A stretch of 37,583 bases of DNA, taken from the NCBI GenBank assembly GCA_903901225.1, contig CAIUQE010000021.1, forward strand, positions 1-37,583, in the 5' to 3' direction. Under the pieces are notes generated by a model that was not told the origin of the DNA, made no database searches, and worked only from the letters and a program-made list of their open reading frames with translations. Positions 1 through 37,583 of this stretch are shown in pieces; the stretch's first letter is position 1; each line of letters starts with the position of its first letter. Source of the stretch: Candidatus Omnitrophota bacterium. Lineage in GTDB: Bacteria > Omnitrophota > Gorgyraeia > Zapsychrales > Fredricksoniimonadaceae. A program made the position numbers and the translations under genes.

Positions 1-50
1 CTCGGAATAAATTTCAGCAAGTCGGAGATGAGCGTGTTAGAATGCGCCAT
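1..50 (-). CDS. IS4-family transposase, N-terminal fragment (runs off the window)
   Basis: The minus strand from position 50 reads MAHSNTLISDLLKFIP, after which the window ends. This matches the start of IS4-family transposases of the DUF4372 type, which typically begin M-x-H-x-N-T-x-x-S-x-L-L-K-x-x-P-R. A GGAGG ribosome binding site lies about 8 nt upstream on the minus strand (near 58-64). Only 16 complete codons are visible, so the catalytic DDE domain cannot be checked. The C-terminus of a transposase of the same type appears at the other end of the window, also on the minus strand. Confidence 0.7.
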   Translation of the reverse strand, partial: MAHSNTLISDLLKFIP

Positions 51-96
51 AGGGGATCCTCCTCGGGGCCATGGTTGTCTGGACAACGCTATGTTA
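1..96 (-). mobile_element. Right part of an IS4-type insertion sequence, cut by the window edge
   Basis: This stretch holds the 5' end of a transposase gene reading leftward out of the window, its ribosome binding site and the outer end of the IS. Read on the minus strand, the outer end begins TAACATAGCGTTGTCCA (96 to 80). That resembles TAACATTGCCGTCCA at 37440-37454, where a second copy interrupts a methyltransferase gene, so the two look like the imperfect terminal inverted repeats of one IS type. A 6+6 dyad, GTTGTC-TG-GACAAC, lies just inside the end (74-87). The boundary at 96 is inferred from this repeat match; no target duplication can be tested because the other end of this copy lies outside the window. 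Confidence 0.7.
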
Positions 97-151
97 CCAC
101 GATGGATGTGATCCTCTTATTTTTTACCGGACACGTGTGGCCTGAATTCAA

Positions 152-177
152 ATGCCGTCGAGCGGCATATTTTTTTG
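152..177 (+). terminator. Possible intrinsic terminator
   Basis: A 6-bp stem, ATGCCG / CGGCAT, with a 5-nt loop is followed by a run of seven T. It would terminate transcription coming from the IS side before the gene at 230. The stem is short, so termination would be weak. The rest of 97-229 shows no coding potential; a TTGGAC at 175-180 could be a -35 element, but no good -10 is paired with it. Confidence 0.45.
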
Positions 178-229
178 GACATAAATGTATAAAATGTTGA
201 AAATGTGTAATAAGTAGAAGTGAGGGTTT

Positions 230-634
230 ATGAAGGAATATTTTTCCACCATTGAAGCCGCGAAGATCTGCAGCGTGACCCGGTTTTCCGTCATCAACTG
301 GGCCAAGCGGGGTATCCTCAAGGCCACCAAGACGCCTGGTGGCCACCGGCGCATCCACCGGGCGGACCTGGTGGCGTTCATCAAGACCTACAAGATAGGG
401 CTTAACGCGTTCAAGTCCGAAGGGCTTGTGGGCGCGCAGTCTGATTTCCTCCGTTGCTGGGAATTCCACAGGTCATCGAAAAAAAAAGATGTGCATAACT
501 GCAAGCTGTGCGTGGTTTTCCTTTCCGACACGAAAAAATGCTATGCCCTGCGCGAGCATATCGGCCACAAGAAGATATTCTGCAAAACGTCGTGCACCGC
601 GTGTGAATATTATAAAAAAGTTCATTTTGAGTAA
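230..634 (+). CDS. MerR/excisionase-type DNA-binding protein with Cys-rich C-terminal tail
   Basis: This is a 134-residue cytoplasmic protein. Residues 5-52 form a MerR-like/HTH_17 helix-turn-helix with the diagnostic wing TPGGHRRI (35-42), so it should bind DNA. The C-terminal half is a Cys-rich domain with C76-W-E, C91-x2-C94, C104, C118, C122 and C125. This is the CW-type arrangement often seen at the ends of signalling proteins in Deltaproteobacteria and relatives, probably metal- or redox-binding (inference). The start has an AAGTGAGG ribosome binding site. The next gene follows after 16 bp and the PAS protein after that carries a similar Cys-rich tail, so the three probably form one redox-responsive operon. 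The target promoter is unknown. Confidence 0.8.
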   Translation: MKEYFSTIEAAKICSVTRFSVINWAKRGILKATKTPGGHRRIHRADLVAFIKTYKIGLNAFKSEGLVGAQSDFLRCWEFHRSSKKKDVHNCKLCVVFLSDTKKCYALREHIGHKKIFCKTSCTACEYYKKVHFE

Positions 635-650
635 ATGAAAGGATAGGTGT

Positions 651-1211
651 ATGAAAAAAGTTGAAGAACCACATGTAAAAAAAGGCCCATGTTCGGGGCA
701 ACACGGGCGCAGCGCGTGGATGCTGGGAGGTTCCGTGGTTTTTCTGGCGATCATTCTGAGTGTCGCCATGTTCAAGACCAGGGACTCCGCGTGGACGGGG
801 CAGAATGTCGCGTCGGGTGCCGCTCAGCAGGCGGCGTTCAGGCCAAATTGTCCGACGGGATTCCAGCCGGTCGCTTTTAACCAGGGCCAGGGCATGATCC
901 GTTGTCCCCGTTGTAACACGGCTTTCAATGATCCTAATTGCGCGCGCCGGGGGTTCGCGCAATGCCCGCGCTGCCAGAACATGATCTCAATGAGGGGGCA
1001 GGGCGGACGCGGCTTCGCCAATGTCGCGCTCACCCGACCCGGCGTTGCGGTGCCCATTTTCAGGGACGCGGCGATGCTGCATGAATTCCGCGGCGTGTGC
1101 GAGAATTGCCATACGGTCAATCCCGATATCGCCATACCGGCCAACACGACGCAGGTCTTGCACGGGTATCGCGGCGTTTGTTCGAATTGCCATACCATCA
1201 CTGGACTATAA
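651..1211 (+). CDS. Membrane-anchored diheme protein with two magnetochrome-like motifs
   Basis: This 186-residue protein has a short cytoplasmic N-terminus, one membrane anchor (about 22-41) and a soluble region that should face the periplasm. The soluble part has two CPRC pairs (85-88 and 105-108) that look like a small rubredoxin or zinc-ribbon knuckle, then two near-identical repeats, each with a CxxCH heme motif: H144...RGVCENCH (heme at 150-154) and H171...RGVCSNCH (heme at 177-181). Pro/hydrophobic residues followed by H-x-(F/Y)-RG-x-C-x2-CH is the pattern of the magnetochrome domain of MamE, MamP and MamT. Magnetochrome domains are c-type cytochromes of magnetosome proteins but also occur elsewhere. 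No other magnetosome gene is in the window. It is flanked by two regulators with Cys-rich tails, which suggests electron transfer or redox sensing. Confidence 0.7.
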   Translation: MKKVEEPHVKKGPCSGQHGRSAWMLGGSVVFLAIILSVAMFKTRDSAWTGQNVASGAAQQAAFRPNCPTGFQPVAFNQGQGMIRCPRCNTAFNDPNCARRGFAQCPRCQNMISMRGQGGRGFANVALTRPGVAVPIFRDAAMLHEFRGVCENCHTVNPDIAIPANTTQVLHGYRGVCSNCHTITGL

Positions 1212-1242
1212 CGTTTAAGGAAATACTAAGGAGGACGGGGCG

Positions 1243-2172
1243 ATGATAAATTACGGACGCGTCTCACGGATCATCACGGACATGAACGGCATACCGAACC
1301 CTGTTAAGTCCGGCGTATTGAAATCCCGTCCCTCAGGAAAGACGCCCCAGTACACGGGAGACGAAGGGCAGGACAATTTCCTGGAATTCCTGTCAACGAA
1401 AGTCCAGGCGTTCAGTGAATTTGACGACATGGCCTCATTCGCCGTCAGTATCCTGAGGGCGTCGAGTTATCCGTTCTTCATCGTCGACAAAAAAATGAAG
1501 ATCCAGTTCATGAACCCGGCCTGCCTCAATTTTACGGGCCTGAACCTTCATGACGCCATCGGCAAGGTCGAGTGCATGCGCGTTTTCAACAGCAATCTGT
1601 GCGACAAGAAATGCGCGATCAAGCAGGCGATGGCCACGCAGAAGTCCGTCATCGGCAAGCGGGTGAAGGTGAAAGACAAAGCCGGGAAGGAACACACGAT
1701 CATCGTCACGGCCGGGCCTCTCATTGACAAAAAAGGGAGGATCCTGGGCGGGTTTGAAGTCTGGCGCGATGCCATGCCCGACGAGGAAGTCGCGTTAAGG
1801 AACAAGCGTTTGCTCGATACGGTGAAAAACTACTGCTGGGGCATGGAGAAATTCCTTGAAGGTGTTGAGGGCAAATCGTTCCCGAAGGAACTCGAGAATA
1901 AGGAGAACTGGGACCAGTTCGTCGGGGGCATGAAGAAACGCGTGGGCGGCCTGCGCGACTATTGCGACCATTTCATGAAATCCACGTGCTGGGACGTTCT
2001 CAACTGCCCGCCGGAGCGCCAGGTGCAGTGCCCCGCTTTCCCCAACCACGGGGCGCGGTGCTGGGAGGTGGATTATACCTGGTGCGACGGCCAGATGCAG
2101 GGGACGGTGGAGCAGAAGAAGGATAAGTGCCGGAAATGTTTTGTTTATGTCAGGGAAAAAGTTTTGTCATAG
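1243..2172 (+). CDS. PAS-domain sensor protein with CW-type Cys-rich C-terminus
   Basis: This is a 309-residue soluble protein. A PAS domain spans roughly 62-185, including the core stretch FFIVDKKMKIQFMNPACLNF and a C-x3-C pair in NLCDKKCAIKQ; the pattern is close to PAS domains that hold a ligand or redox centre. A helical linker follows, and the last 60 residues hold CWDVLNCPPERQVQCPAF and, further on, RCWEVDYTWC and CRKC, the two-CW type domain also seen in shorter form in the gene at 230. There is no kinase, cyclase or methyl-accepting domain, so it would act by protein-protein contact. The ribosome binding site AAGGAGG sits 8 nt before the ATG. It is likely cotranscribed with the two genes upstream. 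Confidence 0.8.
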   Translation: MINYGRVSRIITDMNGIPNPVKSGVLKSRPSGKTPQYTGDEGQDNFLEFLSTKVQAFSEFDDMASFAVSILRASSYPFFIVDKKMKIQFMNPACLNFTGLNLHDAIGKVECMRVFNSNLCDKKCAIKQAMATQKSVIGKRVKVKDKAGKEHTIIVTAGPLIDKKGRILGGFEVWRDAMPDEEVALRNKRLLDTVKNYCWGMEKFLEGVEGKSFPKELENKENWDQFVGGMKKRVGGLRDYCDHFMKSTCWDVLNCPPERQVQCPAFPNHGARCWEVDYTWCDGQMQGTVEQKKDKCRKCFVYVREKVLS

Positions 2173-2212
2173 GCCATGCGCAAGGTTCATTAAACGAACA
2201 TGTTCAGCGCCT

Positions 2213-2296
2213 ATTTTCGCCGCGCCGAGCGACGGGTACCCTTCCGCCTGGAACGAAGTGAAGCCGGAAGGGTGGCGCGTTAAGGCAGGCGAAAAT
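2213..2296. repeat. 84-nt imperfect palindrome (intergenic hairpin element)
   Basis: Three nested inverted segments pair in order: ATTTTCGCC (2213-2221) with GGCGAAAAT (2288-2296), CGCGCC (2221-2226) with GGCGCG (2274-2279), and ACCCTTCCG (2238-2246) with CGGAAGGGT (2265-2273), leaving an 18-nt apical loop. No T-run follows, so it is not a standard terminator. It is the main content of the 223-nt gap between the PAS gene and the efflux operon and looks like a small mobile or REP-like palindromic element; copies elsewhere in the genome would decide this. Confidence 0.6.
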
Positions 2297-2336
2297 GGTT
2301 TGGGTGCTAAACATGGATTATTAAACTCAAGTGCCA

Positions 2337-2383
2337 TTGACAAATAATTTTTTTCTTGTATTATTGGCATATGCTAATAATAC
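2337..2383 (+). promoter_or_regulatory. Sigma-70-type promoter overlapped by a 26-bp operator palindrome
   Basis: TTGACA (2337-2342) and TATTAT (2359-2364) are separated by 16 nt. A palindrome covers 2358-2383: GTATTATT at the left, GCATATGC in the centre and AATAATAC at the right, with one mismatched pair. It overlaps the -10 and the expected transcription start, a position suited to repression. The first gene downstream encodes an HTH protein of the DUF134 family, so autoregulation of the efflux operon is the simplest reading. Confidence 0.7.
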
Positions 2384-2395
2384 GAAAGGAACTTT

Positions 2396-2704
2396 ATGGC
2401 GCGACTACCTAAAAAACGCAATGTGTGCCTTGAACTTAGATCGGCTTATTTCACGCCGTACGGGGTTGACAGCAAGGACCTTCAGGAAATAGTCCTGGAA
2501 GTTGATGAACTTGAGGCGGTGCGGCTGGCTGACCTTGAAAGCCAGTATCAGGAGGTCGCGGCCAAGCGCATGGGGATATCGCGCCAGACCTTTGGCAATA
2601 TCATCGACCGGGCGCACGCGAAGATCGCCGTGGCCCTTATAAGAGGAAGGGCTCTGCGCATCAATTGCCCGAGGTTTGCCAATAAATTGAAGGGGTCCGC
2701 ATGA
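2396..2704 (+). CDS. DUF134/UPF0251 family HTH regulator
   Basis: This is a 102-residue protein of the DUF134 (UPF0251) family, recognised by its start MARLPKKRNVC, the segment LEVDELEAVRLADLE (about 39-53) and a sigma-region-4-like helix-turn-helix AAKRMGISRQTFGNIIDRAHAKIA (about 55-78). Its usual N-terminal R/K-C pattern is kept. The family is presumed to be DNA binding; no ligand is established. It has an AAAGGAA ribosome binding site, lies directly after the palindromic promoter, and its stop overlaps the start of the TolC-like gene (ATGA). It is therefore the likely local regulator of the export operon. Confidence 0.85.
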   Translation: MARLPKKRNVCLELRSAYFTPYGVDSKDLQEIVLEVDELEAVRLADLESQYQEVAAKRMGISRQTFGNIIDRAHAKIAVALIRGRALRINCPRFANKLKGSA

Positions 2705-4074
2705 GGCATCACATATTATCCATTATCACGGTTGGCCTTATGATGACGTCAGTGTCGTGGGCTGAAGACCAGACGCCGCCGTTGTCACTGGAATTGTTCA
2801 CCCAAAAGGTACTGGCGTATTATCCCGGGTTGAAAGCGGCGCACGGCGATGTGGACGTGGCCCTGGCGCGGCAGATGCAGGCCAAGGCCGGGTTTTGGCC
2901 GACGCTGGACCTTGTCGCCGGTTACAAGGTCACCAATGATCCGGTCGATGTGTTCGGAACCCTGCTTCACCAGGAGCGGTTCACGTCATCGGACTTTGAC
3001 CTCAAGCGCCTGAATACACCCGACCGCCATCAGGACCTTTCCGCCGGGGTGCGCCTTGACCTGCCGCTGTTCGATGCCATGCAGACGATCTACCGGGCGC
3101 GCGCGGCCGGGGAGAACGTGAAGGCCGCGGGATCGGATGAGGCTTTTACCCGGATGGAAGCGCGGCTCATGGCCCAGGATGCGTATTTGAACGCGGTGAC
3201 ATTGCGGGAACTTGCCATGGTTGTGAATGAGGTTTGTAAAAGCGCGGACGCGGACCTTCAGAAAGCCAAAGACCTCAAGGACCGAGGCATGGTCCTGGGG
3301 GCTGATTATTACGCGGCGCGGGTCATGTCCGGCGAGTTGACGCGCGTGAAGAACGACCTTGCCCGCCAGGATAAAGCCATGCGCGCGTTGTTGAACATCA
3401 TGATGGGAGAATCCATGGCGAAGGCATGGGCTTTGCCCGTTTCCTTGCAGGCGGAGGATGTCCCGTCGGAAGATGCGTCAGCGCTGATGACAATGGCCCT
3501 GGCCCGCCGGCCGGATCTTCAGGCGTTGGAGCTGCGTTTGAAGGCGCTGGATATGGATGTGTCGCGCGCGCGGGCTGGCGACTTACCGCGTGTCAGCGTA
3601 TTCGCGGACGCGGCCGGTGATCGTGACAAGGTTTTTTCATCGGGCGGTAAAAATTTTACCGTTGGTTTAAAAGGTGAACTGGCGCTCTTTGACCCGGCGC
3701 GCGCGGGGCGTGTCCGCGAAGCACAGGCGCGGGCACAGCGTCTGGGTTACGAGATCCAGTCGTTGAAGGATGACATCCAGCGTGCCATTACCGGGGAACT
3801 GGCGCGGCAGGAGGCCTGGCGCGACAACCTGGTTGTTTTCAAAAGCATGAGCGAAGATGCCCGGCAGGCGGTTACGTTCATGGTCCCCCTTTATAGTGAA
3901 GGGCGCCGGTCGATCAAGGACCTCATCGAGGCCCGCCGCGCGTACCTTCAGGCTGTCGAGGCTTATGACAAGGCCGTGACGGGCCTGTGGCTGTCCCGGG
4001 GCCGGTTGTTGTTCATGGCCGGGGCACTGGATGAGGATCAGATGAAACAATTAACGCAAGGAGCCGGCCTGTGA
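2701..4074 (+). CDS. TolC-family outer membrane efflux protein
   Basis: This 457-residue protein starts with a signal peptide (about 1-21, cleavage near SWA-ED). The mature chain is dominated by long amphipathic helices in two similar halves, each ending in the TolC/OEP-type pattern: DLPLFDAMQTIYRARAAGENVKAA in the first and ELALFDPARAGRVREAQARAQ in the second. Length and pattern fit the outer membrane channel of tripartite exporters, forming a beta barrel and periplasmic helical tunnel as a trimer. It starts inside the stop of the DUF134 gene and its own stop overlaps the GTG start of the RND gene (GTGA), so the genes are translationally coupled. The substrate cannot be read from the sequence. 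Confidence 0.88.
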   Translation: MRHHILSIITVGLMMTSVSWAEDQTPPLSLELFTQKVLAYYPGLKAAHGDVDVALARQMQAKAGFWPTLDLVAGYKVTNDPVDVFGTLLHQERFTSSDFDLKRLNTPDRHQDLSAGVRLDLPLFDAMQTIYRARAAGENVKAAGSDEAFTRMEARLMAQDAYLNAVTLRELAMVVNEVCKSADADLQKAKDLKDRGMVLGADYYAARVMSGELTRVKNDLARQDKAMRALLNIMMGESMAKAWALPVSLQAEDVPSEDASALMTMALARRPDLQALELRLKALDMDVSRARAGDLPRVSVFADAAGDRDKVFSSGGKNFTVGLKGELALFDPARAGRVREAQARAQRLGYEIQSLKDDIQRAITGELARQEAWRDNLVVFKSMSEDARQAVTFMVPLYSEGRRSIKDLIEARRAYLQAVEAYDKAVTGLWLSRGRLLFMAGALDEDQMKQLTQGAGL

Positions 4075-7000
4075 ATCCAGGATCAGAAGGGTTTATTTCA
4101 CGCGCTGTGGCGATGTTCATCCGTTCGAAGGTGACGCCGCTCGTCATTGGCTTTTCCATCTTTTTAGGCGTTCTGGCTGTCATGAATCTGCCACGGGAGG
4201 AAGAGCCGCAGATCGCGGTCCCGGTGTTTGATATTTTTGTTTCTTATCCCGGCGCGACCGCTGAAGAGGTGGAGCGGCGGATCGTTAATGTCGGCGAGCG
4301 CAAGCTCTGGGAGATCACCGGCGTTGAATATGTTTACTCGATGACGCGCGCGGCAGGCGCGGTGATCACGGTGCGCTTTCGGGTCGGTGAGGATGTCGAG
4401 AAGAGCCTGATCAAGCTTTATACCAAAGTTCATTCCAACCTGGATGTGCTGGCCAAGGGCGGGTCACAGCCCTTGATCAAGATCCGTTCCATCGACGACG
4501 TTCCGGTGATGACCCTGACCTTTCACGGCGCAAAGGCTGATCCGGTGCGCCTGAGGAAGGTTGTGACCGATGTGCAGACGGCCCTGAGTTCCATGCCGGA
4601 TGTGTCGGAAACGATCGTGACCGGAGGGCGCCAGCGGCAGTTCAGCGTTCAGCTCGACGCGCGGAAACTCAATGAACGTATCCTGGACCCGCTCGAGGTC
4701 ACCGGGCTCATCCAGCGGGCGAACGTGAAGGTGGACGGCGGCCATCTGGAAAGCCGGCCGGAGCTGATCTTCGTCGAGTCTGACGGGTTTTTCCGTTCCA
4801 AAGAAGATCTGGAGAACCTTGTGGTCGGCGTCAGCCAGGGTGCCGAGGTATATCTGAAGGATGTCGCCGCGGTCGTGGACGGGCCGGACGAGGCCGAAAC
4901 AGCGGTCAGCTTCACGCCGGGGGCCGCGGACAAGAGCACGATGAGAGGCACGCTTGAAGCGGTTACCCTTTCGATCTCCAAGCGCAAGGGCGCGAACGCA
5001 TCGGGCCTTTGCGCGGCGATCCTCAGGAACGTTGAGGGGTTCAAGGGTGCCGTTATCCCCGCGGACATCGCGTTCACGGTGACGCGCGATTACGGCGCTA
5101 CAGCCGATGAGAAATCCAACGAACTGCTGTTCCACATGGCGCTCGCGGTTTTTGGCGTGGCGCTGCTGATGGCGCTGGCCCTCGGGTTGAGGGAATCCGG
5201 GGTCGTGGCGATCGCCATCCCCATGACCTTGTCGCTCACGCTGGCCGGTTTTTATTTCCTGGGTTTTACCCTGAACCGCATCACCCTGTTCGCGCTCATA
5301 TTTTCCATCGGTATCCTGGTGGATGACCCGATCGTCGGGGTGGAGAACATCGTGCGTCACCTGCGCATGGCGAAGAACAAGGGGCGCGACCTTTTGACCG
5401 TGATCGTGGAAGCGGTCCGGGAAGTCCAGAGCCCTTTGGTCCTCGCGACCCTGACGGTGATCGCGGCGATCCTGCCCATGGCTTTTGTGCGCGGGCTCAT
5501 GGGGCCTTATATGCGCCCGATCCCCATCGGCGCCAGCCTCGCCATGCTCCTTTCGATGATGGTCGCTTTTGTCGCGACGCCCTGGGCGGCTTACAGGATC
5601 CTTGGGCGGGCGCATGAGCAGGGGAAACTCAAAAGTCACGCGGAGGGGGAAAAGGACGATTTTCTAACGAGGGTCTACCGTTCGTACATGCAGCCGCTCA
5701 TTTACAGGCCCCGTGTGCGTGCCGGGTTCATCGTCGCGGTCCTTGTCCTGCTGGGGCTTTCAGTTTTGCTGGTGCCGCTGCAACTGGTGAAGGTCAAGAT
5801 GCTTCCCTTTGACAATAAGAACGAGTTTCAGGTGGTGTTGAATATGCCCGAGGGCACGCCGCTGGAAACAACCAGGGAGGCCATCGCGGCGATCGCGGCT
5901 GAAGTTGGCGTTGAACCGGAGGTCAGGAACATGACCGCCTACATCGGCACGAGCGCGCCGTACAATTTTAACGGCCTTGTCCGTCATTATTTCCTGCGCG
6001 CCGAGCCGTGGCAGGCGGACCTGCAGGTCAATCTCGTCGGGAAGGACGCGCGCAAGCGCCAGAGCCACGATATCGCCAAAGCCCTGCGGCCGCGCCTGCA
6101 CGCCATCGTCGACAAATATCACGGGCACGTGCAGCTGGCCGAGGTGCCGCCGGGGCCGCCGGTCTTGTCCACGCTGGTCGTCGAGGTGTACGGCCCGACG
6201 CTGGAAGGGCAAAGGACGCTCGCGGGGAATGTCGCGGAGCTGTTCCAGGGCAGCTTTGGAGTCACGGATGTGGATAATTTTGTCGGACGGCAGGAAAAGC
6301 TTTACAGCCTGAAGATCGACCGGTCAAAGGCGTCGCTGAACGGGATCGCGGTCGACGCCGTGGCCCGGGCCATTGCCGACGCGCTGGCAGGCGCGCGGGC
6401 CGACCTGGCGCATCTTTCCGGCGAGAACGAACCGGTGGCGATCGTCCTGCGCCTGCCAAAAGATCAGCGGGCCACGCTCGACGCGGTCCTGGACGTTAGC
6501 CTCCTGTCGCGTTTTGGCAATCGTATCCCGCTCAGGGAGCTGGTCACAGTTGAAACAACAGCCCGCGACCTGACGATCTACCACAAGAACCTGCAGCGGG
6601 TCTCTTACGTGATCGCCGATGTGGGCGGGCATTTCGACAGCCCCGCGTACACGATGCTCGAGCTTAACTCTCAACTGGAAAAACTGCCGCTGCCGCAGCC
6701 CCATCCGCAGGCGCAGTCCAAGGCCGACCTGCTCTTCGACGGCCAGCCCGGTTCGGATGAGCGCTGGACCCTGAAATGGGACGGCGAATGGCAGATCACC
6801 TTTGAAGTGTTCCGCGACCTGGGGATCGCTTTCGCGATCGTGCTGATCCTGATCTTCACGCTCGTCGTGGGGTGGTTCCAATCTTTTAAGACGCCTTTCA
6901 TCATCATGCTGCCGATCCCGCTGACGCTGATCGGGATATTGCCGGCGCACTGGATGACGGGGACATTTTTTACCGCGACATCCATGATCGGGATGATCGC

Positions 7001-7289
7001 GGGTGCCGGGATCGTGGTGAGGAATTCGATCATCCTGGTTGATTTTATCGAACTTCGCCTCAAGGACGGGGTGCCGCTGGAGGAAGCGGTCATCGATGCC
7101 GGCGCCAAGCGCTTCCGCCCGATGCTGCTGACCGCGGCCGCGGTGGTCGTCGGCGCGTCGGTCATCCTGTTCGACCCGATTTTCCAGGGGCTGGCGTTGT
7201 CACTGATGGCGGGCGAGATCGCCTCGACGCTGTTGTCGCGCACGGCCGTGCCGGTAATTTATTACATGGCGATGAAACCAAAGAAATGA
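4071..7289 (+). CDS. RND-family efflux pump, inner membrane permease (AcrB-like)
   Basis: At 1072 residues this is a full-length RND exporter. It has an N-terminal transmembrane helix, a large periplasmic loop, TM helices 2-6, a second periplasmic loop and TM helices 8-12. The TM4 proton-relay motif GILVDDPIVGVENIVRHL keeps both Asp residues. In TM10 the segment GAGIVVRNSIILVDF has Arg where AcrB has Lys940; I believe this is common in this RND branch. The start is GTG overlapping the TolC stop. Notably, no membrane-fusion (adaptor) gene sits beside it, although TolC-adaptor-RND is the usual set. The following DUF2892 gene is a frequent companion of such pumps. Substrate unknown. Confidence 0.9.
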   Translation: MNPGSEGFISRAVAMFIRSKVTPLVIGFSIFLGVLAVMNLPREEEPQIAVPVFDIFVSYPGATAEEVERRIVNVGERKLWEITGVEYVYSMTRAAGAVITVRFRVGEDVEKSLIKLYTKVHSNLDVLAKGGSQPLIKIRSIDDVPVMTLTFHGAKADPVRLRKVVTDVQTALSSMPDVSETIVTGGRQRQFSVQLDARKLNERILDPLEVTGLIQRANVKVDGGHLESRPELIFVESDGFFRSKEDLENLVVGVSQGAEVYLKDVAAVVDGPDEAETAVSFTPGAADKSTMRGTLEAVTLSISKRKGANASGLCAAILRNVEGFKGAVIPADIAFTVTRDYGATADEKSNELLFHMALAVFGVALLMALALGLRESGVVAIAIPMTLSLTLAGFYFLGFTLNRITLFALIFSIGILVDDPIVGVENIVRHLRMAKNKGRDLLTVIVEAVREVQSPLVLATLTVIAAILPMAFVRGLMGPYMRPIPIGASLAMLLSMMVAFVATPWAAYRILGRAHEQGKLKSHAEGEKDDFLTRVYRSYMQPLIYRPRVRAGFIVAVLVLLGLSVLLVPLQLVKVKMLPFDNKNEFQVVLNMPEGTPLETTREAIAAIAAEVGVEPEVRNMTAYIGTSAPYNFNGLVRHYFLRAEPWQADLQVNLVGKDARKRQSHDIAKALRPRLHAIVDKYHGHVQLAEVPPGPPVLSTLVVEVYGPTLEGQRTLAGNVAELFQGSFGVTDVDNFVGRQEKLYSLKIDRSKASLNGIAVDAVARAIADALAGARADLAHLSGENEPVAIVLRLPKDQRATLDAVLDVSLLSRFGNRIPLRELVTVETTARDLTIYHKNLQRVSYVIADVGGHFDSPAYTMLELNSQLEKLPLPQPHPQAQSKADLLFDGQPGSDERWTLKWDGEWQITFEVFRDLGIAFAIVLILIFTLVVGWFQSFKTPFIIMLPIPLTLIGILPAHWMTGTFFTATSMIGMIAGAGIVVRNSIILVDFIELRLKDGVPLEEAVIDAGAKRFRPMLLTAAAVVVGASVILFDPIFQGLALSLMAGEIASTLLSRTAVPVIYYMAMKPKK

Positions 7290-7305
7290 AAACAAGGAGG
7301 TTGTT

Positions 7306-7506
7306 ATGATCGAAAGAATACTGAGGGGTGTCGCGGGTGTGTTTGTCCTGGTCAGCCTGTTGCTGGCGCATTACGTAAGCCCGAACTGGCTGTGGTTCAC
7401 CGCGTTCGTCGGGGCGAATCTGTTGCAGTCCGCGTTCACCAACTGGTGCCCGATGGTGTCGATCTTGAAGGCCTGCGGGGTCAAGACGGCGGAGTGTTGC
7501 AAGTAA
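7306..7506 (+). CDS. DUF2892 (YgaP-like transmembrane) protein
   Basis: This is a 66-residue membrane protein with two transmembrane segments (about 6-24 and 27-43). It ends in a Cys-containing tail, NWCPMVSILKACGVKTAECCK, typical of the DUF2892 family that resembles the membrane part of the rhodanese YgaP. The Cys-rich end suggests a link to thiol or sulfur chemistry, but the function is not established. It has an AAGGAGG ribosome binding site and is the last gene of the efflux operon, directly before a strong terminator. Confidence 0.85.
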   Translation: MIERILRGVAGVFVLVSLLLAHYVSPNWLWFTAFVGANLLQSAFTNWCPMVSILKACGVKTAECCK

Positions 7507-7531
7507 GGAATAAGTTGGTTAGCGTTTTCAG

Positions 7532-7561
7532 GCCCTGTCCCTTGTGGACAGGGCTTTTTTT
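7532..7561 (+). terminator. Intrinsic terminator of the efflux operon
   Basis: A perfect 9-bp GC-rich stem, GCCCTGTCC / GGACAGGGC, with loop CTTGT is followed by seven T. It lies 26 nt after the DUF2892 stop codon. Confidence 0.9.
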
Positions 7562-7597
7562 GTCCAGAAAGTGATTTTGTGGCAAAGAGAATGCCCG

Positions 7598-7610
7598 ATA
7601 TGTTATCTTT
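7598..7610 (+). promoter_or_regulatory. 13-nt motif shared with the upstream region of the 14740 pseudogene
   Basis: ATATGTTATCTTT lies 53 nt before the preferred start of the secreted HAD-domain protein. The identical 13-mer occurs at 14683-14695, 45 nt before the start of the related deleted gene. The two genes are paralogs, so this may be a shared promoter (TTATCT as -10) or simply conserved ancestral upstream sequence. No well-spaced -35 is visible for this copy. Confidence 0.4.
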
Positions 7611-7662
7611 AAACATAAAATCAAAAGAAACATATTTGCGATCCGGCCAAAGGAAAGAAACG

Positions 7663-10176
7663 ATGGTTACAGATATTCTTTCATTTATCGGCCAAAGGTT
7701 GATCAACCTGGTGTTAATAGCTTCTTTGGTGTTGAGCCCGTCTCTGGGTTACGCTCAAAATGTGTTGGTATCAACATTGCCGGAACCTGGCAGAATGGTT
7801 GGTGTTTCGCAAGCGTTCACCCCTATTCTCGTTAAAGGCCTTGTTATCCATCCTGACAAGCCGCTTGATTTTGGTTTCATTGTGGATTCTGGTAATGATT
7901 CAACAGAACGAGCTGTTATTAAAGAGCAGAGTGAAAAGATCGTCCGATATTTCCTTGCTGCTTTGACCGTTCCTGAAGGATCTTTGTGGGTGAACCTTTC
8001 CCCGTATGAAAATGACCGGATCATCCCTGCTGCCTTTGGCCTGACCGAGATGGGGCGAGACCTTTTGGCGCAGGATTACGTCCTTAAACAGCTGACGGCA
8101 TCGCTCATGTATCCCGAGAGTGGTTTCGGGAAGGAACTCTGGCGGAAGATCTATGCTGCGGCCCGGCAGAAATACGGCACGACCAATATCCCTGTGGACA
8201 CCTTCAATAAAGTCTGGATCATGCCGGATGAGGCAACTGTCTATGTCAGCAATAATACTGCGGTCATCAAAAGTTGTCATTTAAAGGTGATGTTGGAAAC
8301 GGATTATTTGGCGGAAAAACAGGGGGTGCGGCGGCCTTCCGACCCGGAGGGTTTTGTCCGGTCCGACGGGCCGATAAAAGCCATTCTTCGCGAGAGCGTC
8401 ATCCCCATTCTCGAGAAAGAAGTCAACGAAGGCCGGAATTTCGCGTTGCTTCGCCAGATATTCCATGCCATGGTCCTTGCCACCTGGTTCAAGCGCAACT
8501 TTAAGAAAACTCTGGTCGGACAGGTATACGCTGACAAAAACAAAGTGCAAGGCATTGACCTCGCCGGCAAGGGCGCCAGTGATCATATCTGGCGGCAGTA
8601 TGTGGCGGCGTTCAAGCAAGGGGTTTTCAATTACATCAAAGAAGAGTATGACGCAACGGCCCATGATTTGGTTTCCAGGAAGTATTTTTCCGGGGGGTTC
8701 CGTGATAATCCCGAGGCGGTCCATGAAGTTGATGCCTCTCAGGAACAGATAGCCGCGGTCGTGGCTGCAAGTTTGGGGAAGGTTTTTGTGGCGGAGGCCA
8801 ATTTAAGGCCGGAGACTCGAGAAGGATCGCCAGACCTTTCTCAGGAGAGCTCCGCTTTCCAGGATGAAGCCCATCTTCTGATCATCCGCAAGATATTGGA
8901 CAGCTGGGAAACAATCGTTAAGGAAGGCGCGTTCGCGTTTGATGTGGAGAAAACGTTGGGGCCCGCGATGGCGCATGTGCCACCAGAAATGGTGGACGTC
9001 CTGATCAGGTTGCTGGGAGCCGGCGTCAGGGTCGCGATCATAACAGGCATGCCGTCAGAGCCGTTGAATGATTATCTGATAACGCCATTGCTCCAGCGGG
9101 CGGGCAAGGAACAGGACGCCTTACAAAGGCTGACGATATATTCCAATGGCGGCGCCAACAAGATGCGTGTTGTCGCGGGGCAGTTGGTCGCGGATGAAGC
9201 GTATGACATGGAACATGAAGTGCCGTTGTCCATCATGCCGGTCATCAAAGATGTCTTGTCCGCGATGGCGCGGGACAAGTTCGGGCTTGGGGTGTCCGCG
9301 TCGCATGTTGCGGCACGGTGGCGCGCGTGGATCCGGGGGAGATTCCCGAACTTGCAGGTCGATGATTCCTGGGTTGAAGGCGGGCCCTGGGAGCCGGAGA
9401 TCATTGACGCAAAAAGTTTCTGGCAGTATTCGCGGGACGGGGGGCATGTCAGGGTGCCGGCCATTGTTTACACGCGCCAGGATCAAGGCGGCTATGCTGT
9501 TATAAATATCCTTCACTTGCCGGAAGATCCTGTTGATGTTCGTAAAAGTGTTGAAGCGAAGCTGGCCAGGGCAGCCGGGGAGAAAGGGATCACAATGTTC
9601 AGATCTTATTCCGGGGGCGTCTCCGCGATCGATATTATCAGCCTCGCGACGAATAAGGCGGAAGCCATGGTTGATTTTGTCCGGTCTGAGAATTTGAGTC
9701 CGGAATGGATCTATTATTTCGGTGACCAGTGGTACCGTAAGAGATCCGGCGGCAAGGTCATTGACGGGAATGATGAGGTCCTGGCGCGCCATCCCCGGTT
9801 GAAAGGGATCACGACGTTAAGTGTCGGAGAAGAGCTTCCGGAGAATTCCAGGGTCTCGTTGCATTTGGGAAAGGGGTATCCTGTGACACAAAAATTTTTA
9901 AATGTGATCTTGTCCGGTTCAGGTGTTGACAGGGCGGCATCGCCCTTAAGGCAGGGAAAAAAAGATATCCCCGGACATGTGCGTGGGCGTGAAGATCTTG
10001 GGGGCATTGATCTTGATCCCCGAAAGATGGGCTTGCGGATCGAACACGGTGTGAATGGCGTGCCTTTGTCTGTAGATCAGCAGGATTGGTCCCGGATGAA
10101 TATCCAGGGTTTTGTGCCGGCCATCTATGAGATTGCGCCGATCAACATGGCGGTGTTTTTTGGGCGGAGCGATTAA
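7663..10176 (+). CDS. Secreted Omnitrophota-type protein with an embedded HAD phosphatase-like domain
   Basis: I prefer the ATG at 7663 (837 residues) to the upstream GTG at 7579, because AAAGGAAAG lies just before it and a signal peptide (about 1-32, ending GYAQ) follows directly. Residues about 33-370 form the Omnitrophota hallmark module: LPEPGRMVGVSQAFTPILVKG, VPVDTFNKVWI-like text and IPILEKEVNEGRNFALLRQI. From about 420 a HAD-like domain follows: FDVEKTLG (D427, with E429 where the second Asp is usual), AIITGMP as motif II, K665, and YFGDQ (D688) with GNDEVLARHPRLKGI as motif IV. A linker leads to the typical phylum tail GGIDLDPRK...GVPLS...NIQGFVPAI. HAD domains are normally cytoplasmic, so an exported one is unusual. 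Substrate unknown. Confidence 0.75.
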   Translation: MVTDILSFIGQRLINLVLIASLVLSPSLGYAQNVLVSTLPEPGRMVGVSQAFTPILVKGLVIHPDKPLDFGFIVDSGNDSTERAVIKEQSEKIVRYFLAALTVPEGSLWVNLSPYENDRIIPAAFGLTEMGRDLLAQDYVLKQLTASLMYPESGFGKELWRKIYAAARQKYGTTNIPVDTFNKVWIMPDEATVYVSNNTAVIKSCHLKVMLETDYLAEKQGVRRPSDPEGFVRSDGPIKAILRESVIPILEKEVNEGRNFALLRQIFHAMVLATWFKRNFKKTLVGQVYADKNKVQGIDLAGKGASDHIWRQYVAAFKQGVFNYIKEEYDATAHDLVSRKYFSGGFRDNPEAVHEVDASQEQIAAVVAASLGKVFVAEANLRPETREGSPDLSQESSAFQDEAHLLIIRKILDSWETIVKEGAFAFDVEKTLGPAMAHVPPEMVDVLIRLLGAGVRVAIITGMPSEPLNDYLITPLLQRAGKEQDALQRLTIYSNGGANKMRVVAGQLVADEAYDMEHEVPLSIMPVIKDVLSAMARDKFGLGVSASHVAARWRAWIRGRFPNLQVDDSWVEGGPWEPEIIDAKSFWQYSRDGGHVRVPAIVYTRQDQGGYAVINILHLPEDPVDVRKSVEAKLARAAGEKGITMFRSYSGGVSAIDIISLATNKAEAMVDFVRSENLSPEWIYYFGDQWYRKRSGGKVIDGNDEVLARHPRLKGITTLSVGEELPENSRVSLHLGKGYPVTQKFLNVILSGSGVDRAASPLRQGKKDIPGHVRGREDLGGIDLDPRKMGLRIEHGVNGVPLSVDQQDWSRMNIQGFVPAIYEIAPINMAVFFGRSD

Positions 10177-10519
10177 ACTGAAATAGGAAGAATAATATGT
10201 TTCCCGACTTAATGGATTTAAGCCGGTTATTGTTATTATCAGGCGTTTTGAAAATATATTGTTGTTTTTGGGGGTGGAATAAAGGGGAGGATATTTTTCT
10301 CGCGTTACGTGAAGAGAATGAGAAAAAATATAAAATGCCAATGAGTACTCAGGTAAAGGCGGTTTTTCTTGCCTGGAAAAAGTCCTGACTGCGGCAAGTA
10401 ATAGACGCGATGAGGGTGTGTACGAAACAACCGGTTTTTCTGGATTTTATTTTAAAAATCACGAAAACCGGTTATTTTATATATGTCTCCTTAATATTTT
10501 GTAATGACCGGAGGATGTT
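10177..10519. other. Intergenic region with a hairpin and one doubtful small ORF
   Basis: This 343-nt gap has no convincing gene. A 63-codon ORF (10197-10388) has a plausible AGGAAG ribosome binding site but no recognisable family and an odd composition, so I do not call it a gene. A long hairpin occupies 10429-10473. Confidence 0.5.
10429..10473. terminator. Long AT-rich hairpin, possible bidirectional terminator
   Basis: AACCGGTTTTTC (10429-10440) pairs with GAAAACCGGTT (10463-10473). An inner AT-rich segment can also pair, and T-rich sequence flanks the stem. It separates the secreted HAD-domain gene from the membrane protein gene beginning near 10520. Confidence 0.55.
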
Positions 10520-10522
10520 ATC

Positions 10523-12118
10523 CTGACAGGCGAAAAAGTTGGGCCCTTTCGGGCATCTGTTAAACCTCATGAATGGCGCTATGTTGCGTTTGCGGTCATC
10601 GCTGTTGCCGTAGGCATCTTTTATCAGGCCTCGCTTTCTTTTCCACCTCGTGGTGACCAGATCGCATATTTGGCGGATATCGCGGCACGTCAGGATCCCG
10701 GGAGCCTGATCTTTGGCTGCTATGACCTGACGCGTAACAGGATCTTTTCGCCGGGCGATGAGCTTTTGTTCAGGCCTCTTTTGTATGGCATCCTCGGTGT
10801 GGAGCAGGTCGTGTTCGGGCATAATTTCTGGGCCTGGCAATTGTTCGGCCTTCTTGCCCATTTGCTCGTGATGTGGGTGCTGTTAAGGTTTCTCTGGCGA
10901 TTGGCCGGCCCGTGGCTGGCTTTCGCGGGAACATGGCTGTTTTCCTTGTCATGGGTCATATGCGATATGGTGACCTGGTCGCACCTGACAAGCTACCTGT
11001 TGATGCTGGCGGCGCTTGTCGCGGCCATTGAGCAGGCCTATCTTTGCATCGAGGAAGGCCGGTTGCCGTGGGACCGTTTGTTGAAGATCACGGCGTGTTT
11101 TTTATGCGCGTGTTTTATTTACGAAAGTGCCAATTTGTTCGCGATGTGGCTGATGCTGGTCCTTATGATGGCCTGTCCGCGCGCGGGACGGCGCGCTTGG
11201 GTGGTCGTGGTTCCTGTGATCTTGTATGCGATGGCCAGCGCGTATAATTTTATCGTCGTTAATCACCTCCAGCTTCCTTCCGGCCATTCTGAAATTTCGT
11301 GGACTACGGCGGCTAATTTCATCCGGACAATTTCCTGGTGGACGTATGTGGGGATATTCAATGACGCGTATCACTATGTTTTTTCCGCTTCACGGGCGAT
11401 TTTTGTTGAAAAAGAAGTATTCGTTTTCAAGCCCTTGGTCTGGATCCATCTTGTTTCGCTGTGCGGGCTGATTGTTGCCGGGACATTCTTATCGCTGGTT
11501 GCGATGGATCGTCGCGGATCGGCGCGGCCGCGGTTTTTTGCCGTGTTGCTGGTCGCTGGTATGTTATGTATCTTTGTGGGAATGCTGGTCCTCGGCCGCC
11601 AGAGCATGCCGTTTGTCAATATTGTGAGGATAAACACATACTACCAGTATATTTTCTGGCTTTTCATGGTGATGGCGGGATTCCTTCTGATCGGTGACCA
11701 GGCATGTTGCGGTTTCCGACGGAAACTAGTGATCCTGTTTGTGTCCGGATGCATATTGTCCGGAGCCTTGCAGGGAGGGCGGATATTGTTGCAGGAGTCG
11801 GCGTACGCCTCTCTTATCCAGTTCCGGTTCGTATTGACAAAGTTCCTGGATAACCTCATTCAGAAAGAAGGCAAGAAACCTGGTTTTTCAATCTATGTAA
11901 GCCCCGAATTCCCCGGGAATTACAAGCTCCTTAATATTTTCACAAGGCCGGATCGGGCGCCTATGGATTTTACGTATACCAACATGTTATATTGGCCGTA
12001 TATCCGGTCGATCGAAAAGGCGGAATACAAACTGCTATTTGTCGATAAGGAAACCTTCCTGTTTTGTGTCAAAGATAATTGTGTCCCGGCTATAAAGGCC
12101 ATGGCCGACGCGTTGTGA
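10523..12118 (+). CDS. Multi-spanning membrane protein, GT-C-like, with a non-canonical start
   Basis: A polytopic membrane protein of about 530 residues with roughly eleven hydrophobic segments. The first canonical start in frame is a TTG at 10670, but the open frame continues upstream to a TGA at 10505 and encodes a charged start plus a clear transmembrane helix (EWRYVAFAVIAVAVGIFYQA) and then PRGDQIAYLADI. A strong GGAGG lies at 10510-10514, and the only starts at proper spacing are CTG (10523) or ATC (10520). The ATG at 10515 reads just three codons. The acidic GDQ after TM1 resembles the first external loop of GT-C lipid-sugar-dependent glycosyltransferases, but no family is certain. The gene after it encodes a similar membrane protein. 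Confidence 0.65.
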   Translation: MTGEKVGPFRASVKPHEWRYVAFAVIAVAVGIFYQASLSFPPRGDQIAYLADIAARQDPGSLIFGCYDLTRNRIFSPGDELLFRPLLYGILGVEQVVFGHNFWAWQLFGLLAHLLVMWVLLRFLWRLAGPWLAFAGTWLFSLSWVICDMVTWSHLTSYLLMLAALVAAIEQAYLCIEEGRLPWDRLLKITACFLCACFIYESANLFAMWLMLVLMMACPRAGRRAWVVVVPVILYAMASAYNFIVVNHLQLPSGHSEISWTTAANFIRTISWWTYVGIFNDAYHYVFSASRAIFVEKEVFVFKPLVWIHLVSLCGLIVAGTFLSLVAMDRRGSARPRFFAVLLVAGMLCIFVGMLVLGRQSMPFVNIVRINTYYQYIFWLFMVMAGFLLIGDQACCGFRRKLVILFVSGCILSGALQGGRILLQESAYASLIQFRFVLTKFLDNLIQKEGKKPGFSIYVSPEFPGNYKLLNIFTRPDRAPMDFTYTNMLYWPYIRSIEKAEYKLLFVDKETFLFCVKDNCVPAIKAMADAL

Positions 12119-12152
12119 TAAGGGAGCTTGTGGTAACCCATGCCTTCGGGAT

Positions 12153-12163
12153 CCTTCACCCAT
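12153..12163. repeat. Inverted repeat, left copy (bracketing the 12162 gene)
   Basis: CCTTCACCCAT here and its exact reverse complement ATGGGTGAAGG at 14300-14310 overlap the start and stop codons of the membrane protein gene between them. The perfect match is 11 bp only. Significance is uncertain. Confidence 0.4.
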
Positions 12164-14300
12164 GAACCTTGATAAAGCCGTTGGCAGAGTTGTCATTTTC
12201 ATTTCGATCCTCGTGGCCGTGACATTGGCCTGCGTGACGCGGCACATGACATGTATCCCGACGGATGCGCAGTCTTTATATCTTCCCGCGGCCCAAAAAA
12301 TTCCCACGCTCGCGTATCTTTCCCAGTTATATACGACGCCGGAGATCCCTAACGCGTTCTTTTTGCATGGCAAAGAGATCGCGATCCTTCATTTTTCCCT
12401 GATGCAGCGCCTGCTCAACGATTTCCAGAGCCTTTGGCCCTTGACGCTGGTGTGCGTTGCGGCTTTCTGCCTTTCCGCGATCTGCGTATTCTTTATCGCC
12501 AGAGCGTATTGGGGACAGGCGGTGGCACTGGTCACATATCTTGTGTTTGTGACGAGTTACTGGCCGTATGTTTATGTCCTTATGGTCAGACACCAGGTGT
12601 TGGGGTTGGCCTACTTTCTATTGGCCATATTCTTTGTCCAGAAAGCCGGGCAGCAACAACGGGGCCTGTTTTTTTACGGGTGTTCGGCTTTTTGCCTGGG
12701 GGAAACCGTATTTTCGTCAACGGTAGCCGTCGCGCTCTTTCCCTTGTATATCGCCGCGGTTGCTTATAGTTTCTACCAGCGCGCGGGCAGGCAAGAGATG
12801 GCGTCGTCGTCGGCATCGTCGTTGTTCGTGACAGCGGCTGTCCTTGTGACGGGATTCCTGATCCCTTGCCTGGTGGTCAATTGCCCGAATTTCTTCCGTA
12901 ATATTGCCGGGTACGCGGCGTATATTCGCATGAGCAGTGAACACAACCTGTTTTATTATTATCAGGATGTGCTGCGCGAATGGCTTGTTCAGCCCGCGGC
13001 CACGCGCGGCGGCTGGGCGTGGGTAGCGTGTTATTTGCCACAGGCCATGCCCGTGCTTTTTCCCGCGGCCCTGTTATGTCTCGGGGCTTTGACAGTCTAT
13101 GCCTCGCGATTGAAAAGGCCATGCCTGAGGGCATGGCTGGTCATTGGGACTGTGGTTTTGCTGGCCGGGTCGCCGCTGATACTGGCCGAATTGAAGGGCG
13201 TTGCGCAGTACGGTGCCAATTATTTCCCTGTTTTTCCCGGAGCGTTGCTGTTGATGGCGTACACATTGTCTGTTTTTCTTCGCGGGAAGGCCATGGATGG
13301 CCTGGCAAATGCCCGGGTATGGGTGGTTGTGCTCGTCGTTCTGGTTTTACATATAATGGCCAATGCGCATGTCTTCTTTTCCGATGTTTATCCGACACGC
13401 ATGGTGGATAAGAATTTATCGCGGGAACTGGAGCGGCTGGGGATAACGGAACTTGCGGTCTATCGCGACAATCCCATGACCGGAAAGATCCTTAACCAGT
13501 TGGATCCCCGCCTGCTGAAGAAGTTTCGCGTAAGGTACATTAACAATATCTACGCGGTGAATACGGGCTATATCCTTGTGCCGCCGTGCGTGACAAGCTC
13601 GGTTTATTTCGCCATGCTGAGCCCGAATGCGGATTTTGACCAGGATATTTATTTGAATGAGCTTTTAAGGAAGGATGTGTTGAAAAAGTATGCCGTTGTC
13701 GCGCTGGATACGATGGCGACAAGCCGTATTTGGAGGCAGGAAACAGAGATCACCTCCTACAGGGATCTGATCTTAAAGCAGTTTTCCGAAGACTACCTGA
13801 AGAAAAGCAAAGTCTGGGTCCTTGATGCGAACAAACTGTATATGGACAAAGATAAGAATTTACCATCGAGAGAGTATGTCGATCTGGTCCGTGACGGGGT
13901 AAGGAATATCGGCTCTGTTGAAACGAACTATCGCTGCAAGGGGTTTTACCTTCACCTTGACAAGCCGGGCGACCTTCCAAGTTTGGATGTCAGGATATAC
14001 AAGGTGGGGCATCCCGGCGATCGCCTTGTGGCGTATGGGTACCGGGTCTTCTTTGAAATTTTACCAGGATGGCGACCGGCGGGCAAAGATTGCGTGTCGG
14101 AGGCGGTCGAGGGGGAGGCGTTGACCGACGACCCGCGCGGCGCGCCGGTTTCATTTCGACTGAAGAACTCCGCGTTGGCCGCGGGCGATTATCATTTTGT
14201 TATTTACCGTACGGGCGCCCCCAGTGACCGGGATTTTTACCGGATCTATGTTGAGGAAGACGAGCGAATAAAATATCTGGATGCCGCGGTGGTCAAGTGA
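12162..14300 (+). CDS. Large GT-C-like multi-spanning membrane protein
   Basis: This is a 712-residue protein. TM1 (about 10-28) is followed by an extracytoplasmic loop with PTDAQSLYLPAAQKIP, about ten more hydrophobic segments up to about 405, and a soluble C-terminal domain of about 300 residues. The layout (many N-terminal TM helices, acidic residue in the first loop, globular tail) is that of GT39/ArnT-like GT-C enzymes that transfer sugars from polyprenyl phosphate, but the diagnostic motif is weak and I cannot name a family. There is no clear Shine-Dalgarno before this ATG. The gene starts 43 nt after the preceding membrane protein, so they are likely an operon. A 10-codon reading frame (12140-12172) overlaps the start. 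Confidence 0.6.
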   Translation: MNLDKAVGRVVIFISILVAVTLACVTRHMTCIPTDAQSLYLPAAQKIPTLAYLSQLYTTPEIPNAFFLHGKEIAILHFSLMQRLLNDFQSLWPLTLVCVAAFCLSAICVFFIARAYWGQAVALVTYLVFVTSYWPYVYVLMVRHQVLGLAYFLLAIFFVQKAGQQQRGLFFYGCSAFCLGETVFSSTVAVALFPLYIAAVAYSFYQRAGRQEMASSSASSLFVTAAVLVTGFLIPCLVVNCPNFFRNIAGYAAYIRMSSEHNLFYYYQDVLREWLVQPAATRGGWAWVACYLPQAMPVLFPAALLCLGALTVYASRLKRPCLRAWLVIGTVVLLAGSPLILAELKGVAQYGANYFPVFPGALLLMAYTLSVFLRGKAMDGLANARVWVVVLVVLVLHIMANAHVFFSDVYPTRMVDKNLSRELERLGITELAVYRDNPMTGKILNQLDPRLLKKFRVRYINNIYAVNTGYILVPPCVTSSVYFAMLSPNADFDQDIYLNELLRKDVLKKYAVVALDTMATSRIWRQETEITSYRDLILKQFSEDYLKKSKVWVLDANKLYMDKDKNLPSREYVDLVRDGVRNIGSVETNYRCKGFYLHLDKPGDLPSLDVRIYKVGHPGDRLVAYGYRVFFEILPGWRPAGKDCVSEAVEGEALTDDPRGAPVSFRLKNSALAAGDYHFVIYRTGAPSDRDFYRIYVEEDERIKYLDAAVVK

Positions 14301-14371
14301 TGGGTGAAGGTTGCAAGTCGTTCTCGACAGCCTTAACTTAGTCTGCTATAACTAATGCCTTCGCGCCCTCC

Positions 14372-14515
14372 GTGGCCTTTGGCCACTGCGGGTAAATTTG
14401 ATAAGCTGATTGTAAAGAAGGCCTCGCCGTTGGCGAGGCGTCCCGACAGAGTTGTTAAATCCTTCGGATTTAACACGTCGGCCCTGCGGGTAAATTTTTG
14501 CTTCGCAAAAATTTA
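14372..14515. repeat. Run of four perfect hairpins with 3-nt loops plus a 14-bp direct repeat
   Basis: Four perfect palindromes follow one another: GTGGCC-TTT-GGCCAC (14372-14386), GCCTCGCC-GTT-GGCGAGGC (14421-14439), GTTAAATCC-TTC-GGATTTAAC (14454-14474) and an 11-bp stem with loop TTC (14491-14515). The 14-mer CTGCGGGTAAATTT occurs twice, at 14386-14399 and 14484-14497. All loops are 3 nt. The last hairpin ends 2 nt before tRNA-Pro. These look like repetitive extragenic palindromes or a small palindromic element family; the 217-nt gap holds nothing else. Confidence 0.7.
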
Positions 14516-14517
14516 GA

Positions 14518-14591
14518 CGGGAAATAGCGCAGCTGGCTAGCGCACTTGCTTTGGGAGCAAGGGGTCCAGGGTTCGAATCCCTGTTTCCCGA
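14518..14591 (+). tRNA. tRNA-Pro (anticodon TGG)
   Basis: A complete 74-nt cloverleaf: acceptor CGGGAAA / TTTCCCG, D arm GCGCAGCTGGCTAGCGC, anticodon stem CTTGC / GCAAG around loop TTTGGGA (anticodon TGG), and T arm CAGGG-TTCGAAT-CCCTG. The discriminator base is A and no CCA is encoded. Confidence 0.95.
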
Positions 14592-14612
14592 TTTTATTTT
14601 CCACGAACAAAG

Positions 14613-14648
14613 AATCCTCCGATCAAAAGTCGGGGGATTTTTCTTTTC
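14613..14648 (+). terminator. Intrinsic terminator after tRNA-Pro
   Basis: AATCCTCCGA (14613-14622) pairs with TCGGGGGATT (14630-14639), including one G-T pair, around a 7-nt loop. A T-rich tail follows. It ends the tRNA-Pro transcript. Confidence 0.8.
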
Positions 14649-14664
14649 ACATTGTTAGCTCACT

Positions 14665-14695
14665 TTGATTCCAATAAGTTATATATGTTATCTTT
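14665..14695 (+). promoter_or_regulatory. Putative promoter with the shared 13-nt motif
   Basis: TTGATT (14665-14670) and TTATCT (14688-14693) are separated by 17 nt. The second lies inside ATATGTTATCTTT (14683-14695), which is repeated upstream of the 7663 gene. It would serve the deleted gene at 14740. Confidence 0.45.
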
Positions 14696-14739
14696 CTCAT
14701 ATAGAGTGGATGCAGTCTGTCTAACACAGGGAAAGAGAA

Positions 14740-15373
14740 TTGAATATACGACGGTTTATACATAAGCTTCTTGCAAGCACGCTGATACTGGTGTTTTTGG
14801 TATCAGATGTGCGTGCCTATGCCCAGGGCGTGATAGAGCTCCCGGCACCGGGCACTCGCCTGGCATTAAGCCCGACATTTGCACCGCCGCTTCTTAAAGG
14901 CATCAAGGTTTATGCCGAAGCGTTGAAGCGTTACGGCACGACGGATGTCCCGGTAGATACGTTCAACAAAGTGTGGATCGTCCCCGAGAAAGCCACGGTC
15001 TACGAGAACAAGGACGCCGCCTTTGTAGTTGAAAGCAAACTCAAGGTAATGCTGGAGACGGATTATATAGCGATGTCTCGGGCGGACATAAAGTCCGCCC
15101 CTACAACACAAGGAGCTGAGGCAATGAGCGTAGGGGCGGACCTTGTGTCCGCCCATGATGGGATTGCCAAAAACATCCTCCGCGAAGTCATCATCCCCAT
15201 TCTCGAAAAAGAGGTCAACGAAGAACGCTAGCGAGGAAATCAAATTCAACATGGATACTGCCATGCTCCAGCGCTTGCAAGGCTCTTCCGGCGTGACGCC
15301 GTTCATTGTTGGCATCCATTCCCTCGACAGCCTTCCGCAATTCATGGGCCTTTCGACTCCGGTTGCAAAATAA
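14740..15373 (+). pseudogene. Internally deleted, frameshifted Omnitrophota-type secreted protein
   Basis: From a TTG start with GGGAAAGAGAA upstream, the frame reads a signal peptide and the phylum motif ELPAPGTRLALSPTFAPPLLKGIKV. It then jumps straight to YGTTDVPVDTFNKVWIVPEKATVY; against the paralog at 7663 about 110 residues are missing at the jump. It continues through LKVMLETDYIA and IPILEKEVNEER to a stop at 15231. The usual C-terminal tail is still present but in another frame (SEEIKFNMDTAMLQRLQGSS to the stop at 15373), so a second deletion or frameshift lies near 15225-15240. An inverted pair of palindromic repeats (15080-15154) is inserted in frame in the middle. The 163-residue product could still be made and secreted, but the gene looks like a decaying copy. 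Confidence 0.75.
15080..15154. repeat. Paired palindromic repeats inserted inside a coding frame
   Basis: The unit GGGCGGACATAAAGTCCGCC plus CCTAC (15080-15104) is itself palindromic. It is followed 25 nt later by an inverted relative beginning GTAGGGGCGGACC and ending TGTCCGCCC (15130-15154). Repeats of the type GTAGGGGCGGAC...GTCCGCCC are, as I recall, dispersed in many metagenome-derived bacterial genomes. Here the insertion keeps the reading frame open and adds about 25 residues (ADIKSAPTT to GADLVSA) with no counterpart in the paralog at 7663. Confidence 0.75.
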
Positions 15374-15475
15374 CACAAGCCATTTACGCCATACTTTCGC
15401 TAGCCAATTGTTTATGGCTGGGGTAAACTTAAGCGTTATTAGAAGGTTGACAAGGCCTGTAGCGGACTTCCTGAT

Positions 15476-17740
15476 ATGAAACGCGACCATTCCAAACTCA
15501 TGTGCGACATCGGCGAACTGACCGCGCTGTTCACCGACACCTCCAACCTCGACGGGCTCCTGCAGAATATCGTTGAAATGATCGCGCTCCACATGGAGTC
15601 CGACGTTTGTTCCATTTACCTTTATTACGAGGACCAGGACCTTTTGATCCTGCGCGCGACCAAGGGCCTTGAGCCTTCGTCGGTGGGCCGCGTGTGCCTC
15701 AAGCCCGGCGAGGGGTTGACCGGCGTCGCGTTCCAGGAGCTCCGTTCGGTGTGTGAGGCCGAGGTGTCCAAGAATCCCCGTTACAAGCAATTCTCCGGGA
15801 TCGGCGAAGAGCGTTTTGCCTCGTTCGTCGCGGTCCCTATCCTGCGAGGTCAGACGCGCATCGGCGCCATGACCCTGCAGAGCGAGAAGAAAAGTTATTT
15901 CGCGGCCGAGGACGTCAATGTGTTCCGCGCCATCACGTCCCAGCTGGCCACGACCATCGAGATGGCGAGGCTCCTCATCACCCTGCACCAGCCCGAACAG
16001 GCGGTTCCGGCGGAAAAACCGCCCCTGGCGCGGTTCATCAAGGGGCGCGCGGGCGCGGAGGGCTTTGCCTATGCCGAGGCGGCGGTGATGCTGGCCCCAT
16101 CCTGGGAAGAATTCGCCGACCAGAAGACCCAGGAACCGATGACGATCGAGGACCTGCGCAAGGCGGTGACGGCGACCGAAGAAGAGCTCAGGCACATGCA
16201 GGCCGAGATCGAGGAAAAGCTTTTCGACGTGGCGGCGCTTATTTTTTCGGCGCAGATATTGATGCTCAAGGACCGGGAATTCCTCGCCGAGATGGAGAAG
16301 CTTGTCGCGGCGGGGGCGCATCCGGTGGCCGCGGTGCGTGCCGTGGTGCGGGAATACGCGGGCCGGTTCGCGCGCATGTCCAACGATTACATCCGCGAAA
16401 AACAGTACGACGTCATGGATGTGGGGCGCCGCCTTCTGGACAATTTGACCGGGCACCGTGACCGCGCCGGCCAGCTTTCCGGCAGGATCATTGTGGCGCG
16501 CGTGCTGTTGCCGTCGGAAGTGCTCAAGCTTGGTTCCCAGAATATCGCGGGGATCATCCTCCTTTCGGGTGGCGCGACGTCCCATGTGGCGGTGCTGTCG
16601 CGTTCGCTCAACATACCTTTGGTGATCGCGGATGAGCCGGGGCTTCTGGCGCTGCCCGCCGGGACGCAGATCCTGCTCGATGCCAACCTCGGTAATGTTT
16701 ATATCGACCCTGAAAAGGCCATCGTCGATAAATTCCGCGAAAAGGACGCGCTCAAGGCTTCGGCCGCGGCGGTGCGCGATTCTTTGCATGACAAGACTTT
16801 AACGGCTGACGGGACGCGGATCCAGCTGATGGCCAACATCAACCTCCTTGGCGACGCGGCTGTTGCCCTTGAATATCAGGCGGAGGGGATCGGCCTTTAC
16901 AGGACGGAATTCCCTTTCATCATCCGCAGCGATTTCCCGGTTGAGGAAGAGCAGTATGTCATCTACCGCCGCCTCGTGGAGATGATGAAAGGCCGCGAGA
17001 TAACCTTCCGCACCCTGGATATCGGCGGCGACAAGATGCTGTCCTATTTTGACCACAGCAAGGAGGCCAATCCGTTCCTGGGCCTTCGTTCCATACGCTT
17101 TTCGTTGCGTTACAAGGAGATCTTTTCCCAGCAGGTGCGCGCGATCCTGCGGGCCGCGGCGGACCGTCCGGCGCAGGAGGTCAGGATCATGTTCCCGATG
17201 ATCTCTTCGGTCGACGAGTTTTTGCAGGCCAAAGCGGTCGTCGAGGATTGCATCGCCGACCTTGCGGCGGCCAACATCCCGCACCAGGCCAAGCCGGTGG
17301 TGGGGATGATGGTTGAGGTCCCGTCGGTACTGGGCGTGATCGATGAGCTGGCGCGCGCGGCGGAATTCTTTTCCGTTGGCACCAATGACCTGATCCAGTA
17401 TGTCCTGGCCGTGGACCGCACCAATGAAAAGATCGCGGACCTTTATGTCCCCCACCATCCGTCGGTCCTGCGGGCGCTCAAGGTGATCGTTGACGCGGCC
17501 GCGCGGCATCACCGGGATATTTCGGTGTGCGGCGATATGGCCCATGAGCCCCGTTACATCCCGTTCCTCACGGGGATCGGGGTGCGTAAGCTCAGCCTGG
17601 ATGTTCGCTATATCCCCAAGATCCAGCAGAGGCTGGGCGCGTTGAATATGGCCGGGGCCAAAGCGCACGCGAAGGAACTTCTGGGGTTGTCGCGCCTGGC
17701 GGACATTGAGGAAGCGCTGCGGGTGATGGAGGGTGCGTAG
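15476..17740 (+). CDS. ptsP: PtsP: nitrogen-PTS enzyme I with N-terminal GAF domain
   Basis: This is a 754-residue cytoplasmic phosphoenolpyruvate-protein phosphotransferase, close to the usual PtsP length. A GAF domain covers about 15-165, followed by the EI N-terminal domain. The phosphohistidine is H370 in GGATSHVAVLSRSL. The PEP-binding TIM barrel holds GIGLYRTEFPF, FRTLDIGGDKM, GMMVEVPSVL and SVGTNDLIQYVLAVDRTN, and the catalytic Cys is C685 in SVCGDMA. It takes phosphate from PEP and passes it to an HPr/NPr-type protein, linking nitrogen or redox status (GAF) to regulation. No HPr or EIIA gene is nearby. The ribosome binding site is weak. Its 3' end overlaps or abuts the membrane protein gene that follows. 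Confidence 0.9.
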   Translation: MKRDHSKLMCDIGELTALFTDTSNLDGLLQNIVEMIALHMESDVCSIYLYYEDQDLLILRATKGLEPSSVGRVCLKPGEGLTGVAFQELRSVCEAEVSKNPRYKQFSGIGEERFASFVAVPILRGQTRIGAMTLQSEKKSYFAAEDVNVFRAITSQLATTIEMARLLITLHQPEQAVPAEKPPLARFIKGRAGAEGFAYAEAAVMLAPSWEEFADQKTQEPMTIEDLRKAVTATEEELRHMQAEIEEKLFDVAALIFSAQILMLKDREFLAEMEKLVAAGAHPVAAVRAVVREYAGRFARMSNDYIREKQYDVMDVGRRLLDNLTGHRDRAGQLSGRIIVARVLLPSEVLKLGSQNIAGIILLSGGATSHVAVLSRSLNIPLVIADEPGLLALPAGTQILLDANLGNVYIDPEKAIVDKFREKDALKASAAAVRDSLHDKTLTADGTRIQLMANINLLGDAAVALEYQAEGIGLYRTEFPFIIRSDFPVEEEQYVIYRRLVEMMKGREITFRTLDIGGDKMLSYFDHSKEANPFLGLRSIRFSLRYKEIFSQQVRAILRAAADRPAQEVRIMFPMISSVDEFLQAKAVVEDCIADLAAANIPHQAKPVVGMMVEVPSVLGVIDELARAAEFFSVGTNDLIQYVLAVDRTNEKIADLYVPHHPSVLRALKVIVDAAARHHRDISVCGDMAHEPRYIPFLTGIGVRKLSLDVRYIPKIQQRLGALNMAGAKAHAKELLGLSRLADIEEALRVMEGA

Positions 17741-17741
17741 C

Positions 17742-19376
17742 GTGGACGCGGCGGGAAGACCGTCATTGCCAGGGCTGCTCGGTCGTTTGTTGATCCTGGT
17801 GCTTTTGGGCGCGCTTGCCTGGCTTCATTTTTCGCAAAAGATCTTTTTTATGACGGCTGACCTTGGCCGCCATATCCGCAACGGCGAACTTTTTATCAAG
17901 TCCCACCAGGTCCTTGCCACCAATTTTTATTCCTATACGTATCCGGATCTTCCGACGATATGCCATCACTGGGGCACGGGTGTCCTGTTCTACCTGATCT
18001 GGGTGTGGGGCGGCTTTCTCGCGCTGTCGGCGTTCTATACGGGGTTGCTTGTGGCGACGGGGGCCTTGTTCATGGCCGCCGGGCGGCGTTTGGCGGGTTT
18101 TTGGACGCTGGTCCTGATGGCTGTGTTAGCCTTGCCGGCCATCGGCATGCGCGTGGAGATAAGGCCCGAAGGGTTGTCGACATTTTTTCTGGCCGTTGAA
18201 TTTTTTCTGTTGATGGAATACCGCGCGCGCCGGTTGCCGCGATTGTGGTTGCTGCTCTTGCCCCTTGTTCAGCTTGTGTGGGTGAACACGCACATCCTTT
18301 TTTTTACCGGCCTTATGCTGATTGGGTTCTTTGTCGTCGATACGTTCATCAACGAGACGGAACGTTCACGGTGGGCAACCCTTGTCATGGCCGGGGCGAC
18401 GTCGATCGCGGCCTCGATGCTGAATCCTTTTGGCATTGCCGGGGTCCTGGAACCGCTCAATATTTTTCATGAATACGGGTACATGCTCGCGGAGAACCAG
18501 AGCATCTTTTTCATGATGAAGCGTTTTCCGGGAAGCGTGACATATGGCTGGGCGCTGGCCATGATCCTGGTGTGTGCCGGCTTGTTTGCGGTCAGGTTTT
18601 TTAAAAGCACCAATCGAAAAAGTTTCGCGTTGGAGGGTGTCCTGATCCTTTTCTTCAGCCTGATGGCGCTCAAGATGGTGCGCAGCGTGGCCATGTTCGC
18701 GTTCTTTTTTATCCCGCTGGGCGCTATACAACTGACTGAGGTCATTAACCTTTATAGCGGGCCATGGCGCGCGTGGGCGTCGCGGGTGCTTGTGCTCGCC
18801 GCGGCAGGGTTAGTGGTGATGGCGTCGGTCGATCCACGGTTCTTCCTTTCCCCGTTGCGACGGCCTTATCTCGCGCTCGGCCAGGAGGAAGAGAAATTCC
18901 GCGGGAGCCTTTTTTCGACGCTGGCGCATCCCGGCACCTGGGGCGGCTTGACATCCGGCATCAGCGCGTCGGCGGATTTTTTCAGCGCGCAAGGAGTGCG
19001 GGGGCCGGTGTTCAACAATTACGATATTGGCGGATATTTTATTTATTATCTTTTTCCGCGGGAGAGGCCTTTTGTCGACAACCGGCCGGAAGCTTATCCG
19101 GCGAAGTTCTTTACCGGCATTTACGCGCCGATGCAGGCTGATGAAAAGATCTGGGATGAAGCGCGGGCCCGTTACGGGTTCGAGGCCATTTATTTTTACC
19201 GGCATGACCAGACGGAATCGGCCCAGCCATTTTTGATCCGTCGGCTGGATGACCCGGCCTGGGCCCCGGTCTTTGTTGATGATTACGCGATCATTCTCGT
19301 GAAACGGGGCGGCGTGAACCAGGCCGTGATCGACCGTTTCGAGTTGCCGCGGTCCATGTTCCAGGTCAGGAAATAA
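17742..19376 (+). CDS. Polytopic membrane protein, putative GT-C-type glycosyltransferase
   Basis: This protein has 544 residues from the GTG at 17742, which has GGAGG nine bases upstream; a GTG at 17733 is too close to that site. It has a membrane helix, a loop with DLGRHIRNGELFI, about ten further TM segments and a C-terminal soluble domain from about 395. The first loop contains ADLGRH where related membrane enzymes have an acidic D-x-G/W-H, and RPEGLSTFFLAVEFF follows. The tail motif VFNNYDIGGYFIYYLFPRER then PFVDNRPEAYP is shared with a widespread family of uncharacterised membrane proteins near surface-polysaccharide genes. Probably a polyprenyl-phosphate-sugar transferase (inference). 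It starts directly after ptsP and may be cotranscribed with it. Confidence 0.65.
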   Translation: MDAAGRPSLPGLLGRLLILVLLGALAWLHFSQKIFFMTADLGRHIRNGELFIKSHQVLATNFYSYTYPDLPTICHHWGTGVLFYLIWVWGGFLALSAFYTGLLVATGALFMAAGRRLAGFWTLVLMAVLALPAIGMRVEIRPEGLSTFFLAVEFFLLMEYRARRLPRLWLLLLPLVQLVWVNTHILFFTGLMLIGFFVVDTFINETERSRWATLVMAGATSIAASMLNPFGIAGVLEPLNIFHEYGYMLAENQSIFFMMKRFPGSVTYGWALAMILVCAGLFAVRFFKSTNRKSFALEGVLILFFSLMALKMVRSVAMFAFFFIPLGAIQLTEVINLYSGPWRAWASRVLVLAAAGLVVMASVDPRFFLSPLRRPYLALGQEEEKFRGSLFSTLAHPGTWGGLTSGISASADFFSAQGVRGPVFNNYDIGGYFIYYLFPRERPFVDNRPEAYPAKFFTGIYAPMQADEKIWDEARARYGFEAIYFYRHDQTESAQPFLIRRLDDPAWAPVFVDDYAIILVKRGGVNQAVIDRFELPRSMFQVRK

Positions 19377-19385
19377 GGGGGCGGT

Positions 19386-20840
19386 TCACGGGTTTTTGGG
19401 ATCGTTCTGAGCGTGGATCTTTTCGAAAATGTGGTAAAGCTTGCTCCACGTGCCCCTGGCTTCGCCGCAACTTTGGCCGTGGTAGCGCATTAAAGCGTAG
19501 CGCGAAAGGAACATCGTGCCGCGGTAGCGGTAGAGGAATTTCATCCAGTCTTCGTCGGTCTTCGCGTTCCTTGCCTCTTCGATCGACCACGCGCTGAACC
19601 AGCCCGCGCTTTCTTTGGGGTACACTTCAAAATATTGTTTCAGGAACACGGCCATGAAAATAACGGCCGTTGCCAGCGCGGCCCACTGCCGCCAGGGGCG
19701 TCCGTCAGTGGCTTTATGGAGGATGAACCCCGTGGCCAGCATGGCGAAGGGCCAGGCGCCGACAGCGCGCAGAGTGTGCGGGTTATCGGTCGCCACCAGT
19801 GCGGCGGGCAGGATGCCGATGAGGATGCCGGCCGCCAGGAACCCGAAAAAGAAGAGGGTTTGCTTCGTCGGGAAGCGTTGTGATGTTTTCCACCGGGCGG
19901 CGATCCAGGCGAGCCCCGCGGTGAAGGCCGCGACATCGAGCCAGCTCATGACACCCTGGTGCCCCGTGGAAAGCGTGCGGTTGAGCGGGCTCCCTTTGAA
20001 CAGCAGGAAGTCCGGGTGCAGGTGCAGGAGAAAGTTTTTCAGGGCCGCGGCAAGTACCGGTGGGAGCCATCCGGTGTTTGGTATGTTCCTGAGGAATTCG
20101 GGATTAACGATGGACAATTCCCTGAACCGGGCTGAAAGGCTGGGATCGATCATGTAGCAGTATGCCAGCGGCAGGCTGGCCACGATGAACGCGATGGCCC
20201 CGGCGGAAAAACGGGACAGCGTCCATTTGAGTTGTCCGAATCCATAAAAACTCATGAGGATGAGGAACACGGGGATCATCAGCCGCGCGGGGGGGTAGCT
20301 GTAGGCGGCGGCCGAGAGCAGGATGCCCGCCATGATGAACTGCCACAGCCTTTGTCCTGCCAGGCAGAAGAACAGCCCCCACGTGAAATAGGGCAGGAAC
20401 GACAAGGAGTCCCAGGCCACGCGCGATATTGTCCATATCCACGGGGAGATGCTGCCGGCCAGAAGGACCCACAGGCCCATGCGCGTTCCGCCGATATGGC
20501 GGCCGGCCATGAACAAGCCCAGCAGCGCGATGAGGACGAGGAATGCCGAGAAGCTTCTCAGCGACGGCAGGTCGAACCCGAACAATTTGACCCAGATGAC
20601 CCCCGGGTACATGTAGGTCGGGGGGGTGGGTGTGGCAAAGCTGTTGTAGCCGAACAGAGGATAGTGCCCGTTCCCCAGCGGGTCGCTCCCGTCCTGGGCA
20701 AGGCAGCCGAGCGCCACGGTCTCGATCTGTTCATCGACCTGGAACCCGTTGGGGACCATTTCGATGTTGATGAAGCGTATGGCATTGACCGTGATGACCA
20801 GGCTGATGAGCAGCAGCGGGAAAAAGTATTTCTTTAGCAT
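19386..20840 (-). CDS. GT39/ArnT-like membrane glycosyltransferase
   Basis: I use the ATG at 20840 (484 residues, MLKKYFFPLL), which begins a signal anchor; ATGs at 20855 and 20939 are also in frame and none has a clear Shine-Dalgarno. After TM1 the first loop has GFQVDEQIETVALGCLAQDG, with the acidic pair (D-E) typical of PMT/GT39 and ArnT-type enzymes that bind metal and a polyprenyl-phosphate sugar. PTYMYPGVIWVKLFG and SPWIWTISRVAWDS are further family-type segments. About eleven TM helices follow and there is a short soluble tail. It would transfer a sugar on the outer face of the inner membrane. It is convergent with the gene upstream and divergent from the methyltransferase at 20939. 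Confidence 0.75.
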   Translation of the reverse strand: MLKKYFFPLLLISLVITVNAIRFINIEMVPNGFQVDEQIETVALGCLAQDGSDPLGNGHYPLFGYNSFATPTPPTYMYPGVIWVKLFGFDLPSLRSFSAFLVLIALLGLFMAGRHIGGTRMGLWVLLAGSISPWIWTISRVAWDSLSFLPYFTWGLFFCLAGQRLWQFIMAGILLSAAAYSYPPARLMIPVFLILMSFYGFGQLKWTLSRFSAGAIAFIVASLPLAYCYMIDPSLSARFRELSIVNPEFLRNIPNTGWLPPVLAAALKNFLLHLHPDFLLFKGSPLNRTLSTGHQGVMSWLDVAAFTAGLAWIAARWKTSQRFPTKQTLFFFGFLAAGILIGILPAALVATDNPHTLRAVGAWPFAMLATGFILHKATDGRPWRQWAALATAVIFMAVFLKQYFEVYPKESAGWFSAWSIEEARNAKTDEDWMKFLYRYRGTMFLSRYALMRYHGQSCGEARGTWSKLYHIFEKIHAQNDPKNP

Positions 20841-20938
20841 AGGAATGGAATTCATTATAGGCATGCCAATGGCGGGCGCAAGGCATTTTCTGCCGCAGAG
20901 TTTGACGGAAAGCCGGTTGTGGCATAAACTGGACACCA

Positions 20939-21721
20939 TTGGCGCGCGATCAGCTCATAAACCGGATCATCCTGGACATGTTCAACGCATTCCCGAAGAC
21001 AAGGCCCGTTTTGCCGCCGGATTATCACGCTATCCTGCGGCGCCATTGCATGGAGAACCGCAAAGGCGCTTCACCCAGTTCATCTTTGACACAGCGGATG
21101 GAAGCGTGGATGCACGCGCAGGTCGCGGCGGATGCGCGGGGGCGGGCGGAGGATATTTCGACGCTGGAGATCGGCGCCGGGACGCTCAATCACCTGGATT
21201 ACGAGAAGAATGTCAGGACGCTCGATATTGTGGAGCCGGGGGATGATTTTCTTGACGCGTTCCCCCAGCGGCGCGCGCGCGTCAGGCATTGTTACCGCGA
21301 TATTTTTCAGATCCCGGGAGAGCGGCGTTATGAGCGGATCATCAGCATTGCCACCTTCGAGCATTTGACCGACCTGCCCATGGTCGTCGCCAAGGCGGGA
21401 TTGCTCCTGGCCGACGGGGGGAGCCTGCGCGTGGCCATTCCCGGTGAAGGCGGGCTGTTGTGGACGCTGGGGTATCGCTTGACCAACGGCATTGAATTCC
21501 GCTGCCGTTACGGGCTGGATTACGAGCGGATCATGCGTTACGAGCACGTGAACACGGCCGATGAGATCGAGGCGGTGTTGAAATATTTTTTCGCGCGGGT
21601 GAGCTGGCGCGTGTTCGGGCTTAACCGCATGTTCAGTTTTTACCGTTTTTATGAATGCCACGCGCTTGACCGCGGGCGTTGCGCGGCTTTCCTGAAAGAA
21701 CGCGGGGTCATCCAGGGTTGA
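20939..21721 (+). CDS. Class I SAM-dependent methyltransferase, polysaccharide-cluster type
   Basis: This is a 260-residue protein from a TTG start; an ATG at 20978 is the alternative, and neither has a good ribosome binding site. The segment before the ATG (ARDQLINRIILD) looks family-typical, so I keep the TTG. Motif I is LEIGAGTLNHLDY (about 76-88), followed by the acidic DIVEPGDDFL and a motif IV-like ISIATFEHLTDLP. The rest (GGSLRVAIPGEGGLLWTLGY, EFRCRYGLDYERIMRYEHVNTADEIE) matches a family found in surface-polysaccharide gene sets. It probably methylates a sugar or lipid-linked precursor (inference). The next gene, a GT2 glycosyltransferase, starts 12 nt after its stop. Confidence 0.75.
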   Translation: MARDQLINRIILDMFNAFPKTRPVLPPDYHAILRRHCMENRKGASPSSSLTQRMEAWMHAQVAADARGRAEDISTLEIGAGTLNHLDYEKNVRTLDIVEPGDDFLDAFPQRRARVRHCYRDIFQIPGERRYERIISIATFEHLTDLPMVVAKAGLLLADGGSLRVAIPGEGGLLWTLGYRLTNGIEFRCRYGLDYERIMRYEHVNTADEIEAVLKYFFARVSWRVFGLNRMFSFYRFYECHALDRGRCAAFLKERGVIQG

Positions 21722-21733
21722 GGTGGAACGGGT

Positions 21734-22522
21734 ATGGAACTGTCGATCGTATTGCCGGCATTCAACAGCCGGGAACTGGCGCGCAGGAACGTCGGGCATT
21801 TGCACGCGTACCTGTCGGGCTGGTGCCCTTCGTTCGAGATCGTTGTGGTCGATGACGGCAGCCGTGGCCCGGAGCGGGTCGTGCCGGGGGATCTTCCCCC
21901 GACGGCGCGCGTGATCCAGCTGGAACATAATTGCGGCAAAGGCGCGGCCGTGCGCCGGGGGATGCTCGAAGCCCGGGGCGATGTGCGTATCTTTACCGAC
22001 ATTGACCTGCCGTATGATTTTGCAGGCCTCCGCTTCGCGCACGGCCTGATCAGGGACAAGGGTTTTCTGTTCGTCGTGGGCGACCGCTCCCTGCCGAATT
22101 CGGAGTATTCGAACGCGCTCCCGCTGTCCCGCAAGATCGCCAGCCGGATATTCTCCAAGTTCGTGACCTTGTTCGTTATCGGCGGGATCTATGATTCCCA
22201 GTGCGGGTTAAAAGCTTTCTCCGCGCCGCTGGCCAAAGCGCTGTTCCCCCTTTTGACCATTGACCGTTTCAGTTTTGACGTCGAGATATTTTATCTTGTC
22301 TTGAAATATAACATCGTCATCCGCCGCATCCCCGTCCGCCTGCATGACCAGGAAAAGTCTACGGTCAATCTTTTCAGGCACGCTTTGCCCATGGCCTGCC
22401 GGATCATGACCATCCCTTTCAAGTGGTACGCGGGCCGTTACCGTTCCGAGGCCATGCGCGCGTTCCTCGACCGGCCTTATTGGGGATCGGCAGGCGAGGA
22501 TGCCGGCACGGGAAAAATTTGA
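21734..22522 (+). CDS. GT2 family glycosyltransferase, dolichyl/polyprenyl-phosphate glucosyltransferase-like
   Basis: A 262-residue protein with the GT2 fold: N-terminal MELSIVLPAFN, EIVVVDDGS (about 36-44), NCGKGAAVRRGML and the metal-binding segment FTDIDLPYD. YDSQCGLKAF and FDVEIFYLVLKY complete the pattern of polyprenyl-phosphate beta-glucosyltransferases (DPG-synthase type). No C-terminal membrane helix pair is evident, so it would work at the inner face of the membrane, making a lipid-linked sugar donor. This is exactly what GT-C enzymes such as the 19386 and 17742 products would need, so these genes probably serve one glycosylation pathway. The start is ATG with a weak upstream GAGG. 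Confidence 0.82.
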   Translation: MELSIVLPAFNSRELARRNVGHLHAYLSGWCPSFEIVVVDDGSRGPERVVPGDLPPTARVIQLEHNCGKGAAVRRGMLEARGDVRIFTDIDLPYDFAGLRFAHGLIRDKGFLFVVGDRSLPNSEYSNALPLSRKIASRIFSKFVTLFVIGGIYDSQCGLKAFSAPLAKALFPLLTIDRFSFDVEIFYLVLKYNIVIRRIPVRLHDQEKSTVNLFRHALPMACRIMTIPFKWYAGRYRSEAMRAFLDRPYWGSAGEDAGTGKI

Positions 22523-22576
22523 TACGCGCCGGTGTTCTTTATGATATATTTTAACCGCTTTATGCGCGGCAGTTTT

Positions 22577-22650
<74 letters not shown>

Positions 22651-22713
22651 TTTTTTATTCCGCCCGCCTCCGGTGGCGCGGTTCCTGTCGGGATGCTATT
22701 CTCAGGAGTAACG

Positions 22714-23721
22714 ATGCGTTCAGGCTCACGGGTTGCCATCGTCATGGCGGCGCTTCTTTTATTGATGCTGCTGGTGTCGGGGTTGTTTTACACCTACCTC
22801 GACTTTAATGGTCGGCGTATTTTTAATGAACAGATCACGGCCCTGACTCACCGGCGGGTCGAGGCCCGTTCCGTTAAAGCCGCGTTCCCGGCCTGGATCA
22901 TCGTCAAAGGCCTTTCGATCGACGGGCTGCTCTCGTGCGAGCGCGTCACTATCCTCGTCGACGCGGGGTCATTGTTCGGGAAGGTCAGGCGCATCAGCCG
23001 GATGGAGCTAGAGTCGCCTGTTATTGTCTGGCACAGAGAGGGTTCGCGGGTAGCTGTTCAGTCAACCGTCCAGGGGACATCCGCCCCTCCGTCGGGACAG
23101 CCGCTGGTGCTGGCCCATTTGCTGGTGCGCGACGGCACGCTGAAGATCCAAACCGATGATGCTTCCGGAATAAAACAGGGATACGAGATCGGGCATATCC
23201 AGCTGCGGGTGGACAATGTCCTTGTGACGGACACGCCGGGGCACACGGAATTTGCGCTGAGCGCGTCACTGGAAAAACTGAATGTCCCTTTCCTGGGGCA
23301 TTTTTTAAAAGCGGGGGGCTGGTTCAACTGGGCCGCGCGCGATATGGACGGCGTGGCGCAGGTGATCGATGACGACGGGCGCGTGGGCGTTGACGCGAAA
23401 CTTTCATCCCGCCAGAACGACATGACCGTGTTCGGCACCGTGAAACTTGCCGCTGACCAGGGGCCGCAGGCGACGGGCGCGCGGGTTGGCCTGCTCGAGA
23501 ATGTGGTCCTGGGGGCGCTGAGCTCGACTCAGACGGATATCGTGGCGGATTTTTCATTGCGGACGAAAATGGACCGCTTTGACCCGGATGTGGTCAAATT
23601 ATCCGGACATATCACAACGGGCTTGAATTCTTCGGCAACATCGGGTAATATTGTGGCCGGCTTGAAAGCGGCCAGCGAAGAATTGCTGAAAGAGCCTTCG
23701 GTGCTGGGCGAGCAGAAATAG
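22714..23721 (+). CDS. AsmA-like membrane-anchored periplasmic protein
   Basis: This protein has 335 residues from the ATG at 22714, chosen because AGGAG lies 5-9 nt upstream; an ATG at 22693 has no such site. It has an N-terminal membrane anchor (about 5-25) and then an extracytoplasmic beta-rich region, with segments such as RRVEARSVKAAFPAWIIVKGLSIDG and RMELESPVIVWHREGS. This is the style of AsmA/DUF748 proteins, which relate to phospholipid transport or outer-membrane assembly in other bacteria. It is shorter than typical AsmA. Function here is inferred only from that resemblance. Its stop lies 27 nt before tRNA-His, the insertion site of the mobile element. Confidence 0.55.
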   Translation: MRSGSRVAIVMAALLLLMLLVSGLFYTYLDFNGRRIFNEQITALTHRRVEARSVKAAFPAWIIVKGLSIDGLLSCERVTILVDAGSLFGKVRRISRMELESPVIVWHREGSRVAVQSTVQGTSAPPSGQPLVLAHLLVRDGTLKIQTDDASGIKQGYEIGHIQLRVDNVLVTDTPGHTEFALSASLEKLNVPFLGHFLKAGGWFNWAARDMDGVAQVIDDDGRVGVDAKLSSRQNDMTVFGTVKLAADQGPQATGARVGLLENVVLGALSSTQTDIVADFSLRTKMDRFDPDVVKLSGHITTGLNSSATSGNIVAGLKAASEELLKEPSVLGEQK

Positions 23722-23748
23722 AGCGAACAGAAGATTTTCGAGTTTCAT

Positions 23749-23824
23749 GGTGGCTGTAGATCAGTGGTAGATCCCTTGATTGTGGTTCAAGTTGTCGCGG
23801 GTTCAAATCCCGTCAGCCACCCCA
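23749..23824 (+). tRNA. tRNA-His (anticodon GTG), likely attachment site
   Basis: A cloverleaf with the His-specific extra G at -1 (23749), acceptor GTGGCTG / CAGCCAC, anticodon stem CTTGA / TCAAG around TTGTGGT (anticodon GTG), T arm GCGGG-TTCAAAT-CCCGT and discriminator C. CCA is encoded at 23822-23824, unlike the two other tRNAs here. The last 12 bases overlap the 3' end of the serine recombinase gene on the other strand, so the 3' half is the probable att core. Confidence 0.93.
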
Positions 23825-25483
23825 TATGAGACGCCCTGGCGAAACAGAGGCGTCTGGAGCCAAAACCTCATCCTGACCAATGGTCGGGGTGGGGTTTTTC
23901 TCTTTCTTGGACGGATTCTGATCGATAAGTTTTGGCAAGTTCACGGTGTCGCACAGGGCTTCCCCGATATACATGTTGATGGTGATCCTGTCATCGTATG
24001 CGACCAGGTCTTTGATCAGGGCCTGCATGAGGCTCTTCTGGGCCTCATGCGGGACTTTTTCCAGGTGTTGCATGGCAAGCGTAATGTTGGAGTGAAGAAA
24101 TTCACCGGATGACGCGTCCATTTGCGCCACACGTTTTTGGGCCTGCAGTTTTTGTATTTCTGTCTCGAGCTTACCGATCTCTGATTCAATCCCGGCCAGT
24201 TTGTTCTTATATGTTGGTCCTTGAGGGATCGCGTCGTCCATGGCTAACTGAAGCAGCTTGTCTGCGCTATGCCGCAAGGTGTTAAGTTCTTTTTGTTGTT
24301 CGTCGAGCTTCGCTTCGATTGTTTCAAATTTAATCTTAGATTCCAGGATGGCGCTGCCGATTGCTTTCACTATAATTTCTTGGTCTTTGGAAGCTCGCTG
24401 GAAGTACTGGATAATGGCTTCATCGAGCGCTGGGGCTGAAATGCGCTTAAATGAGCATCCAAGCCCCTGCCGGGACCGGGAGCATTCGTAATAGTGAAAT
24501 TTCTGATTCCTGTCTCTTCCAGCGGAATGGGCGTTGACCATATGGCTGCCGCAGTCGCCGCACTTGATCAATCCGCTCAAGAGATAAACATTGTCGTGGG
24601 GAAGTTTGACGTAGCTATGCCCAGGTAGTTTGGCGGTCAACACGGAGTTCGCCTTCTCCCATAACTGTTCGCTGACAATCGGTTCGTGCGTTCCTTTATG
24701 GATCTCGCCGTTGTAAGGGATATAGCCCTTGTAAAAACAGGATCTGATAATTGTTGAGATGGCTTGCCTGCGCCAGATATTTCCGTTCTTGGTTTTGATC
24801 CCTCTTTTCAGAAGCTCTTGTCCAACCGCAGTAAGCGAGCGGTTATCGGCGATCATTTCAAAAACGACTTTGATATGAGGAGCCACTTCTTCATCATGTA
24901 CAGCCTTCATGGGTTGGCGGCCGTTGGATAGAGGCTCGCCATTCTTGATCAGTTTGTAGCCAATACGGGTTCTTCCGCCGACACTAAAACCTTTCCTTAC
25001 CCGGGCGAGCGCAGAAGATTTAACGCGTTCTCCCGTCAATTCACGTTCGAAAGCTGAAATAATACCAAGGAACCCGATGACCACTCTGCCAATAGCGGTT
25101 GAACTGTCCAGGTTTTCTCGTACTGAGATAAAGGCGATCTCCTTTTCGTTGAATAGATCGATCAGAGCATAAAGATCCCGGGGGTTACGTGTCAGTCGAT
25201 CGAGGCCAATAAATATGATCCCGTCAAAAGATCTCTTTGTTTGGATGTCATTGAGGATGGACTGTATTCCAGGGCGGTTCAGGTCTTTGCCGGAATAGCC
25301 ATCATCGGTAACAATTCCGTTCACTCCGAAGCTGGACAGTGTGTAACCGTAGGCATCCAACATGTTTTTGCAGTGGTGCGCCTGGGCATGAAGTGTCGTG
25401 AAATCACCCTCGCCCTGCTCATCAGTTGAGCATCTACAATAAATGGTGATCGCTTTCTTTTCCTTCGGAATTTTTGCCAGCAT
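23813..25483 (-). CDS. Large serine recombinase (integrase of the element)
   Basis: This is a 556-residue site-specific recombinase. The catalytic serine is S19 in IYCRCSTDEQ. The resolvase domain continues with DGYSGKDLNRPGI, GLDRLTRNPRDLY and a long helix to about 160; the recombinase domain covers about 165-280. A zinc beta-ribbon (LIKCGDCGSHM...YYECSRSRQGLGC) follows at about 320-365, then a coiled coil to about 480. This is a complete large serine recombinase. The ribosome binding site GAGGAAA precedes the ATG. The C-terminal codons (LIWGG-stop) lie across the 3' end of tRNA-His, so integration fuses recombinase tail and tRNA. It should catalyse integration and, with a directionality factor, excision. 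Confidence 0.92.
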   Translation of the reverse strand: MLAKIPKEKKAITIYCRCSTDEQGEGDFTTLHAQAHHCKNMLDAYGYTLSSFGVNGIVTDDGYSGKDLNRPGIQSILNDIQTKRSFDGIIFIGLDRLTRNPRDLYALIDLFNEKEIAFISVRENLDSSTAIGRVVIGFLGIISAFERELTGERVKSSALARVRKGFSVGGRTRIGYKLIKNGEPLSNGRQPMKAVHDEEVAPHIKVVFEMIADNRSLTAVGQELLKRGIKTKNGNIWRRQAISTIIRSCFYKGYIPYNGEIHKGTHEPIVSEQLWEKANSVLTAKLPGHSYVKLPHDNVYLLSGLIKCGDCGSHMVNAHSAGRDRNQKFHYYECSRSRQGLGCSFKRISAPALDEAIIQYFQRASKDQEIIVKAIGSAILESKIKFETIEAKLDEQQKELNTLRHSADKLLQLAMDDAIPQGPTYKNKLAGIESEIGKLETEIQKLQAQKRVAQMDASSGEFLHSNITLAMQHLEKVPHEAQKSLMQALIKDLVAYDDRITINMYIGEALCDTVNLPKLIDQNPSKKEKNPTPTIGQDEVLAPDASVSPGRLIWGG

Positions 25484-25579
25484 ATAAATTGTTTCCTCGC
25501 AGTGTTTGTTCCTACCTTTTATATCAAACTCCCATAAGCGTCAAGTTATGCCCGTTTAGGTATCGCTGGGCTCCCAATT

Positions 25580-25648
25580 GTATATACCGATTATTTTGCA
25601 GATTCGTCGGGTATTTTCCGACACTTTACGTTTTTTGTCGGTATATAC
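25580..25648. promoter_or_regulatory. Inverted repeat between recombinase and the rightward genes
   Basis: GTATATACCGA (25580-25590) and its exact reverse complement TCGGTATATAC (25638-25648) are 47 nt apart. Between them lies a small hairpin, GTCGG-GTATTTT-CCGAC (25606-25622). The site sits in the 183-nt divergent region between the recombinase and the 25667 gene and is a candidate operator or recombinase/directionality-factor binding region. Confidence 0.5.
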
Positions 25649-25666
25649 ACGTGGGGGCAGCTCACG

Positions 25667-25891
25667 ATGACAAAAAAGACGACAAGAAACTTTGATAAAA
25701 GGTATGGCAACAGGGTTACCGCTGTTTATCGCGGGACATCCTTGGAACCGGCAGAAGCACAACTTCGTACTGTTAAGTTGTTGGACGCCTTCACGCAGGT
25801 ATTAACCGGAGTGGTAGGGAGAGAATGTACACAAGAGGAATTGCTGGGGATAGCTATGGTCAGCGGCAATCTTTCTCGACGACATAAATGA
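25667..25891 (+). CDS. Small hypothetical protein
   Basis: A 74-residue, mainly basic protein at the N-terminus (MTKKTTRNFDKRYGNRV). I do not recognise a family. The C-terminal part (RTVKLLDAFTQVLTGVVGRE) looks helical. A G-rich GTGGGGG site lies about 8-14 nt upstream. Its position, divergent from the integrase and before the iteron-like repeats, is a usual place for small regulators or directionality factors in such elements, but nothing in the sequence proves this. Confidence 0.5.
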   Translation: MTKKTTRNFDKRYGNRVTAVYRGTSLEPAEAQLRTVKLLDAFTQVLTGVVGRECTQEELLGIAMVSGNLSRRHK

Positions 25892-25901
25892 ATCGCGGAG
25901 C

Positions 25902-25933
25902 CCTCCGTGATTCCTCCGTGATTTTGCGTGATT
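25902..25933. repeat. Iteron-like tandem repeats
   Basis: CCTCCGTGATT is repeated exactly in tandem (25902-25912 and 25913-25923), followed by a diverged third unit TTGCGTGATT (25924-25933). They stand just before the sigma-factor and primase genes. Short tandem repeats there suit a replication origin or a regulator binding array. Three units is a small number for an origin. Confidence 0.5.
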
Positions 25934-25979
25934 GTTTTGCCTGGTAATTTTGAAGGACATTCGAGAAAGGGAATGTCCT

Positions 25980-26543
25980 ATGAAAAATAATATGTTTGAT
26001 GATCAAGTGCAAGTCTGGGAACAGGCAGCAGTGAGACGCATAGCTAGGAAGTTAGGCGGGCGATGGCAACACTCGAAATTGGAAGTGGCAGATTTGGAGC
26101 AGGAGGGTTTGATTCGTTGGCTTGCGTTAAGATGCAAGTTTGATCCTGATCGCGGTGCAGATATTAAAACTTTCTTGGTTAAGGTCGTTGAGGGACAGCT
26201 GGGACATATGCTGGAGCGCATGTCAGCGGATAAACGCAAAGCTTCAATAGTGGCGTCTTCATTGGATCAGCCACGGGAGGGGGCGGAAGATGTGGCTACC
26301 TTAAAGGAAGCAGTTGTTGATGACAGGAATTTTGCGCGTGAGGTCGATCTCAAGATCGATATAACCGTATTGTTGCAAGAGGTGAGCCCCAGACAGAGGG
26401 CTCTCTGTTGTCTTCTGCTGGACGGGCACACAATGAAGGAAGTCAGCGACAAACTCAATATTTCAAAGGGAGTTGTTTACGACGAGATTAACCGCATGGA
26501 ACATGTAGCTCGAAAGTTGGGGTTGCACGGGTATTTCGAGTAG
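25980..26543 (+). CDS. Sigma-70-like RNA polymerase factor of the element
   Basis: I choose the ATG at 25980 (187 residues) because AAAGGGA precedes it by 7 nt; an upstream start at 25932 has no site. A region-2-like segment (DLEQEGLIRWLALRCKFDPD, then FLVKVVEGQLGHMLERM) spans about 38-85. A region-4-like helix-turn-helix (SPRQRALCCLLLDGHTMKEV with NISKGVVYDEINRMEH) spans about 135-178. Region 3 is replaced by a short linker. Proteins of this kind occur in phages and integrative elements and direct host RNA polymerase to element promoters, or act as DNA-binding regulators. It is the first gene of a rightward operon with the primase genes. Confidence 0.75.
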   Translation: MKNNMFDDQVQVWEQAAVRRIARKLGGRWQHSKLEVADLEQEGLIRWLALRCKFDPDRGADIKTFLVKVVEGQLGHMLERMSADKRKASIVASSLDQPREGAEDVATLKEAVVDDRNFAREVDLKIDITVLLQEVSPRQRALCCLLLDGHTMKEVSDKLNISKGVVYDEINRMEHVARKLGLHGYFE

Positions 26544-26592
26544 TTAACCAAGGCTGAGTGACGAAAGGTCTTGATATAAAAAGGAGCGGCGG

Positions 26593-26895
26593 ATGGCGGT
26601 GTGCAGATTTGTTTTTAATAAGGAAGTTTCTAAAGATGTGATTAAGGAAAAGATCGCTCAGGCGGTTTTTATGACCGAAGGGCTTTACGGTAGAGCCGCG
26701 GTTAGGTTGGATGCGGCATATCTAACATCGGAGTGTCAGGTTGTGGTTGATACGTCAACCCCAGTAGGGGAACACATTGCGCAGATATTTGCGACCGTTG
26801 CAACCTGGGAGTTTGGCGACGAGGCGTTTGTTGTTGAGCGGCTAAAGGGTAGTAATACAAAACAGGAGTGTACAGATGATACCAAAACACATTAA
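26593..26895 (+). CDS. Hypothetical protein upstream of the primases
   Basis: A 100-residue protein with a clear AAAAGGAGCGG ribosome binding site. The sequence alternates helices and strands (VCRFVFNKEVSKDVIKEKIAQAV, then CQVVVDTSTPVGEHIAQIFA), a small alpha/beta fold reminiscent of HxsD-like or ferredoxin-like proteins, but I do not assign a family. Its 3' end overlaps the first primase-polymerase gene by 20 nt, so the two are translationally coupled and probably act together. Confidence 0.6.
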   Translation: MAVCRFVFNKEVSKDVIKEKIAQAVFMTEGLYGRAAVRLDAAYLTSECQVVVDTSTPVGEHIAQIFATVATWEFGDEAFVVERLKGSNTKQECTDDTKTH

Positions 26896-27439
26896 AGATT
26901 TTATGTTTGTAAGAGTGAAGCCTAAATCTAAGGTGCCTTTTGATCGTGACTGGGCGCGTGATCCGGGCGCGCATTTTACATCAGACCAGATACGCCCGTG
27001 GATCGAGCAGGGGAATAACTATGGCGTGTTGACCGGCCCCGATTCTGGTGTGGCCGTAGTTGATTGCGATGACCCGTTATACGTGAAACTTTTTGCGGAA
27101 CGTCTTCCTGAAACATTTTCTGTCTGCAGTTCGGTGGGGAAGCGGCACTTTTATTTCAAAGTCGAAAACTTTCCTATTGGTCAGCAGAAGATCGCTCTCG
27201 TTGATCCCGATTGGACAGAAGACATAACTCGTCAGGGCGGCGATATTCGCTATGGGGGGTCTTACGTTGTTGGGCCGGGCTCTATTCATCCAAATACTGG
27301 CGAGCCTTATCTTGTTGTGGACGATGTCCCCGTGGCTACTGTGGATTATAAGTATTTACTTAGGGCTTTCGGGCAGTATTTCATAAATCTCAAGCAATGG
27401 AGTGAACGCCTTTCGCAGGTGTTTCGCACAGAGAAATAA
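26876..27439 (+). CDS. Stand-alone Prim-Pol (bifunctional primase/polymerase N-terminal domain)
   Basis: This is a 187-residue protein consisting only of an archaeo-eukaryotic-type primase domain of the prim-pol/PF09250 class. Catalytic acids are D63 and D65 in GVAVVDCDDP; H91 is in SSVGKRHFYF; the third conserved block is GGDIRYGGSYVVGPGSIHPN (from about 120) followed by TGEPY. Such domains make primers and extend DNA in plasmid and phage replication. It lacks the helicase or zinc domains usually fused to it. The next gene carries a second, related prim-pol domain, with the same D-C-D and GPGS-x-HP motifs, plus a zinc finger and an ATPase. A heterodimer or division of labour is possible (inference). 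Confidence 0.85.
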   Translation: MIPKHIKDFMFVRVKPKSKVPFDRDWARDPGAHFTSDQIRPWIEQGNNYGVLTGPDSGVAVVDCDDPLYVKLFAERLPETFSVCSSVGKRHFYFKVENFPIGQQKIALVDPDWTEDITRQGGDIRYGGSYVVGPGSIHPNTGEPYLVVDDVPVATVDYKYLLRAFGQYFINLKQWSERLSQVFRTEK

Positions 27440-27450
27440 CAGGAGAAGCT

Positions 27451-29895
27451 ATGGCAGATTTTTTCAACCGGGCAGTAATCATACCGGAATTGATAAGACA
27501 TCTTATGTTTTGCAAGGTCGGGGCGTTTACCAAGAAGCCTTGCGAAAAAGCGTGGCAGTCCACGCCATATACGTATGAAGAAATAGTGCCGTGGACTAAC
27601 GATGGCGGCAGTTACGGGATCATGTCCGGCTTTAATCATCTTGTTACGATCGATTGCGATTGTAAGAAGTATTTTGATCTTGCTTTAGAGCGTTTGCCGC
27701 CGACCTTAACGATTCAGTCATCATCTACTGAGAGAGGACATCTTCTGTATTCTGTCCCCGACTTTGGCGAGCGTATCAATAAGTATGTTTTGGTTCACCC
27801 AGATCATCCGGAGGACGGTAAGGAACAAGGCGGTGACATACGGGCTAAGGGGTTTCAGACAGTTGGGCCTGGGTCTTACCATCCAGATACGCGTCAGCCA
27901 TACACCGTACGTGATGCGAGGCCTATTGCAGAAGTGACGTTTTCGATGATTCTTGATGTGTTTGGCGAGTACTTCCGGACGCCGATTGTCTCAGAGACAG
28001 CAAAGGAGCACGTTGAAGGGCCTGCTATAGGGCTGTCTATTATGGATGTGGTCAGCCACTACAACATATCTCTTACTGCGCGGCAATGTGGGGGTGAGCA
28101 TTTTGGGACGCACCCTATACATGGTTCCACTGGGGGGCATAATTTCTGGGTTAATGATAAAGACAATACCTGGTGTTGTTTCAGGTGCAACACCGGTGGT
28201 GGATCTGTATCGCTTGTTGCAGTGCTGGAAGAAGTTATTGATTGTTCAGAGGCCCGAAAGGGCGGCCTGACGGGAGATAAATTTAACGAGACCTGTTGCA
28301 TCATAGAGCAAAACTTTGGGGTAAAGATCAAGACCGGGGGTAGCGTAGGCAGCGCGTATACGAAGCCCGTGGTGGATGAGAAAGTAGACTTTGTAGACAA
28401 CTGGCATGCCAATCTCTTTTTCACTGACGGGTTTCCCTTAGATGCGTTGCCGGTGAACTTGAGGGTTTTTATTCAACGTGTTGCCTGTTCTTACCGTGTT
28501 CCTACGGATGTGGTCGCGGTGTCGAGTCTGGCGGTCATCTCGGCGGCTATCGGTAATACGGTTCGGATTGCGCCAAAGGCGGGGTGGCTGGAGCCGCCTT
28601 TCCTTTGGGTTAATGTGGTCGCTGATACAGGTACCGGGAAGAGCCCCTATATGCAGTGTTTGATCAAGCCTCTGGTAGAGCGCGATGTGGAACTTCAGAG
28701 AAATTTTGAAGAGGCGGAGAAATCGTATGGATACAAGATGGCTATCTTCGCGGCTCGTTTCAAGGACGCTGTTAGGGTGGCCGCCAAGGGGGTAGCGCCC
28801 GATGATCCCCATGATGCAGCGGAGCCCTTTGATGAGGCTGCGGTGGATAGTTGTGCGAAGCTTGAGCCTGAGCCGCCTAAGAGGGAACATGGCTTTGTAG
28901 ACGACACGACGCTTGAAGCGTTGGCTGTAACTATGAATGGGACGCCCCGTGGTCTTCTTCTGTTCAAAGATGAGCTTGCAGGTCTGATTTTAGGTTTTAA
29001 TCAGTACAAAAAGGGAGGTGGAGACGATAGACAGAAATTTCTAACCCTTTGGAACTGTGCTCCTATGAAGATTGATCGGGCAGGGGGCGGGTCGCGGATG
29101 ATTGAAAGGACGGGAATCGCGATTATGGGCGGCATCCAGCCTGCGCTGCTGGGGGCGGTTTTTGGCGAGGATGCGCTGCTTGATGGGTTATTACCCAGGT
29201 TTATTTCAGTCTTTATGGAAGACCCTGGTTTTGAGTTTACAAAAGAATCCGTCGATGATAAGGACACGGAGTATTGGAGAGATTTCTTGAGAAGCTACTT
29301 CCTTGTTGAGCCAGGGGAAGCACCGCGGATAGTGGCTTTTGATAGCGAGGCGCAAGATGGCTTTTATAAATATTGCAAGAACCTGGAAGATCGTTTTTCA
29401 TATTTGCCGGTTAAGTATAAGGCTTTTGCCCCGAAGTTGCGTTCTTATCTTATTCGGATAAGTGGGCTGTTCGCGGTTCTTAATGGGAAGACCGTTGTTG
29501 ATCGAACATGCATAGTACAGGGGGCTGGCGTGATTGAATACATCGCCGGCAGTCTCATCCAGATTTTTCGGTTGGCGCAGTACCAGCGCTTTGATGGGAT
29601 ACAAAAGAACATTATTAAGGCTATGGCTGGGTTGGTGGATCAGGTAAAGAACGGGCGGCTGGCGCTATCGATGTTACGGGAGCATGTTAATTCAGGGCTG
29701 AATGAGAAGTTTCATTTGACAGGCAAGATCATTGCGGGGCGAGTTAGACATTTGGGGTTCGGCACAAAAGAAGCCGGTGGATATACGGAGATATTATGGG
29801 ACCAGGCCCGATTGGAAAAGTTATTGGAACAATTAAAGGCCCCAACGTCTACAAAGTCATCCATCCCGGACAAGATGGCTCAATACGACGTGTAA
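27451..29895 (+). CDS. Replication protein: Prim-Pol + CHC2-like zinc finger + DUF3987 ATPase
   Basis: This is an 814-residue fusion. Residues 1-175 are a second prim-pol domain: D68-C-D70 in LVTIDCDCKK, H97 in ERGHLLY and KEQGGDIRAKGFQTVGPGSYH at about 125-143. Residues about 195-290 resemble a CHC2 zinc finger, with C213, H217/H221 and C243-x2-C246 in WCCFRCNTGGGSVSLV. Residues about 315-760 match DUF3987 ATPases, with Walker A ADTGTGKS (391-398), a Walker-B-like LLFKDELAGL (D507-E508) and a conserved block around GIAIMGGIQPALL. This joins primase and helicase-like functions, the core of element replication. It follows the stand-alone prim-pol by 11 nt, with GGAGAAG as ribosome binding site. 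Confidence 0.85.
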   Translation: MADFFNRAVIIPELIRHLMFCKVGAFTKKPCEKAWQSTPYTYEEIVPWTNDGGSYGIMSGFNHLVTIDCDCKKYFDLALERLPPTLTIQSSSTERGHLLYSVPDFGERINKYVLVHPDHPEDGKEQGGDIRAKGFQTVGPGSYHPDTRQPYTVRDARPIAEVTFSMILDVFGEYFRTPIVSETAKEHVEGPAIGLSIMDVVSHYNISLTARQCGGEHFGTHPIHGSTGGHNFWVNDKDNTWCCFRCNTGGGSVSLVAVLEEVIDCSEARKGGLTGDKFNETCCIIEQNFGVKIKTGGSVGSAYTKPVVDEKVDFVDNWHANLFFTDGFPLDALPVNLRVFIQRVACSYRVPTDVVAVSSLAVISAAIGNTVRIAPKAGWLEPPFLWVNVVADTGTGKSPYMQCLIKPLVERDVELQRNFEEAEKSYGYKMAIFAARFKDAVRVAAKGVAPDDPHDAAEPFDEAAVDSCAKLEPEPPKREHGFVDDTTLEALAVTMNGTPRGLLLFKDELAGLILGFNQYKKGGGDDRQKFLTLWNCAPMKIDRAGGGSRMIERTGIAIMGGIQPALLGAVFGEDALLDGLLPRFISVFMEDPGFEFTKESVDDKDTEYWRDFLRSYFLVEPGEAPRIVAFDSEAQDGFYKYCKNLEDRFSYLPVKYKAFAPKLRSYLIRISGLFAVLNGKTVVDRTCIVQGAGVIEYIAGSLIQIFRLAQYQRFDGIQKNIIKAMAGLVDQVKNGRLALSMLREHVNSGLNEKFHLTGKIIAGRVRHLGFGTKEAGGYTEILWDQARLEKLLEQLKAPTSTKSSIPDKMAQYDV

Positions 29896-30074
29896 GTGAA
29901 TTGTTAGGGAGTTATTAGGTAAAGAATACGGAGACGACAGGGAGTCAATAATGATTATGTGTGTTTCTTAAGGGCACAAAGCAATTGATTCCAATATGTT
30001 GTGTCTTCTTACTGTTGATTCGGCGGGATTTTCTGAATGTTTTCGACAACTGACAGCCTTTAAGAAGGATAAAA

Positions 30075-30668
30075 ATGCGATTAACAACTACAAAAGCGTT
30101 TTCAATATCGACGGAAAATTTGAATAAGATGCACTTCTTTGAACCGTGGTCGCGCACTGGCCCGTATGATCTGCAATTCGCATTCGGGAGTGATGTGGTC
30201 ACGATAAGTTTAGAGCGTTCTTTGGAAATGGGGGATCGGTGGGTGCGCGTTTTGAGCATGACGTGCCCTAACTGGCCAGAGAAGAGGGTATTAAATCAGC
30301 TGATTGGAATTGATGATACTTTTCCGTATTTCGGAGGCCGGCGTTTCTGGTTTCGGTGTCCGCTACCTAAAGACGGCCAGATATGCTCGAACCGTGTTGG
30401 CGTTCTGTATCTCCCCCTAGCTGGAGATTCTTACGGTGGTTTTGGGTGCCGCTGCTGCCACAATTTACGGTATCCGCCTAATGCCAATAACGCCAGGGAG
30501 ACAAATCGGGCCACCCTGCGAAAGGTTCGGAAACTACTGAATTATCAAATCTTGCTTTATAAGCATTGTGAAGATTGCGGGGTGTCTCTTGCTCTCTTTG
30601 AGGGCAAGGGGGTTACTATTCGTTCAAAAAGGTGTCCGAAGTGCCAAGAGGCCAGGAGTCGCGGGTAA
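30075..30668 (+). CDS. Zinc-ribbon protein of mobile elements
   Basis: A 197-residue soluble protein of a family seen in phages and integrative elements. The first metal site is in FWFRCPLPKDGQICSNRVGV followed by LYLP and FGCRCCHNLRYPP. A second Cys pair pattern at the C-terminus, CEDCGVSL...SKRCPKC, would bind another zinc. The N-terminal part is not recognisable. It probably binds DNA or protein; no catalytic motif is visible. AAGAAGGA precedes the ATG. The 179-nt gap upstream (29896-30074) shows no gene. Confidence 0.65.
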   Translation: MRLTTTKAFSISTENLNKMHFFEPWSRTGPYDLQFAFGSDVVTISLERSLEMGDRWVRVLSMTCPNWPEKRVLNQLIGIDDTFPYFGGRRFWFRCPLPKDGQICSNRVGVLYLPLAGDSYGGFGCRCCHNLRYPPNANNARETNRATLRKVRKLLNYQILLYKHCEDCGVSLALFEGKGVTIRSKRCPKCQEARSRG

Positions 30669-30689
30669 CCGTTAAAACAGGAGGCATAA

Positions 30690-30959
30690 ATGCGATGGTA
30701 TACTGAAAATGAATTTGATAAAAGAAACGAGGAGCTGGGACGTGCTGTAATGTCGACGGTCTATCTCTATTTGGAGTATTGTAGCGATTGTAATTGGCCT
30801 ATTTTGTGTTCGAGCCGGACGCGCGGTAAAGCCAGGAGATGCGAGCATTGCCAGGAGGAAGTTAAGGCGAAGCGGAAAGAGCGTGACAGGATTGCCAGAA
30901 AGCAAAGATCGTGTGCAGTGTCTTCAGTCGCCCTTGAGCTCCCCCCTAGTTTGACGTAA
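30690..30959 (+). CDS. Small zinc-ribbon protein
   Basis: An 89-residue protein with a C-x2-C pair (CSDC) and a second pair, CEHC, about 25 residues later: a zinc ribbon followed by a strongly basic helix (EEVKAKRKERDRIARKQR). An AGGAGG ribosome binding site lies 6 nt before the ATG. It is probably cotranscribed with the zinc-ribbon gene before it. The fold suggests nucleic acid binding; no specific role can be given. Confidence 0.65.
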   Translation: MRWYTENEFDKRNEELGRAVMSTVYLYLEYCSDCNWPILCSSRTRGKARRCEHCQEEVKAKRKERDRIARKQRSCAVSSVALELPPSLT

Positions 30960-30997
30960 TAACTCTACCAACGAAAACCTGAGGCAGTGGGTCATAT

Positions 30998-31047
30998 TTG
31001 TAAAGATTGCTTTTGGGTGTTACACTATGTTGTATGAGATATCATAC
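30998..31047 (+). promoter_or_regulatory. Promoter and palindromic operator of the MerR-like gene
   Basis: TTGTAA (30998-31003) and TACACT (31021-31026) are 17 nt apart. Just downstream, GTATGA-GATA-TCATAC (31032-31047) is a perfect 6+6 dyad. The site covers the start of transcription, suiting repression by the HTH protein encoded next (31076). Confidence 0.6.
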
Positions 31048-31075
31048 GGACAACATATTGATTAAGGGGGATAAC

Positions 31076-31585
31076 ATGCTTTTAATGATAAATCTTACTC
31101 CAGCCCAGATGGCGCGTCATTTGAGTGAAAGCTTTGGCTATGCGGTCAGCGCGTCCGTCATAGTCAAATGGGACAATATGATTCTCAAGAAGCCACACAC
31201 AGGCGGGGGTGATGAAAAGGGGGCCAGGAGGATGTATAGCATGGCCGATGCAACCTTGTTCAATGGGATTGCCGTGATGCGAAGTCTTGGGTATTCAATC
31301 GAGTCAATAAAGAATGTGTTTGATCTCAATCTTAATGACGCTGCAGCTGAGAAGGAGTGCACGACATTCATTGAGGCCATAAAGGAAAAGGCCACACGGC
31401 AGAAGAAGGGGCTGGATCTTTACGCCGCTTTCTTTCCTGCGCTTAAGGGTAGGTATGGCAGGCCTGGGAAGCATTTATTCAAACCGGCAGGAGACGCGGC
31501 GTTGGCGTGCAGGGAACAAGATCGTCTTCACGGCGTTCAAGATGCTTCTGGTGTTAAGCCCAGAAAACATAAATCCAAGGTTTAA
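31076..31585 (+). CDS. MerR-like helix-turn-helix regulator
   Basis: A 169-residue protein from the ATG at 31076, which has AAGGGGG upstream; a longer frame from 31007 would run through the promoter and operator and is rejected. Residues about 5-60 resemble a MerR DNA-binding domain: TPAQMARHLSESFGYAVSAS, then VIVKWDNMILKKP and RRMYSMADATLFNGIAVMRS followed by LGYSIESIKNVFDL. A helical middle and a basic tail (KPRKHKSKV) follow. The dyad directly upstream suggests it represses itself and perhaps the small genes after it. The effector is unknown. Confidence 0.65.
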   Translation: MLLMINLTPAQMARHLSESFGYAVSASVIVKWDNMILKKPHTGGGDEKGARRMYSMADATLFNGIAVMRSLGYSIESIKNVFDLNLNDAAAEKECTTFIEAIKEKATRQKKGLDLYAAFFPALKGRYGRPGKHLFKPAGDAALACREQDRLHGVQDASGVKPRKHKSKV

Positions 31586-31599
31586 GAAAGAGGTCGCCG

Positions 31600-31725
31600 A
31601 TGATTAAAAAGATATTTCGACGGATATTGGCAAAGTTTAAGAAGCCTGTATTGCAGAAGCGGGGTGGGGTGGCCTGTTATTATCGAGTTAGCACAGAAGC
31701 TCAAGCAACGACGGAGAAGACGTGA
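31600..31725 (+). pseudogene. Micro-ORF holding only the catalytic N-terminus of a serine recombinase
   Basis: A 41-codon ORF too short for normal calling. After a basic segment it reads ACYYRVSTEAQATTEKT, ending in a stop. Y-x-R-V-S-T-x-x-Q is the catalytic strand of serine recombinases (serine at position 31). Nothing of the remaining resolvase domain follows in any nearby frame; the next ORF overlaps its stop (GTGA) and is unrelated. GAAAGAGG gives a good ribosome binding site. It is most likely the remnant of a resolvase gene, though a deliberate small peptide cannot be excluded. Confidence 0.5.
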
Positions 31726-32114
31726 TCAAGACGGTTTTACCTCCCACAAAATCCATGCGGAAGTATTGCCTGGAGCGGTGTGAGATCGAAAAGAAGCGCG
31801 TGCGGCTTTGCAGGGATGGATCCTGTCCACTTTATCCTTATCGCTTAGGCCGGCAACCCAACCGCGCAGGAATTGGCGGTCAGATCAGTTCTTTTCAGAA
31901 AAAGGCCCAATCAAGTAGGGGGTCGGCAGAAAAGCCGGGTCAAGGTTCGGACTTGGATAGTTCAGCGGCCCTTGGGGCTTTTAACGCAGAAAACGCCTTG
32001 GGCAAGAGTGGCTTAAATGCTCGCGGCCAGATCATGATAACCAAACTGGGCGAGCAGGGATTAGTTATAACTCTTAAGACTGAGACATTGCGCGAGACCG
32101 AAAATGATAAGTAA
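31722..32114 (+). CDS. Small Cys-motif protein common in phages and integrative elements
   Basis: A 130-residue protein from a GTG that overlaps the stop of the micro-ORF. The recognisable part is residues 12-46: RKYCLERCEIEKKRVRLC, then CPLYPYRLGRQPN. I know the C-x2/3-C...VRLC-x4-CPLYPYR-x-G pattern from short conserved proteins in prophages and mobile elements; its function is unknown and the cysteines may bind zinc. The C-terminal two thirds are low in recognisable features. It overlaps the next gene by 11 nt. Confidence 0.65.
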   Translation: MIKTVLPPTKSMRKYCLERCEIEKKRVRLCRDGSCPLYPYRLGRQPNRAGIGGQISSFQKKAQSSRGSAEKPGQGSDLDSSAALGAFNAENALGKSGLNARGQIMITKLGEQGLVITLKTETLRETENDK

Positions 32115-32526
32115 TCGGGAAGAAAAGATAACAGTAATGTTTGAGGTGTTATGGAACCTGGATCTTTATTCAGAAGCGGTAAAGTTTTACGCTGACACCG
32201 GACGGCCATTTTGGCTTACTGAGGCAGTTGCGCGTTATTATGAATCAGAAGGTAAGTTCGAGCAGTCGATTGAAGAGTGGAGCTATTTGATTGATATATA
32301 TTTTGTAATGGGAGAAACCGCTCAACTGATGCTTAATTATCAGGATGAAGTTTTCATGTTAGGCTCTTGGTATGCCAGCACCGACAGAGACAGGTCGATT
32401 AAATATTTGAGTGCATATGTCGGGTTCGCTTACCAATGGAGGAGAATGCCAGGTTTGAAGTTGCCGTATAAGGGCAGGGCGGCAAGAATGTTATATAAGC
32501 TAAGAAGGCCTAGATCATGCGAATAG
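32104..32526 (+). CDS. Helical hypothetical protein
   Basis: A 140-residue protein, largely helical and rich in aromatic residues (WNLDLYSEAVKFYADTGRPF, then WLTEAVARYYESEGKFEQSI and so on), with a helix-pair rhythm like TPR-type repeats. No family is recognised. It starts inside the end of the Cys-motif gene and its own end overlaps the resolvase start by 10 nt, so the three form one tightly coupled operon. Confidence 0.55.
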   Translation: MISNREEKITVMFEVLWNLDLYSEAVKFYADTGRPFWLTEAVARYYESEGKFEQSIEEWSYLIDIYFVMGETAQLMLNYQDEVFMLGSWYASTDRDRSIKYLSAYVGFAYQWRRMPGLKLPYKGRAARMLYKLRRPRSCE

Positions 32527-33047
32527 AAATATACGGACGTGTCAGTAAGAATGATGCAAGCCAGGATCCGCAGAATCAGCTTAATCCCCTGCGGGACTAT
32601 GCTAAAGCGTTGGGCGGAACCGTTGTGGCCGAGCATATTGACTTCTCGTCTGGGGGGAAGTCAGATCGCGAAGGCTTTCTGAAGATGCTTGAAGATGCTG
32701 ACCGACGGAAGTTCGACCTTTTATTGATTTGGTCTTTGGATAGAATGAGCAGAGAGGGAATCTCAAACACTTTGGCATATCTCCAGCGTTTGAAGAAAAA
32801 CAATGTATCAGTAAGATCTTTAAGAGAGTCCTGGTTGGATACAACGGACGAATCATTGTCGCAATTGCTTCTCGCGATATTTTCCTGGGTCGCTCAGCAG
32901 GAGCGGTTAAGGATCGTCGAGCGGACCAAGGCCGGTCTCGACCGGGCTCTTCGTGATGGTAAACGATTAGGCCGCCCCCCCGGCGCTAAGGATTCGAAGA
33001 AGAGGCCTCGAGCTGGTTATTTCCTGCGTTATCAGAAGACCAAGTGA
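32517..33047 (+). CDS. Small serine resolvase/invertase
   Basis: A 176-residue protein with a full resolvase catalytic domain: S10 in IEIYGRVSKNDA, DFSSGGKSDREGF, LLLIWSLDRMSREG (with the conserved Arg pair), VSVRSLRESWLDT and the long helix QQERLRIVERTKAGL. The C-terminus, GKRLGRPPGAKDSKKRPRAG, ends with a short basic tail YFLRYQKTK instead of a complete helix-turn-helix; I have seen this shorter form in related environmental genomes. It may resolve dimers or invert a segment; no inverted segment is evident. It is distinct in sequence from the large integrase at 23813. Confidence 0.85.
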   Translation: MRIEIYGRVSKNDASQDPQNQLNPLRDYAKALGGTVVAEHIDFSSGGKSDREGFLKMLEDADRRKFDLLLIWSLDRMSREGISNTLAYLQRLKKNNVSVRSLRESWLDTTDESLSQLLLAIFSWVAQQERLRIVERTKAGLDRALRDGKRLGRPPGAKDSKKRPRAGYFLRYQKTK

Positions 33048-33133
33048 TCTTCGTTTTTCTCACCGTTTCTCTTTCCGATTGACCATTCCATGACAGAGGC
33101 TTATGATGTTAGGACTTGTGAGGAGTGATCCCT

Positions 33134-33334
33134 ATGCCTAATTTCAGAGACTATATGATGATCCAGGAAGCCGCGGATTTCCTCGGCGTCACGGTGATGA
33201 CCCTTTATCGCTGGGACGCGGCCGGGAAGCTTTCTCCCCGTCGACACCCGATCAATGGCTATCGTTTGTATAAGCGCAGCGAGCTGGTGCGGCTGCTCAA
33301 GTCGATGGATAAGAAAAGGAAGAAGACGACATAA
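33134..33334 (+). CDS. MerR/BldC-like HTH regulator of the restriction-type operon
   Basis: A 66-residue protein from the ATG at 33134, with AGGAG eight bases upstream; a GTG at 33125 overlaps that site. It is a single winged helix-turn-helix: MMIQEAADFLGVTVMTLYRW, then DAAGKLSPRRHPINGYRLYK and RSELVRLLKS. This is the excisionase/BldC type. It ends 2 nt before the helicase start. It may be the local regulator of the helicase-DUF4391-methyltransferase genes, or an excisionase; the position favours the first. Confidence 0.75.
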   Translation: MPNFRDYMMIQEAADFLGVTVMTLYRWDAAGKLSPRRHPINGYRLYKRSELVRLLKSMDKKRKKTT

Positions 33335-33336
33335 CG

Positions 33337-36300
33337 TTGTCGCCTGACTGTGAGATAAAGAACTTTATGCGTCTAATCAAGAACATAGGCAATGATCGCG
33401 TTATAGATGAGCTGAAGGCCAATGCCGGCTCCGGCTCATCCATGGCAGTAGTCTCTCCGGTATTCTCTCTCTTTGCTTATGTTGAGTTAAAAGATCAGCT
33501 GGCAGCACTAGAGCGTTGCCGTTGTTTATTACCGGAGCAGGGTCTTTCTGTTCTCGGCGCTGATAAAGACAGAGTTTTCCGCAATCGCCTCGTGTCACGC
33601 CACATCGCCAGCCAATGCTTGCAATGGCTTTCCAGTAAAGTAGATGTAAAAGGTCTTTCCGGGACACCGCCTCAGTCGCTGTTAAGTTTAACCGATGCGA
33701 ATGGAGTGCGGCGTGTTATTACAGGGAACTGTTCTTTCTCAACTGAAGGCTTCGGGCTTATCCCTGGCGATCAGTTGGGATTGGTTCAGTGCGCTGAAAC
33801 AGCCGAAGAAGGGCAACTGCTCATGGCCTGGTTTGAACAGTTATGGTCCAATACGCCGCAGTCTCCTGGATATAAAGGACAGCTTCAGAAGGCGCTTCAG
33901 GCCATCGTTGATCACAAGTCATCGGCTTTGATTTACTATTCCATTCTTCACCCATTGTTTGCCGATATTGGTTCTGGTTTGGATGAAGATAAGGTTATTA
34001 AGTCTGCGACTGGTATCCGCAACACGGTTGTCTGGAAGAAGTTGTTTAAGTTTCAGCGGGATGGCGTTGTTGGCGCTATCGACAAGATCGAGCGTTATGG
34101 TGGTTGCATCATCGCGGATAGTGTCGGTCTTGGTAAGACTTTCGAAGCACTAGCCGTGATCAAGTATTATGAGCTTCGTAACGATCGTGTCCTGGTTCTT
34201 TGTCCCAAGCGCCTCAGGGATAACTGGACGCTCTATAAAGTGAATGATCGCCGGAATTTCCTGGCCACGGACCGGTTTAATTATGATGTTCTGAACCACA
34301 CCGATCTTTCGCGCGATAACGGACTCTCCGGGGATATAGACCTTTCTTCTGTGAACTGGGGAAATTACGACCTGGTTGTTATCGACGAATCACACAACTT
34401 CCGCAACAAGATAGCTAATAAGGACCGTGAAAGCCGGTACGATCGCCTGATGCGCCGCATTATTCAGGAAGGCGTGAAGACCAAGGTCCTGATGCTTTCC
34501 GCGACGCCGGTAAACAGCCGCCTGAATGATCTCAAGAATCAGATCGCCTTTGTAACCGAGGGTATCGATAACGCCTTGGTTGAGACTGGCATTCCCAGTA
34601 TTGAGCAAACGATCCGTCAGGCGCAGGCACAATTTAACCGTTGGTTGAATATCAAGGAAACAGAACGGACGGCACCCCGCCTTCTGGATATGTTGGGGTT
34701 TGATTATTTTAAGCTACTGGACACATTAACCATTGCCCGTTCCAGAAAGCATATCGAGAAATACTATGGCCTGACGGAGACCGGCCGTTTTCCCAGGCGC
34801 TTAAAGCCGTTGAATTATAAACCTGATGTAGATAACACGGGGGAGTTCCCGTTTATTGAAGAGATTAATGACGAGATCCGTCGCCTTACATTAAGCGCCT
34901 ACGCTCCTTTACGTTATGTGTTGCCCCAGAAACAGGCTGAATATGACAAGAAGTACAGTACAGAACTGAAGAAGAACGGCGTGTTTTTCCGTCAGTCAGA
35001 TCGTGAAGAAAGCCTTGTTCACCTGATGCGGGTCAATCTGTTGAAGCGAATGGAAAGTTCAGTCATATCCTTTGCGCTTACGCTTAAACGGCAGCTGGAA
35101 GATGTTAATGGACTTTTGAGTAAGATCGATGACCACCAGGAATCTTTGGATGAATTATCTATAGAAGACATTGAAATTGATGATGATGAATTTGAGACGC
35201 TACTTGTTGGTCGAAAAGTTAAGGTGCTCTTGCAGGATGTCGACCGTATTCGTTGGCGACAGGATCTTCTTGAAGATCGGAATCGAATGGCATCGTTATT
35301 ATCTGCGGCTTCGCAGGTCGGTGCAATCAAGGATGCAAAACTTGAGAAGTTGAAGGAAATTATTACTGGCAAGCTTCGTTCACCGATCAACCCGGGGAAT
35401 AAGAAGATTCTGGTCTTTACCGCGTTTGCCGATACGGCTAATTATCTTTACCAGGAGTTATCCGGATGGGCAGGGAAAGAGCTTGGGTTGCATACTGCCA
35501 TTGTTACGGGATCTGGGACCAATAAGACAACCCTGCCTAAGCTGAGGACCGACCTCGGCAGCGTTCTTTCAGCTTTTGCTCCAAAGGCCAAAGAACGCCC
35601 CCAAGAGATGATCGATGAAGGACAGATCGATCTTCTGATAGCGACGGACTGTATTTCTGAAGGGCAGAACCTTCAGGATTGCGATTGCGTGATCAATTAC
35701 GACATTCACTGGAATCCGGTTCGTATTATCCAGCGATTTGGCCGTATTGATCGTATTGGTTCACCCAACGAGAGCATTCAGCTCATCAATTTCTGGCCCA
35801 ACATGGAACTTGAGGAGTATATCAACCTAGAACAGCGTGTTAGCGGGCGAATGGTCCTGCTGGATATTTCCGCGACAGGTGAGGAGAACATTATTGAGCA
35901 ACAGGCGGGTAACAAGATGAATGATCTTGAGTACCGCCGGAAGCAGCTCTTAAAGCTTCAGGATACCGTGATCGACCTTGAGGATCTTTCCGGGGGAATC
36001 GCCATTACGGATTTAACGCTCAATGACTTCCGCATAGATCTGGCCGGGTTTCTAAAGGAACAACCAACGGACTTGGAAAATTTTCCTCTTGGATCATTCG
36101 CTGTCTTAAGTCCTCAGGAAGGGATACCTTCGGGTGTTGTTTTCTGTTTGCGGGCCGTTGGGGAAGCTGCGTTAAGCGCGATTGAGCCAGGGTATGCCTT
36201 AGCTCCGTATTATCTTGTCCATGTTGGTGATAACGGAGAGCTTGTTCTTTCTTTTGCGCAAACCAAACAGATCTTGGATACGCTAAAGAGACTTTCGATA

Positions 36301-36558
36301 GGACGGAACATGCCTGATCATACCGCATGTGTGATGTTTGACAAAATCACTCGCGATGGACGTGATATGGAGCATTACCAGGAGCTGTTATCAAAGGCCG
36401 TTGGTGCAATCGTTGGCAAGAAAGAAGACCGGGCGATCGCCAGTCTTTTCACTCCTGGCGGAACCTATGCCATGAAGGGCGAGTTCTCGGGGATCAATGA
36501 TTTTGAAGTTGTTTCGTATATTGTGATCTTGCCTAAAGGGAGTACGGGCGCATCATGA
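33337..36558 (+). CDS. SNF2-type helicase with degenerate PLD-like N-terminus (defence-type)
   Basis: This is a 1073-residue protein from a TTG, with an ATG ten codons later (33367) as alternative. The N-terminal part (about 20-175) has the PLD-nuclease framework of such helicases (SSMAVVSPVFSLFAYVELKD, GNCSFSTEGFGL), but the H-x-K of the HKD motif appears to be missing (PPQSLLSL in its place), so it is probably inactive as a nuclease. The helicase core is complete: Q-like motif FQRDGVVGAI, Walker A DSVGLGKT (about 260-267), DESH (about 350), SATP (about 388), and IQRFGRIDRIGS (about 797-808). Helicases of this type are found with DUF4391 proteins and type III methyltransferases, as here. Confidence 0.85.
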   Translation: MSPDCEIKNFMRLIKNIGNDRVIDELKANAGSGSSMAVVSPVFSLFAYVELKDQLAALERCRCLLPEQGLSVLGADKDRVFRNRLVSRHIASQCLQWLSSKVDVKGLSGTPPQSLLSLTDANGVRRVITGNCSFSTEGFGLIPGDQLGLVQCAETAEEGQLLMAWFEQLWSNTPQSPGYKGQLQKALQAIVDHKSSALIYYSILHPLFADIGSGLDEDKVIKSATGIRNTVVWKKLFKFQRDGVVGAIDKIERYGGCIIADSVGLGKTFEALAVIKYYELRNDRVLVLCPKRLRDNWTLYKVNDRRNFLATDRFNYDVLNHTDLSRDNGLSGDIDLSSVNWGNYDLVVIDESHNFRNKIANKDRESRYDRLMRRIIQEGVKTKVLMLSATPVNSRLNDLKNQIAFVTEGIDNALVETGIPSIEQTIRQAQAQFNRWLNIKETERTAPRLLDMLGFDYFKLLDTLTIARSRKHIEKYYGLTETGRFPRRLKPLNYKPDVDNTGEFPFIEEINDEIRRLTLSAYAPLRYVLPQKQAEYDKKYSTELKKNGVFFRQSDREESLVHLMRVNLLKRMESSVISFALTLKRQLEDVNGLLSKIDDHQESLDELSIEDIEIDDDEFETLLVGRKVKVLLQDVDRIRWRQDLLEDRNRMASLLSAASQVGAIKDAKLEKLKEIITGKLRSPINPGNKKILVFTAFADTANYLYQELSGWAGKELGLHTAIVTGSGTNKTTLPKLRTDLGSVLSAFAPKAKERPQEMIDEGQIDLLIATDCISEGQNLQDCDCVINYDIHWNPVRIIQRFGRIDRIGSPNESIQLINFWPNMELEEYINLEQRVSGRMVLLDISATGEENIIEQQAGNKMNDLEYRRKQLLKLQDTVIDLEDLSGGIAITDLTLNDFRIDLAGFLKEQPTDLENFPLGSFAVLSPQEGIPSGVVFCLRAVGEAALSAIEPGYALAPYYLVHVGDNGELVLSFAQTKQILDTLKRLSIGRNMPDHTACVMFDKITRDGRDMEHYQELLSKAVGAIVGKKEDRAIASLFTPGGTYAMKGEFSGINDFEVVSYIVILPKGSTGAS

Positions 36559-37307
36559 GGACAGCAAATGATGTCTTGGCGGCATTAGGATTGCCTCCTG
36601 GATCCCGGCTTGATAAACGGGTACCCAAGAAGTTGTTGGCTGAACAGGGGGCATTCGCTGCAGGTGATAAGCGCAAGGTTCAGGACGGAGTAGAGGAATT
36701 GCTTTGGGTGGCGGCGTTAAAGCCCTCCAACATCGCGGTATCAGAATATCGTGACGGTACACGGGAATATCTGGAGATCGCGGTTATTTCAGTGAGATTG
36801 AAGCCCGAAGCGTCCAAGGCGCGGTTAATGGAGTTGGTGCACCGGGCTATTCCGTATCCTGTTGTGCTGATCGCTGAGCAAGGCAGTGGCATTGACCTTT
36901 CGTTGGCGCACAAAAGGGCTTCAGCTGGAGAGCATGGAAAAGTCATACTGGATGGGGAAGCCGTCTCTGTTTTTCTGAATGAAACAGCCTCTGCTGAAAA
37001 AGATCTTTTGGGTTCTTTGTCTGTTGCAGACCAGCCGTCTGGAAACTTGTTTGGTTTATATCAGGGCTGGCTGGACAAACTGACAGCGTTTAGGGTGGCT
37101 CAGGTTACGGGCCGTTTTGTTGCGACGGGGGATGCCGCTGGACGGCTGGAACAATTTAAGGAATACGAGGCCATTCAAGAGAAGTTGAAAGAATTGCGCG
37201 CCGCGGCCAGTAAAGAACGGCAGATAAATAACAGAGTGGAAATCAATCTTGAGGTTCAGCGGTTGGAAGCTCGACTTAAGAATCTTGCTGAAACGTTAAA
37301 AAGGTAA
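36555..37307 (+). CDS. DUF4391-family protein
   Basis: A 250-residue protein that overlaps the helicase stop (ATGA). The N-terminal part, ALGLPPGSRLDKRVPKKLLA, followed by a central alpha/beta region with YLEIAVISVRLKP and IPYPVVLIAEQGSGIDLSLA, is typical of DUF4391. A coiled coil closes the protein (about 205-250, EYEAIQEKLKELRAAASKER onward). No catalytic motif is recognised. The family is known from loci with a helicase, a type III Mod and a Res protein, where it may be a scaffold or specificity partner (inference). Confidence 0.8.
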   Translation: MRTANDVLAALGLPPGSRLDKRVPKKLLAEQGAFAAGDKRKVQDGVEELLWVAALKPSNIAVSEYRDGTREYLEIAVISVRLKPEASKARLMELVHRAIPYPVVLIAEQGSGIDLSLAHKRASAGEHGKVILDGEAVSVFLNETASAEKDLLGSLSVADQPSGNLFGLYQGWLDKLTAFRVAQVTGRFVATGDAAGRLEQFKEYEAIQEKLKELRAAASKERQINNRVEINLEVQRLEARLKNLAETLKR

Positions 37308-37315
37308 GGACTGAT

Positions 37316-37468
37316 ATGAAACAGATCAAAGCCAATGATCCTGAAACAAAGACCGCCGATATTATTGCCGGGAACATTGAGAAACTTAAAGCGCTGTTCC
37401 CAGAGGTGGTGGGTGAGGATGGAGTAAATGTTGATCTTCTAACATTGCCGTCCAAATTAGTTAAATGA
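37316..37468 (+). pseudogene. Type III DNA methyltransferase (Mod), 5' end only, cut by an IS
   Basis: The first 42 codons (MKQIKANDPETKTADIIAGN and IEKLKALFPEVVGEDGVNVD, then LL) match the N-terminus of type III-like site-specific methyltransferases. The reading frame then leaves the family text exactly where TAACATTGCCGTCCA begins (37440) and stops at 37466-37468 inside the IS. The catalytic DPPY and FxGxG motifs are not in the window. It has an AAGGTAAGGA ribosome binding site and follows the DUF4391 gene by 8 nt. The rest of the gene, and a Res subunit if present, should lie on the far side of the IS. Confidence 0.75.
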
Positions 37469-37583
37469 GAACAGTTCGAGTTGATACTGGTTAACCGGTT
37501 TCTGTGAACGCTCGTGATAAGGGTCATTGAGCCAGTCCCAAAGGTTGCGCCTTGAAAAGAGGTTTGTAGGCAATACAGCACAG
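37440..37583 (-). mobile_element. Left part of an IS4-type insertion sequence, cut by the window edge
   Basis: The IS outer end begins at about 37440 with TAACATTGCCGTCCA, similar to the outer end of the copy at 1-96 read inward. It interrupts the methyltransferase gene. The transposase gene reads leftward and stops 18-20 nt inside the end. Orientation is the same as that of the copy at the other window edge. Confidence 0.7.
37457..37583 (-). CDS. IS4-family transposase, C-terminal fragment (runs off the window)
   Basis: The minus strand from the window edge reads CAVLPTNLFSRRNLWDWLND, continues PYHERSQKPVNQYQLELFSFN and stops at 37457-37459. The NLF-x-R-R-x-L-x-x-L element close to the C-terminus and the final QLxLF fit the end of IS4-family DUF4372-type transposases. 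Only about 41 residues are visible. It is probably a copy of the IS whose N-terminus is at 1-50, although the two visible parts do not overlap and so cannot be compared. Confidence 0.7.
   Translation of the reverse strand, partial: CAVLPTNLFSRRNLWDWLNDPYHERSQKPVNQYQLELFSFN

Follow-up and report, generated by a model that had tools for sequence, protein, structure and literature searches.

Proteins that combine an AEP domain with a ZnBD or PriCT module, an AAA+ motor (DUF3987 and VirE included) and a winged helix are found in integrated elements, often at tRNA genes, and in the parts of that work considered here the AEP-DUF3987 fusions are predicted to be replication proteins of mobile elements (PMC5862659). 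To start primers, AEPs require a helix-bundle or zinc module, whereas extension does not depend on this module and may be hindered by it (PMC8718748). Mutations in the helix bundle of NrSPol weaken priming and strengthen polymerization, and human PrimPol, which requires its zinc finger for priming, polymerizes better once the finger is lost (PMC8718748). The prim-pol of pRN1 ORF904 (1rni, 3m1m), the nearest solved fold to the two proteins described below and one with the same type of acidic and His motifs, belongs to a single protein that has a helix bundle needed for priming as well as its own helicase. In SCCmec, CCPol, MP and Cch2 are encoded in one operon and interact (PMC7581432). A role in replication should not be assumed for such enzymes, since the PrimPol of a Thermus mobile element is dispensable for replication of that element, according to the portion of the study drawn on here (PMC7693054). 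A targeted literature search for tandem or duplicated AEP genes returned nothing on point, which is weak evidence of absence. What appears to be new at the locus reported here is an extra intact free AEP gene beside a fusion of an already known type.

A free and a fused Prim-Pol side by side

The stretch of DNA analysed (37,583 nt, hereafter the window) is one whole contig (C21) of an Omnitrophota genome of 2.38 Mb in 49 contigs. An earlier note on it had described two consecutive Prim-Pols, the second of them joined to a zinc finger and a DUF3987 domain, and this description holds, the ORFs being as given and Pfam and structure models being in agreement. The first protein, P1 (26876-27439, plus strand, 187 aa), consists of a single Prim-Pol (AEP) domain, which matches PF09250 with E=9.7e-19 and 68.8 bits against a cut-off of 22.8. 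Its AlphaFold2 model (pLDDT 91.5, with the last ~17 residues less confident) finds its best PDB match in the pRN1 ORF904 prim-pol (1rni, E=8.6e-9, TM 0.64), followed by the NrS-1, S-2L and CAPP enzymes, and gives P1 an AEP fold. No zinc finger, PriCT or helicase was found in P1, which, unlike pRN1 ORF904, has neither a helix bundle for priming nor a helicase of its own.

The second protein, P2 (27451-29895, plus strand, 814 aa), is separated from P1 by 11 nt, and a good Shine-Dalgarno sequence precedes each of the two ORFs. It consists of a Prim-Pol domain (residues 22-161; PF09250 E=1.4e-12, over the gathering cut-off as is P1), a HxxH/CxxC zinc finger (195-261) and a DUF3987 ATPase (350-706; Pfam E=5e-55) with the Walker A motif DTGTGKS (392) and the Walker-B-like motif LLLFKDE (502). 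The N-terminal region of the P2 model matches 1rni (E=7e-7) and 3m1m, and as modelled it has an AEP fold with motifs I-III. The match of the zinc region to the CHC2/DnaG zinc ribbon (Zn_ribbon_DnaG; E=1.3e-4, 22.1 bits) is slightly below the cut-off of 24.9, which the zinc domains of most relatives exceed, and in the model this region matches the zinc domain of Aquifex DnaG (2au3; rmsd 2.4, E=6e-3). Its ligands H221/H224/C243/C246 form a HxxH...CxxC motif unlike the classical CxxH...CxxC; the pattern HxxH...CxxC/H is found throughout this sub-family, and the ligands set P2 apart from the fusions of PMC5862659. Past residue ~295 the model is of low confidence and no reliance is placed on it; residues 736-796 follow a helix-helix-hairpin pattern (pLDDT only about 40-55), and a C-terminal winged helix is possible.

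The D-x-D, the His and the GPGS-x-HP block that had been read in both Prim-Pols are indeed kept, the block as VGPGSxHP, the alignment adding a third acidic residue, and HMM and structure searches assign both proteins a prim-pol fold. P1 carries D63-C-D65 (DxD), H91, D123 (in QGGDIR) and VGPGSIHP at 132-139, and P2 carries D68-C-D70, H97, D129 and VGPGSYHP at 138-145. Across 21 aligned Prim-Pol domains, 23 columns are near-invariant in relatives, of which P1 matches 21 and P2 matches 17; at these family sites the free copy is no less canonical than the fused one, and P1 is consequently not an obvious relic.

On its own P2 is ordinary. AEP-ZnBD-DUF3987 fusions have already been described for mobile elements (PMC5862659), so that novelty of the fusion is not supported, and by domain make-up P2 resembles the PrimQH/all3500-type proteins in having AEP, zinc and DUF3987 parts in one chain. 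The passages of PMC5862659 covered here mention no extra free AEP gene beside the fusions of these families.

A mosaic element at tRNA-His

P1 and P2 sit in a serine-integrase mobile element integrated at the tRNA-His gene (23750-23824, plus strand, ARAGORN), the left edge of the element lying at or just past the 3' end of the tRNA. Window positions 23741-23843 are 94% identical to the tRNA-His region of a genome of the same genus, at which no integrase or primase was seen, and this homology ends at 23843, as fits the left junction of the element. Its right end is beyond the contig end. The low GC content of the genes for P1-P3 (0.46-0.50 versus 0.61 in the host gene on the left flank), together with the integrase, supports a mobile element. 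Starting from the tRNA, the gene order is a large serine recombinase on the minus strand, a sigma-like regulator, P3, P1, P2 and a zinc-ribbon protein, followed by a MerR-like regulator, an invertase, a Snf2-type helicase and a DUF4391 protein.

The large serine recombinase (23813-25483, minus strand; Pfam Resolvase, Recombinase and Zn_ribbon_recom) is a CcrC/XisF-like integrase, its match to the NCBIfam CcrC-like model being below cut-off, and integrases 50-59% identical to it occur in other Omnitrophota elements and prophages. The sigma-70/ECF-like regulator (25932-26543, plus strand; TIGR02937, 57.3 bits, cut-off 42.9) probably starts at the ATG at 25980, and in most related loci a homologue of it immediately precedes P3. 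Beyond P2, the zinc-ribbon protein (30075-30668, plus strand) has 35-39% identical homologues in L014 and L024, and related elements keep it downstream of their single Prim-Pol fusions. The MerR-like regulator (31007-31585, plus strand; PF13411) shares 48% identity over 79 aa with a gene of the L026 element, in which the small serine recombinase or invertase-like protein (32517-33047, plus strand; PF00239 E=3.6e-31, phrog_125) also has a homologue. The element is thus a mosaic, since its genes are split between two sets of relatives: the integrase, the sigma-like gene and P3 are common to one group that includes prophages with terminases, while several elements with AEP-zinc fusions have the zinc-ribbon, MerR or invertase genes in common with it, along with a distant integrase. 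Positions 33337-37307 encode the Snf2-type helicase (PADLOC C3a139 'HKD+Snf2', E=1.7e-128; phrog_26785) and the DUF4391 protein, which overlap by 4 nt and are likely a defence pair carried by the element.

P3 (26593-26895, plus strand, 100 aa), the small ORF pointed out earlier as coupled to P1, does overlap the P1 start, by 20 nt. It belongs to no family in Pfam, PADLOC or NCBIfam and has no convincing match in PHROGs; homologues are present in 7 other Omnitrophota genomes (E<=4e-7). In several Omnitrophota elements and prophages the homologues come after a sigma-like gene, and what follows them varies, being a SF2 helicase gene or, in G008, methyltransferase and terminase genes. Judging from this gene context, P3 appears to pair with the sigma-like gene and not with the primases. 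The suggestion that it assists the primases was therefore dropped, and P3 provides no evidence for a three-part primase complex, as it stays with the sigma-like gene whatever comes after. It represents an unnamed family of small proteins encoded after a sigma-like gene and beside a serine integrase (L112-L117, L119). Two of these loci, L114 and L116, are Omnitrophota prophages with terminase genes that have the integrase, the sigma-like gene and P3 in common with the window element.

PICMI-type phage satellites contain an integrase, AlpA and a DUF3987/DUF5906 primase and are inserted at fis (PMC10803314). The window element has an integrase and DUF3987, but no AlpA was found among the scanned proteins and its site is tRNA-His, so that this assignment was rejected, as was that of an SCC-like replicating cassette, the CCPol, MP and Cch helicase families being absent among the proteins of the element. 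As for a complete prophage, which would have terminase and structural genes, the phrog_15 terminase was found neither in the whole genome nor among the scanned genes of the element, whose right edge is off the contig. No replication origin repeats (iterons) were found near the P1 and P2 genes, and a promoter scan of the locus was uninformative. Elsewhere in the same genome, at a place without a tRNA (L123:6280-6365, G000:C32), an 87-nt stretch matches the 3' end of tRNA-His together with the 3' end of the integrase at 88.5%, possibly as the relic of a related element.

Distribution of the pair and candidate roles

PF09250 identified 24 domains in 19 of 384 Omnitrophota genomes, and only the two of the window share a contig. 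L022, a locus labelled Gammaproteobacteria, comes from genome G419, and of the 299 genomes searched in the phylum of G419, 42 have Prim-Pol domains, none of them in an adjacent pair and the nearest on one contig being tens of kb apart. A pattern-based scan of the genomes of 84,980 species yielded 22 loci, at none of which a second active Prim-Pol stands beside the fusion. As the zinc part of profile A1 appears to match DnaG (positions ~170-242) in most genomes, only matches spanning the AEP part were counted. Viral contigs scanned with P2, with P1 alone and with a P1/P2/L022 alignment gave no relatives, and a wider AEP alignment found distant ones only (L044 and L045); in phages the relatives of P1 are all distant (about 30%, most of them in Enterococcus phages), and plasmids hold three weak ones. 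The free Prim-Pols at L125 and L128 each overlap a larger neighbouring gene, apparently as primase/helicase pairs that have been split, and no free and fused pair was seen among the other free Prim-Pols inspected. As far as these sequence searches reach, the active pair thus appears unique to the contig. The earlier note had itself counted a pair confined to this contig against its proposal, and with no other adjacent pair in the 384 Omnitrophota and 299 further genomes, nor at the 22 loci, this is not a conserved two-gene system; with no second element bearing the same pair, nothing shows that selection keeps it as a unit. The L026 element has a free 193-aa Prim-Pol-like ORF (L026:2676-3257) ~4.7 kb from its Prim-Pol/zinc/DUF3631 fusion; this ORF has lost the D-x-D and the His and is possibly a dead counterpart of P1.

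P1 is ~40% identical to the primase domain of P2, with a path length of about 2.1-2.6 changes per site. Together with L022 they form one clade (support 98/95 and 99/99 in two trees) characterised by a QGGDIR motif III that is preceded by an insert. P1 and P2 as exclusive sisters fit slightly worse than P2 with L022 (p-AU 0.069), and support for the latter grouping dropped from 92/87 to 75/58 in a smaller tree. The trees allow both a duplication within the element and a gain from a sister element; either event would be old, given the ~40% identity.

Our tentative reading, plausible though short of probable, is that P1 and P2 constitute the replication module of the element, P2 priming and unwinding and P1 extending primers or filling gaps. 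From the observed gene content, folds, motifs, kinship and integration we infer the activities, their division and their use in replication. P2 would be the main replication protein, its AEP domain and zinc finger making primers and its DUF3987 AAA+ motor unwinding DNA. P1, a diverged and apparently intact relative of the P2 AEP domain with neither priming module nor motor, would act as a DNA polymerase that extends the primers of P2 or fills gaps; since it has no zinc or PriCT module, a role as polymerase or extender is likelier for it than that of a second complete primase. Primer synthesis and extension would consequently be divided between two related proteins. The retention of all catalytic motifs in both AEP domains after deep divergence speaks for this reading, as do the confident AEP model of P1 and the plasmids, described below, on which a DUF3987 gene adjoins a separate Prim-Pol or toprim gene. 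Against it stand the intact AEP domain of P2, which could do both jobs, the lack of origin repeats near the genes and the lack of a second element with the pair in the genomes searched. A bolder version, which we consider doubtful, is a minimal all-AEP replisome made of P2 as primase-helicase and P1 as dedicated AEP replicative polymerase, with conflicting activities split. In single-chain primase-polymerases the primer-starting domains hinder extension (PMC8718748); a natural pair with one copy bearing the priming module and one without it would allow a direct test of the conflict between priming and extension, and might give rise to a compact replication system of two proteins.

The main rival to P1 as polymerase or extender is a leftover P1: the gain or duplication of P2 would have truncated an older replication gene, of which P1 is the remaining front, or a stray copy, and P1 would have no dedicated role and be in the course of being lost. 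Consistent with this, P1 stops just beyond its AEP domain, its less confidently modelled end lying 11 nt ahead of P2, none of the genomes searched has a second such pair, and the free ORF of the related L026 element has lost catalytic residues. However, the P1 frame is intact, has a good Shine-Dalgarno sequence and overlaps the upstream gene, and deep divergence has left every catalytic motif and 21 of 23 near-invariant sites in place; we regard a leftover P1 as rather unlikely. If P1 were inert, the locus would document the decay of replication genes in mobile elements of a little-studied phylum.

The physical two-primase replication complex proposed in the earlier note, possibly including P3, is decidedly unlikely. 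The genes are adjacent and probably co-translated, the AEP folds are related, and operon-encoded primase/helicase complexes are known in SCCmec (PMC7581432), but P1 is devoid of a zinc or PriCT module, P3 accompanies the sigma-like gene in unrelated contexts, and co-occurrence of P1 and P2 was not found elsewhere in the genomes searched. Although AEPs have roles in repair and damage tolerance (PMC4538821) and, in the part of PMC8211822 considered here, in CRISPR adaptation, and although the downstream Snf2 helicase gene resembles HKD+Snf2 defence proteins, a task for P1 in damage tolerance, defence or anything other than element replication is less probable still, its nearest relatives being replication fusions, its gene lying directly against that of P2 and no repair or CRISPR genes being recognised beside it.

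Related fusions and arrangements in other elements

Combined AEP and zinc modules resembling the N-terminus of P2 are also present in further Omnitrophota elements and on a small number of additional contigs. Single Prim-Pol/zinc/helicase fusions (L023, L026, L028, L031 and L032 in Omnitrophota, and also L022) have the same AEP and zinc front, 28-46% identical, and L023 and L026 share with the window element the presence of a large serine recombinase. Their motor, where identified, is DUF3631, D5/DUF5906 or VapE, and, unlike in the window, no free active Prim-Pol lies alongside. This variety of motors suggests that the AEP-zinc front is a swappable replication module.

Among more distant arrangements, SCCmec (PMC7581432) is also a serine-recombinase element with an operon for separate polymerase/primase and helicase functions; its CCPol, however, is an A-family polymerase rather than an AEP and its helicase is Cch2, which makes it an analogy of design only. 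An Alicyclobacillus curvatus plasmid (CP071185.1) has a separate Prim-Pol gene immediately before a DUF3987 gene, but the helicase of this plasmid has no primase of its own, whereas that of P2 does. On a Bartonella plasmid a DUF3987 gene adjoins a toprim gene. Identical Prim-Pol domains are encoded at L029:1182-3821 and L030:2451-5585, in genomes labelled Syntrophorhabdus and Methanocellaceae respectively, which reflects either a cross-domain transfer or misbinned contigs.

Follow-up and report, generated by a model that had tools for sequence, protein, structure and literature searches.

Does an operon in which a SNF2 helicase and a DUF4391 protein precede a methyltransferase encode a defence system of its own, or does it belong to a known type of restriction? 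The question is raised by the last genes of a contig from a Candidatus Omnitrophota bacterium, of which the whole stretch analysed, 37,583 nucleotides, is here called the window. Type III restriction is usually presented as a two-gene system, and a sequence-only reading of the window had suggested that the locus differs from it and might be a distinct system with the helicase as effector or DNA translocase. We found that the intact operon of the relatives is type III restriction with a helicase-DUF4391 module, and not a Res-less system.

The truncated operon at the contig end

The features of the window are as follows.

23750..23824, + strand: tRNA-His, probable integration site of the carrier element (ARAGORN; abuts the recombinase gene)
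23813..25483, - strand: large serine recombinase (Resolvase, Recombinase and zinc ribbon), probable integrase (Pfam)
27451..29895, + strand: primase-polymerase / DUF3987 protein of the element (Pfam)
32517..33047, + strand: serine recombinase of the Resolvase type, upstream of the operon (Pfam PF00239)
33134..33334, + strand: HTH (MerR/HTH_17) regulator, operon gene 1 (Pfam; start by ribosome-binding-site position)
33367..36558, + strand: SNF2 helicase with N-terminal PLD-fold domain (Pfam; PADLOC C3a139 HKD+Snf2, 1.7e-128; alignment)
33367..33906, + strand: PLD-fold domain, catalytically degenerate (model m4328fd75a673; SauUSI match over model residues 1-180)
33667..33684, + strand: PPQSLL, site of the lost H-x-K (aligned columns)
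34126..34140, + strand: Walker A, GLGKT (invariant alignment columns 264-268)
34384..34395, + strand: Walker B / DESH box (invariant columns 350-353)
35731..35754, + strand: motif VI, QRFGRIDR (columns 799-806)
36555..37307, + strand: DUF4391 protein, 4-base overlap with the helicase stop (Pfam 7.4e-64; model pLDDT 96.3)
37316..37442, + strand: start of mod (42 codons), type III methyltransferase (PADLOC MTase_III; alignment to intact Mods)
37443..37583, no strand assigned: left end of an IS-like repeat, inside which the contig stops (contig ends C45 and C49; G420 homologue)

An element integrated at tRNA-His probably carries the operon. The serine recombinase just upstream was considered as a fixed part of the operon and rejected, being present in the window and only four others of 135 loci. 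All five parts named by the sequence-only reading (HTH, helicase, PLD-like domain, DUF4391 and the start of mod) are present, and they represent the 5' half of the operon, which then runs into the repeat. The HTH reading frame is open over 33125-33334, and GAGGAG just 5' of the ATG at 33134 makes this the likelier start; a promoter scan was uninformative, with 4 sites against 5.0 expected. The helicase reading frame (33337-36558) gives 1073 residues from a TTG, and the start used by the relatives corresponds to window residue 11, the ATG at 33367, giving about 1063 residues. Its PADLOC label, C3a139, may denote a CRISPR type III-associated cluster.

The native part of mod, 37316-37442, matches the PADLOC type III methyltransferase profile (E 6e-5) and aligns with the N-termini of intact Mods, and its reading frame is 50 codons long because the stop comes from the repeat. 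From 37443 onward the sequence recurs with 100% identity where contigs C45 and C49 end, and a 74% identical repeat with the same left edge occurs in G420, another genome of the order, where the copy (L301) ends after 93 bases. The 141 visible bases contain no transposase, and their 41-residue reverse-strand reading frame matched no NCBIfam family. The earlier claim that an insertion sequence breaks mod after 42 codons therefore stands as to the break, which lies at the repeat edge, and we infer that the repeat is an insertion sequence.

A misjoin of the repeat to mod during assembly, with the true copy intact, would also end a contig here, and ending 141 bases inside a repeat common to three contig ends is typical of a graph break. 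We consider this highly improbable: one sharp repeat edge in three contigs and the 74% identical copy in G420 are as expected of a real insertion, and Mod and Res are absent from the rest of the 94.8%-complete assembly, although that absence may only mean missing sequence. A PF01555 profile search of the same assembly for a second Mod gave 0 matches, with the control positive in 11 of 14 genomes; protein searches for Mod and Res, which had no positive control, likewise found none elsewhere in it. We thus agree with the sequence-only reading that, unless there is a second Mod, this copy is probably inactive, no intact Mod having been found in the assembly.

Gene order and restriction enzyme in intact relatives

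In relatives the intact operon reads HTH-helicase-DUF4391-Mod-Res. The survey of other genomes that the sequence-only reading had called for showed a conserved order, helicase-DUF4391-Mod-Res, in 102 of 112 evaluable loci (10/10 from plasmids, 52/54 from genomes, 39/47 from viral contigs and 1/1 from a class genome). Mod accompanies helicase and DUF4391 in 106 of the 112. These 112 were kept from 170 loci by requiring helicase coverage above 0.9 and at least 8 kb downstream; presence means an HMM match, so that disrupted genes (Res in L009 and L011, for example) are counted. Because the scans were seeded with the window helicase and the best 80 matches were kept, the counts are no random sample. 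The operon is widespread in bacteria and archaea, with annotated loci in Paraburkholderia, Providencia, E. coli, Enterococcus, Lactococcus, Acinetobacter, Mycolicibacterium and the archaeon Methanomethylovorans. Among 5426 complete E. coli genomes, 10 contain the helicase.

Both restriction genes appear normal. Mod of the relatives matches PADLOC MTase_III at 2e-222 and Res matches REase_III at E 0, and the Res profile matches EcoP15I Res at 3e-113. By custom patterns, on which all our motif counts for helicase, Mod and Res rest, 113 of 120 full Mods carry both DPPYN and DFF[AS]GS, and full Res proteins carry DEPQ in 108 of 108 and PD..ExK in 107 of 108; H-x-K, PD-(D/E)XK and DPPY are general motif names. 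The proposed departure from type III restriction by lack of Res thus disappears, and with it a Res-less system or one with the helicase as effector, since the relatives carry Res. DNA translocation, the other role put forward for the helicase, is left as the best candidate. Mod would recognise and methylate the site, and Res would cut unmethylated DNA by its C-terminal PD-(D/E)XK domain.

The remaining positions vary more. A small reading frame occupies the HTH position in 100 of 145 loci, among which HTH_17 (21), HTH_26 (14) and HTH_3 (11) were matched in overlapping counts, and only 2 other loci resemble the window HTH; a conserved regulator family as part of the operon was rejected because the families differ between loci. 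Among the families listed (the first 25 of 46 in the Pfam table, from a scan of 87 proteins, namely 85 of the 112 listed and two of L019), SLFN_AlbA_2, RhuM, GmrSD, Fic, DarT and SIR2+HerA are defence-type genes inserted between core genes; AAA_13 we take to be PrrC-like.

The PLD-fold domain, DUF4391 and the sister system

The window helicase contains GLGKT, DESH, SATP, TDCISEGQNLQ and QRFGRIDR, the motifs of a SNF2 (SF2) translocase, and hence the full motor as previously read. Among 144 full helicase relatives, GLGKT is found in 144, the DESH pattern in 141, SATP in 142 and QRFGRIDR in 116. The N-terminal domain, modelled with pLDDT 90.6 and aligned structurally as a subset of 65 of 113 relatives and the window, has the PLD fold without the catalytic pair: the best structural match is the PLD domain of SauUSI (Z 13.7, rmsd 3.7, 153 aligned), and FAM83B gave Z 12.9, rmsd 2.9 and 143 aligned. 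In the alignment, PPQSLL...GN-CSFS of the window takes the place of HGKMY...GSSNFT of active homologues, and no PLD motif occurs at another position in the domain, so by alignment H-x-K is lost and not displaced, as the sequence-only reading held. The loss is not a feature of this copy, since the whole Mod-Res-linked clade lacks H-x-K.

Among these helicases the motif is confined to a sister group. H-x-K is present in 0 of 59 aligned rows outside the type IIG-like group against 7 of 7 within it; in the motif survey, H-x-K...GSSN occurs in 7 of 144 helicases, all in that group, with 0 of 137 outside it and 0 of 105 accompanied by Res (for 7 helicases too little downstream DNA was present to tell the following genes). 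More distant helicases keep HxK in 16 of 23. The sister helicases, all seven with H-G-K...GSSN, occur without Mod and Res and are partnered by a type IIG-like methyltransferase, whose HMM confirmed the group independently of the H-x-K motif. Four loci have a dead PLD yet no Res: L066, with Mod and no Res within 9.3 kb, and L143, L146 and L155, which have Mod N-terminal fragments; all four may be decayed.

On the helicase tree the type IIG-like helicases form a single group (SH-aLRT 97), as do those of type III (support 72); the type III sample comprised 45 randomly drawn sequences together with the window helicase and ten from plasmids. A second tree omitting L177, L197 and L199, with 32 type III rows (28 random and five named, one overlapping), gave supports of 95 and 82, respectively. 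As the contrast between HKD and Res arose only once on this tree, it is a correlation of one, and loss of H-x-K by drift is possible. The nuclease might be the helicase PLD domain in the sister system and Res in the type III operon, where the PLD domain might be kept as a non-catalytic fold because Res supplies the nuclease.

Homology of DUF4391 connects the two systems. The window protein scores 216 bits in Pfam (cut-off 29.9), and its homologue forms the N-terminal domain of the sister-group methyltransferase (hhalign probability 97.1, E 6e-11). Foldseek with the DUF4391 model gave 0 matches at E<=0.001, and VIA-align 2 gave matches only in the C-terminal coiled coil (192-250), by which the alpha/beta part is barely tested; a sequence search of solved structures returned nothing below E 0.03. 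From a structure alignment of a subset of 65 of 124 relatives and the window, the conserved residues are P14, K25, K39, E74, P100, K120, R121, Y169 and E221. A known nuclease fold was rejected for want of a Foldseek match and of an obvious D..ExK among these residues; a degenerate one is still conceivable. In the literature searched, one paper names DUF4391, in a row of a table.

DUF4391 is most likely an adaptor that would dock the helicase onto the methyltransferase, because in the sister system the methyltransferase paired with this helicase family carries the homologous domain at its N-terminus. As there is no fold match and a partial correlation between DUF4391 and Mod distances is absent (0.05), homology and position are what argue for this role.

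A separable module and its relation to known systems

Among 59 Res-anchored loci (of 79, leaving out those with less than 6.9 kb upstream), 43 contain the helicase as well as DUF4391, and 14 have Mod but neither of these two; one has the helicase only and one has none of helicase, DUF4391 and Mod. On the Res tree the module has to be gained or lost 5 times, and it is separable from Mod-Res. This separability might suggest that helicase and DUF4391 form a separate defence system, with its own sensing and arrest, merely travelling with Mod-Res in defence islands, and the other defence-type genes between the core genes fit such a picture. We regard it as unlikely, because Mod follows helicase and DUF4391 in 106 of 112 evaluable loci within one tight operon (median gaps 15-33 bases), helicase-Res distances correlate beyond the other gene pairs (r 0.91, partial 0.57), and in the sister system the methyltransferase itself contains the DUF4391 homologue.

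That same homology to a methyltransferase-fused domain would also suit a regulatory role, in which DUF4391 and helicase control the methyltransferase, for instance to hold back or limit restriction while the host is still unmethylated, and do not assist the attack; Res retains a motor and a nuclease of its own and would need no extra motor to cut. We think this quite improbable, since the sister system, without Res, has an active-looking PLD domain on the helicase, as fits an attack role, and it is with Res, not Mod, that distances correlate most strongly.

On balance we favour, with somewhat better than even confidence, an ordinary type III Mod-Res enzyme with an accessory translocase module, in which DUF4391 docks the helicase on the methyltransferase. 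The helicase would be an ATP-driven double-stranded DNA translocase or remodeller working with Mod-Res on unmodified DNA, presumably against phage. Slightly short of even odds, in our estimate, is the broader idea of a single SNF2 translocase module, equipped with a DUF4391 docking domain, on two restriction chassis: the domain would be either fused to a type IIG-like methyltransferase, with the helicase PLD domain as nuclease, or a free protein beside type III Mod-Res, with Res as nuclease and the PLD site lost; if true, DUF4391 gains a predicted role. Should an additional ATP motor and an adaptor prove established in many type III operons, which occur in bacteria, archaea, plasmids and phage-type contigs, models of DNA finding and cutting would be incomplete there. 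Possible jobs for a second motor include clearing DNA-bound protein and lifting the two-inverted-site rule, EcoP15I requiring two inverted sites for ATP-dependent cleavage, as described in the text available from PMC4490356. The contrast between an intact PLD without Res and a dead PLD with Res offers a clean way to ask the role of each nuclease.

The literature searched, outside which lie subscription papers including Gao 2020, contains no description of the operon as a system; PMC12757443, on a Cronobacter element, names a SNF2 helicase alongside a Mod methyltransferase and a type III REase. Compared with type III restriction-modification of the EcoP15I type, the relatives have Mod and Res of the same type with DPPY, DEPQ and PD..ExK motifs, whereas HTH, SNF2 helicase and DUF4391 are added before mod, and the window copy has only 42 mod codons. 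Class 1 DISARM (DrmD, DrmMI) likewise links a related SNF2 helicase, DrmD, to methylation; we rejected membership because the window helicase scores 159.3 bits against DrmD (NCBIfam cut-off 610) and the gene content does not fit, no DrmA, DrmB or DrmC being named in the incomplete gene table of ten annotated plasmid loci with flanks of up to 10 kb. SauUSI, an ATP-dependent restriction endonuclease, also combines a PLD-fold domain with an ATP-dependent motor, but the window family lacks H-x-K and is accompanied by Mod-Res. Type-2 BREX-related systems share an HKD-domain SNF2 helicase and a DNA methyltransferase, but in the portion of PMC12839542 consulted they have a DUF499 ATPase and DUF3780 and not DUF4391, Mod or Res; neither DUF499 nor DUF3780 is among the annotation names of the ten plasmid loci. 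Gao_RL of DefenseFinder, compared on its helicase alone from the text available of PMC10925250, has a SNF2-family helicase as well. Also comparable is the pair of PLD-SNF2 helicase and type IIG-like methyltransferase, of which the available text of PMC6098607 gives an example on the Lactococcus plasmid pLd8: its helicase is related and, in the sister loci studied, its methyltransferase has a DUF4391-homologous N-terminus, but it keeps H-x-K, has no Mod or Res and uses a methyltransferase of the Eco57I type.

An interrupted operon on a probable mobile element

The window, which is all of contig C21, belongs to an assembly of 2.38 Mb in 49 contigs that is 94.8% complete. The forward strand carries, from 33134 and in this order, genes for an HTH protein, an SNF2-type helicase, and a DUF4391 protein, and then the beginning of a type III mod gene; neighbours overlap or lie a short distance apart.

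23750-33047: tRNA-His and, overlapping it, a large serine recombinase gene; next Prim-Pol/DUF3987, then a resolvase
33337, + strand: helicase reading frame, opening with TTG; by alignment, relatives start at its residue 11 (ATG 33367)

The tRNA-His and the large serine recombinase form the left bound of an integrated mobile element, which includes a primase-polymerase gene and has its right end past the contig; the operon appears to be its cargo. Of 197 genomes from the class, 4 have DUF4391, the window's own among them.

The mod gene extends for 42 codons, and another sequence starts at 37443. This sequence also terminates contigs C45 and C49 of the assembly, identical over 139–140 bases, and a copy with the same edge (74% identical) was found in another genome of the order. 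The natural reading is an IS-like insertion, with no transposase in the sequence seen. The cut proposed in the sequence-only reading stands; its IS is the natural reading of a repeat common to three contig ends. Because mod is cut and no Mod or Res was found elsewhere in the assembly at its given completeness, this copy is probably inactive, as had been suspected, with some doubt left by the assembly gap.

Conserved gene order and a type III core

We ran a profile of 11 helicases on species genomes (80 loci, from the best 80 of 326 matches) and viral contigs (77 loci, from the best 80 of 105), and added 10 annotated plasmid loci. For gene order, 112 of 170 loci were kept, those whose helicase is near-complete and followed by 8 kb or more. 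Presence was defined by matches to HMMs built from annotated members, so that interrupted genes, such as Res in loci L009 and L011, were counted. The order, to which the sequence-only reading had looked for a decision, is conserved: DUF4391, Mod, and Res follow the helicase on the same strand in 102 of 112 loci, with median gaps of 15, 32.5, and 29 bases; the hosts include Pseudomonadota, Bacillota, Actinomycetota, Bacteroidota, Verrucomicrobiota, and one archaeon. Ten loci depart from this order. Five are type IIG-like; the others are L066 (Mod present, Res not in reach), L143, L146, and L155 (Mod as fragments), and L170, which has the C-terminus of a Res immediately before the helicase and a Piwi-domain protein after DUF4391. 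This permuted L170 operon (1-6496), with a 684-residue possible Argonaute, is a single case. In L066, from Methanobrevibacter curvatus, an AAA_13 protein lies between DUF4391 and Mod (14105-16468).

Example Mod and Res proteins have type III models as top PADLOC matches (2e-222 and E 0), the match of the Res profile to EcoP15I Res spans the whole protein (3e-113), PD..ExK is retained in 107 of 108 full Res, and both methyltransferase motifs in 113 of 120 full Mods. Judged by sequence, the system is therefore type III restriction plus added genes; the proposed departure from classical Mod-Res is not supported, as intact relatives carry ordinary type III Mod and Res.

Searching in reverse, from Res, gave 79 loci (from the best 80 of 123), 59 with enough upstream DNA. 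Mod, DUF4391, and helicase accompany Res in 43 of these, Mod without the other two in 14, the helicase without DUF4391 or Mod in one, and none of the three in one. On the Res tree, of 58 rows, the pair must have been gained or lost five times, and well-supported branches force at least four of these changes. Helicase and DUF4391 are thus a module added to Mod-Res. Rival, less likely readings make the pair a system of its own within that island, or a regulator of Mod. Pairwise distances over 102 complete operons are correlated for every gene pair, most strongly for helicase and Res (r 0.91, partial 0.57). The weakest value, for DUF4391 and Mod (partial 0.05), gives no support for docking, but carries little weight either way because DUF4391 is short and fast-evolving. 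Gaps above 350 bases occur in these 102 loci 8 times between helicase and DUF4391, 24 times between DUF4391 and Mod, and 39 times between Mod and Res. The 87 proteins scanned from such gaps include SLFN_AlbA_2, RhuM, GmrSD, Fic, DarT, S_4TM, and further methyltransferases; in L019 (1959-5356), from a genome of the window's order, a SIR2 protein and a HerA ATPase lie between DUF4391 and mod (PADLOC 2e-160, 2e-264).

The PLD domain and DUF4391

The window helicase retains every motor motif, as first noticed, and a PLD fold is predicted for its N-terminal domain. The reported loss of H-x-K extends to the window's whole clade. In a 66-domain alignment, all seven type IIG-like rows have H-G-K-[ML]-Y ... 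GSSNFT, a pair kept in none of the 59 others. Looking for this pattern in 144 full helicases gives seven, every one type IIG-like; it is missing from the 105 that have Res, the 25 that have only DUF4391 or Mod, and the 7 whose downstream sequence is too short to show neighbours. As a check on the type IIG-like label, an HMM of the partner methyltransferase recovered all seven and no further locus.

Distant SNF2 matches of the same phylum (L189–L211) keep HxK ... GSSN in 16 of 23, the other seven lacking it mostly because the sequence before the motor is short; the loss is therefore likely derived. In the helicase-core tree, type IIG-like rows group together (SH-aLRT 97), as do Mod-Res-linked rows (support 72; 82 in a second tree), so the loss may have happened once. 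Another genome of the window's genus (L182, L212) has a type IIG-like helicase with intact HGK and an internal TAG, truncated near the contig end. A Parabacteroides plasmid (L218, 468-8919) encodes an HTH protein, an RNA-binding-domain protein, an SNF2 helicase with intact HSK...GSSN, and an Eco57I methyltransferase.

In the confident DUF4391 model (pLDDT 96.3), a coiled-coil hairpin follows an alpha/beta domain; no solved structure matches it clearly. Downstream of the helicase, five fully read type IIG-like loci encode a protein of 1200–1560 residues with an Eco57I methyltransferase domain, with TaqI_C also in three; another gene intervenes in L092 and L151. Its N-terminal region shows weak DUF4391 similarity in four of the five (Pfam, below cut-off; not L134). 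Comparing a profile of 66 DUF4391 proteins with one of the N-terminal 230 residues from six of these methyltransferases gave a match over DUF4391 residues 3–177 (probability 97.1, E 6e-11). This homology points to a docking role.

Possible mechanism and relation to known systems

Mod-Res would most likely act as in EcoP15I, with the helicase most likely tethered via DUF4391 and using ATP to translocate on or remodel unmodified DNA. Its candidate jobs are letting Res cut without two inverted sites, roadblock removal, and phage DNA sensing. The sole nuclease domain seen in the sister system is the PLD of the helicase itself, which might be the nuclease; the same is suggested for a Lactococcus plasmid pair in PMC6098607.

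No paper describing the five-gene operon as a system was found in the mostly open-access literature searched. The operon's parts are of known kinds, and it may coincide with Gao_RL; new here are the loss of the PLD site across the family, set against an intact sister, the modular arrangement, and the homology of DUF4391.
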